Shown: one piece after another, positions 1 through 41,430 of the stretch
How positions within the stretch are numbered: the first letter of the stretch is position 1
How the letters are laid out: each line of letters starts with the position of its first letter
Source of the DNA: a virus
Reading direction: 5' to 3' (one strand)
Length of the DNA stretch: 41,430 nucleotides
IMG/VR virus record: IMGVR_UViG_3300026521_000336
Location: 1 to 41,430 of that record
Notes under the pieces: generated by a model
Database searches by the model: none
What the model was told of the DNA's origin: nothing
The model's input: the letters and a program-made list of their open reading frames with translations, nothing else
Program-made: the position numbers and the translations under genes

Positions 1-2
1 AC

Positions 3-1091
3 TTTATATCTAACAACAAAGAACTTGCAGAAAAGATGAATAGCGTAAATAAAAAAATACTAATATTAGCAAAAGAGTATATAGGTAAAATGTTTAAAGG
101 AGAAGTAGATATAACTCATGCAGTATATTTAAAAATGTTTCATATACTATTAGCAAACAACAAGATACAGATAGAAGAACAAGATATAATAATGCTTGAT
201 GAGTGTGGAGATCTTAATCCTGTAACACTAGAAATATTCAAATTGTTAAAAGCAAATAAAAAGATAATGGTAGGTGACATTAGTCAAACAATCTACTCAT
301 TTAATGGCACAATAAACGGTTTTGAAGAAATGAGAAATGAAGGAATATTATTAGAATTAACACAATCATTTAGATGTTCAAAAGATATAGCAAAACGAGT
401 AGAAAAATTCATGCAAGTGCACTATGATGAGAATTTTAAATTCTCAGGAGTAGAACCAGATAAAGAACAAGAAAAAACAGTTGCATATATATCAAGAACA
501 AACTCATCTATGATTGGTTCTATGATTGAATTAATGAAGACCGGAGAAAAGTTCAATCTAGCAAGACAACCACAATCAATTTTTGAACTTATTCTAATTT
601 TATTATACCTAAAGCCAGGTGGAGAAATTAGACAAAAGCAATGGAAACATTTACAAGAAGATGTTGATTTGTGGAATATTGATGAATCGCTACAAAATGA
701 ATATAAGACATATATGTCATACATAGCATCAAAATATAATGATGATATAGATTTAAAGTCAGCATTAACAATAATAGGTACATATTCAAGAGAAGAAATA
801 TTTAAAGCATATGCTTACTCAAAGCAATGCAAAGAAGACAAAACAAAACACAAAATAACATTAACAACAAGCCATTCAAGTAAAGGATTAGAATTTTATA
901 AAGTATATATTCATGATGATCTAAATAAAACAATAGAAAAAATATTAGAAAAAGAACATGATAATAGAACAGAGACTGAACTAGAAGAAATTAGATTGTA
1001 CTATGTAGCATGTACTAGAGCAAGTCATGTTTTAATTAACGCAAAAATGCTAGATTATAAAATAAACAAAAAGGATAATAGATGGATATAA
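3..1091 (+). CDS. UvrD/Rep-family (SF1) DNA helicase, 3' part only
   Basis: ATP-dependent DNA helicase, probably for phage replication or recombination. The reading frame is open back to the window edge, so the true start and the Walker A motif lie outside; the ATG at 36 is internal. Visible SF1 motifs in order: motif II LDECGD (about residue 50 from that ATG), motif III GDISQTIYSFNG, motif IV LTQSFR, motif V TTSHSSKGLEF and motif VI LYYVACTRA near the C-terminus. The order and spacing are those of UvrD/Rep/PcrA, in a reduced phage form with a short 2B region. It heads a rightward cluster of small genes, which suggests the early/middle region. The last codons overlap the next small gene. The family call is strong; the exact role is inferred. 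Confidence 0.88.
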   Translation, partial: FISNNKELAEKMNSVNKKILILAKEYIGKMFKGEVDITHAVYLKMFHILLANNKIQIEEQDIIMLDECGDLNPVTLEIFKLLKANKKIMVGDISQTIYSFNGTINGFEEMRNEGILLELTQSFRCSKDIAKRVEKFMQVHYDENFKFSGVEPDKEQEKTVAYISRTNSSMIGSMIELMKTGEKFNLARQPQSIFELILILLYLKPGGEIRQKQWKHLQEDVDLWNIDESLQNEYKTYMSYIASKYNDDIDLKSALTIIGTYSREEIFKAYAYSKQCKEDKTKHKITLTTSHSSKGLEFYKVYIHDDLNKTIEKILEKEHDNRTETELEEIRLYYVACTRASHVLINAKMLDYKINKKDNRWI

Positions 1092-1216
1092 ATAAATTCT
1101 TAAATATAAGTGGTGCTATTATTATAGCTTTAAGTATATCATTGTTTTTAGCAGTACCTTGGCTATTTATAATCGGAGTAATAGCTTATTTTGCAATAGA
1201 AGATATTAGAAAATAA
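1082..1216 (+). CDS. Small membrane protein, 44 aa
   Basis: Begins with ATG at 1082 inside the last codons of the helicase gene, with AAGGA at 1071-1075 six bases upstream, and ends TAA at 1214-1216. The product starts MDINKFLNIS and contains one long hydrophobic stretch (about residues 9-38, with a central Pro-Trp) before a short charged tail (EDIRK). This could be one helix or a tight hairpin in the inner membrane. The overlap with the helicase suggests translational coupling. No family is recognised. Small single-helix proteins are common in phage early regions, often acting on host membranes, but nothing here shows a function. Confidence 0.6.
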   Translation: MDINKFLNISGAIIIALSISLFLAVPWLFIIGVIAYFAIEDIRK

Positions 1217-1233
1217 AATAAAAGGACAAAAAA

Positions 1234-1458
1234 ATGATTGATTATACAGTAATAAAAATAGCAGTAATAGATAGTGTTATTTCAGATAAGTTCTATAAAC
1301 TACTAGTAGAAACAACACCAATAATGATTGAAAAAGATGGTACAGCAGCACAATACAATTTAAGTCATTTACTCGATCAAATGGATGATACATATGATGA
1401 GTATGAAGATTTAAAAAAATTATTAAAACAAAATATATATTACATAGAGGTACAATAA
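1234..1458 (+). CDS. Hypothetical protein, 74 aa
   Basis: ATG at 1234 follows an AAAGGA box seven bases upstream and only 17 bases after the preceding small gene, so it belongs to the same rightward operon. The product is acidic. A beta-rich N-terminal half (MIDYTVIKIAVID) is followed by an acidic helical stretch (QMDDTYDEYEDLKKLL). There is no signal peptide or membrane segment, and I recognise no family. The tight spacing on both sides and the good ribosome-binding site support a real gene. Confidence 0.65.
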   Translation: MIDYTVIKIAVIDSVISDKFYKLLVETTPIMIEKDGTAAQYNLSHLLDQMDDTYDEYEDLKKLLKQNIYYIEVQ

Positions 1459-1459
1459 A

Positions 1460-1942
1460 ATGAATACAGATACTCATATGAAATTAATGCTAAATACTGT
1501 TTTATATTACTTTGAATCATGTAAAAATGACTTCAAAGACGATAAAAAGAAAACAAATAAAATATACAAATATATATGGGAAATAAAAAGATTTAACAAT
1601 CTAAACAAATTAACACAAAAACAATCTGATATAATAATATCTATTGGTTCTGATGATTTTGTAAAAAAAGAGATGGAAATTCAAGTATCATATTATGTAT
1701 ATGCTTTAGAGATATTAAAACTTTTAAATGAAGATTCATATGATATAGCTAAAAAATTATGTACAAATAAGAAAAAGCTATCAATTGGACCTCTACCAGA
1801 GTTTGCTATAGAAATGATAGTAATTAAGAAAAAAGAACCAAAAAAATATAATAAATATAAAACATTATTTGACGATTCTATTGAGGCAGCAAGACGATTT
1901 TATAATTATTCTAAAAAAAGAATATATGAACTAGAAAAATAA
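1460..1942 (+). CDS. Hypothetical protein, 160 aa
   Basis: Starts one base after the previous stop codon, with AGAGGT upstream lying inside the end of that gene, so the two are probably translationally coupled. The product is lysine-rich, basic and mostly helical by eye, with a Tyr/Ile-rich core (residues about 70-90) and a basic C-terminal helix (YNYSKKRIYELEK). No catalytic motif, metal site or membrane segment is seen and no family is recognised. Position in the helicase operon suggests an early/middle accessory protein, possibly nucleic-acid binding from its charge, but that is only a guess. Confidence 0.68.
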   Translation: MNTDTHMKLMLNTVLYYFESCKNDFKDDKKKTNKIYKYIWEIKRFNNLNKLTQKQSDIIISIGSDDFVKKEMEIQVSYYVYALEILKLLNEDSYDIAKKLCTNKKKLSIGPLPEFAIEMIVIKKKEPKKYNKYKTLFDDSIEAARRFYNYSKKRIYELEK

Positions 1943-1951
1943 GGTACTAAA

Positions 1952-2596
1952 ATGAAGACAAATGGATATATAGCACTAAATAAAGATTTAGCTAAATTAT
2001 TACCAAACAAAACAATGATAAGGGTAATAATTAAAGATGTAAAAATTCTTGATTGCGATAAAGTTTTGGGTATCATTAGCTATCTTGATTTAGAACAAGG
2101 TAAAAATAATCAATTTAATGGGCAAGTAAAACATGAAGATTTTATAAAACAATATGCTAAATATCAAGTTGGGGATATTCTTTGGATAAAAGAACCTGCA
2201 GAAGTTATAGATAGTTATTTTAACTATAGAGAAATAGTATATAAATTTACTACAGAAAAAAAAGAAAGAATAATAGATACTCCAGAACAATATCGAGGAA
2301 AAAAAATCCCAAAATGGTTAGAGTATTGGCAAGAAATACCAAACGGATGCATAAAAGAAATGGCACGATACTTTATAAAAATAACAAGTATTAAAATTGA
2401 GAAATTACAAGACATAAAGCCAATAGATATTTATAAAGAGTTCGGAGTAGACAGAAATAACTATATACAGTATATTGATGGTTACGAGTGGGCACAAAAT
2501 GATTTTACGAATCTTTGGAACTCAACAGCTCCAAAAGACTACAACTGGGAAGATAACCCGTATGTATTTGTTTACGAATGGGAGTATGTAAAATGA
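1952..2596 (+). CDS. ASCH/PUA-like phage protein
   Basis: The 214-residue product resembles a widespread phage family usually annotated as ASCH-domain or morphogenesis-associated protein. Recognisable blocks are VGDILWIKEP (about 74-83), then the segment around ARYFIKITSIKIEKLQDI (about 138-155), a FTNLWNST block, and the end NPYVFVYEWE. These correspond to the family pattern of GD.LWVRE, a basic residue before a beta strand, ERLQDI, F..LWDS and NPWVWVYEFE. ASCH domains are PUA-like beta barrels thought to bind RNA or modified bases; the phage role is unknown. It sits in the rightward operon and overlaps the next gene by ATGA. Confidence 0.72.
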   Translation: MKTNGYIALNKDLAKLLPNKTMIRVIIKDVKILDCDKVLGIISYLDLEQGKNNQFNGQVKHEDFIKQYAKYQVGDILWIKEPAEVIDSYFNYREIVYKFTTEKKERIIDTPEQYRGKKIPKWLEYWQEIPNGCIKEMARYFIKITSIKIEKLQDIKPIDIYKEFGVDRNNYIQYIDGYEWAQNDFTNLWNSTAPKDYNWEDNPYVFVYEWEYVK

Positions 2597-2856
2597 GTCT
2601 AACAAAAGTTGAAAAAGAGTACACAAAGGCATTTGATGAGTGGGCAGAAGTTAAGAAAGAAGTAGTTTTGCTTAAAACAAGACTAGAAGCGATACGATAC
2701 ACACTTAGAAGAGTTAATATTGATGGTGTTGAATTTGATGCGTTTAGAGAACTTATAGCCAAAATGCAAGATGATATATACACAGCTGAAAAGTTATTAA
2801 GTAAAAAAGAGAGGCTTTTACAAATAACTATTGATAATTTAAAAACTTGGGTATAA
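2593..2856 (+). CDS. Hypothetical coiled-coil protein, 87 aa
   Basis: An ATG at 2578 is also in frame, but the ATG at 2593 is preferred. It forms a classic ATGA overlap with the previous stop and has GGGAG at 2580-2584 with 8-base spacing. The product (MSLTKVEKEYTKAFDEWAEV...) is highly charged with heptad-like Leu/Ile spacing throughout, which suggests a coiled coil, and has no Cys. It is the last rightward gene before the convergent junction. No family is recognised. Confidence 0.65.
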   Translation: MSLTKVEKEYTKAFDEWAEVKKEVVLLKTRLEAIRYTLRRVNIDGVEFDAFRELIAKMQDDIYTAEKLLSKKERLLQITIDNLKTWV

Positions 2857-2873
2857 ATAATAAAAGATAAAAT

Positions 2874-2908
2874 ATAGAACCAAAAAAAAATATCCTTTCT
2901 GGTTCTAT
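2874..2908. terminator. Inverted repeat between convergent transcription units
   Basis: ATAGAACCA (2874-2882) and TGGTTCTAT (2900-2908) form a 9-bp perfect stem with a 17-base loop, exactly between the end of the rightward operon and the stop codon of the leftward vRNAP gene. For leftward transcripts the stem is followed by a U-rich stretch, so it is best placed as the terminator of the late region; for rightward transcripts the run-out is poor. The two arms are two inverted copies of the AGAACCA motif that is over-represented across the window. Confidence 0.6.
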
Positions 2909-2914
2909 TGTATC

Positions 2915-5900
2915 CTATCCAAACAGTTCTGCCGGATAAAATGTACCAATCTCTACTGGCGGTATACCGTTTATAAATTCAAATCCGCTACCACTTAAAT
3001 GTTGTCCAAAGGCTTTATATATCAAACTGCTATCAAATATAGTTTCAGGATGTTCTTCAAGGAAGCGTTGCATTAATAATGCAAAGAATATACCTGATGG
3101 ATTTGCTTTTAGTGTGGCTAAAATTACTTTTTGTATCCTTGTCCAGAATGCAGGGAATAATAAAATACCATAATCACTCAACACTTTCATTTCTTTAGGC
3201 ATATTAATTTTATAATCAACAAAAGACTCTAATGCTACCTGTATAGCTTCTTTTTTAGATTTACCTTGAGATATTAAAGTATCAAGTAACATTTTTCTAG
3301 ATATTATATCTACTGTTTGCATTGTAGAAGAACCAAATCTAACTAAAGCACTATCAGGTGTAGCTAAAAACTCAGATATATATTTAGCTATATCTTCTTT
3401 CTTGTTAGTCTTTATTCTTTTGCCAGCGTCCTCTAATCCTTCACCAAAAGTTTCAAGCATTTTAAAGTTTTTAGCACTTTTACCAGCAAACGCAATAATA
3501 TTCTCAACATTAAGATAATCAGGTCCACTTTGAGCTAACGTCTTAATAGCTTTAGCTAGTGCAGTTTTCTTACCATTTTCTTTCTTTAAAAACTTATTTA
3601 GTAGGTTCTCTATATCATTTTGTAATCCAGAAATAACAGATTCATCTTTATTCATAACCTCTATCGATAGAGAACCAAACATTCCTTCTTGCAACATCAT
3701 TCCATATGAGTGTTTAGCTATCTTATCTTTTACTATTTTTAATTGCTTATCTACATCTTTACCTTCATATTTAGCAACTTCAAGTTCAAGCTGTTTTAGT
3801 CTTAATTTTTCAAACTTTTTAAGTTCAATTATATTATCTTGAAACTTTTTAGGCATATCTTGTATAGGCATACCATATGCTAACAATATAGCTGTATTTG
3901 ATGTTACATCACCAATTAGCTTAGGAATATTAGTTACAGCCCAATGTATCTTAGTAAGCTTAACCATTTGTCTAATTGCATATGCTGATTTTCTAAGAAC
4001 AGCGTTATGTTCGAATAATACTGGATCCTCATATCCTAATGCTATATCTGAAAAATCTTTTCTAACCAAATCAACATGCTCATTGAATTGACCTATTCTT
4101 GATACTTTTGGTCTAACTTCATAGTATGTACCAATAAGTTCATTATCCTCAAGTATCTCTTTAGGTATAGAGCCTTTAGGTAATGACAACAACAATGGTC
4201 TATCTTCTACTTTCATCTTTTTAAGTGATTTATCAAATTCACTAACATCAACTTCTGTATCAATATATTTAGTCATAGTTTCACTAATCATTAAATCTCT
4301 TACAGCTTGAGTATCTTCTATTTCCATAAGCCTACCATATGCTCTATACAGAGCATCTCCAATACTAGTACTCAATCCTAACTCTTCTTTTTGTTCTTTT
4401 GTTAATACAATCTTTTCGAACTTACCTTTATTTGTTTTTAGTGATACAGAATTTTTAGCATTAGGTATAATCTTATTTGTAGGTACAATTATGTCATGTT
4501 GCAAATAGTTAATTGTGGTTCCTGCTCCATCTTGTACAGTTTCGTCTCGTCTATCTCTATATACAACACCATATTGCTTAGATTCAGGCTTAATTAAGAT
4601 CTTCCAACCAGATTCTTTATTATATACACTATTTAGCAAGTCTTTTTTATTTACAACTCTAAATTCTTTAGGAACTTCATAGTGTTCATATATAAGATTA
4701 TCTTTCTCTAGCATTTGATCTTTTGTCATACCATAAACACTATCATGTATACTTTTGATACCAGTTGAAGCATCAAATATAGTTGTAGCCAATTTAGGAT
4801 TATTTTTTAATAGATTAAATGCATTTTCGTATCCAGTTTTATTTATGTTTTCATTAGCACTAGTTTGGTTCTCTTTAATTGTGTATAGAGCCAATAAAGA
4901 ACCGAATAAATCTTTTTCTTCTTGATCATTATATTTTAATTGATCAAGATTATAAGCTACACCATCTTGTGGTTCTTTGTTGCCTGATAAAAACTCACTA
5001 ATACGCTTAATTGATCTTCTATTATATTGTGATATTTTATCTTCATATTCTTTTATAAGTGTATTTATATCACTATCTACATTATTACTATTTATTAGCT
5101 TACTTAATACATTATTCTTTATAAGATAAAATACAGGTGCTTGCACAAATGTATAATATATATCTTTTTGATCTTCTTTACTTATTTTTGATAATAACTT
5201 ATTCATTTTAGCAATAGCAGTATCTTCGAACTGCTTTCTTTCAGATGCAGCATTAATTGTAGCTGTTATAGCTTTGTTTAAATCTTCATAATTCTTAAAT
5301 CTACCCCAAGGATCAAGATATCCTTTAATACTAGATATCCAAGATGAAGATTCCCAATATTTAGTAGCTCTATCATATTGCATTTTATATATATCAAAAT
5401 TCTGATACATAAATTCATGAGCTTGTTTTGCTTTATTGCTAATAAAAGGCTCTGCAGTATTTTCGTATATATTGCCTATACCATTACTAATATTCTTATT
5501 TAATGCAAACAATGATTCATCTATTATCGAATAATTACTTACTGTATAATTTTTCTTTTTGTATTTATAATACATTTGTTCATTCAATGTTTGTGTAGCT
5601 AATTTTTTAGGCCTCTTTGGTTCTGTATAATCAGTATTTTCTTCTCCATACTCTTCATCTTCATATTGGTTCTTTATACTTTCAGAACCAGATGTGTTAT
5701 CACTTCTATTACCTAAATCTTTATTCTCTAAAAAAGCATCAGTAATCAAGTTTTTTAACTCTTCTTTATCTCTCTTTGCTAAATTGTTAAACAAGTCTTT
5801 AACCCACTTGCTAAACTTTTTCCACCAACCATAAGCTTTACCTTTTTGTTCAACTACTTGTTCACCTATAGCTTGAACTAACGCTTCTTCAGAACCCCAC

Positions 5901-8900
5901 TTTTTAATAGCTTCTTTTACTAATGTATTTTCTCTGAACATAGCTATATAATGGTGAGCATACTCATGCGGTAATGTATCTGTACTGGTTAATATACCAT
6001 TAACTAATACTGTTTTATTAACTATATCTGCTTGACCTTTAATATTATCACCTATACTATCAACATATTCAAGATTAATATCAGGATATATTTTCTTTAA
6101 TATCTTATCAAGTTCATTGTTTAATTTTTTATCAAAGTTCTTGTTTTTATTATTTTTGAACAATTCATTCTTATATTGATCTCTCATCTTTTTAGATAGT
6201 CTTGATGTAATTTTAGCAAGAGCTTCAACATCACTTTTTGCATCATGAGCTGATTCACTATTTATACCAAGCATATTAGCAACATATTGTTGATTTCTCT
6301 CTTTTGTTTTGATTATAGAACCATCTGGTTTATTGTATGTCTTAGGTTTATCTTTTGATCTTCTAAGAGTATAATTAGCCAACAATCTTGGATCCATAAC
6401 ATTAAAATTATCACTCAATAGTTTATCTACACCATCATATGAAGATAATATATTAAAATCAGACTTAAATCCATTATATGCTAACAATGGTATCTTTTTG
6501 TCTTCAGTTAAAGAACCAAGTTTTACAATAAGCTCATTTGAAATTGCATTATGATCATAATCTTTACCGTCAAATATACCATCGACATTATATTCTTTAT
6601 ATTTTTCTCTGTTTAATATCTCTTTATATGAATCAGCATTTGATGGCTTATAAGACATCTCAATTGGTTCTCCAATTTTTTCTAATCTACCAGTTCTCTT
6701 GTTTAACTTATATTTTTGTGCATACAATTGAAGCAATTCTTTCTCTTGACCACCTTTGCTTGAGTCATAATTGTATATGTAATTATTTTTAACATCAGGA
6801 CTAAATGTATTTTCAATGTCAAGAACTACAAATGGCTTACCAGATAGTACTGCATTAGAAAGCTCAATAGAATGTTTTTTCATAAATTTAGATATTTCAT
6901 CATTACTAAACTTTTTACTTTCTGACACATCATTATTAGAACCAGTAGGCAAACCTTTATTTTCATCAAGTATGTCTTGTGGTATATTTTTTGTCCATAA
7001 GTTATTTTCTATTTGTATATATTTATTTATTTTTAAGCTTTCTTCACTTTGCTCTGTATTATTGTTTTGTTCTTTAGTGTTTTTATTATTGATTCTATAA
7101 TCATTTTTAAGTACACCATCTTTATCTATGTTATAGCTTATCATATCATTATTAAATCCAAATAATTTATAGTTAATATCAAACCCTTGATTTATTATAT
7201 ATTTATCTATCAGTTCTTCTTTTGTTTTGATCTTTTGATTTGTTTTATTTATATAATTTAAAGCTTCTTTGCTATCATATAGTTTTAATTTAATTTGATC
7301 AGCAGAGCCAAAGTCTTTAGTATCTTCAAAATTAATGGCGTATGAATCGTATAATAATGCCATTTGTTCTTGAATATCATATCTCTTAGACACTTCAAAT
7401 GTAGCTTTTTGATATTCTTCTTCTAATATTGAATTATATATAGCTGTACCATGAGACGCATCATAAATATCACTTGATGCACTATTTAATGCTATTTTAT
7501 AATTCTTTAGATCAGACTCAGTATTGTTATATATTTTAGAACTAGGATCTAAAACAAATAATTTATCTTCTAATATTTTTATTCTATTTTCTAACTCTGC
7601 TACTGTTTTAATATGAGCATATTGAAGAATTCCTGAATCGATACCATGAACTCCTGACACAATAGGTATAAGTGCATTGTCTTGTTCTTTGTTAATTAGA
7701 AGCGGATTGCCAGATTCATAACCTAGCATAATTTGTCTATTTGATGTTATAGGCATACCATACTTTCTAATCATAGAATTATACCATTTTCTGTAGTTAT
7801 TAGTACCTTTAGCATATGCCTTTAGGTTATCTTCTGTATGCTCTTTACCATACAATATATGATCATGATTCAATTCAACACCATTGCTATCAAGTTTGCT
7901 ATCAGTTATTGCAAGCCAAGAACCAGCAGGAATAATATATTGTATAAATTTACCATTACCATAGCCATAGTATTTATTAGTTTTATGAACAACATCAGCA
8001 ATTTTGTAGTACATATTTTTAATAGCTTTTTTATTTCCACTAACAGCAGGATTAAATGCTTCTTGTAGCAATTCATACATTTTGCCTGTAACACCATTAT
8101 CTTTATCTGAAAAATAATCATTAATTACTGTATAAAATCCTTCTATTTGAGCAAGCTTTACTTCATTATTGCTATTTGAACCTTCTATTGTAGAATATTC
8201 ATCTAAATTATTATCTTTATAGAATTCTGAATTTTGCTTTTTAATTATATTTAACATAAAATCAAGTCTTTTTTGTCTATCTTTTGTTGAACCATTTGCT
8301 TTTACAAAAGACTTTATAACCTCTTCTGCCATATCATTGGCAGCAGATTTTGATGCTCCATCTTTACCAGCTTCATAGTTAGTAACCATTGTGATAGGCT
8401 TAAGCATATCTCTTAAACTTGAGAACAAACCTAATTCAACAAAAGGCATAAGCTGTTCATACACAGTTTCTTCAGTTTCTCCATCTATTTTATTATTATG
8501 TTGCTTTTCAATTTCATGTCTAAGTATTGCATATGCATCATCATAAATTTCATCTTCAGTTAATTCTCTGTTTTCATCTTTAGCTATTTGCATTCTGACT
8601 AATATATTAATGATATGCTTATCATTCTCTGGATCAGTACCTAAAGCTTGCAATAGCGATAAAACAACACCAGAAGCAGATGCATCAGGTTTGGTTCTAT
8701 ATGTTGTATATATATTATTTCCACTATTGTGTGTTCTCATATCATATATACCAGATAATGCTCCAAATGCTTCCCATACATTTTTAATTTTTAAATCAAT
8801 GTCAAGAATTTTATCGTCAACTTTAATTTTACCTATAGCTAATATTTTAAGTAATTTAGCTATTAATAGTGCTTGTTCTTTTGTATCAAGCTTTGTGTTT

Positions 8901-10645
8901 TTGATAGAACTAAAAATGTCAAGTAATGCATCAAGTGCTTTATTTACACCTTTATTTTCTATCATCTCTCTCTGCTCTATTTCTGTAGCATTAGCAGAAC
9001 CTGTAAACTCGTCAACTAATGATTCAATGATATTAAAATAAGCAGCACTTCCTCTTTCAACTTTATATCTTTTACCAACAACTATAGCTCGTGACATCTT
9101 ATCAGACACTTCATTTAGTGCTGTTGCAGTAGGAAGGTATCTTGTGCTCCTAAACATCATTAATTCTCTAATATATTCTTTACCATCTTTATATCTATTA
9201 TAGTTGCTTAAAAGTTCAATTAATGGAGTCTCTTTAGATATAGTTTTACCTGCTGTACCATTTTTTAATTCAGGAGATATAGAACCATTGTATGCTCCAA
9301 ATATAGCATTTTTGAGTTTAATATCTGTTATTCCTAATTTATTATATACTTGATTTAATGTGACCATTGGTTCTTCATTTTGATTATTATTGAACTCTTC
9401 AGCCATAAATTGAAGTAATGGATCAATAACTGGATTAACTCTTGCTACCCTATGTGATAAATTAGTCATTATTTTTTCAATAGTTTTAGGTACACCTAAT
9501 CCTTGTTTACCATCTTTACTATATCCTAAGTCTTTTGTCCAAAATTGCCTAATAAATCTAGCTGAAGGTTTTTTAGGTTTTCTTGTATTCTTCTTTTCCT
9601 CTTCATTTAGCTCATTCCATTCTGCAAATTCTTCTTTGTATTTATTTAATGTATTTATATAGTAATTGTTTGTTATATTCAATTGACTATTTACAGGAGT
9701 TGTTAATGTATTTATAGCTTGAGAGGCATTAAATGTATTATTGAATACCCTATACTTGTTAATAGCTTTAGAACCAAAAGAACCAGTATTTAACATAGAG
9801 TTTAATTCTTCTTTTGATGCACTTTTATCACTGTTTTTCATAAAAGTATCTAAATTTAATGTAACACCGTCAGCAATAATTGTTGAATCTGATGATATTT
9901 GCTCTCCATCAAGATTACGATATTCATGATTAATAACATTTGTATTTTCTAAAATCTTGATAAGAGGATCTCCATCACTATCTTTTATACCAGCTAATGC
10001 TTCAACTGCTGTTCTCCCTAATTGAGAATAAAAATTTTTATTTGATATTGGATCTGAATTGACTAAATACCCAGTGGCAACAGCTATCTGTCTGCCTATT
10101 GCTGGATACAAATTTAATGTATTTATTACTCTAGATCCATCTTTTGTTGTTAATATTGATGTTGTATGCTCATCTTCATCTTTGTTTAATTTTAATTTTT
10201 TTTGTATATTTATATCTGCTGAAACACCATTAACTATAGCATTAAAAGCTATACCTATAGCCCTCATTGTGGATCCAGCTATTATTGCATATTTTACTTG
10301 TTTTTCGTTATTTAATTCATTAAATTTTTGTTCATTAATGATACCATTAAATAATATATTATACTTAGAGTTTAAAGAAAATTTAAGATATCGCTCAATC
10401 TTATTAACTATCTTGTTATGACCAATAATTTTTCGTATATCTTTTTTTGCTTCATTTTGTTTAGTTTTGTTTATTTCACTAAATAGATCAAAGTAATGTT
10501 CTTCTTTTATACTTTGTATATTCCAGGCTAAAGGTTTAGAGCCACCTGAAGTATTGTCTATATCATTTATATCTGTTTTTACTTTAACAATTTTATTACC
10601 TATAAATAATTCAATTACTTTTTTACAATTTTCTACTTTACTCAC
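2915..10645 (-). CDS. N4-type virion RNA polymerase fused to DEDDh exonuclease and HExxH peptidase, 2576 aa
   Basis: Likely packaged in the capsid and ejected to transcribe early genes. Single-subunit RNAP motifs: A, DASASG at 654-659 (D654); B, R745, K749, M753, Y757 with exactly the T7 R-x3-K-x3-M-x3-Y spacing; C, H1000 and D1003 in VHGIDSG. The B-to-C gap of about 245 residues resembles the N4 virion enzyme more than T7. A second module is a DEDDh exonuclease: D1276/E1278, D1396 in NGFKSDF, H1467/D1472 in AHDAKSD. A third is a gluzincin-like peptidase, HEYAH at 1560-1564 with EEALVQAIGEQ downstream. The rest, to 2576, is helical and resembles large polyvalent phage proteins. GTG start with AAGGA seven bases upstream. 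N4's polymerase has about 1000 residues before its catalytic domain; here there are only about 300. One Cys in total (C7). Confidence 0.85.
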   Translation of the reverse strand: MSKVENCKKVIELFIGNKIVKVKTDINDIDNTSGGSKPLAWNIQSIKEEHYFDLFSEINKTKQNEAKKDIRKIIGHNKIVNKIERYLKFSLNSKYNILFNGIINEQKFNELNNEKQVKYAIIAGSTMRAIGIAFNAIVNGVSADINIQKKLKLNKDEDEHTTSILTTKDGSRVINTLNLYPAIGRQIAVATGYLVNSDPISNKNFYSQLGRTAVEALAGIKDSDGDPLIKILENTNVINHEYRNLDGEQISSDSTIIADGVTLNLDTFMKNSDKSASKEELNSMLNTGSFGSKAINKYRVFNNTFNASQAINTLTTPVNSQLNITNNYYINTLNKYKEEFAEWNELNEEEKKNTRKPKKPSARFIRQFWTKDLGYSKDGKQGLGVPKTIEKIMTNLSHRVARVNPVIDPLLQFMAEEFNNNQNEEPMVTLNQVYNKLGITDIKLKNAIFGAYNGSISPELKNGTAGKTISKETPLIELLSNYNRYKDGKEYIRELMMFRSTRYLPTATALNEVSDKMSRAIVVGKRYKVERGSAAYFNIIESLVDEFTGSANATEIEQREMIENKGVNKALDALLDIFSSIKNTKLDTKEQALLIAKLLKILAIGKIKVDDKILDIDLKIKNVWEAFGALSGIYDMRTHNSGNNIYTTYRTKPDASASGVVLSLLQALGTDPENDKHIINILVRMQIAKDENRELTEDEIYDDAYAILRHEIEKQHNNKIDGETEETVYEQLMPFVELGLFSSLRDMLKPITMVTNYEAGKDGASKSAANDMAEEVIKSFVKANGSTKDRQKRLDFMLNIIKKQNSEFYKDNNLDEYSTIEGSNSNNEVKLAQIEGFYTVINDYFSDKDNGVTGKMYELLQEAFNPAVSGNKKAIKNMYYKIADVVHKTNKYYGYGNGKFIQYIIPAGSWLAITDSKLDSNGVELNHDHILYGKEHTEDNLKAYAKGTNNYRKWYNSMIRKYGMPITSNRQIMLGYESGNPLLINKEQDNALIPIVSGVHGIDSGILQYAHIKTVAELENRIKILEDKLFVLDPSSKIYNNTESDLKNYKIALNSASSDIYDASHGTAIYNSILEEEYQKATFEVSKRYDIQEQMALLYDSYAINFEDTKDFGSADQIKLKLYDSKEALNYINKTNQKIKTKEELIDKYIINQGFDINYKLFGFNNDMISYNIDKDGVLKNDYRINNKNTKEQNNNTEQSEESLKINKYIQIENNLWTKNIPQDILDENKGLPTGSNNDVSESKKFSNDEISKFMKKHSIELSNAVLSGKPFVVLDIENTFSPDVKNNYIYNYDSSKGGQEKELLQLYAQKYKLNKRTGRLEKIGEPIEMSYKPSNADSYKEILNREKYKEYNVDGIFDGKDYDHNAISNELIVKLGSLTEDKKIPLLAYNGFKSDFNILSSYDGVDKLLSDNFNVMDPRLLANYTLRRSKDKPKTYNKPDGSIIKTKERNQQYVANMLGINSESAHDAKSDVEALAKITSRLSKKMRDQYKNELFKNNKNKNFDKKLNNELDKILKKIYPDINLEYVDSIGDNIKGQADIVNKTVLVNGILTSTDTLPHEYAHHYIAMFRENTLVKEAIKKWGSEEALVQAIGEQVVEQKGKAYGWWKKFSKWVKDLFNNLAKRDKEELKNLITDAFLENKDLGNRSDNTSGSESIKNQYEDEEYGEENTDYTEPKRPKKLATQTLNEQMYYKYKKKNYTVSNYSIIDESLFALNKNISNGIGNIYENTAEPFISNKAKQAHEFMYQNFDIYKMQYDRATKYWESSSWISSIKGYLDPWGRFKNYEDLNKAITATINAASERKQFEDTAIAKMNKLLSKISKEDQKDIYYTFVQAPVFYLIKNNVLSKLINSNNVDSDINTLIKEYEDKISQYNRRSIKRISEFLSGNKEPQDGVAYNLDQLKYNDQEEKDLFGSLLALYTIKENQTSANENINKTGYENAFNLLKNNPKLATTIFDASTGIKSIHDSVYGMTKDQMLEKDNLIYEHYEVPKEFRVVNKKDLLNSVYNKESGWKILIKPESKQYGVVYRDRRDETVQDGAGTTINYLQHDIIVPTNKIIPNAKNSVSLKTNKGKFEKIVLTKEQKEELGLSTSIGDALYRAYGRLMEIEDTQAVRDLMISETMTKYIDTEVDVSEFDKSLKKMKVEDRPLLLSLPKGSIPKEILEDNELIGTYYEVRPKVSRIGQFNEHVDLVRKDFSDIALGYEDPVLFEHNAVLRKSAYAIRQMVKLTKIHWAVTNIPKLIGDVTSNTAILLAYGMPIQDMPKKFQDNIIELKKFEKLRLKQLELEVAKYEGKDVDKQLKIVKDKIAKHSYGMMLQEGMFGSLSIEVMNKDESVISGLQNDIENLLNKFLKKENGKKTALAKAIKTLAQSGPDYLNVENIIAFAGKSAKNFKMLETFGEGLEDAGKRIKTNKKEDIAKYISEFLATPDSALVRFGSSTMQTVDIISRKMLLDTLISQGKSKKEAIQVALESFVDYKINMPKEMKVLSDYGILLFPAFWTRIQKVILATLKANPSGIFFALLMQRFLEEHPETIFDSSLIYKAFGQHLSGSGFEFINGIPPVEIGTFYPAELFG

Positions 10646-10654
10646 TAAATATCC

Positions 10655-13600
10655 TTATAATTTTTTTAAACATAAGTTAAATAGAAATTTAACTTCTTCT
10701 TTTGATTCTTCATCGACTTCTTCAATTATATCAAAGATTTCATCAAAACTTTCATTGGACAATTGTTCTGATGTACTAAAATCTATAATTTCTTTGTTTT
10801 GTTTTTTTAATGCTTCAAGTTTATTAACAAGTTTTTCTCTTTTTGCTTTTTCTTCTGATGTCAAATCTTCTTGTGTATATTTGTAGTCAAGATCTTTAAT
10901 GTATGCTTTTGTTAATATTTGTTTATTACGATTACTTTCAATAAGTTTATTTACTTTTTTTGAAGTTAATAGTGTTTTTTTTGTTTTATACTTATTTCTA
11001 TTTTCCTTATCAGTAGTATTTCTAGAATTTTTACTTATAATCTCAATTCTTTTTCTAAATACATCAGCTTGTTTGCTAGTAATATCTCCTACTTTTTCTG
11101 CAATATCTATCATTTTAAGTATATGTTTTTTTTCTTCTTTTGTATCTATAGATGTTTTTTTTGCATTGTTCATTATGGTATTAAATGCTTTTTGGTTAAA
11201 TCTTTCAAGTAGTTTTAAGTCATTAGAAAAAATATCCTTATCTTTGGCACTTTTTAATGTATTTTGTCCAAACTTAGCCAACATTGACTGCATAACTTTA
11301 TTTTTACGATATAAAGGAAGATTACTATCACTAAAAACATCATAAAGCTCAACAATTGACTTGCTTAACTTTGTTTTCTGTTCATTATTTGATAGACTAT
11401 CCATAAGTTTAACAGCAATATCAGATAAGATATTTTCATACTCATTTTCATTAATCCTACCAAGAGTATATGCTGAATTTGCAGCAATAAGATGATCTTC
11501 TAGCTCATTGTAGTATTTATAGTTTTTCTTTTTGTTTATTTCATTTTTTACATTATTTAAAACTTTATTAGAGTGTCTTACAGAATTAGATACAAGTCTA
11601 ATTTTATATTCACCTGGTTCTAGCTCTGTTTCGATATTAGCTAATTTTGTTCTAGTTTTTACTCTTATATTTAATACATTATCTATAGCTTTTTTTACAG
11701 CTAAACTAGCATCAGGATGATTATATGCTCTTTCTAATGCTTCATCAGAGTAATTTTTTATATTATCAATAATTTTACTTTTTGTGCCAAATGATTTTAT
11801 TTTATTAATAAATCCTTTAGGATCTTCATTGAACTCATTAACATTAATATCTTCATTGTTAAATAATTTAACTCCAGAACCAGTTGCTATAGCTTCTTGT
11901 CTAGCTAACTTGTGATTATATAGTCTTTCTTCTCTATCCTTTATCTTATTATTATATTCTTTTATCTTATTATCTATTGAAACTATTTGATTGTCTATAA
12001 GATCTTTAGACTCTTCAAAGACTTTCTTTTCGTTAGGCTTAATAAATTTATTATAAAGATCGTTATTTCTTGAATGTTCATGAAACGGATTATTGTTGTT
12101 ATCTATAAGTTTTGTTTCTTCATTATTGCTTACAGCGTCCTGTTTTATTACTTTGATTTTCAAATCAAGAGGTGCATTCAGATATGCTTTTGCTAATCTC
12201 TTTCTGTAATCATCATCAGTAATCTTATCTTTTACATCATCATTATTGATTGCTTTTTGAACCATGTTTGGATCAAGCAGTGCTATTATTTCTGGAGAAA
12301 TTGATGCACTTATATTGTTTCTTATACTATCTGCAATATAGTTATTAAATTTATCATCTTTAAAAGCTTCATATATAGCGATATCTCTTAAATGCTCACC
12401 AAAAGATTTAACTTCAGGTATTGATGATTCAATCATCTCGTCAACTGATTTTGCTCTTTTTAACACTATTTTTGTATCATTCATTAATTCAGTATTAGCT
12501 TTTGAAGTATCTATATCATTTTGCTCATTATTAATATAGAATTCAAATTGATCATCATCAAGATTATTTACAATATTCTCAAGGTTTTTTATTTTTCTTT
12601 TTTGTGCTATATGATTAAACAGTGCATTTGTAAATGCCTTAGAACCTGATATACTAGCAGGTACAGTATGCATTCCTATACCAGCAGCAGCTCCAGCTAT
12701 AGCTGCCTGTCTTGCTTCTAATTGATTTTTAGTATCTTTCAATATGTCCATAACATCTTTATTATCGATACCGTATTGCTCTCCGATTAACTGTCCCCAT
12801 TGTTGAACATATTCTTGAAGACCTTCCTCTGTAGCACTTGTCAAAAAAGATCTTGATTTATCAAGTAGTCTAGTAGTAAATTCTTTTTTTGTTGCGTTTG
12901 ATGTTTTATTTATAGCTGATTTAAGAGCTTTACTTATACCTTTTACATTAATTATATCATCGAATGCTACCTTATCAAGTAATGTGAATGGCAATTGAGA
13001 CATATATAAAGCAACAGCCTCTCCAGCACTAACAGTTGGATCTTGTCCAGCAGCTTTCTTTGCTTTCATTCTTTCGTTGATTATCTGATTGGTAAGTTCA
13101 AGGTTTACAGCTTCAACACCAGCACCTTTAGCTATTAGGTTTAGTGCTTTTAATGTATTCTCACTATCCTTAAAAGTATCATAAACTTTAAGCTCTTTAT
13201 GGTTCATTGTCTTTTTAGTTTTAGCTATCAAGTTAGCAATCTCTTCAGTAGTAGAACCAGCTTTTTTAGCTTCACTTACAGCATTAACTAATTTTAAAGC
13301 TCTGGCTGTTCCAGCTACTTCACCTGCACCTACACTCATTGCAGCCATATAAGGTAAACTTTCACCTATAAATGAAGGTGCTGCTTGTACTGCATCAAAT
13401 AATCCAGTAAGAATATCTCCTCTTCTAAAAGCAGCATCAGCTTCGTTTACCTTACTGGCTCCATAGTGTCTATCATAGCCAGCAACTTTATCAGCCCACT
13501 CTTGATTATAATCATTAAGTAAAGTATTATCACCAGGCGTAAACAAATCAAGAACAGCATCAGCAGTGCCAGTAACTAAACCAAGTGTACTTGCCTGTAT

Positions 13601-14629
13601 AGCATCAATAAAATTGCTATCTTTTGGTCTTTGCATATATTGTTGATACATAAGCTTAGAACGATCAAGATTCTTAGCATAGTCTTCTTTAGAACCAGTA
13701 TCTAATCCTAACAAGTCAGAATCATATAATTCAGTATATCCTGTGCCATAATTTATTCTAGATGCTTTATCTCTATTCATTCTGCCATCTGGAGTAAGGA
13801 CTATACCATAATCAACAACTCTATGATTTAAATTTTCATCAAGTGAATGCCATAAGTTCTCCCAATTTTCTGCTCCAGCAAATCTTTTCTCAGATACAAT
13901 CTCGTATCCATCTTTTATATATTGATCTTTATTTCTACCATAAGCACTAATTCTATCTGTTCCGACTTTATAGATATATTTAGTAGAACCATCTGGATTA
14001 TATCCGTCAAACTTACGAAGATAATATACTACATTTTGAGCATTAGGATCGTCTTCTGCTGTTAAGTATTGATCAATTAAATCTTGCCTTGTAACATCTT
14101 TTGCCTTTATAAAATCTTTATTGTTTGCATCATACAATTTACCATTTCTTTCTATGAGAAAATCATTACTATGATCTATCCAATCTCCTTGACCAAAATC
14201 AGCTATATTTTCAGTAGCTTCTAATAGCCAATCAGTAGCATGTATTACTTTATTTGCATAAGTTTTGGCTCTTATCATTGCATCGCTGTCATTTATCAAA
14301 GAACCATCTTGCTCATACTTTAATGGAGCCTTACGATATATCTCATTTCGCTTTAGTTCAGCAGCTCTTGCTAATCTGTCTTTTTTTTCTAAAGCAGTTA
14401 TAGATTGTTCAGTCTCATAATTACTTTGCTGTATTTGATCATCTATATTTTTTATTATGGAATTGGTTAATAGTTCTGTATAGTCATTATCATAATCGTT
14501 ATTTATTGATACCGTATCGCCATAGTCATCAACATATGATGTAATATCTGGTTCTTGAGTATCTGTTATATTGTAATCATGATTATCATTGTCGTAGTTA
14601 TTTTTAAATGTAGTAATATTCTCTGTCAT
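10655..14629 (-). CDS. Large internal (DNA-ejection) virion protein, 1324 aa
   Basis: Placed directly before the vRNAP gene (nine bases apart), where N4-like phages carry large internal proteins. The N-terminal 60 residues are Asp/Asn/Tyr-rich. Around 340-450 and 640-665 are Ala/Gly-rich amphipathic or hydrophobic segments (AAIAGAAAGIG), possible membrane-interacting parts. An ATEEGLQEYVQ block at about 599-609 is typical of giant phage virion proteins. The second half is long, charged, coiled-coil helices. The only Cys is five residues from the C-terminus. No transglycosylase or protease motif is seen. Start ATG at 14629 with AGGA upstream, embedded in an inverted repeat described separately. 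By position it is an N4 gp51 analogue; function inferred. Confidence 0.68.
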   Translation of the reverse strand: MTENITTFKNNYDNDNHDYNITDTQEPDITSYVDDYGDTVSINNDYDNDYTELLTNSIIKNIDDQIQQSNYETEQSITALEKKDRLARAAELKRNEIYRKAPLKYEQDGSLINDSDAMIRAKTYANKVIHATDWLLEATENIADFGQGDWIDHSNDFLIERNGKLYDANNKDFIKAKDVTRQDLIDQYLTAEDDPNAQNVVYYLRKFDGYNPDGSTKYIYKVGTDRISAYGRNKDQYIKDGYEIVSEKRFAGAENWENLWHSLDENLNHRVVDYGIVLTPDGRMNRDKASRINYGTGYTELYDSDLLGLDTGSKEDYAKNLDRSKLMYQQYMQRPKDSNFIDAIQASTLGLVTGTADAVLDLFTPGDNTLLNDYNQEWADKVAGYDRHYGASKVNEADAAFRRGDILTGLFDAVQAAPSFIGESLPYMAAMSVGAGEVAGTARALKLVNAVSEAKKAGSTTEEIANLIAKTKKTMNHKELKVYDTFKDSENTLKALNLIAKGAGVEAVNLELTNQIINERMKAKKAAGQDPTVSAGEAVALYMSQLPFTLLDKVAFDDIINVKGISKALKSAINKTSNATKKEFTTRLLDKSRSFLTSATEEGLQEYVQQWGQLIGEQYGIDNKDVMDILKDTKNQLEARQAAIAGAAAGIGMHTVPASISGSKAFTNALFNHIAQKRKIKNLENIVNNLDDDQFEFYINNEQNDIDTSKANTELMNDTKIVLKRAKSVDEMIESSIPEVKSFGEHLRDIAIYEAFKDDKFNNYIADSIRNNISASISPEIIALLDPNMVQKAINNDDVKDKITDDDYRKRLAKAYLNAPLDLKIKVIKQDAVSNNEETKLIDNNNNPFHEHSRNNDLYNKFIKPNEKKVFEESKDLIDNQIVSIDNKIKEYNNKIKDREERLYNHKLARQEAIATGSGVKLFNNEDINVNEFNEDPKGFINKIKSFGTKSKIIDNIKNYSDEALERAYNHPDASLAVKKAIDNVLNIRVKTRTKLANIETELEPGEYKIRLVSNSVRHSNKVLNNVKNEINKKKNYKYYNELEDHLIAANSAYTLGRINENEYENILSDIAVKLMDSLSNNEQKTKLSKSIVELYDVFSDSNLPLYRKNKVMQSMLAKFGQNTLKSAKDKDIFSNDLKLLERFNQKAFNTIMNNAKKTSIDTKEEKKHILKMIDIAEKVGDITSKQADVFRKRIEIISKNSRNTTDKENRNKYKTKKTLLTSKKVNKLIESNRNKQILTKAYIKDLDYKYTQEDLTSEEKAKREKLVNKLEALKKQNKEIIDFSTSEQLSNESFDEIFDIIEEVDEESKEEVKFLFNLCLKKL

Positions 14630-14637
14630 TCACATAT

Positions 14638-14678
14638 CCTATATACGATTTTATTAAAAGTATTATATCGTATATAGG
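14638..14678 (-). promoter_or_regulatory. Promoter nested in an inverted repeat that masks the ribosome-binding site
   Basis: CCTATATACGAT (14638-14649) and ATCGTATATAGG (14667-14678) form a perfect 12-bp inverted repeat with a 17-base loop just upstream of the 1324-residue gene. On the coding strand a TATAAT -10 box (14662-14667) starts in the first arm, while the second arm contains the AGG of the Shine-Dalgarno. A read-through transcript would fold and hide the Shine-Dalgarno. A transcript starting from this -10 box, about 7 bases into the loop, would lack the first arm and be translated. The structure is seen directly; the switch is inference by analogy with T4 late genes such as e. Confidence 0.6.
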
Positions 14679-14687
14679 TGTAAAGTA

Positions 14688-16118
14688 TCATTTATTATTT
14701 GTTGCTAGATCTTTCATTAATTTTTTAATAGTTAAATCTCCTTTTTTAAGATCTTGTTGAAGTTTTTGTATTCTAAGAAGATCTTCTTCAGATTTTACTT
14801 TTTTAGATCTTAACTTAATTAGTTCGTTTTTCAACTTATTGTTATCTATTTGTACTTTCTCAAGAACTTTATATTTTGTATCGATTGCTTTCTCAAATAT
14901 ATAATCTGCTTTTTTCTTTTTATCTTTTGTTTGTTGAGCTTTTATTTCTTTTATTGCTTGGATCTTAGCATTATGATTACTAAGAGAATCATCCATAGCT
15001 TTCCTTGCTACTTTAATTTTGGCTACTTTCTCATATGTATTTAGATTTGCATCATTAACTATGTTGTCTAATATTGGCTTAAATTTTGCATATGTTTCTT
15101 TATAATAATCTTTATTTGACTTTAATGTATGTTTAGATATGTCTTTCTTTCCGTATACTGGCTTATAAAATTGTTTTTCAATAGTATTAACTTCTTGTTC
15201 AACTTTGTTGTTGTTTGCTATGATTCCATCATTAACTTTAAGGTGAGAACTAAGAGCATTAACTCTCTTTCTTGCTTGCTCATAAGGATTGTCTTTTATC
15301 ATATTTGTATCAACGGCACGTAATGTTTTACCAAAATCCAGACCATCTATCATTCGCTTTGTAGCCTCTTTCTCTTCATTATTGTTGATAATATGGTAAA
15401 AAGGATTCCACTCGGTAAGCAAATTCAATGTTCCTTTTGCCAATGGAGTGACACCACTGTCAGCAGCGACACCAGCAACACTCTCTATCCCAGTTTGGTT
15501 CTTCCATTTATCAAATTCATCACCTTTCAATCCGAACATCTTAGGGTGTTGTTCTATAAACTTGTTTTGTGCATCTTGTAATTCAGACTGGTTCTTATAC
15601 TTAGAGCCAAGATTAGCATATTGAGTATATAAATCTCTATATTGCTCATCTTCTCGATATTGTAACGGTTTGACTTTAGCCGCTATAGCTTGACCTTTAT
15701 GTGATGTCCAAAAATCAGTAGCTTTTTGATCTTCATGTTTCTGGCCAACAATATTGTTTTTATCTTCTACAGTTTCGGTAGTATTTATTGTATCTTCTAC
15801 CGGTTTATATATGTCGCCTACAGCAGCAAGAATGGCATTATTTTTTTTCTTATCATTTGCATACTTCCTATTTGTTCTTGCATTTTGAGCGGCTATTGTT
15901 GCTGCATTTCTTTTGTTCGCAGCATCTTCTCTTAATTTAGCTATTGCCATAGCGTTTGCTAGCCTATCTTTGTTTTCTTGCAATTCAGCTGATCTATTTT
16001 CATCAGTAATTTGTTTTTTGTACATATTGCTAATAGCAGATGCGAGACCAGATGCATCAGATGTGTATCCTGGTTCTCTCAATGCAGGAGTTTTAATTCT
16101 CTGTATAAATGAACTCAT
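14688..16118 (-). CDS. Internal virion protein, coiled-coil, 476 aa
   Basis: ATG at 16118 with AAGGA twelve bases upstream. The product is highly charged, without cysteine. The N-terminus is Ala-rich helical (about 50-95, AMAIAKLREDAANKRNAATIAAQNA) and the C-terminal third is a long basic coiled coil (about 370-476). A short YKPVED/YGKKDI region lies between. It sits between a small Gly-rich protein and the 1324-residue protein, in the position and with the composition of T7 gp15-like or N4 gp52-like ejection proteins. No enzymatic motif was found. Assignment is by context and composition, not by a recognised domain. Confidence 0.6.
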   Translation of the reverse strand: MSSFIQRIKTPALREPGYTSDASGLASAISNMYKKQITDENRSAELQENKDRLANAMAIAKLREDAANKRNAATIAAQNARTNRKYANDKKKNNAILAAVGDIYKPVEDTINTTETVEDKNNIVGQKHEDQKATDFWTSHKGQAIAAKVKPLQYREDEQYRDLYTQYANLGSKYKNQSELQDAQNKFIEQHPKMFGLKGDEFDKWKNQTGIESVAGVAADSGVTPLAKGTLNLLTEWNPFYHIINNNEEKEATKRMIDGLDFGKTLRAVDTNMIKDNPYEQARKRVNALSSHLKVNDGIIANNNKVEQEVNTIEKQFYKPVYGKKDISKHTLKSNKDYYKETYAKFKPILDNIVNDANLNTYEKVAKIKVARKAMDDSLSNHNAKIQAIKEIKAQQTKDKKKKADYIFEKAIDTKYKVLEKVQIDNNKLKNELIKLRSKKVKSEEDLLRIQKLQQDLKKGDLTIKKLMKDLATNNK

Positions 16119-16135
16119 ATTTTATTCCTTAAGAA

Positions 16136-16684
16136 CTAAACAGTAGTAGTAGCACTATTGCTTGGGTCTTCATATTTTTTTGTAGCAAATTGTTGAGCCA
16201 CTCGCTTATTTATACCTTCTTGTTTCTTTTTAGCTGCAACTGCGTCATTATATTGCTTCTCAACAAGATCTTGTTGTCTTTTAGCTAGTTTCTGATTAAA
16301 CTTCATATTTTTATAAGATTGATATCCGGCAAATAAATTTGCTGCACCATTTAATCCACCTATGCCATCCCAGGCTTTACCTAAAATTGATGAACCACCT
16401 AAACCACTATTATTGTTTTGTATTTTTATTGAATTTAAGTCTTGAATGCCATTATAGTCCATACCACCAATATCAACCTTGCCGTTATTGTTTAAGTCCA
16501 TTGCTACATTCCTAACAGAACCAGGATCAAAACTAGTCAAATCGCTATTCCATGAAGTTTTACCGTTTATTGAACCTTGATACATTGGAGTATTGACTGA
16601 AGTGTTTTGCGGTAAACTATTACCTTCACTAAAAATATTACCTATACCTGAAAATAAATTTCCTAAACCTGAAATTAGTCCCAT
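16136..16684 (-). CDS. Small Gly-rich internal virion protein, 182 aa
   Basis: Begins MGLISGLGNLFSGIGN, an amphipathic Gly/Phe-rich N-terminus like those of T7 gp14-type ejection proteins that insert in the outer membrane. Around residues 62-75 it has DLNNNGKVDIGGMD, which resembles an EF-hand/dockerin calcium loop (D1, N3, N5, G6, D9) but lacks the usual acidic residue at loop position 12. A Gly/Ala-rich segment (about 105-122) precedes a charged helix (KLAKRQQDLVEKQYNDAVAAKKK). No Cys. AAAGGA lies ten bases before the ATG. It is the first gene of the block of presumed ejected proteins. Confidence 0.58.
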   Translation of the reverse strand: MGLISGLGNLFSGIGNIFSEGNSLPQNTSVNTPMYQGSINGKTSWNSDLTSFDPGSVRNVAMDLNNNGKVDIGGMDYNGIQDLNSIKIQNNNSGLGGSSILGKAWDGIGGLNGAANLFAGYQSYKNMKFNQKLAKRQQDLVEKQYNDAVAAKKKQEGINKRVAQQFATKKYEDPSNSATTTV

Positions 16685-16720
16685 ATTAAAAAAATCCTTT
16701 CTTTATAATATATAAGTACA

Positions 16721-16726
16721 ATTATA
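16721..16726 (-). promoter_or_regulatory. Candidate late promoter -10 (TATAAT)
   Basis: In the 58-base gap upstream of the 182-residue gene the leftward strand reads GATATAATTG. No good -35 hexamer is present 16-18 bases upstream. It is one of nine TATAAT boxes, each lying in a gap before a late gene or cluster. Confidence 0.35.
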
Positions 16727-16742
16727 TCTAAAATAATATAAA

Positions 16743-19145
16743 TCATCCAGAAACAATATTTATTCTTTTATTTACTTCAGTATCAACACTAAACAACTGG
16801 TCATAATTATAAGAACCAGAAAGAACAGATTCGTATAATGCATCTGGAGAATGAGTTGCACTAAATGAAGACATTGCTGTTTGATCAAGTTTCAATACAA
16901 TATTTTTATCAGTATCAATTATAGAATTTATTTTGTCTATTGCTTTTTGTTTAGATGAATTATCAACTAAATCTTTTGCTTCTTGATTATGTATGTATTG
17001 CATAACATCATTTGTAAAAGATGTTATATCAGTAGCAAGTTTTAAGAAATTTTCAGCAGTAAGATTTATAATTGAAGAGAAATCATTATAAACCATAGAT
17101 ACTAATTCAAAAATTAAATTAAATAATTTAGAATCTATAGCTTTTAATACATTTTGAACAACTAATGATATGACATAATTAATTATAGCGTTAACTATTA
17201 TGGATATTATATTACCTATACCATATGTTAAAATTCCTATGACAATAGATATAATAAGTGATAAAAATTTGTCATACCAGTGTGTTTTAACAACTACTTC
17301 TGCATAAGCAACAAACATTGTACCGTATTCTTTAACTATAACATATGTTGAAAAACGTAAATTATTTAATAATTCTAAAGGAATAGGAACTAATGGAAAA
17401 ATATCATCACCACTATTTTCTCCAGAAGATGAAGACATCCACTTACCATTAAGTCCAATTGTAAAATGTTGGCTATTAATGTTGATTAGTTGTTCTATCA
17501 AGTATATTGAAATTTCAATATAGTATGGAGTATTATCTTCCTTGTATTTTTGTATAAAAATAGAAGACCCTGTTACATCAACTGGAAGCGTTTCATCATC
17601 ACTAAGAGCATTAACACTAGAGTTAGAATATCTGTATGTGTATGTATCTGCATCACCATAATCTGAGTAGTACGAATCATCATTAAATAGACTAGATCCT
17701 TTAAAAAAAAGCCAATTAGGAGCATTATCTCTTCTATCTATGAACCATTGCTTATTTCGTTCAACAGTGAATAATCTATTCTCAACAAATATTGCTGATG
17801 TCCTAGAATACTTACCATCTTTTATTTTTGTACTAGGCAAAATTACGCCATTATCTCCATTAAATTCTCCGTCATCATATACAGGATCTTTAATCTCTAT
17901 TTCTATATTTGTTACTATATCATCTTCTTCTATTTTAACAATTTTTGAACTACTATAATTATTACTATCTGTGCAATAATATTTTAGAAGATCATATAAA
18001 AAAATATTATATCTAGACATTTTCAATCTATTTTTATTTTTCCACCAAGTTGATATTTCTTCAGTTACAACATATTTATTTTCATCTACTCTTGATTTAA
18101 TTAATACTCTTCTTGGAAAGTTTTGAGCTTCTTCTGCAGTATACGTACCTGGTTTTATATAATATATGTCACGAAAGTATGCTCCAGTAAATAAGTACAT
18201 ATTATCTAAATCGTCATTTTTTAATGTATCAATTAAATCTTTTTGTGATAATCCATATTTTTTTAATAGTTTTTTCGTGTTATTCTCATCAGTTTTTAAC
18301 TCATTTTTTCTTTTTAAACATATAATAGGGCTAACAGGCTCTATATCATCTCTCATAGAATAAAAAGCACTATCATCTTCGTCTGCATCAGAAACAAAAA
18401 CTCTATAGTCAAGATTTGTTTTTTCTGGATAATCTACGGTATATCCATTATCTATTGCATAATCAGTATCGATTGTATAATAAATAAGAACATTATTTTC
18501 GTATATGCTAACCGGTTCTATGAATTCGATATTTTCAATATCGTCATTTGATGAGTTTGATAGTGTGAACTTTATTTCGCTATTGCTATCATTAGTATAT
18601 TCATAAAAAATATGATTATACACAGCTTTACAGCTCGGATCCTCTCCATCACAATCATCATTATCGCAATCATCATTATCAGTACAGCATTTACATAAAA
18701 CAATACCATTTTCTCCACTACAACATAAATCATCTTTATTAGAGCCAGTGTATTTTGTTATTACTGTAAAATCATTACAATAGAATTCATATTTATATTT
18801 TTTTTGAAGAATATCTTTTACTGCAATTGATAATGCTTTTTTCTTGAGCTCAACCTTTACTATACTTACAACTTTGTCATCTACTTTGTTTAAAATTTCA
18901 TTTTTTATAGATTCATCATCTTTTATTATAACATTCGTATTTGCAGCTTTATAGGAAGCTCCATATTTTTCAAGATATTCTTCCTTAAATCTAGTCCTAT
19001 ATGTATGTTCGAAAAAGAAAAATTGCTTATTATATGCAGACATATTGTCTGACTGTAGCATTATATTTACTTTTGAATCATGTATAGTTTTATCTTTTGA
19101 ATATAAATTAACATAACTAAGAGATGTAAAAGTTTTATGTCCCAT
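16743..19145 (-). CDS. Large tail/structural protein with Cys/Asp-rich insert and membrane-like segment, 800 aa
   Basis: Starts ATG at 19145, directly after the previous stop, with GAAGGA about 13 bases upstream. The first 130 residues are mixed alpha/beta. Residues about 135-168 form a Cys- and Asp-rich insert (CKCCTDNDDCDNDDCDG) with nine cysteines, suggesting a metal-binding or disulfide-stabilised loop. The middle is beta-rich. Around 628-670 is a long hydrophobic Ile/Val-rich stretch (LSLIISIVIGILTYGIGNII), followed by helices. Position between capsid and ejection genes suggests a tail tube/nozzle or tape-measure-like role; N4 gp54 is a positional candidate. I do not recognise a defined family. 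Confidence 0.6.
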   Translation of the reverse strand: MGHKTFTSLSYVNLYSKDKTIHDSKVNIMLQSDNMSAYNKQFFFFEHTYRTRFKEEYLEKYGASYKAANTNVIIKDDESIKNEILNKVDDKVVSIVKVELKKKALSIAVKDILQKKYKYEFYCNDFTVITKYTGSNKDDLCCSGENGIVLCKCCTDNDDCDNDDCDGEDPSCKAVYNHIFYEYTNDSNSEIKFTLSNSSNDDIENIEFIEPVSIYENNVLIYYTIDTDYAIDNGYTVDYPEKTNLDYRVFVSDADEDDSAFYSMRDDIEPVSPIICLKRKNELKTDENNTKKLLKKYGLSQKDLIDTLKNDDLDNMYLFTGAYFRDIYYIKPGTYTAEEAQNFPRRVLIKSRVDENKYVVTEEISTWWKNKNRLKMSRYNIFLYDLLKYYCTDSNNYSSSKIVKIEEDDIVTNIEIEIKDPVYDDGEFNGDNGVILPSTKIKDGKYSRTSAIFVENRLFTVERNKQWFIDRRDNAPNWLFFKGSSLFNDDSYYSDYGDADTYTYRYSNSSVNALSDDETLPVDVTGSSIFIQKYKEDNTPYYIEISIYLIEQLININSQHFTIGLNGKWMSSSSGENSGDDIFPLVPIPLELLNNLRFSTYVIVKEYGTMFVAYAEVVVKTHWYDKFLSLIISIVIGILTYGIGNIISIIVNAIINYVISLVVQNVLKAIDSKLFNLIFELVSMVYNDFSSIINLTAENFLKLATDITSFTNDVMQYIHNQEAKDLVDNSSKQKAIDKINSIIDTDKNIVLKLDQTAMSSFSATHSPDALYESVLSGSYNYDQLFSVDTEVNKRINIVSG

Positions 19146-19727
19146 TTAGTATATATTTCCTTCAGTTAGATCATGCACAATATTTGATTTAATAATTCTA
19201 CCTTTTGCACATAAAAGCCATTGAGTATTATTATCTGGATAAAACGTAGAACCAATGATTAGATTATTAACTTCAGAAGTGTTTCCTATAGATCGTTCTT
19301 TTTCATTAATAGCAGCATACATAACATAGTTTGCATATGAATATCCATTATCATGTTGAGAAAAACAAAAAGTAGAATCGCTATTATCTATAGTAAACTC
19401 AACTATAGTATGACTATCTACTGATGTAAATTGTCCTGTTATTTCAAGTGGTTCTGCTCCACTGTCATTACGATTTCCAGATAACAGAACCAGTTTATAA
19501 TATGTTGCTAATTTAACAGCTTCTATTGAATTAATTTTAACATCAAAAACTATAGTTGAAAATTGTTCAGATTCATCTATAAAATAATCAAATTCTCTTG
19601 AAGCGTTAGATATATTGTATCCAAGCATTTCATCAGCAATTGTATCGTCTTTAAACATATCTGCTGCTATTATATCTCTAAGTGTTAATTTTAATCTATC
19701 ATCTTCTTTATAGAATGTATTTTGCAT
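19146..19727 (-). CDS. Structural protein, 193 aa (tail/neck)
   Basis: An upstream in-frame start at 19799 exists, but the ATG at 19727 is preferred. It lies just after the stop of the previous gene, with GGAGA seven bases upstream inside that gene's last codons, so the two are translationally coupled. The product (MQNTFYKEDDRLKLTLRDI...) is acidic and beta-rich, with no signal peptide. Its stop directly abuts the ATG of the 800-residue gene. No family is recognised. By context it is a tail-completion or tail-tube component encoded with its neighbours. Confidence 0.6.
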   Translation of the reverse strand: MQNTFYKEDDRLKLTLRDIIAADMFKDDTIADEMLGYNISNASREFDYFIDESEQFSTIVFDVKINSIEAVKLATYYKLVLLSGNRNDSGAEPLEITGQFTSVDSHTIVEFTIDNSDSTFCFSQHDNGYSYANYVMYAAINEKERSIGNTSEVNNLIIGSTFYPDNNTQWLLCAKGRIIKSNIVHDLTEGNIY

Positions 19728-19729
19728 TG

Positions 19730-21253
19730 TTATTCTCCATTCTCTATAAGTTCTATTTCTTTTATTCCAGCAAAAATGTTGTTTTGTATAAAAAGACATT
19801 TTAGATCTACAAGTGTAATTATATTTTTATCATTTTCATCTGTGCTATCTATACATACAACACTATTCTCAACTGATATATTGTTAGCAAATGTTTTTAT
19901 ATTAACATCAGTAAAATACTCTGGTGTTATCTCGCATAAAAAATCAATATATTTTGGTTCCCCATCTTCTGTATCTACTCTATATATATATAACCTACCA
20001 TTATCGAAAGAACCAGCGACTATAATTAAATTACCGTACATAATCATTTGTTGTCCAAACTTTAATCTGTTTGGCTTCTCAAAACAGTCAGCAGGTAATG
20101 ATGTATGTGCAATAGCAAATTTCTGATCATAAGATTGATGATTATCATTGTTAAATCTAAGTTTAGAAGTATCATATATAACTATACCAGTTTCCAATCT
20201 ATCAGTACAATCAGGATCACTGCAATAATCATCATTATATACACTCATAATTGCTACAGTGTATTTGTCTAAATAGTTATCAACAAATCCTAACCTGCCA
20301 AGATGTATTGCTTTATATATATAATCATCATTTGATTCAAAAGAACCATACCATATATCTATATTTGGAGCACAAACGATAAACTCTCCACTATAAACAT
20401 CTACCACTTGTATACCACCACTAGAGTCAGTGTAGTCTCCATGTCCTTCTATATATCTAAGATTATATATAGTTTTACCCATGCCTACAGCAAATCTGTC
20501 ATAACTGCACCATAATCTTTCACCGTACATAGATGGCTCTTGAAACCTAGGAGTCCAAGATTTATTTTGTAAATTATAGAAATTAGTAGCTTCCTTAATA
20601 TCTTCAAGAACCATAGTTTTTTCTACTTCTACTTCTCCATCAGCATTCAATCTTGCAAAAAATACAGCATCTTTTTTATCAGTATCTTCTCTAGGTATCC
20701 CTGCTAAAATAGAAACAGAACCATTAGTGTGTATATATGGTTTAGATATTCTTGGATATTCTGAAGTATTATTATCAAGACTATTTACTTTTATTTTACA
20801 AAACTCATCCCAATAATCTATTTTATTACTATCATTTTTATATATAGGTTTATATATATTACCAATATAGTAATCTTGATTTTGATTAATATCTTCTTGA
20901 TTTAAAATCCATGATATAGCAATATACCCATTTGCAATTTGTATACTATATACATTTAATATAGTTGCAGAACCAAATGTTTCAGGACTAATAAGAAATC
21001 TATGTAAAATATTACCAAATCTATTAAACACAATAACATGACTTTCTATCTCTGGATAATCTCCAGATGAATCTTTATGTTCATGTTTTATACCGATAAA
21101 TGTTTGATAGTCTATCATCTGAACATCGGTTACATTATCTGGACATTGAAACGAAAATATATTATTTCTACATATAGGTTCTCTAATTCCAAATGTGATA
21201 TTAATTGTCTCAATCTGTGTGATTCTATTAATACATATTCTTGAACTGCTCAT
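19730..21253 (-). CDS. Beta-rich tail protein, probable beta-propeller, 507 aa
   Basis: The sequence is built of repeated short beta-strand blocks with turns (examples SHVIVFNRFGNILHRFLIS, NLIIVAGSFDNGRLYIYRVD), the look of a WD/kelch-like beta-propeller. Podovirus tail nozzles such as T7 gp12 contain a propeller fold, which fits its place among tail genes, but the match is by fold impression only. An acidic CSDPDC element near residue 345 echoes the Cys/Asp motifs of the two neighbouring proteins. AGGG lies upstream of the ATG at 21253. The last codons carry the ribosome-binding site of the next gene. Confidence 0.58.
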   Translation of the reverse strand: MSSSRICINRITQIETINITFGIREPICRNNIFSFQCPDNVTDVQMIDYQTFIGIKHEHKDSSGDYPEIESHVIVFNRFGNILHRFLISPETFGSATILNVYSIQIANGYIAISWILNQEDINQNQDYYIGNIYKPIYKNDSNKIDYWDEFCKIKVNSLDNNTSEYPRISKPYIHTNGSVSILAGIPREDTDKKDAVFFARLNADGEVEVEKTMVLEDIKEATNFYNLQNKSWTPRFQEPSMYGERLWCSYDRFAVGMGKTIYNLRYIEGHGDYTDSSGGIQVVDVYSGEFIVCAPNIDIWYGSFESNDDYIYKAIHLGRLGFVDNYLDKYTVAIMSVYNDDYCSDPDCTDRLETGIVIYDTSKLRFNNDNHQSYDQKFAIAHTSLPADCFEKPNRLKFGQQMIMYGNLIIVAGSFDNGRLYIYRVDTEDGEPKYIDFLCEITPEYFTDVNIKTFANNISVENSVVCIDSTDENDKNIITLVDLKCLFIQNNIFAGIKEIELIENGE

Positions 21254-21264
21254 AATGTACCCTA

Positions 21265-21834
21265 TTATTCGTCTATAACATGGTCTTTTATTGCACCATA
21301 TGTTGAATCTATTGCATCTTCAGCTAGTGATGCTGGAAGATCTACATCGCCATCGAGAGAATCGTATATCATTGCAAATGCTTGAGTTTGAGTATCGAAC
21401 ATTTTTTGTCTTGCATTATCAGCAAAACCTTTAGCTTGAACTCTGTATAAATCAGCTTGAGCTCCCATAACATTTTTACTATTTTCACAATCACATTTCC
21501 ATTTATCTATTTGTGCATTAATCTGACAAATTTCTTTTTGTGCCTTGCCATGAGATAACTCAAACTGAATTGCTTGCTGCATAGACGCAACAAGTGCTTG
21601 TGCAAAAACCTGCCCTGCAGTTTCTTCTGTAAAGTATCCTTTATCTTTTGCAGCCTCTATGTGTATTGTAGATAGTGACAATAACTTACCAAAGTATCCA
21701 CCATTATCTATAGTACAGGAACCAACAACGTCAGAAAAAGATACAGTCTCACACTTATTGCAACTATCACAATCATCTATATTTGAATTATCAGCTAAAG
21801 TGTTTATATATGAGTCTAATAGTTTGTCAGCCAT
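21265..21834 (-). CDS. Helical virion protein with Cys cluster, 189 aa
   Basis: The N-terminal region has the cluster DDCDSCNKC (about residues 19-27) followed by one more Cys. The rest is helical, including a KWKCDCENSKN pair at about 112-122 and an Ala/Gln-rich coiled helix (MGAQADLYRVQAKGFADNARQK). The ATG at 21834 has AGGAG about 14 bases upstream, longer than usual. It opens the tail-protein cluster, preceded by a hairpin and a -10 box. No family is recognised. Cys spacing C-x2-C-x2-C suggests a small metal or disulfide site; it could be a neck or tail-adaptor protein. Confidence 0.58.
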   Translation of the reverse strand: MADKLLDSYINTLADNSNIDDCDSCNKCETVSFSDVVGSCTIDNGGYFGKLLSLSTIHIEAAKDKGYFTEETAGQVFAQALVASMQQAIQFELSHGKAQKEICQINAQIDKWKCDCENSKNVMGAQADLYRVQAKGFADNARQKMFDTQTQAFAMIYDSLDGDVDLPASLAEDAIDSTYGAIKDHVIDE

Positions 21835-21857
21835 AATATTTTATTTTTCTCCTATAT

Positions 21858-21863
21858 ATTATA
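21858..21863 (-). promoter_or_regulatory. Candidate late promoter -10 (TATAAT)
   Basis: The leftward strand reads GTAATTATAATATATAGGAG upstream of the 189-residue gene. The box lies seven bases beyond a 7-bp hairpin, so termination of the upstream gene and new initiation may be packed together. No convincing -35 is present. Confidence 0.3.
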
Positions 21864-21869
21864 ATTACA

Positions 21870-21891
21870 AGAGCCAATATTTTATGGCTCT
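21870..21891 (-). terminator. Hairpin terminator after the 218-aa gene
   Basis: AGAGCCA (21870-21876) and TGGCTCT (21885-21891) form a 7-bp perfect stem with an 8-base loop, 15 bases beyond the stop at 21906. In the leftward direction it is followed by TGTAATTAT, a weak U-tract, so termination is probably partial. Confidence 0.45.
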
Positions 21892-21905
21892 GTAGTTAAT
21901 TATTG

Positions 21906-22562
21906 TTAAACTAAGTTCTCTATAGAATTTTCTCTAATTGTTTGTCTTTTTGCTATAATAGCTAACTCTTCTTCTGTAGGCTGAGGAAGTTCTTGTATTA
22001 ACCATGCAGGTTTAGTCTCAAATCTTATTGTTTCACCATTTTCGTTTTGAATAGGAACTCTTGCAGTCTGTCTTTTTAAATTCTCAATAGCTCCAGTTCT
22101 TATTATCCATGGTTTACCAAGTATAAACCTATCTGTATAATGACCATTTCTATTTCCCCATGTAACAAAATGTACTTGATTTGGATGCATTGTTTGTGTT
22201 TTTGCATTAGAATTAATGATAACTCTTTTCATAGATATAAGTTCTAACTTTCTTGCTCTTTTGTTCTTTACTTTTTCAGCTTTTTTGTTAGCTTTCATAG
22301 ATAAAGCAATATCATCTTCATCTAAGAAATCATCAGCTTTCTTAGATATAATCTTTGCTTCTTTTTCTTGTTCTTCAATTTCAGACAGTATTTCATCCTC
22401 AATAGCTGGTTCTTTTTTTTGTGAAGCATTAAATTCAGAAATAGCAAATAGTAACTCAGCTTTAGTTGGCTTACTAACATTTTTAGCATCAACATGAATG
22501 TTTCTTACTTTACAATATTCTTCAAGCTCAGCATTTTTCATTGATTCAAAATCTTTATTCAT
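21906..22562 (-). CDS. Capsid-adjacent protein with SAP-like N-terminus, 218 aa
   Basis: The N-terminal 50 residues (MKNAELEEYCKVRNIHVD... KPTKAELLFAI) look like a SAP/Rho-N-type helix-extended-helix domain, which usually binds nucleic acid. A strongly acidic and then basic helical linker follows (about 55-105). The C-terminal half (about 110-218) is a compact mixed domain with a HFVTWGNRNGHYTDRFILGKPW block. It is the first gene after the non-coding gap behind the major capsid gene and has its own sigma70-like promoter. AAGGA lies seven bases before the ATG. Possible head-decoration or DNA-contact protein inside the capsid; function inferred from position and the SAP-like fold. Confidence 0.6.
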   Translation of the reverse strand: MNKDFESMKNAELEEYCKVRNIHVDAKNVSKPTKAELLFAISEFNASQKKEPAIEDEILSEIEEQEKEAKIISKKADDFLDEDDIALSMKANKKAEKVKNKRARKLELISMKRVIINSNAKTQTMHPNQVHFVTWGNRNGHYTDRFILGKPWIIRTGAIENLKRQTARVPIQNENGETIRFETKPAWLIQELPQPTEEELAIIAKRQTIRENSIENLV

Positions 22563-22936
22563 TATGTTATCCTTTGTATTTTTTTTATTACACTATTTTA
22601 TAAAAGCGTTATATATTGAGATTATACCACAATTATTTAAAAAAACAATATAGGAAGAGATATACAAAGAATTACATACAACATTGGTTCTATTTGTATG
22701 ATTATTACAATATAGCAATAATGGTAATTAAGTATTACTTGTTTTTTATTATTTTATAAAGTTACACAATGTCTTTGATAGGGTATTTTTAGTAATTTCG
22801 TATAATATCCTTGTATATTTTTGATAAGGATACTATATGGTATTTTGCTTTTATATTAAACTTAAGTATTTTAGAAAGTTTACTCTAAAGATACATTGTT
22901 GTATACTTTAGATAGGTGGGGGGGGTACCCCCATAC
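22563..22936. other. Non-coding gap after the major capsid gene
   Basis: This 374-base stretch holds no credible gene in either direction. Contents: a sigma70-like leftward promoter (22621-22648); one copy of the GGTTCT motif at 22687-22692; a 7-bp inverted repeat TATCCTT/AAGGATA at 22806-22812 and 22826-22832; and a GC-rich hairpin next to the capsid stop codon. The region probably separates capsid expression from the downstream tail cluster. Confidence 0.6.
22621..22648 (-). promoter_or_regulatory. Sigma70-like late promoter
   Basis: On the leftward strand TTGTTT (22643-22648), a 16-base spacer ending in TGTGG, and TATAAT (22621-22626). Initiation would fall near 22614, about 50 bases before the ATG of the 218-residue gene. 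It is one of the best-formed promoters in the window and has the same TGG-TATAAT junction as the promoter at 26059-26086. Confidence 0.6.
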
Positions 22937-22937
22937 C
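22915..22937 (-). terminator. GC-rich hairpin at the major capsid stop codon
   Basis: The + strand reads GGT followed by eight G (22918-22925), TA, five C (22928-22932), then ATACC reaching the TAG stop (22937-22939). This is the only run of this kind in the coding part of an AT-rich phage. The leftward transcript folds into a strong stem (GGGGG/CCCCC plus GGT/ACC) with a tiny loop and no clean U-tract after it. It may be a pause or partial terminator, or a 3' stabiliser of the abundant capsid mRNA. Confidence 0.5.
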
Positions 22938-24235
22938 TAAACTATCTTAGCACTACAAACGATCTGACGTATCCACTCAGGACGCAAATACATCATACCA
23001 AAGTACCAACTAATAGCCATAGAACCTTTTTTACCAAATGGATCATTGTAAGCATCTGGCTTAGGCATAACTGTTCTAACTCTAGCTACATCTCCTTGGA
23101 ATCCAATAGTAGCAAATGATTCAGAACCAACGAATAAAATAGGGAATACATCATATCTCTCTTTTCCATCAGCTCCAGTAGATATATATCTATTTGATGC
23201 TTCATCATCATCTGTATCGTCGTTAGAATCAGCTCCTTGACCAGAATAATTAGGCATATCTTCAACTTCTATGAATCTAAATGCACCAATTTTACCAATC
23301 TCATATTCATCTATTGCATTTTTACCTGCTGCATCAGCATACATTTCAACTGGAATCCATACAGATTTACCATTCCACTCCATATCTTGAAGAGTAGGAA
23401 GCATTTCTGTACCAACATAAGCATATCTTGCCTTTCCAATAGTTCTAGTATCATACTTTTTAGAACCATCTAAGATTTTAGTATCTTTAGGGCATCTTGC
23501 ATCTTTAAGTGACTTATCCATAAGTCTAAGATCTGCATAAGTAAGAACATCATTAGAACCAACTTCGTCAATAGATGTTGCATCTCCAGCATATACTCTA
23601 TTTTGCTCAGATTGTCCAATAAGTGCATTTCTAACTTGTGCTTCTCTAAGTTCACCTTGAGCTTCACCAATTGATTTAGAATATCTACTTAATAGACCAA
23701 CCTCTGTGTCCATATCTATAGATTTTTGTGTAAATGTCATCTGGAATCCGAATTCTGCAATCTCAGCTTCAATAGTAAGACGCTTCATTCCAACACCATT
23801 TACAACTCCACCTTCTTCTGAAAGTAATGGGAATGCACCATTCTGAACAGCAAGATCTTTGCTTGAACCAAACAAATTACCATTACCAGATAGAATTGAT
23901 CCATCTGAACCAGCAACAGATTTCGCTTCAGGTTCAGTATCATATTCTCCAATTCTAGCACCATTAGCATCATAAGCATACCATTTACCAGCAGTAAGTT
24001 TAGCTCCGTTTGCATCGATACCTTGATCATTAATGTTTCTATCATCAATGATTCTGATATCGTGATATTTAACCATTTTTTGTCCGTAATGCTTCGGCTG
24101 AGTTAGTGATTCTCCAAGCATAGAGAAAACTTTTTGTTTTTTAGCTTCAACTACAGCAGCTCTAGACCAAAACTTATCATTAAATTGAGGTCCAACACTA
24201 GAAGTGTTTCCACCTTGATTAAATTTTTGTGCCAT
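22937..24235 (-). CDS. Major capsid protein (N4 gp56-like)
   Basis: Forms the capsid shell. The 432-residue product starts MAQKFNQGGNTSSVGPQFND and has the N-terminal KFWSRAAVVEAKKQKVFSMLG helix and a GQKMVKYHDIRI strand typical of the N4 gp56-type HK97-fold capsid family. A central PVEMYADAAGKN and a C-terminal ISWYFGMMYLRPEWI are also consistent. It follows a scaffold-type gene with a 14-base gap and a good AAGGA site, the usual scaffold-capsid pairing. Length is close to the family's roughly 400 residues. A strong hairpin at its stop codon may protect the message. Fold and role are well supported by context; the family name rests on remembered resemblance. Confidence 0.8.
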   Translation of the reverse strand: MAQKFNQGGNTSSVGPQFNDKFWSRAAVVEAKKQKVFSMLGESLTQPKHYGQKMVKYHDIRIIDDRNINDQGIDANGAKLTAGKWYAYDANGARIGEYDTEPEAKSVAGSDGSILSGNGNLFGSSKDLAVQNGAFPLLSEEGGVVNGVGMKRLTIEAEIAEFGFQMTFTQKSIDMDTEVGLLSRYSKSIGEAQGELREAQVRNALIGQSEQNRVYAGDATSIDEVGSNDVLTYADLRLMDKSLKDARCPKDTKILDGSKKYDTRTIGKARYAYVGTEMLPTLQDMEWNGKSVWIPVEMYADAAGKNAIDEYEIGKIGAFRFIEVEDMPNYSGQGADSNDDTDDDEASNRYISTGADGKERYDVFPILFVGSESFATIGFQGDVARVRTVMPKPDAYNDPFGKKGSMAISWYFGMMYLRPEWIRQIVCSAKIV

Positions 24236-24249
24236 TTAATTTTCCTTAT

Positions 24250-25605
24250 TTATTCTTTATATTGTAAAGAAAGTAGATATTTTTCAAACTCATCATCAGA
24301 TAGTTCCATAGGATCAAATACTTTCTTTGTTTGTTTCATTGTTGACTTCTTTTTACTCACAGAAGCAGCTTTTTTTCTAGCAGTGTTTGCTTTACTGTTA
24401 GCTTGTTCTCTTTTTTTTACTTGCTCTTTTTCAGCTTTAATTTTTGCAATTTCTGCTTGAATAGCATCTTCAGAAAATTGAACAACAGGTTCTTGCGATT
24501 GATGCATAACTTGCTGTTGTTGCATTTGTTGTTGTTGAACATACTCTTGTTCAAGCTCAGCTACAGCAGCTCTGTATTGATCTATATCTCTCATAGAACT
24601 AAAAGAGCCTGTTATATCTGTCATTTTCTTTTTAGCTATTCTTTCCTGAACAATATCATAGACACCATTGTTCATATGGGCAATAAGATCAGATGAATTT
24701 TTAGTGTCACTAAGCAACTCAGCAACACTATCGTCATCCCATTCTTTTGTAATGATATTATTTACTTTATCATCAATACCAAATTGAGAAGCAGTATCAA
24801 TTAAATCATCATACGCAAGAGTTATAGGTGATGCTAAATTATCTTTAGGTTTATAATCAACTTCATCTATATTTAACTCCAATGGATCTATGTTTGTTTC
24901 TTTAAGCAATGCTTTTATTGCTTCTTGATCTCCGTCAATGGCATCAATCATAAGATTAAATTTATCTGGATTATCAAGTATACCTTTCTTTTTTAACGGC
25001 TCAATAAAAGGTCTATATTGCTTAAAAGCCCTCATTTTTTCACTAAAGCCAGCAGCCATTTGTTGTGCTTGGATTATCTTTTCAGGTTCTGTAAAACCTT
25101 TCATGACTTTACCATTAGCAACAAATTCACTAGTAACTTTATTGTAAAAATCTTTATATTTTTCTGTATCAGACAATAGTTTTTGATATTCTTCTTGATA
25201 ATTTATAGTATCAGAGGACTTATTGTCTTGACTATCTACATTATCAATTTCTTCAGTATCATTGTTTTCTTGAATATCATCATTATCTTGAGTGTTTTCT
25301 TCCTGTTCTTCATCAGAAGAATCTAATTCTTCATTATCAGTATCCTGATAAGAATCGTCATTCTCATCATTCGTATCAGATTCATCAAGATTATCATCAT
25401 CTAATTCAGAACCAGGATCTGTGTCCTCAATATTATTGTCGTCAACATTATCTTTTTCGTAACTATTGTTGTTATTTTCTTCTACATTACTGCCTATGTC
25501 ATCATCATTTACTTCATCATTATCTATAGTGTCAAGTTTTCCTTCGCTAATGTCGCTAAGTAATGATTCAAATTCGTCATCAGTAAGTTCATCATAATTA
25601 TTCAT
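24250..25605 (-). CDS. Capsid scaffolding protein, 451 aa
   Basis: Located directly before the major capsid gene. The first 140 residues are extremely acidic (Asp/Glu/Asn runs). They are followed by helical segments, a Gln-rich stretch (YVQQQQMQQQQVMHQ, about 380-394) and a basic C-terminal coiled coil ending in a short acidic helix (DPMELSDDEFEKYL). Acidic, helical proteins with a basic C-terminus are typical scaffolds that contact the capsid lattice. An in-frame ATG at 25626 exists, but the ATG at 25605 has GAAGGAG seven bases upstream and a short overlap with the previous stop, so it is preferred. Confidence 0.75.
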   Translation of the reverse strand: MNNYDELTDDEFESLLSDISEGKLDTIDNDEVNDDDIGSNVEENNNNSYEKDNVDDNNIEDTDPGSELDDDNLDESDTNDENDDSYQDTDNEELDSSDEEQEENTQDNDDIQENNDTEEIDNVDSQDNKSSDTINYQEEYQKLLSDTEKYKDFYNKVTSEFVANGKVMKGFTEPEKIIQAQQMAAGFSEKMRAFKQYRPFIEPLKKKGILDNPDKFNLMIDAIDGDQEAIKALLKETNIDPLELNIDEVDYKPKDNLASPITLAYDDLIDTASQFGIDDKVNNIITKEWDDDSVAELLSDTKNSSDLIAHMNNGVYDIVQERIAKKKMTDITGSFSSMRDIDQYRAAVAELEQEYVQQQQMQQQQVMHQSQEPVVQFSEDAIQAEIAKIKAEKEQVKKREQANSKANTARKKAASVSKKKSTMKQTKKVFDPMELSDDEFEKYLLSLQYKE

Positions 25606-26002
25606 AATCAACTCCTTCAACATCATCTGGATCTACTTTTCCTCCAACAACATCAGTTCTAAACTCTTCAAGCCTTTCTATTTCTTCTTTAGAGAATGAA
25701 GCATTTTGACCAATTACTGCTATAAAAACTTTAAAATCACGAATAGCTGACATCTTATCATACATGTTTTGAAGCTGATCTCTCTTTAATACACTTGGAG
25801 CAAGTAGGGTTCTAGCTAATCTGTCGCCTTCTTTTTCAAAATATCCATATTCTATTACTTTCTTGTAATCATCATTGTTAAATAAGCGTTCAAGTGCTTC
25901 TCCTAATTCAACATTTTCTGTATGAATAGAAAGCTCATCATCTATCTTTTGCAAGATTTGTTCAATCTTTTGATTTTTTGTTAAGTTAGAAATTTCTTCC
26001 AT
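25598..26002 (-). CDS. Hypothetical head-region protein, 134 aa
   Basis: Small acidic helical protein (MEEISNLTKNQKIEQILQKIDDELS...) between portal and scaffold genes, preceded by a sigma70-like promoter at 26059-26086 and AAGGA about ten bases before the ATG. Its last codons contain the ribosome-binding site and start of the scaffold gene (8-base overlap), so the two are coupled. No family is recognised. Small proteins here often assist portal or scaffold assembly; this is contextual only. Confidence 0.6.
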   Translation of the reverse strand: MEEISNLTKNQKIEQILQKIDDELSIHTENVELGEALERLFNNDDYKKVIEYGYFEKEGDRLARTLLAPSVLKRDQLQNMYDKMSAIRDFKVFIAVIGQNASFSKEEIERLEEFRTDVVGGKVDPDDVEGVDYE

Positions 26003-26058
26003 TGCTTATATTCCTTTTGTTTTTTATTTGACATAGGCATATATAACCTATACATGGA

Positions 26059-26086
26059 ATTATACCATAAAAAAAACTTAAATCAA
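26059..26086 (-). promoter_or_regulatory. Sigma70-like late promoter for the scaffold-capsid genes
   Basis: Leftward strand: TTGATT (26081-26086), 16-base spacer ending in ATGG, TATAAT (26059-26064). Predicted initiation near 26052, 50 bases before the 134-residue gene that precedes scaffold and capsid. The -35 overlaps the last codons of the gene upstream. It shares the 16-base spacer and TGG-TATAAT junction with the promoter at 22621-22648. Confidence 0.6.
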
Positions 26087-26352
26087 ACTTTAAGTTCATC
26101 AGTTTGTTGTAATATGCTTTTAGCAAATTGAGTTATATCTGATTTTCTTGAATTTATTTCACTATTTTTTTTCTTTATTGCTGCAATAGCAATTTTTAAT
26201 TTTACAGGAAGCTTGTTGTATTCATTTGCTATTATTTTAGGATCAACTCCATTATTTTGCATAGAATCAAATTTGTTAACTAAAGATTCTGATATATCTA
26301 TTGTCTTACCTATATCAGAACCAAGTCCTGATACATTATTATATTCTTGCAT
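26083..26352 (-). CDS. Hypothetical protein, 89 aa, downstream of portal
   Basis: An ATG at 26367 is in frame, but the ATG at 26352 is favoured: GGAG lies nine bases before it, inside the end of the portal gene, giving a short overlap. The product (MQEYNNVSGLGSDIGKTID...) is helical, with two or three amphipathic helices and no Cys. It may be a small portal-associated or head-completion factor by position. No family is recognised. Confidence 0.58.
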   Translation of the reverse strand: MQEYNNVSGLGSDIGKTIDISESLVNKFDSMQNNGVDPKIIANEYNKLPVKLKIAIAAIKKKNSEINSRKSDITQFAKSILQQTDELKV

Positions 26353-28714
26353 TATAGTAATCTCCATTCATATTACTTAATCTATCAAGGGATTTATCAC
26401 CAAGCTCTTGAGCTCTAACTGATGCTATAGTCTGTTTGTTTTCTTCAGATGAAGTAGATTTTTTTATATCAACAAGATGTTTAACTTGGTTTTCCTTTGC
26501 TTTAACTAGTGCCTTTAATTCTTCAAGCTCTCTTTTATGCTGAAGCTTCATTTGCTCTAATTCAGTCTTGTGTGCCATAGAGAGAATATTATCTTCAACC
26601 TTCTCTTTTCTTGATGTTCCGTCTATATTCTTGACGAATTTTAGATCTTCATGGTCAGCTTGTGATTCTATTAATCTAGCTTGTGCATTTTTGAGTCTCG
26701 CTTCTGCTTTATTTTCTTCAGTTTCGCTGTTTAGATTTTGTGCAGTCCTTGAAGCTCTTTCCTCTATCTTGCTGTCTTCAGATTCTATCATTTTAGCAGA
26801 TTTAGCTATTTCCATCTTGAGTTTCTGGTTCTCTAGCATAGCGTTCTCTAATTGAATCTTTTGCAATTGTTGTTGCATAGGGTCTGGTTGAGGCTGATAG
26901 CTTTCAACTTCTTTAGCTAGATCAGGTTCCTTCCATAGCTTAGCTATTCTTGCATAAATTATTTTTGATAATTCTGGATCCATACTTGCTGCATTTGTTT
27001 GCATCAACATATTGAGTTTTTCTGCTTTTTCATTATCTTTTTCAGGAGTAGATACATCAACAATTAAATCAAATTCACCAGCCAAATCTTCACGTTTAAT
27101 TGTAACAAATTCTTCATTAGTTATTCTAATGACTTCTTTCTCATCAAGAAAAGCTTGGTTCATCATTATTGTTTTTCTAGCTATATCCTTAAATATTTGT
27201 TCACTTAATCTTCTAAGAATACTTAATTCTCTTTTAGCTGTAGAGTCCATAGCTGACCTAATTCCAGCAGCTACAGAACCAAGTGATTGACTTCCTATAC
27301 CTTGAGAAAATGATTTAGTTCCAGTCATACTTTCAGCATCATTTTGATGATAGCTAATCATATCAAATATAGCTCTAGGAACTGGATCTACAGTAGTTCT
27401 ATGTATAGCGGTTCTTGGATCCATTCCATGTCTAAAAAATACAGTTTTTCCTGTTTTGTAATTATTCTGCTGTAATGGAGATAAGAACTGTTCATCTATA
27501 AACTCTTGCCCAACAGCTTGAGTTGAAGTAATATCATGGGCAGCTCTCATCATATTACCTATAGATTCCTGGTTCTCTTTTAGTAAAGAACCATCAGGCT
27601 CTCCATATATTTCGTTTTTTCTTGGCATATACTTAGCTAACGAAAAAGGCAATTCGTCAAATGGAAAAGGATTTTCTTCAAGTCTAATTATAACAGAACC
27701 AACCCAAGTAGCAACAATAGGTTTAACTTTTCCAGTACCTTCAATATCCCAATATCCCCAATATTCATAAGCTCTTAATTTTTGTCTTGGCTTATCTTTA
27801 AATTTAAACTCTTTTCTTTGTTCATCATAGTCATAATGCTCAGCTTGAATATCTTCATTATAATCTTCAAGTTTTATTTTATCAAGGTTTTTATATATGC
27901 CTGTTTCTGAAACAATATTACCTTCATCGTCATATTCGCATTTATATTCTTGCTCTTTAAGTGTAGACATATCAGTATCATATTCATGTATAATAAATTG
28001 TGCATCATGAATGTCACCATTACATGTAGGATCTATCGTCAAGTCTCTTAAATTACATACCTGGTATGTTGGGTTATTCTTAGTTAATATTGTTTTAGTT
28101 TTTGTAACAGGCTTGGAACCAGTAGGTATAGGTTTTCCAGATGCTATTATTGACGAAACTTGATCGTTTGACAACTTGCCTTCAGCAACATATTGATTAA
28201 TCAATTTAATTGATTCTTCTGGAGAAGCATAAACAGTTTCAATATCTTCGTATTCAACTTCAGATTCCTCTACTTCCCATCCTGTCTTAACTACAACAGT
28301 TCCTTCGTCAACAATACCTCTAACGATATTACCAACAAGGGAAACCTTGTCTATTTTAGTAGACCATTGATAATTAAGAACAAGTTCATTTTGTTCTGCA
28401 GACTTTTTATCTTCAAAAGTTCTAGGCTTTATCCTAAACATATTTTCTGTATTAAGAAATGGTTCTTCAAGTGCAGGATATTTCCATTCAGCTTGCTTCC
28501 TTATTAATTTTGGTCTAACAGAACTTCTACCTCTTGCAACTTTTTTCTTAGGACCTCCATCCATATATAACTTATATTCGTCTAATTTGTTTATAAGATC
28601 ATTATGATCATTTTGTGCTTCTTTGTAATCAGAATATAAATCATCAAATGATGGTTCGTTTTTCCAATCTGTTATTTTGTTTAAGTTGTTTTCTATAAAA
28701 TCTTTTGATGTCAT
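26339..28714 (-). CDS. Portal protein, N4-type, 791 aa
   Basis: Forms the dodecameric ring through which DNA enters and leaves the capsid. Length fits N4-like portals (about 760 residues). Recognisable blocks: an N-terminal WKYPALEEPFLNTENMFRIKP region, a central YEYWGYWDIEG and VGSVIIRLEENPFPFDELPF segment typical of phage portals, then KENQESIGNMMRAAHD and GSVAAGIRSAMDSTAKRELS with the stem/wing helices. The last 170 residues are a long Gln/Glu/Lys coiled coil (barrel-like). A -10 box lies upstream and AGGA precedes the ATG. It is the first of the head-gene group, upstream of scaffold and capsid. Confidence 0.82.
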   Translation of the reverse strand: MTSKDFIENNLNKITDWKNEPSFDDLYSDYKEAQNDHNDLINKLDEYKLYMDGGPKKKVARGRSSVRPKLIRKQAEWKYPALEEPFLNTENMFRIKPRTFEDKKSAEQNELVLNYQWSTKIDKVSLVGNIVRGIVDEGTVVVKTGWEVEESEVEYEDIETVYASPEESIKLINQYVAEGKLSNDQVSSIIASGKPIPTGSKPVTKTKTILTKNNPTYQVCNLRDLTIDPTCNGDIHDAQFIIHEYDTDMSTLKEQEYKCEYDDEGNIVSETGIYKNLDKIKLEDYNEDIQAEHYDYDEQRKEFKFKDKPRQKLRAYEYWGYWDIEGTGKVKPIVATWVGSVIIRLEENPFPFDELPFSLAKYMPRKNEIYGEPDGSLLKENQESIGNMMRAAHDITSTQAVGQEFIDEQFLSPLQQNNYKTGKTVFFRHGMDPRTAIHRTTVDPVPRAIFDMISYHQNDAESMTGTKSFSQGIGSQSLGSVAAGIRSAMDSTAKRELSILRRLSEQIFKDIARKTIMMNQAFLDEKEVIRITNEEFVTIKREDLAGEFDLIVDVSTPEKDNEKAEKLNMLMQTNAASMDPELSKIIYARIAKLWKEPDLAKEVESYQPQPDPMQQQLQKIQLENAMLENQKLKMEIAKSAKMIESEDSKIEERASRTAQNLNSETEENKAEARLKNAQARLIESQADHEDLKFVKNIDGTSRKEKVEDNILSMAHKTELEQMKLQHKRELEELKALVKAKENQVKHLVDIKKSTSSEENKQTIASVRAQELGDKSLDRLSNMNGDYYNARI

Positions 28715-28738
28715 TATTTATCCTATCTTTTTTATGAT

Positions 28739-28744
28739 ATTATA
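28739..28744 (-). promoter_or_regulatory. Candidate late promoter -10 (TATAAT) for portal
   Basis: The short gap between the endolysin stop and the portal ATG contains TATAAT on the leftward strand, 25 bases before the start codon. No good -35 is seen, consistent with activator-assisted late initiation. Confidence 0.35.
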
Positions 28745-28750
28745 ACAATA

Positions 28751-29422
28751 TTATTCTTCTTTTAAAATTGCTTTAATTTCAATATAATATTTCTCTCTCT
28801 TTTTTTTCTCTTTTTTAGGTAATTCACCATTTATGATTTTAATGCACTGTTTTATACTCTTATCGTACATTCTATGATACGCCCAGAATCCAAATGCACT
28901 TAAGATATTGAACTCCATAGAATCAGTTATGCGTTTAAATAATTCATAGTCATCAAAATACCACACTATATCTGTATGCTCAAATATATAGCGTCCAATG
29001 GTTTCATAGTTGTATCTGCCTGTTATTTGGAAGATACCCCTACCTCTAAACTTCCACCCATCAAGCTTAGATTTATTACCTAAATCTCTAGCTTTTTTAC
29101 CTGTACCATACCACTCAGTAGCGATAAATTTTTGTTTTTCATTACCTTTTAAGCTCATAGCTTTATCAAGTAGTTTAGGATTGTTTCTAAATCTTTTGCT
29201 AAACCTTCTTAACTGTTTGCGTCTGTAATTTAAATTTTCAGTCAGTATAGGCTTACCATTCTTGAACATCATCTCAGCTTTTGCAAGAGCCAAGAATTTA
29301 GCTAATCTATCATCGGTATCTAATCTAAAATCTTTACCATATGAATCTATATAATTTAGTAAGTCATATAAAAACATATCATTAGCTGTAGGTAATACTT
29401 TTTTGATTTGAGCATAAGTCAT
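28751..29422 (-). CDS. Endolysin, GH19 chitinase-like, 223 aa
   Basis: Probably cleaves the peptidoglycan glycan strand at lysis. Family signatures: ILTENLNYR after the first helix, then the DGWKFRGRGIFQITGRYNYE block (about 122-141), equivalent to the GDGWKYRGRG.IQLTGR.NY hallmark of phage GH19 lysozymes. The usual HESGGF catalytic segment is altered: here the motif reads AKAEMMFKNGKPI, so a Glu (E50) is kept but the preceding His and the Ser-Gly-Gly are not. There is no signal peptide, so export depends on the holin encoded just upstream. The C-terminal helix is very basic. Part of the lysis cassette with Rz1, Rz and holin. Confidence 0.8.
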   Translation of the reverse strand: MTYAQIKKVLPTANDMFLYDLLNYIDSYGKDFRLDTDDRLAKFLALAKAEMMFKNGKPILTENLNYRRKQLRRFSKRFRNNPKLLDKAMSLKGNEKQKFIATEWYGTGKKARDLGNKSKLDGWKFRGRGIFQITGRYNYETIGRYIFEHTDIVWYFDDYELFKRITDSMEFNILSAFGFWAYHRMYDKSIKQCIKIINGELPKKEKKKREKYYIEIKAILKEE

Positions 29423-29436
29423 ACATAACCTTTATT

Positions 29437-29730
29437 TTAAAATTTTGATAAGATATTATCTCTATTTAATGCCTCTATTATTTCAATATTTGCACTGTTT
29501 GCTACATCTAGATTTTTTTTATCTTTACAACAAATTATTAAATTATGTTTCAAACATTTAGCTACTTTATAGTCAAGTATTATATTATCACCATGTTTTT
29601 CGTACTTAAAGCTACCACATTGTTTTAACTTGTGAGGAGTATATCTAACTGGTTCTGGCTTGTATCGATCATTAATTGAACAAGATGTCAAAGTTAATAG
29701 AGTTATTGTTATCAGTAATATTGATTTCAT
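29437..29730 (-). CDS. Outer-membrane spanin lipoprotein (Rz1-like), 97 aa
   Basis: Starts MKSILLITITLLTLTSCS, a short lipoprotein signal with lipobox LTSC (cleavage before Cys17). The mature part (SINDRYKPEPVRYTPHKLKQC...) begins with a Pro-rich stretch, as in o-spanins. It contains further cysteines (KCLKHNLIICCKDKK). The ATG at 29730 has AAGGA upstream. The first 59 bases overlap the Rz-like gene in another frame, the classic spanin arrangement. Function: joins with the inner-membrane partner to fuse outer and inner membranes in the final lysis step. At 97 aa it is longer than lambda Rz1. Confidence 0.78.
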   Translation of the reverse strand: MKSILLITITLLTLTSCSINDRYKPEPVRYTPHKLKQCGSFKYEKHGDNIILDYKVAKCLKHNLIICCKDKKNLDVANSANIEIIEALNRDNILSKF

Positions 29731-29950
29731 TATTATTCCTTATATTGATATCTGCATGCTTATGTATTAGCTTAGTTGTTGTTTTTATTACTTCGTATTC
29801 TGCTTCTTGTTTAATAGTTTCTATGACTTTTGTTTTATGTTTAATAACACCAAACATAAAAAAAAACACTATTATAAGAATTATAATTACGACAACCAAA
29901 GGATGCTTTATTAAACCTTTGATCGAAGACAGCACATTAATCCATATCAT
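29672..29950 (-). CDS. Inner-membrane spanin (Rz-like), 92 aa
   Basis: The ATG at 29950 is preferred over one at 29965: GGAGG lies eight bases upstream, within the last codons of the holin gene. One N-terminal transmembrane helix (HPLVVVIIILIIVFFFMFGVI) is followed by a periplasmic charged coiled coil (KTKVIETIKQEAEYEVIKTT) and an Asn-rich tail, the i-spanin layout. Its end overlaps the lipoprotein gene. It forms a complex with the o-spanin to disrupt the outer membrane of a Gram-negative host. Confidence 0.74.
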   Translation of the reverse strand: MIWINVLSSIKGLIKHPLVVVIIILIIVFFFMFGVIKHKTKVIETIKQEAEYEVIKTTTKLIHKHADINIRNNNEINITDNNNSINFDILFN

Positions 29951-30386
29951 TCTTATCTCCTCCAAACATATTTCTAATTTTCTTACCGATTAGTGATATA
30001 GCATCCCACTCAGGTAACTCTTGCTTAGTTCTTAAACAGTATATATTACTAATTGCACTATACATTTCACTAACAATCAATAAATTAAGCCCATAAGTAA
30101 AAAACTCACCTCCGTCTTGTCCTATAGCTCTTGCACCTATAGCCATAACTATTGGTATAAATAAAAGGCTAAATTTACTTACTATCCCGTATTTAGCTTT
30201 ATGTGATGTTATCTGTAATCCAAGTGAGTGTGCTTTCCATATACCTGTGATAAAGTCTATAACTATTAACAGAGCCAACAAACTAAAAGGCTCTATAGGT
30301 ATTTTAAGATATGTTAATATGCCTGCTATATTAGATAAAAATATGGTAAAAAGCAATACATATTCGTTACTTTGTAATCTTTCCAC
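29937..30386 (-). CDS. Holin (Phage_holin_4 / toxin-secretion holin type)
   Basis: Inner-membrane protein that triggers endolysin release. Three hydrophobic segments are seen: YVLLFTIFLSNIAGILTYL, PFSLLALLIVIDFITGIWKAH with the family's conserved D-F-x-T-G-x-W-K-A motif, and FSLLFIPIVMAIGARAIG, followed by a fourth, weaker one. Start uncertain: the reading frame extends to 30443, with ATGs at 30443, 30422, 30419 and 30398. I chose the GTG at 30386 because GGAG lies six bases upstream and the overlap with the previous gene is small. The last codons carry the spanin ribosome-binding site. Family recognition is good. Confidence 0.75.
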   Translation of the reverse strand: MERLQSNEYVLLFTIFLSNIAGILTYLKIPIEPFSLLALLIVIDFITGIWKAHSLGLQITSHKAKYGIVSKFSLLFIPIVMAIGARAIGQDGGEFFTYGLNLLIVSEMYSAISNIYCLRTKQELPEWDAISLIGKKIRNMFGGDKNDMD

Positions 30387-30732
30387 TATAGGCTCCATAA
30401 AATTCTTGTAAATCTTCATCATCTTTAATACATTCCCATTCAAATGATTTTCTACAGTGGTCTTGTCCGAAAAAGAAATTTATAAACTTTTCAAACCAAC
30501 ATTTAACGCCTTTGTATTCGCACAAATAATGAGTGTAAGATGATATTGTATAGTTCTCCTTACCATACATAACTGCCCCACCTGCTTGGTCGAAACCAAT
30601 AGCAGATGTTTCAAGGTATTCTTTAACAGACAAACCATTTATGTACCTTACAATCATACCAAATATGACAACAAAAGGTGTTAAAACAAAAACAAAGAAG
30701 AAAGCTAATAAAAATAATCCAAATTGTTTCAT
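30367..30732 (-). CDS. Membrane protein of the lysis cassette, 121 aa
   Basis: A long N-terminal hydrophobic stretch (MKQFGLFLLAFFFVFVLTPFVVIFGMIV) forms one or two membrane helices. A soluble part with DQAGGAVMYGKENYTISSYTHYLCEYKGVKCWFEKFINFFFGQDHC (about 49-94) follows, containing three Cys. Similar small membrane proteins with a GA.I.G..DYTISS.TY and INFLFG..NHC pattern occur beside holins in other phages, but I know of no assigned function. It precedes and slightly overlaps the holin, so it may be an antiholin or lysis regulator; that is inference. Confidence 0.6.
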   Translation of the reverse strand: MKQFGLFLLAFFFVFVLTPFVVIFGMIVRYINGLSVKEYLETSAIGFDQAGGAVMYGKENYTISSYTHYLCEYKGVKCWFEKFINFFFGQDHCRKSFEWECIKDDEDLQEFYGAYSGKITK

Positions 30733-30733
30733 A

Positions 30734-31183
30734 TCACCTCTTTATCTGTTTAAATTCATATGTCCCGAAGATGCCAAACTCATTACCTTTTAGTGTACTT
30801 ATATCAATATCTTTCGCCTCTTTATCTTTTAACAAATCAACTAAATCATAAGAAAGTAAAAGTTGCTTTGTAGCTTCCTCATCACTTACCCCACCAATCA
30901 GATCCTTATCAAAAGACCAACGAACCCACATTAGACTTCCATCAGGTGTAAACTTTTGTGGTGTAAAAAAGTTACCAAATATTCTACTTAATTCATTTAT
31001 AGAATAATATGCTGTTGGGTTACCATCTTTATCAACATATTTAATCATCTTTTTTAGTGGGATAGGCATATCACCCATTGCTTTTGGATACACTATTCTT
31101 TCATATGCATTTGTTAATCTAGCTTTTATACTAGCTAAATTCAACATCTCAGGTTCTATAGTTTCTTCTATTTCATCATTCAT
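30734..31183 (-). CDS. Hypothetical tail-fibre-associated protein, 149 aa
   Basis: GTG at 31192, ATG at 31186 and ATG at 31183 are in frame; the last gives the best spacing from AAGGTGG at 31195-31189, just after the previous stop. The acidic product has a helical N-terminal half (NLASIKARLTNAYERIVYP), then a YYSINELSRIFGNFFTPQKFTPDGSLMWVRWS region. No membrane segment or Cys is present. It lies between receptor-binding genes and the lysis cassette, where fibre-assembly chaperones are often coded. No family is recognised. Confidence 0.58.
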   Translation of the reverse strand: MNDEIEETIEPEMLNLASIKARLTNAYERIVYPKAMGDMPIPLKKMIKYVDKDGNPTAYYSINELSRIFGNFFTPQKFTPDGSLMWVRWSFDKDLIGGVSDEEATKQLLLSYDLVDLLKDKEAKDIDISTLKGNEFGIFGTYEFKQIKR

Positions 31184-31193
31184 CATATCCACC

Positions 31194-31607
31194 TTAAGGT
31201 TCTATTATTTTATTATATATTGTAAAATCAGGTAAAATATATGATACATCATCTGTATTGCCTATATACGCTGTTTTATCTAAAATACTATCAGTAGGCA
31301 CTTGTGGATTATCATCTTGTAGTTCACCATTGATATAATATTTTACATCATCACCATTCTTCGTTAGCATCCTGCTTTCTTGTGTGCCATTACTTAAAAT
31401 TATATTATATTTTATGCTATATGGTTCGTTCAATCCCCATAATGTGTCGATATAACCGTCATACTTAAAAGACACTTTATTTTCTAAAACTTCATAAGGG
31501 ATACCATCTTTATTAACATCTAATAAACAATTCTGTGCCCCATACTCTTTATGGAGTGTATTTTCTTTACAACTAGTTGTGTAATTGTTTATTCTCAAAA
31601 AATCCAT
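31194..31607 (-). CDS. Concanavalin/LamG-like tail protein, 137 aa
   Basis: The ATG at 31607 forms a TAATG overlap with the previous stop, and GGAGG lies nine bases upstream; an in-frame ATG at 31637 is less likely. The beta-rich product has the rhythm of a jelly-roll lectin domain: FKYDGYIDTLWGLN, YSIKYNIILSNGT, DVKYYINGELQ, YIGNTDD, FTIYNKI. This matches the LamG/concanavalin-type ending in which a small insertion, a bound-sugar loop and an IYN-type last strand occur. Coupled to the DUF285-type protein, it probably helps bind the host surface. Fold assignment is moderate. Confidence 0.55.
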   Translation of the reverse strand: MDFLRINNYTTSCKENTLHKEYGAQNCLLDVNKDGIPYEVLENKVSFKYDGYIDTLWGLNEPYSIKYNIILSNGTQESRMLTKNGDDVKYYINGELQDDNPQVPTDSILDKTAYIGNTDDVSYILPDFTIYNKIIEP

Positions 31608-33247
31608 TACGCTGTTCCTCCATCGTAAATTGTCCAACCATAATTATCAATAAGTGATTGTCTTGCATCCTCGGCATCACCACCTGAAGTATATTTACTA
31701 TCTCCGAAGTGTATTTCTACTTCATTACTAGGATCTTGTGCTTCCCAATTTATCAATATTTGGTCATAAATATTAGTACTAAATTTAGAATACTTAGCGA
31801 AATTAACTGCAGATGTTAAGCTACTAATATCCCAATCTTGTATTCCAACATCTCCTATCTCACTTATAGCTGTTAGGTTATATAACATATAATCTATAAT
31901 TTCTAGCTTAGATGTATCCCAATTTGACATATCAGGTAGGCTTTCTAAGGAGATACAATCTGAAAATAAGCTTTTGGTAGTAGTTACATTACTTACATCC
32001 CAATTACTTACATTTGGTGGTTCTGTTATACTCTTGAGACCAGAAAATGTATAATTAATATACTTCAAGCTAGATGTGTCCCAATTACTTACATCTGGAG
32101 GCGTTGTAATATTTTTTAAATGTGAAAAAGTATCATACATATTAGTTACATTACTAGTATTAAAATTGCTAACATTTGGAGGTTCTGTTATACCTTCTAA
32201 ATGTGAAAACAATCCAGCTAGTGTTGTTGCTTTTACTGTATCCCAATTACTTACATTTGGTGGTTCTGTTATATTTTTTAAGTTACAAAAACAATATGAT
32301 AAGTTGGTCATATTACTTGTATTTATTTTTCTAACATCAGGTGTGGTATTTAAATTTACACAATCCCTAAAGATAGAGTACATTGTCGATATATCAATAG
32401 TGTCAACAATACCTATATTCACATCTTCTATTAATGTATTTCTAAACATTTCACTTAAACTTGTATAGTGTTTTAATCCTAAGTTTTTAACTTTTGTGAT
32501 AGGAAGATTTTTAAACGAGAGGTGTGTAACAGTATCACCAATTATTTTAATTGTATAATCCCCTGCAACAGTATAAGTATGCGTATCAGTATCACTATCA
32601 ATAGTGCCGTCACCCCAATCTATAGTATATGTATCAGCGTCTATTGTAGTAATTGTAATGTCTGTATTGTCATCCTCTATATGAATAACTACAACACAAT
32701 CACTATCTGCATTACTTCCTATAGGGGTTAAATATTGTCCCATATTCAAATGGTCATTACAATGAAAAACATAATCGTTTTCACTTTTTTGTATTGATAA
32801 AACATCTTCACCTAATACCCATTTTACGAGTATTTCAGGTTCGTTATTTATTTTATCTATATCTTCGTTTGAAAATTGATTATCCCACAACCTAGTGATT
32901 AACTGATAATCTCCATCGTTGAGTGTATATACATCACCTGTTAGATCTGTATATTGTTCAAACTTATGTGTTTCAAGATTAAAATAGCAAACAGTAGAAC
33001 CATTTTGAATAGGAATATCAATAGATTGTCCATCGCTATCAATATTTATAAAATTTCCACTATATAATATCCCATCATCATGTATACCATTGGATTCTAT
33101 ATTCCTTTCTGGGTTTGAATAAATTTTCATATTTTTGAAATATTTAATTATGTATCTAATATAATTAAATCTAATCAATCTATTACTTTTATTACAATTT
33201 ATAAATGAAGAGCTATTGTCAGTACAATAGTGTATAAAATGCTTCAT
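31607..33247 (-). CDS. Receptor-binding protein with PKD-like domain and DUF285/BspA-type repeats, 546 aa
   Basis: Virion surface protein by context. After a variable N-terminal half there is a PKD-like stretch (DADTYTIDWGDGTIDS and VAGDYTIKIIG, about 190-240). Then come at least five 27-residue repeats (about 300-475), each around PPNVSNWDTS plus an LF/F hydrophobic strand, the DUF285 bacterial surface-protein pattern related to BspA leucine-rich repeats. The C-terminus ILINWEAQ...YTSGGDAEDARQSLI...WTIYDGG is the usual cap of these proteins. ATG at 33247 with AAGGA about nine bases before. An internal ATG at 33130 lacks a ribosome-binding site. Confidence 0.75.
   Translation of the reverse strand: MKHFIHYCTDNSSSFINCNKSNRLIRFNYIRYIIKYFKNMKIYSNPERNIESNGIHDDGILYSGNFINIDSDGQSIDIPIQNGSTVCYFNLETHKFEQYTDLTGDVYTLNDGDYQLITRLWDNQFSNEDIDKINNEPEILVKWVLGEDVLSIQKSENDYVFHCNDHLNMGQYLTPIGSNADSDCVVVIHIEDDNTDITITTIDADTYTIDWGDGTIDSDTDTHTYTVAGDYTIKIIGDTVTHLSFKNLPITKVKNLGLKHYTSLSEMFRNTLIEDVNIGIVDTIDISTMYSIFRDCVNLNTTPDVRKINTSNMTNLSYCFCNLKNITEPPNVSNWDTVKATTLAGLFSHLEGITEPPNVSNFNTSNVTNMYDTFSHLKNITTPPDVSNWDTSSLKYINYTFSGLKSITEPPNVSNWDVSNVTTTKSLFSDCISLESLPDMSNWDTSKLEIIDYMLYNLTAISEIGDVGIQDWDISSLTSAVNFAKYSKFSTNIYDQILINWEAQDPSNEVEIHFGDSKYTSGGDAEDARQSLIDNYGWTIYDGGTA
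31823..32350 (-). repeat. 81-bp in-frame repeats encoding DUF285 units
   Basis: The strongest conserved core, TTGGTGGTTCTGTTAT or TTGGAGGTTCTGTTAT on the + strand, recurs with GGTTCT at 32019, 32181 and 32262. A diverged unit in between keeps an 81-base step (27 codons). High DNA identity between units, not only protein identity, suggests recent duplication and scope for unit gain or loss. Confidence 0.75.
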
Positions 33248-33267
33248 ATATGATTTCCTTTTTCATA

Positions 33268-33525
33268 TTATTTTGTATTTAAATATATATATTGACTTGG
33301 CCCCTTATCTTGTCTTACAAATATATTTGTAGCATTGTCAAATATTATTCCATCTTTTTTTGAAAAAGACATTCCTTGGATTTTCGATTCAAACTCCTTC
33401 ATAGAGACATGTATATCACAATCTCCAAGATTTTGAATTATAACTACATTTTTAAATAAATACTCATTTCCGTACACAATATTATATGTTATTTCTTCAG
33501 TAACATCTATTTCAATAAGTGCCAT
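33268..33525 (-). CDS. Small beta-rich virion protein, 85 aa
   Basis: ATG at 33525 with AAGGA about ten bases upstream, and its own upstream -10 box. The product (MALIEIDVTEEITYNIVYGNEY...) is nearly all beta strand, with VVIIQNLGDCDIHVSM and IFDNATNIFVRQD blocks, resembling small beta-sandwich proteins that decorate heads or fibres in many phages. It lies between the tail fibre and the DUF285 protein. No family name can be given. Confidence 0.58.
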   Translation of the reverse strand: MALIEIDVTEEITYNIVYGNEYLFKNVVIIQNLGDCDIHVSMKEFESKIQGMSFSKKDGIIFDNATNIFVRQDKGPSQYIYLNTK

Positions 33526-33557
33526 TTATATTTCCTTTCTTGATATATTATAAAAGT

Positions 33558-33563
33558 ATTATA
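33558..33563 (-). promoter_or_regulatory. Candidate late promoter -10 (TGTATAATACTTT)
   Basis: Between the tail-fibre terminator and the 85-residue gene the leftward strand reads GTGTATAATACTTTTAT. The TATAATACTTTTA string is also present at the promoter upstream of the 1324-residue gene, and TATAATACTT recurs before TerS. It has no good -35. Confidence 0.42.
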
Positions 33564-33571
33564 CACAAAAA

Positions 33572-33593
33572 GATAGAAGATTACGCTTCTATC
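33572..33593 (-). terminator. Rho-independent terminator after the tail fibre gene
   Basis: GATAGAAG (33572-33579) and CTTCTATC (33586-33593) form an 8-bp perfect stem with a 6-base loop spanning the tail-fibre stop codon (33581-33583). In the leftward direction the stem is followed at once by TTTTTGTG. This is the best-formed intrinsic terminator in the window. A -10 box for the next gene follows nine bases later. Confidence 0.68.
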
Positions 33594-36500
33594 TTCCCAA
33601 AGCCTTTCCATCCTCTAGCATCAAGACTAATACTAGATCCATCATCTGTACATTCATTAGATATTGTAATAGTATTGTTATCAGCATCTATTGATACAAC
33701 TTGAGAACCAGAAGGCACGCCATCGCCTATAACTTCATCATTCACATTAAATAGTGATATATTATCTATATTTGTGATATCAGCAGAACCAGATGATGTA
33801 TCTCCAGTAGTGCTTCCTTTAGATACATATACATACCCAACATATCCATCTGGTTCAGGATTTGACTCATATCTTATGCTTCCAATTTTATCTATAGATG
33901 TAGGTTTTCCTGATTGAATCCAGTCAACTTTACGCTCATTGAATATACACTCACCGTTTCTACTTATTTTTGTTTTTAGTACACCGTCATCATATAGCTC
34001 AAGTGATTCTTCATTAATTTTAAACTTGTTTCCATCTGCATCATTTGATATAATACTACCAACAGCAGCACGAAGACCATATCCATTATCAAGAATTGCA
34101 ACACCATCTTTATATAAATATGATCCAAGGTTGTCATCTATGACTTTTACAACATCTTTTTTTATATGTGCAGAATCACTATTGTCTGATACTACAAGCT
34201 TGTCTTTGTCCAACAACGAAGAAATGCTATTATCGTCAGAAAATGTTATTTTTTCTGAACTAAAAATTGATGTGTGGTTATCATCATCACTTATCTCTAT
34301 TTGTGATTTATCGATATTGACACTATTAGAATCATCTGAAACATTAATATCTGTATTTTCAATAATAACTTTATCGCTATTTGATTCATTTTTTAAAATT
34401 ACTTTGTCATATGATATAGTAGAAGATTTATCTCCATGTTTTATATACTTGCTGTTAATATCAGAGTGTGTACTTTCGGCGTTACCATCTCTATTATATA
34501 TTCTTGTGGCAATATATCCATCTTGTTTTACTGGATATTCTGTAGCTATACCATTATCATTCTGTATTGTTTGTGTTGGCTTATTTGAATTAGAATATAA
34601 TTCTACAGCTAATCCATTAGTCTTTTTAGCGTATTGTTTACCATAAACGATTATATCATTACACGATGTTATATCTATATTAGACTGAACACCATTTTCG
34701 TCCCATAAATAAGCTTTTAATCCTATAGCATTTTCTATATCTAAAATACAATTCTCGCCTTTTATTTCAGAAACATATTGACTAGAATCAGAAGTAGATG
34801 CACTAAGTATTTTTAATTTATTGTTATCACTATTCAACTTAAATAAATCACACGATCTGTTGTTATTGTTTTCAACTACAAGATTTGAACATAAGATATC
34901 ATTGTCAAATATATTATTGCCATCAATAAACAATAATGAGGAATCACTAGAGCCAACATCGGAGGACTCTACTTGATGTGAATTTTTAGCCAAATCAATA
35001 TTTATTTTGTTTGCTTTAAGAACAAGATTGCTTGTGTTGTTTTTCAACACAACAGACTGAATACAATCTTTTACATTATTGACATTAATTGTATTAGCAA
35101 TAACATCATTATCTATTGGTTCTACTACAATACCATATGAAGATTCAGCACTTTTAACATTAAATGCAGAACCAATAGAGTCACTTATAGATATACATGT
35201 TCTGTCTTTGCTATAATCTGGATTACCATAAAAATCAACAATAAGATTACCATCTATTACATTTTGGTTATTATAGTTCTTAAACTTAATAGCAACACCT
35301 TCATCTTGCAGTGACACTATTTTTGCATTATTAGATTTGATAAAATGACCATCGAATATAATTTCTTGAGATATAGCATATTCTTTATCTTCAAAGTCCA
35401 AGTATCTGCAATCGTCAAGTGCTGCTTTTATGGAATTGTAGTCGTCATTTGACCCATCTGCATTCACATCAAACCATGAAAGTTTTGCATATCCAAAATA
35501 TCTTCTTCTCCATCCATTGATATTTGTTCCATGATTATTAATATCAGAATTTTCTTCATAAAAATCAAATATTCCTTGCTTGCCATCATCTAATTGGTAT
35601 CCGCCTCTAACATATGCTACTTTTGCGTAATTAACATTTAGTAATTCTAGATCTTCATATCCATCAACAATAACTATACTTGAATTTGCTATATTCAACT
35701 TAACTGACCAATGTAATGCAGAATAATACAATGTTTTTATTACAGTAAAAGTACCATCACCATTCGATGTATATTCTTTAACATATTGATCAACTGGTTC
35801 TGATGCATAAGATTTTGCAGTCATTTCTGCGGCTTTTGCTTCCCATTCATCTTGCTTTGTTATTTTTTCAACTTCTTTTGTTTGTTCAAGTAATGTTTGA
35901 AATTCAGAACCTGTTATGGCTTCCATACCAGATACTGTAACTATATCACCAGGATCTAGTTCTGGATCAAAGGTTATTGTACTAAGCACAGCATTATAGT
36001 CTATATCTTTAATTTTTCTTTTTCCATTAACATACACATCAGAATCGCTTATAGTTTTAGTAAAGCTAAATACTGCATGATTATCTTCTGTTGCAAACTG
36101 AGTCTCTACCCATCTTTTATGTCCACTAAGTTTTTCAGTATCTTCTCTGTGATGTAAAGCACTAAATATATTCTTTAGCTCCTTAACAGTAAAAGTGCCA
36201 TCTCCGTTTGATGTATATTTCTTAACAGGCTTACCATATGGCTCAGAGGCAAATGATGCAGCAGTAAGTTTCGCTGCCTCAGCTTTTAATTGCTCTATAT
36301 ACCCATTTTCTTGTGCTTTTTGAGACCAATGTTTTGCAGAATATGTTAATGGAATTTTGTTTGCAGAAGTTATTGTCCCGTCTTCATGTGCTGTAAATTG
36401 CTTTACATGTTCATTGTATTCAGAATCAATAAAACTTTCAGCAGTAAGCTCTGATGCTTTAGCTTTATTTTTTGTATGTTCTGTATCTTTAACTATCTCT

Positions 36501-36625
36501 ACTACATCGTTTTTTAGTTGCTCTGTTTGAGAATGAAATTGTTCAACATCATCTCTCCATTCTGATACTTTAGGATATATGCCATGCTTTATATCCTTTA
36601 GTATATCCATAAAATCTATATACAT
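33581..36625 (-). CDS. Tail fibre / tailspike-like appendage, 1014 aa
   Basis: Host-binding virion appendage. The N-terminus (about 1-45) is a coiled-coil anchor. Three copies of a roughly 45-residue module follow (about 60-300), marked by AAEMTAKSYASEPV, VKEYTSNGDGTFTV and YSALHWS, common in podovirus fibre N-termini. The second copy contains a FSFTKTISDSDVYVNGKRK beta domain. From about 375 a WFDVNADGSNDDYNSIKAAL block starts a pectate-lyase-like beta helix. Later comes a Ser/Asp-rich repetitive shaft (about 700-900). ATG at 36625 with GGAG six bases upstream. The position corresponds to the N4 appendage gp66. No catalytic site was identified, so depolymerase activity is unproven. Confidence 0.78.
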   Translation of the reverse strand: MYIDFMDILKDIKHGIYPKVSEWRDDVEQFHSQTEQLKNDVVEIVKDTEHTKNKAKASELTAESFIDSEYNEHVKQFTAHEDGTITSANKIPLTYSAKHWSQKAQENGYIEQLKAEAAKLTAASFASEPYGKPVKKYTSNGDGTFTVKELKNIFSALHHREDTEKLSGHKRWVETQFATEDNHAVFSFTKTISDSDVYVNGKRKIKDIDYNAVLSTITFDPELDPGDIVTVSGMEAITGSEFQTLLEQTKEVEKITKQDEWEAKAAEMTAKSYASEPVDQYVKEYTSNGDGTFTVIKTLYYSALHWSVKLNIANSSIVIVDGYEDLELLNVNYAKVAYVRGGYQLDDGKQGIFDFYEENSDINNHGTNINGWRRRYFGYAKLSWFDVNADGSNDDYNSIKAALDDCRYLDFEDKEYAISQEIIFDGHFIKSNNAKIVSLQDEGVAIKFKNYNNQNVIDGNLIVDFYGNPDYSKDRTCISISDSIGSAFNVKSAESSYGIVVEPIDNDVIANTINVNNVKDCIQSVVLKNNTSNLVLKANKINIDLAKNSHQVESSDVGSSDSSLLFIDGNNIFDNDILCSNLVVENNNNRSCDLFKLNSDNNKLKILSASTSDSSQYVSEIKGENCILDIENAIGLKAYLWDENGVQSNIDITSCNDIIVYGKQYAKKTNGLAVELYSNSNKPTQTIQNDNGIATEYPVKQDGYIATRIYNRDGNAESTHSDINSKYIKHGDKSSTISYDKVILKNESNSDKVIIENTDINVSDDSNSVNIDKSQIEISDDDNHTSIFSSEKITFSDDNSISSLLDKDKLVVSDNSDSAHIKKDVVKVIDDNLGSYLYKDGVAILDNGYGLRAAVGSIISNDADGNKFKINEESLELYDDGVLKTKISRNGECIFNERKVDWIQSGKPTSIDKIGSIRYESNPEPDGYVGYVYVSKGSTTGDTSSGSADITNIDNISLFNVNDEVIGDGVPSGSQVVSIDADNNTITISNECTDDGSSISLDARGWKGFGKIEA

Positions 36626-36628
36626 ATA

Positions 36629-37480
36629 TTACTCCATATTTTCTTTTTTATACAATTTAGCATCTTTGACATTTAACAAGTTCGATAAATACTGAGGATC
36701 GCCATATCTATCTATGCTTATGTCTTTTATTATGCCACTAACAATAGGTTTACTATATAATAAGTCATTGCCTTTTGCTAATGCAGTAAAAACAGTATTT
36801 AAGCATTGAACTTTTGAATAATCATCTCCAGATAATGCCCATTCTGGATCTATTGATTGAGCATAAGGTGCTCCAATATTATTATCATTAGAACCGGAGA
36901 CGTAAGATGAATTGCGAACAAGAACTCTAGTTCCTACATCATTACCATATTCGTTTTTACTTGATTGAAGCATTATTGTTTTGCCATCAGATGCAAGAAC
37001 ACCATGAGTCATCACATGTAGCCAAGCCTTCAATATTCTTTCAGCTTCTCCTGAAAATACAGTAAAGTCTAAATTATCAAATGCAGCAGATATAGACAAT
37101 ATATATTCAAGATCAACAGAAAAATACCTTTTGGTTCTATATCTATTTAATGAATTCATAACTTTAGGCATACAGTAATCATTCATGTAATCAAGAGGAT
37201 ATGGTGATTTAATATCATCAATATTATATGGAAGCAATACAATTCCATCATAACCTGGGGAAGGTTCAATTAATACAAGAGTTCTATCAAAATTAGATTT
37301 AACTAAAGTTCTACCTCCAAATATCGGCTTAGTCTCTTCTACTGAATGTTCGTAAAACACTTTACTATTTTTACCTGAAAATTTGCGAATACCTTTTAAT
37401 AGCATTTTACTATTAATAGAACCAATTGCTCCTTGAACTTTATCATAATTACTACGAAGATATTCAAAATCACTAATCAT
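36629..37480 (-). CDS. Structural protein, about 31 kDa (N4 gp67 position), 283 aa
   Basis: Immediately follows the 150-residue gene (GAGGA before the ATG at 37480) and precedes the tail fibre. The mixed alpha/beta product has blocks KSNFDRTLVLIEPSPGYDGIVLLPYNIDDI and WALSGDDYSKVQCLNTVFTALAKGNDLL. N4 codes a roughly 30-kDa structural protein (gp67) between appendage and TerL, so size and place agree. I do not recognise a domain. It is probably a tail-adaptor or fibre-anchoring protein. Confidence 0.58.
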   Translation of the reverse strand: MISDFEYLRSNYDKVQGAIGSINSKMLLKGIRKFSGKNSKVFYEHSVEETKPIFGGRTLVKSNFDRTLVLIEPSPGYDGIVLLPYNIDDIKSPYPLDYMNDYCMPKVMNSLNRYRTKRYFSVDLEYILSISAAFDNLDFTVFSGEAERILKAWLHVMTHGVLASDGKTIMLQSSKNEYGNDVGTRVLVRNSSYVSGSNDNNIGAPYAQSIDPEWALSGDDYSKVQCLNTVFTALAKGNDLLYSKPIVSGIIKDISIDRYGDPQYLSNLLNVKDAKLYKKENME

Positions 37481-37483
37481 GTC

Positions 37484-37936
37484 TTAATCCTCGTTTGTAC
37501 CATAATATATATTTGATTCTCCAAACGATTTCGGATATTGCTGTTCGGCTTCAAGTGTTTCTATATATGCAGATACTTTTTGATTATAGTTTTTTATAAT
37601 AGCAGATGCTTCAGCTATATGTTGAGGTGCCTTTTTCTGACTAACAAAACTACATATAAACCTTGCTACAGCATAAGTAAGTTCTTCGTCTATATCAAGC
37701 TCATCATTATCAGACTCAGGCATATCAGGCATCCTAACAAATAAACCGCCAGGACCATTCCTTACTATTTGTTTATTTGAATCTTTCTCTGATAATAGTT
37801 TTATTGCATCAGCTTCATCAGCTATTCTAGCAAAAGCATATTTTAACAACATAAGAAATTCATCTTTATCCCTAGTAAGTGAAGTGTCACCAACAAGTAA
37901 TGCACTTGATAATTTTCGTAATTCAATTAATGTCAT
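37484..37936 (-). CDS. Hypothetical head-tail or adaptor protein, 150 aa
   Basis: A helical protein (MTLIELRKLSSALLVGD...) with the pattern DEFLMLLKYAFARIADEADAIKLL, then DEELTYAVARFICSFVSQKKAPQH.AEASAIIKNYNQKVSAYI. This layout recalls small head-tail connector proteins but is not diagnostic. It is preceded by a sigma70-like promoter that overlaps the TerL stop codon, so it begins a tail-fibre operon with the next two genes. AAGG lies 11 bases before the ATG. Confidence 0.58.
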   Translation of the reverse strand: MTLIELRKLSSALLVGDTSLTRDKDEFLMLLKYAFARIADEADAIKLLSEKDSNKQIVRNGPGGLFVRMPDMPESDNDELDIDEELTYAVARFICSFVSQKKAPQHIAEASAIIKNYNQKVSAYIETLEAEQQYPKSFGESNIYYGTNED

Positions 37937-37970
37937 AACTAAAACAACCTTTTTTGTTTTAAATTATGAC

Positions 37971-37999
37971 ATTATATCATTTCAATTCTTTATTGTCTA
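37971..37999 (-). promoter_or_regulatory. Sigma70-like late promoter for the tail-fibre operon
   Basis: Leftward strand: TAGACA (37994-37999), 17-base spacer, TATAAT (37971-37976). The -35 matches TTGACA at five of six positions and overlaps the TerL stop codon. The -10 lies within a short dyad, ATGATATAATGTCAT, that could bind a regulator. Confidence 0.58.
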
Positions 38000-39946
38000 T
38001 ATGTAGCTATCATATATATCAGATTCTTCATTGTCATCATCATAATCATTCCACATTCTATAACCTAGACTATTTTTATTGTTATTATCAGAACCAGAAT
38101 CATAGAACTCAGATAAATTAGGAGCAGGATACTGGATATCGATCATTGTTAGCTGGCTTATTCCATCTACACCGTCATCGTGTTTTGTACCAAATCCAGA
38201 ATATGTTGTATATTTAATTTCATCAAGTAGCTCTTTCATATCAGGAGTATTTTTTAGTTCTTTAGCAAACCATATTTTTCTATTTTGCCATAAAGGTAAT
38301 GTCATTCTAAATCTCCAGTGTTTGTTTCCACCTTCAAGTCTAGATCTAATTCCTTCTGGAGTACCAGGTTTTGCACCTTTCTGTCTAGCAAATGAAAAGA
38401 AAAAGTTTTTCTTTGGCATTCTGTCTTTTAATCCAAGAATATGTAAACTTTGTTGTCCATCGATCTCAACACCAACTTCTACCCATCTGGTTCTTCCACT
38501 TGTTTGCATAGCAATTGCAAATGTTTCATTATATTGTTCTTCAACTTCTAGTTTTTTAAGTGTCATATCAATAAGAAAGTGATTTTGATGACTATCTACC
38601 GCCCACAACATAATACAAGAAAAGTCAGAACCTTTATTTCCAGTTGTAGTAAAGTCGGTTGTAACATACCAGTTATATGAATATGCTTTAGCTATAATAT
38701 CTTGCCTAGAGAACCATTGTATTAAAGTATCAGGTATAAGCCTATCTTCGTCATTACTAATTCTAAGATAATATTCCTGCATCAATGAACGCATAGGTGA
38801 TGGGTCTCCAGCATTTTGTGACATTTTAGCTTTTATATAATCATTTATACATTGCTTATATGTATGTCTATCTGGCCATACACCTCTAAAATCTTCTTCC
38901 TTTAAGTCTTCACTTATTCTTTCAGCTTTAGGGAATACAATAGGCAACCATTGCTTATTTTCAACTCTTCTATATACTGGATCCTTCTTATTATATGGAG
39001 TACCTATAAGTATTGCAAAGTTTCCATTACCGCTAAGAGCTTTAAGTACATCAGACTCGATTGTTGATTCAATATTTTGAAGAACCACATCAGAAGTAGC
39101 ATCAGACTCAGAAGATACCATATCATCAAAAATTGCTATGTCTGGCCTAAACAATCCATCTCTACTACCACGCCCTCCGGTGCTAGCTCCTAACCCCTTC
39201 ATAGAAAATGTACGCTTAGCCCTTCCTGGAACTTCTGATGGCTTTAATCCTTGTTTATTAACATATTCATCATATAATGCAATTTCTTTTTTTGTTACAG
39301 GTTTTCTAACAAAAGATACCTCATCTTGGTTTGTAGTAGCTGATTCAAATATTCCCCTCAAGTATTCGCTTTCCATATACACAGAACCAATAGTCTCCAT
39401 AGTAGTCTTAACATTGTTTCTCATTGAATCTGCTACATATAATACATAATTAACTCTACCGAATCCAGGCAACTCTCCTTTTGCAGCCATATACAATACA
39501 AGCATAGTACCAAGAAGGGTACTTTTTGAAAACTCACGGGTGCATAGTACAACTATCCTATTATTCAAGAATTCAAAATCTATATTTCTTACTTGAAAAT
39601 ATGGTCTAACATTATCACTTCTAAATATACAATCAATTAAAAAGTAGTGTGCTTTAGGATTAGCATTCTCTGGTTCTTCTCCAAGAACTAACCTAATGAA
39701 GTTCATAAAATCAATTGCATCTACGCTAGGGATATACCAATCAAGAACCACATCTACATGATCTAATAGTTTATCTACAGTAATTATCCCATCTCTAAAT
39801 GCAGGATGTATCCACTTAGCTTCAATAGCTTGTTGCATTTGTTCATAAGTTAATGGCATACCATTATATGTATCAAATTCAAGTTCTGTCCTAAATTCAC
39901 TAGAATAATCAGTTGTAATTGGCTTATAGTCTAAATCATTCATCAT
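37997..39946 (-). CDS. terL: Terminase large subunit (TerL)
   Basis: DNA-packaging motor with ATPase and nuclease domains. ATPase: a Walker A-like TREFSKST (about 136-143, the degenerate P-loop of N4-type terminases), Walker B IAIFDDM (about 270-276) and coupling motif FAILIGTP. RNase H-like nuclease: D in VTTDFTTT (about 431), E/D in VGVEIDGQQ (about 494-496) and D in HDDGVDGIS near the C-terminus. Length 649 aa. The frame opens with ATG at 39967, but ATGs at 39946/39943 follow GAGGA with normal spacing and overlap the TerS stop, so 39946 is used. Confidence 0.9.
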   Translation of the reverse strand: MMNDLDYKPITTDYSSEFRTELEFDTYNGMPLTYEQMQQAIEAKWIHPAFRDGIITVDKLLDHVDVVLDWYIPSVDAIDFMNFIRLVLGEEPENANPKAHYFLIDCIFRSDNVRPYFQVRNIDFEFLNNRIVVLCTREFSKSTLLGTMLVLYMAAKGELPGFGRVNYVLYVADSMRNNVKTTMETIGSVYMESEYLRGIFESATTNQDEVSFVRKPVTKKEIALYDEYVNKQGLKPSEVPGRAKRTFSMKGLGASTGGRGSRDGLFRPDIAIFDDMVSSESDATSDVVLQNIESTIESDVLKALSGNGNFAILIGTPYNKKDPVYRRVENKQWLPIVFPKAERISEDLKEEDFRGVWPDRHTYKQCINDYIKAKMSQNAGDPSPMRSLMQEYYLRISNDEDRLIPDTLIQWFSRQDIIAKAYSYNWYVTTDFTTTGNKGSDFSCIMLWAVDSHQNHFLIDMTLKKLEVEEQYNETFAIAMQTSGRTRWVEVGVEIDGQQSLHILGLKDRMPKKNFFFSFARQKGAKPGTPEGIRSRLEGGNKHWRFRMTLPLWQNRKIWFAKELKNTPDMKELLDEIKYTTYSGFGTKHDDGVDGISQLTMIDIQYPAPNLSEFYDSGSDNNNKNSLGYRMWNDYDDDNEESDIYDSYI

Positions 39947-40661
39947 CGTCGTCCTCAACTTCAACATCTATAGTAAGATTAAGTCTCTGTATTTCCTCCA
40001 AAGGAACACCTTGTCTTAATAACTTTTGTTGGTTCTCAGCTATTTCTTTCATCTTCTCTAATGTTTTAGCTTGTGCTGTTTTAGCTTCTTCGCTTTGTCC
40101 AATAGTTATAGATACCTTTTCTTCTTCATTTGCCTTAAGTGTTTCTATGAGAGTTTTAGATGCTAGATGCTGAACATGAAATGACACATCTGGATCTGAC
40201 ATTAGTTCAACTTGTTTCTTTATTGCTTGATGAAGCACAGGTGCATATTGTATTTTAATATCAACAGCCATCATTGCGTCAATCTTTACAACTATCTTTG
40301 AAGAGTTATACATTGCTACATGATTTGATATCTGTTTGCCACTGTCTTTTAATCTTTTGTATTTATCAGGAAAAACAATCTCCCAAGCTCGTTCATTTGT
40401 CATCCCTCTTTTTAAAGTACAATATTTTATAGCATTAACATAATCTTTAAGCCCAACTTTTACTTCTCTAAATACAGGAATGTATGATAGTATGTTATCT
40501 TCTAAATACTCTTGAAGAACCTCACCTTCTACATCTTTCTCCATGTTGCTTATAAGATCAATGATCTCATCAGTAACCTTATGGCTACTACCTTTAGGCA
40601 ACAGTCTTTGTAACCTATCTTTGTCTATTCTAATAGAACCAGACTCTACTATATCTGACAT
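39936..40661 (-). CDS. Terminase small subunit-like protein (N4 gp69 position)
   Basis: Likely recognises packaging DNA and loads TerL. A TTG at 40667 is in frame, but the ATG at 40661 has AAGGA nine bases upstream. The product has a helical N-terminal part, a VKVGLKDYVNAIKYCTLKRGMTNERAWEIVFPDKY block (about 70-104) that looks like a terminase-type helix-turn-helix, and a central helical oligomerisation part. It ends in a very acidic tail (VEVEDDDDE) that could contact TerL. It overlaps the TerL start. First gene of the leftward late region. TerS proteins diverge strongly, so the call leans on context. Confidence 0.7.
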   Translation of the reverse strand: MSDIVESGSIRIDKDRLQRLLPKGSSHKVTDEIIDLISNMEKDVEGEVLQEYLEDNILSYIPVFREVKVGLKDYVNAIKYCTLKRGMTNERAWEIVFPDKYKRLKDSGKQISNHVAMYNSSKIVVKIDAMMAVDIKIQYAPVLHQAIKKQVELMSDPDVSFHVQHLASKTLIETLKANEEEKVSITIGQSEEAKTAQAKTLEKMKEIAENQQKLLRQGVPLEEIQRLNLTIDVEVEDDDDE

Positions 40662-40692
40662 ATACAAATATCCTTTTGAGTTTTATTGAAGT

Positions 40693-40698
40693 ATTATA
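40693..40698 (-). promoter_or_regulatory. Candidate late promoter -10 for TerS-TerL
   Basis: The leftward strand reads TATGCTATAATACTTC, 31 bases before the TerS ATG. The TATAATACTT string matches two other late promoters. The -35 region is A/T only, without a recognisable hexamer. Confidence 0.42.
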
Positions 40699-40737
40699 GC
40701 ATAAAATACGATTAAATAAAAAACATAAAATTATCCA

Positions 40738-40880
40738 ACCACGCTTAGACGCGTAAGGCGTGAGATAGAAGCCGTATCACAAGAATCTTGCCAAAGCGAG
40801 AGCGGTTGGCTCGTAGAGCCAATTGGTAAGTTCTGAGAAACGGAAGTCTATCGAAGCGTCTGGATGCGTCTATGGATGAG
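40738..40880. other. GC-rich structured non-coding island
   Basis: Compared with its AT-rich surroundings this stretch is close to half G+C and is full of hairpins. One is CACGCTTA/TAAGGCGTG (with a bulged G). Another is CAAG-AAT-CTTG. CCAAAGC-GAGA-GCGGTTGG would carry a GNRA-type loop, and TTGGCTC-GTA-GAGCCAA overlaps it. The TTGG at 40806-40809 can pair with either side, so two structures compete. This could be a small RNA, terminal-repeat signal or packaging site; no known RNA family is recognised, and a tRNA reading fails. Confidence 0.4.
40806..40822. promoter_or_regulatory. 7-bp hairpin with 3-nt loop, candidate vRNAP promoter
   Basis: TTGGCTC-GTA-GAGCCAA. N4 virion polymerase promoters are template-strand hairpins with 5-7 bp stems and 3-nt loops having a purine at the loop centre. 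On the - strand this loop is TAC (central A), so that strand would be the template and transcription would run rightward. Geometry fits; function is inferred. Confidence 0.4.
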
Positions 40881-40917
40881 ATGTAGAAAATAAATATAGA
40901 AAGAAAACTCTACATCT
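40879..40917. repeat. 9-bp inverted repeat AGATGTAGA/TCTACATCT
   Basis: Arms 40879-40887 and 40909-40917, perfect, with a 21-base loop. Its right arm overlaps the left arm of the next inverted repeat by three bases, so only one of the two can form at a time. Confidence 0.5.
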
Positions 40918-40960
40918 GGTTCTTCTACTATAGTGAGCTATAAATAGCCATAGAACCAGA
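40915..40960. repeat. 9-bp inverted repeat TCTGGTTCT/AGAACCAGA
   Basis: Arms 40915-40923 and 40952-40960 are perfect and are two inverted copies of the over-represented motif. Inside lies a smaller hairpin, GCTAT-AA-ATAGC. It resembles the motif pair in the convergent terminator at 2874-2908. Confidence 0.55.
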
Positions 40961-41029
40961 GAAACAAGTCAACATATATCATAGTATACATTAACTATTA
41001 AAACAGCTTATTTAGCCTCATTACATAAA

Positions 41030-41059
41030 AGAACCAACAACACTAACAGATATGGTTCT
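41030..41059. repeat. Inverted pair of AGAACCA/TGGTTCT
   Basis: AGAACCA at 41030-41036 and TGGTTCT at 41053-41059 with 16 bases between. It is the third inverted motif pair in non-coding DNA. There is no U-tract on either side, so it is not a typical terminator. Confidence 0.5.
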
Positions 41060-41076
41060 ATAATAGTAAATGATTC

Positions 41077-41095
41077 AACAAAGCTACGCTTTGTT
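41077..41095. promoter_or_regulatory. 8-bp hairpin with 3-nt loop, candidate vRNAP promoter
   Basis: AACAAAGC-TAC-GCTTTGTT, perfect. With the central A on the + strand, the + strand would be the template and transcription would run leftward. Related CTACGCT/GACGCTAAG strings recur at 41114 and 41138. Confidence 0.38.
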
Positions 41096-41171
41096 ACTTC
41101 GCTTCGCTCAGTAGGCTACGCTAAGAGTATTTGTCTGCGACGCTAAGCAAAAAGAAAAACCCAACCCCCAA

Positions 41172-41216
41172 CCCCAACAAAAAGAAAAAAGCTTCGCTTT
41201 TTCTTTTTACTTGGGG
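41172..41216. promoter_or_regulatory. Long purine/pyrimidine hairpin with 3-nt loop
   Basis: CCCCAA (41172-41177) and TTGGGG (41211-41216) enclose AAAAAGAAAAAAGC-TTC-GCTTTTTCTTTTT, a 13-bp stem with one bulged A and a 3-nt loop. On the - strand the apex is GC-GAA-GC, a very stable DNA mini-hairpin and similar to the N4 promoter style (central purine). It could equally be an intrinsic terminator for rightward transcription because of the T-rich 3' arm. Confidence 0.45.
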
Positions 41217-41361
41217 AGTTAGCATTGATTATAATTTTTACTTATATTAGAACCTGTTCTATAGTATAGAAAAGTGGTAAAGTTCCCGCACTCTATAACT
41301 ATAATATATATATTATGTTGTAAAAACAATACATCAAACCTATTTTCATAATTATTTTCCG

Positions 41362-41381
41362 ATGTTCGGAATTCCGAACAT
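41362..41381. promoter_or_regulatory. Perfect 20-bp palindrome
   Basis: ATGTTCGGAATTCCGAACAT is fully symmetric and GC-richer than its neighbourhood. It lies 15 bases from another short palindrome, AAGATATCTT (41393-41402... one base shift possible). Such a site may be an operator for a dimeric regulator of the genes to the right, or an end-processing or origin site. Confidence 0.5.
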
Positions 41382-41430
41382 TTTAGAAGCATTAAGATAT
41401 CTTTAAGTGATAAAAAGGTATACTTTTAAT

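What the first reader, a model, noticed from the sequence alone, without database searches (positions are those of the whole stretch)
2915..10645. Virion RNA polymerase fused to a DEDDh exonuclease and a zinc peptidase
RNAP motifs A (D654), B (R745-K749-M753-Y757) and C (H1000, D1003) are followed in the same chain by DnaQ-type exonuclease residues (D1276, E1278, D1396, H1467, D1472) and an HEYAH metallopeptidase site (1560-1564). In N4 the virion polymerase is about 3500 residues with a roughly 1000-residue N-terminal domain; here the catalytic part starts near residue 300 and effector domains follow. The enzyme enters the cell with the first DNA, so the exonuclease could attack host nucleic acid or trim DNA, and the protease could act on host defence proteins or release the polymerase. 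This looks like a polyvalent injected protein.
Basis: partly seen in the sequence, partly recalled or inferred. Interest (0 to 1): 0.78.

Follow-up and report, generated by a model that had tools for sequence, protein, structure and literature searches.

The report
Injected phage RNA polymerase carrying exonuclease
A phage protein of the N4 type, an RNA polymerase packed in the virus particle and sent into the bacterium first, carries a DNA/RNA-chewing exonuclease inserted ahead of the zinc-peptidase domain that all such polymerases have, an addition I found described nowhere.

Summary
The 2576-aa ORF (2915-10645, minus) is real and is a distant N4-type virion RNA polymerase. Its first ~1130 residues align over their whole length to the N4 catalytic domain (hhalign 99.7%, E 4e-24), and a clade profile hits T7 RNAP directly. 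Motifs A (D654) and B (R745/K749/Y757) are as stated. Motif C is not H1000/D1003 but D1062 (= N4 D1948, T7 D812). Residues 1246-1500 are a DEDDh exonuclease: five catalytic residues conserved, PADLOC DEDDh hit, predicted fold with 50 of 50 best rows of exonuclease-fold proteins. Residues ~1505-1645 are a zincin (HEYAH). The peptidase is not new: Iyer et al. 2017 report one in every N4-like vRNAP, and all examined here have one HExxH. The exonuclease is the unusual part. It is found only in three related phages (one clade, 100/100), absent from six relatives, absent at sequence level from 50,697 phage records and from one species-genome scan, and under purifying selection. N4's N-terminal injection region is absent from this chain; a separate 1324-aa gene just upstream probably carries it. 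Best reading: a polyvalent injected protein with a lineage-specific exonuclease effector. Its target is unknown.

The parts
2915..10645 (-). Complete split-type N4-like virion RNA polymerase ORF, 2576 aa, GTG start
   Evidence: end-to-end relatives; phrog_2206 'virion RNA polymerase' E 3.5e-22 at residues 2245-2552
7256..10645 (-). Single-subunit RNAP catalytic domain, residues 1-1130
   Evidence: hhalign to N4-like vRNAPs: global 99.7% E 3.9e-24, local 98.2% E 5.6e-14; profile hits T7 RNAP in PDB, best five rows
9140..9142 (-). R502, counterpart of N4 R1421 (mini-vRNAP R424, TxxGR element)
8684..8686 (-). Motif A catalytic D654 (DASASG) = N4 D1556 (mini D559)
   Evidence: invariant in nine relatives
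8375..8413 (-). Motif B R745-K749-M753-Y757 = N4 R1663/K1667/Y1675
7637..7648 (-). H1000-G-I-D1003: conserved element before motif C, counterpart of T7 'VHSQDGSHL'; not motif C
7460..7462 (-). True motif C, D1062 (DIYDAS) = N4 D1948 (mini D951) = T7 D812
6146..6910 (-). DEDDh 3'-5' exonuclease domain, residues 1246-1500 (D1276, E1278, D1396, H1467, D1472)
   Evidence: dN/dS 0.155 against L001
5711..6133 (-). Zincin metallopeptidase domain, about residues 1505-1645, HEYAH 1560-1564, likely third ligand E1586/E1587
5954..5968 (-). HEYAH zinc-binding motif
   Evidence: invariant in 24 aligned members
2915..5548 (-). vRNAP C-terminal domain (needed for encapsidation in N4), about residues 1700-2576
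   Evidence: phrog_2206 hit; strongest conserved part; N4 role quoted in PMC4496689 ref 78
10655..14629 (-). Separate 1324-aa gene just upstream; probable counterpart of N4 vRNAP N-terminal (injection) region
   Evidence: hhalign of nine upstream proteins to N4-like N-terminal regions 85.7% E 5.4e-6, reversed controls 0.1%; same position in all nine relatives

Best explanation
This is the virion RNA polymerase of an N4-like short-tailed phage, built as a polyvalent injected protein. The C-terminal domain packs it in the head (inferred from N4). It enters the cell with the first DNA, and the N-terminal ~1130 residues transcribe the early genes as a T7/N4-type single-subunit RNAP. Behind the polymerase this lineage gained a DEDDh 3'-5' exonuclease, placed between the RNAP and the zincin peptidase that all N4-type vRNAPs carry. 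The most likely role of the exonuclease is as an effector delivered at entry that shortens nucleic acid from 3' ends in the new host: host or defence-related single-stranded DNA, RNA or short oligonucleotide signals. The peptidase either processes the chain, freeing domains, or cuts host proteins. Shown here by computation: domain identities, order, clade distribution, purifying selection. Inferred: packaging, injection, catalytic activity. Not shown: targets (I put the host/defence-effector role itself at about 0.45). N4's injection region is probably made as a separate protein from the gene just upstream.
For: RNAP: controls. Exonuclease: 251-aa model, pLDDT 71, pTM 0.72; E. coli ExoI Z 11.7, Orn/REXO2 10.8, RNase T 10.4, Cap18 9.7, all 50 rows exonuclease-fold proteins; Foldseek ExoI 6e-4, RNase T 9e-4; PADLOC DEDDh E 3.4e-5; NCBIfam Pol III epsilon E 1.3e-3; all five residues kept at 42% identity; dN/dS 0.155. 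Peptidase. Clade: exonuclease-bearing rows one clade at 100/100. N4 roles: PMC4496689, PMC5512222.
Against: No experiment; the phage is uncultured and nothing shows that the protein is in virions. The exonuclease model rests on three sequences and only two of five models folded. No substrate evidence: an effector role is not separable from trimming of phage nucleic acid or a transcription role. The RNAP fold was not predicted. The peptidase Z is modest (6.6), and its sequence profile does not join the HELVH peptidases of N4-like vRNAPs.
Confidence: 0.72

Rival explanations
1. The exonuclease serves the phage's own DNA: it trims 3' ends of the entering genome or helps early DNA handling while the vRNAP sits on the first DNA in the cell.
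For: N4 vRNAP leaves the head ahead of the DNA and acts on the first ~500 bp (PMC4496689). Closest folds include E. coli ExoI and RNase T, which act on ssDNA 3' ends. No second relative of this exonuclease was seen among ORFs of the window, L001 or L002 stretches.
Against: Six clade relatives and all Schitoviridae checked work without it. The genome ends of these phages are not known.
Confidence: 0.2
2. The exonuclease acts on the polymerase's own transcripts (3' trimming or proofreading of stalled RNA), as exonucleases do for DNA polymerases and for the coronavirus replicase.
For: It follows the RNAP domain in one chain (parts list), and DEDDh enzymes such as Orn and RNase T act on RNA.
Against: A linker of about 115 poorly conserved residues (76% identity to L001, the least in the chain) separates the domains; relatives lack it; no known single-subunit RNAP proofreads this way (my knowledge).
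Confidence: 0.12
3. The exonuclease is a passive or decayed passenger with no activity.
For: It is restricted to three sequences.
Against: All catalytic residues kept at 42% identity and dN/dS 0.155, like the RNAP's 0.119.
Confidence: 0.05

Closest known systems
Escherichia phage N4 virion RNA polymerase gp50 (PMC4496689; Schitoviridae hallmark)
   Same: T7-type RNAP core with aligned motifs, one HExxH peptidase downstream, conserved C-terminal domain, gene between structural and replication modules
   Different: N4: 3500 aa in one chain with ~1000-residue N-terminal region, HELVH peptidase, no exonuclease. Here: 2576 aa, N-terminal region not in the chain, HEYAH peptidase, DEDDh exonuclease inserted
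Alteromonas phages vB_AmeP_PT11-V19 and R22Y vRNAPs (2082-2083 aa)
   Same: Nearest cultured relatives found; same split layout with a ~1000-aa gene just upstream; same RNAP elements
   Different: No exonuclease; HEIVH peptidase; about 20% identity
Polyvalent proteins (Iyer et al. 2017, PMC5512222)
   Same: Multi-domain injected proteins with RNAP, zincin MPTase and varied effector domains; N4-like RNAPs are included there
   Different: The main text mentions no DnaQ or DEDD domain; ART, PBECR RNase and lysozyme fusions are listed
DEDDh exonucleases (ExoI, Orn/REXO2, RNase T, DnaQ, Cap18)
   Same: Fold, D-E-D-H-D residues and spacing
   Different: Fused inside a virion RNAP; no close sequence relative found outside three phages

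Membership tests
N4-type virion RNA polymerase | Single-subunit RNAP domain with motifs A, B, C homologous to N4 mini-vRNAP | tested here: met
   hhalign 99.7% E 3.9e-24 with D654, R745/K749/Y757, D1062 aligned; T7 RNAP hit
N4-type virion RNA polymerase | Conserved C-terminal domain | tested here: met
   phrog_2206 E 3.5e-22 at profile 3131-3385 of 3406; tblastn to 113 phage records, mostly this region
N4-type virion RNA polymerase | Zincin MPTase downstream of the RNAP | tested here: met
   HEYAH at 1560, zincin fold; profile link to the HELVH type not found
N4-type virion RNA polymerase | ~1000-residue N-terminal region in the same chain (typical of Schitoviridae; not needed for catalysis) | tested here: not met
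   RNAP alignment starts at residue 1; a probable counterpart is a separate gene. Cultured Alteromonas phages annotated as vRNAP-bearing share this layout, so I file it as a split-type variant, not as a canonical N4 vRNAP
N4-type virion RNA polymerase | Packaged in the virion and injected | not testable with these tools
   Needs virion proteomics
DEDDh exonuclease | D-x-E, D, H-x4-D catalytic set | tested here: met
   D1276, E1278, D1396, H1467, D1472, kept in L001 and L002
DEDDh exonuclease | RNase H-like exonuclease fold | tested here: met
   Z up to 11.7, 50 of 50 rows exonuclease-fold proteins
DEDDh exonuclease | Metal-dependent 3'-5' nuclease activity | not testable with these tools
   Needs an assay
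Zincin metallopeptidase | HExxH helix after a three-stranded sheet, downstream acidic ligand | tested here: met
   Model order H17-30, E35-39, E48-51, E56-60, H68-80; core pLDDT 85-94; top rows IrrE, SprT/SPRTN-like, ArdC, selecase; E1587 invariant. Z is modest (6.6)
Polyvalent protein | Unrelated enzymatic domains in one phage or plasmid protein delivered with DNA | tested here: inconclusive
   Domains met; delivery not testable here

The most novel reading that the evidence does not exclude
A single-subunit RNA polymerase with its own in-chain 3'-5' exonuclease that edits or trims its transcripts, which would be the first such proofreading or RNA-trimming arrangement in a DNA-dependent single-subunit RNAP.
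Probability: 0.1. Interest if true: 0.85.

Novelty: new variant of a known kind. Interest (0 to 1): 0.5.

Why it matters
Polyvalent injected proteins are thought to be how phages act on a cell before any gene is expressed, but few effector domains have known targets. A catalytically intact exonuclease that one clade has gained inside an otherwise conserved injected polymerase gives a clean with/without comparison. The split layout also turns N4's N-terminal region into a separate protein in this clade, so injection and transcription could be studied apart. A published survey removed vRNAPs shorter than 2500 aa (PMC10654107), which would have hidden most members of this clade.

Tried and rejected
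Plain phmmer of the whole protein against PDB: nothing. Pfam on the whole chain and on the exonuclease alone: nothing. Stop-codon read-through joining the upstream gene to the vRNAP, as suggested for rare split vRNAPs in PMC10654107: in frame in five of nine relatives, out of frame in four, so not the general case. Exonuclease as a copy of the phage replication exonuclease: no match to N4 gp42 or relatives, nor to other ORFs in the window, L001 or L002. A direct profile link of HEYAH to HELVH peptidases: not found. An apparent exonuclease-peptidase pair in L033 was only the peptidase plus a chance extension. Three attempts at a joint exonuclease-peptidase alignment misplaced L002, so the domains were folded apart. 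Genome scans for the exonuclease and for the C-terminal domain gave no relative; these scans use short peptide patterns and miss distant relatives.

Full report
The window is a 41,430-base virus record with 28% GC in the gene of interest. Its minus-strand genes follow the N4 plan: terminase, portal (phrog_1216, E 1e-186), major head protein, tail proteins, then the vRNAP gene last before oppositely oriented replication genes such as a UvrD-like helicase. N4 has a similar order around gp50.

Polymerase. Single-sequence searches see only the C-terminal domain (phrog_2206, residues 2245-2552, E 3.5e-22). With nine relatives aligned the first ~1130 residues match the catalytic part of N4-like vRNAPs over their full length (global 99.7%, E 3.9e-24; local 98.2%, E 5.6e-14), and the same profile finds T7 RNAP as the best five PDB sequences (E 0.004-0.008). 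Reversed profiles give 0.1-0.2%. Motif C is D1062: N4 D1948 is mini-vRNAP D951, and the T7 alignment places 'iihDd' on 'LIHDSF'. H1000 and D1003 are invariant but align to T7 'VHSQDGSHL'; H784 of T7 in that stretch is known for ribose discrimination together with Y639 (my knowledge), and the counterparts here would be H1000 and Y757.

Exonuclease. Residues 1246-1500 hold DIE (1276-1278), D1396 in YNGFKSDF and H1467-x4-D1472. All are kept in L002 at 42% identity. A PADLOC DEDDh model hits at E 3.4e-5 and NCBIfam Pol III epsilon at E 1.3e-3. The predicted model is fair (pLDDT 71, pTM 0.72; two of five models folded). Its 50 best rows are exonuclease-fold proteins, almost all DEDDh enzymes with a few exonuclease domains of DNA polymerases and DinG (ExoI Z 11.7). 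dN/dS against L001 is 0.155, near the RNAP's 0.119. Sequence searches find it nowhere else: no tblastn hit in 50,697 phage records, only L001 and L002 in viral contigs, none in a pattern-based scan of species genomes.

Peptidase. HEYAH at 1560-1564 lies in a module found in 33 viral loci, some in other vRNAPs (L022-L024, L029, L050) and many in giant unrelated phage proteins. The predicted core (pLDDT 85-94) is helix, three strands, HExxH helix, and the best structural rows are zincins: IrrE/PprI, SprT-like, ArdC, selecase and lethal factor. Every vRNAP examined has exactly one HExxH after the RNAP, in agreement with Iyer et al. 2017 (PMC5512222). The peptidase is therefore expected. Its type varies: HEYAH in the window and L001, HEIVH in their sister L002, which points to exchange of the module within the clade.

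Distribution. Trees of the RNAP and of the C-terminal part both put window, L001 and L002 in one clade (100/100) inside a group of nine split-type vRNAPs apart from Schitoviridae. The six others lack the exonuclease and have a short linker there. One gain at the base of the three is the simplest reading; loss elsewhere is not excluded.

Split layout. All nine relatives have a separate 911-1324 aa gene that ends within about 16 bases of the vRNAP start or overlaps it. Its profile matches the N-terminal region of N4-like vRNAPs weakly but above controls (85.7%, E 5.4e-6; reversed 0.1%). In N4 the N-terminal region is needed for genome injection and the C-terminal one for encapsidation (unpublished data cited in PMC4496689). 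An AAGGA ribosome-binding-like sequence overlaps the upstream stop codon in the window, and the two genes are out of frame in four relatives, so read-through is not the general explanation. This part is suggestive, not proven.

How it most likely works. By analogy with N4 (PMC4496689), the chain is packed through its C-terminal domain, leaves the head before the genome, and transcribes early genes from the first DNA to enter. The extra exonuclease and the peptidase then reach the cytoplasm in a few copies before any phage gene is expressed. An enzyme present in such low amount and gained by one lineage fits a counter-defence or host-takeover effector better than an essential step, since close relatives do without it. 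That step is inference.

Verdict. The fusion is real and the architecture is a new variant of the known polyvalent vRNAP. The exonuclease is the surprising part. Its substrate, and whether it acts on host, on defence signals, on phage DNA or on transcripts, cannot be settled from sequence.

Noticed in passing
L002:14900-15660 (about residues 1640-1890 of its vRNAP): L002's vRNAP has about 220 extra residues between peptidase and C-terminal domain that the window lacks; possibly another inserted domain.
   Followed up: no
L050:3135-10466: A different 2444-aa protein with ssRNAP-like motif B (RSLFKEPFMTFNY) and IHDAI near its C-terminus followed by a terminal HEYAH peptidase: another RNAP-peptidase order.
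   Followed up: partly
L030:2-18049: A giant open frame of 6016 aa carrying the HEYAH module, in an unrelated-looking phage.
   Followed up: no
window 14688-21253: Four neighbouring late-region ORFs (476, 182, 800, 507 aa) match no PHROG family; virion proteins of this clade are largely undescribed.
   Followed up: no
window 36-1091: UvrD-like helicase ORF starts only at profile position 322 of 776, so it is probably cut by the window edge or split.
   Followed up: no
PMC10654107 methods: The N4-like virus survey discarded vRNAPs under 2500 aa, which would exclude split-type vRNAPs of 2014-2140 aa such as L022, L029, L054 and L061.
   Followed up: partly
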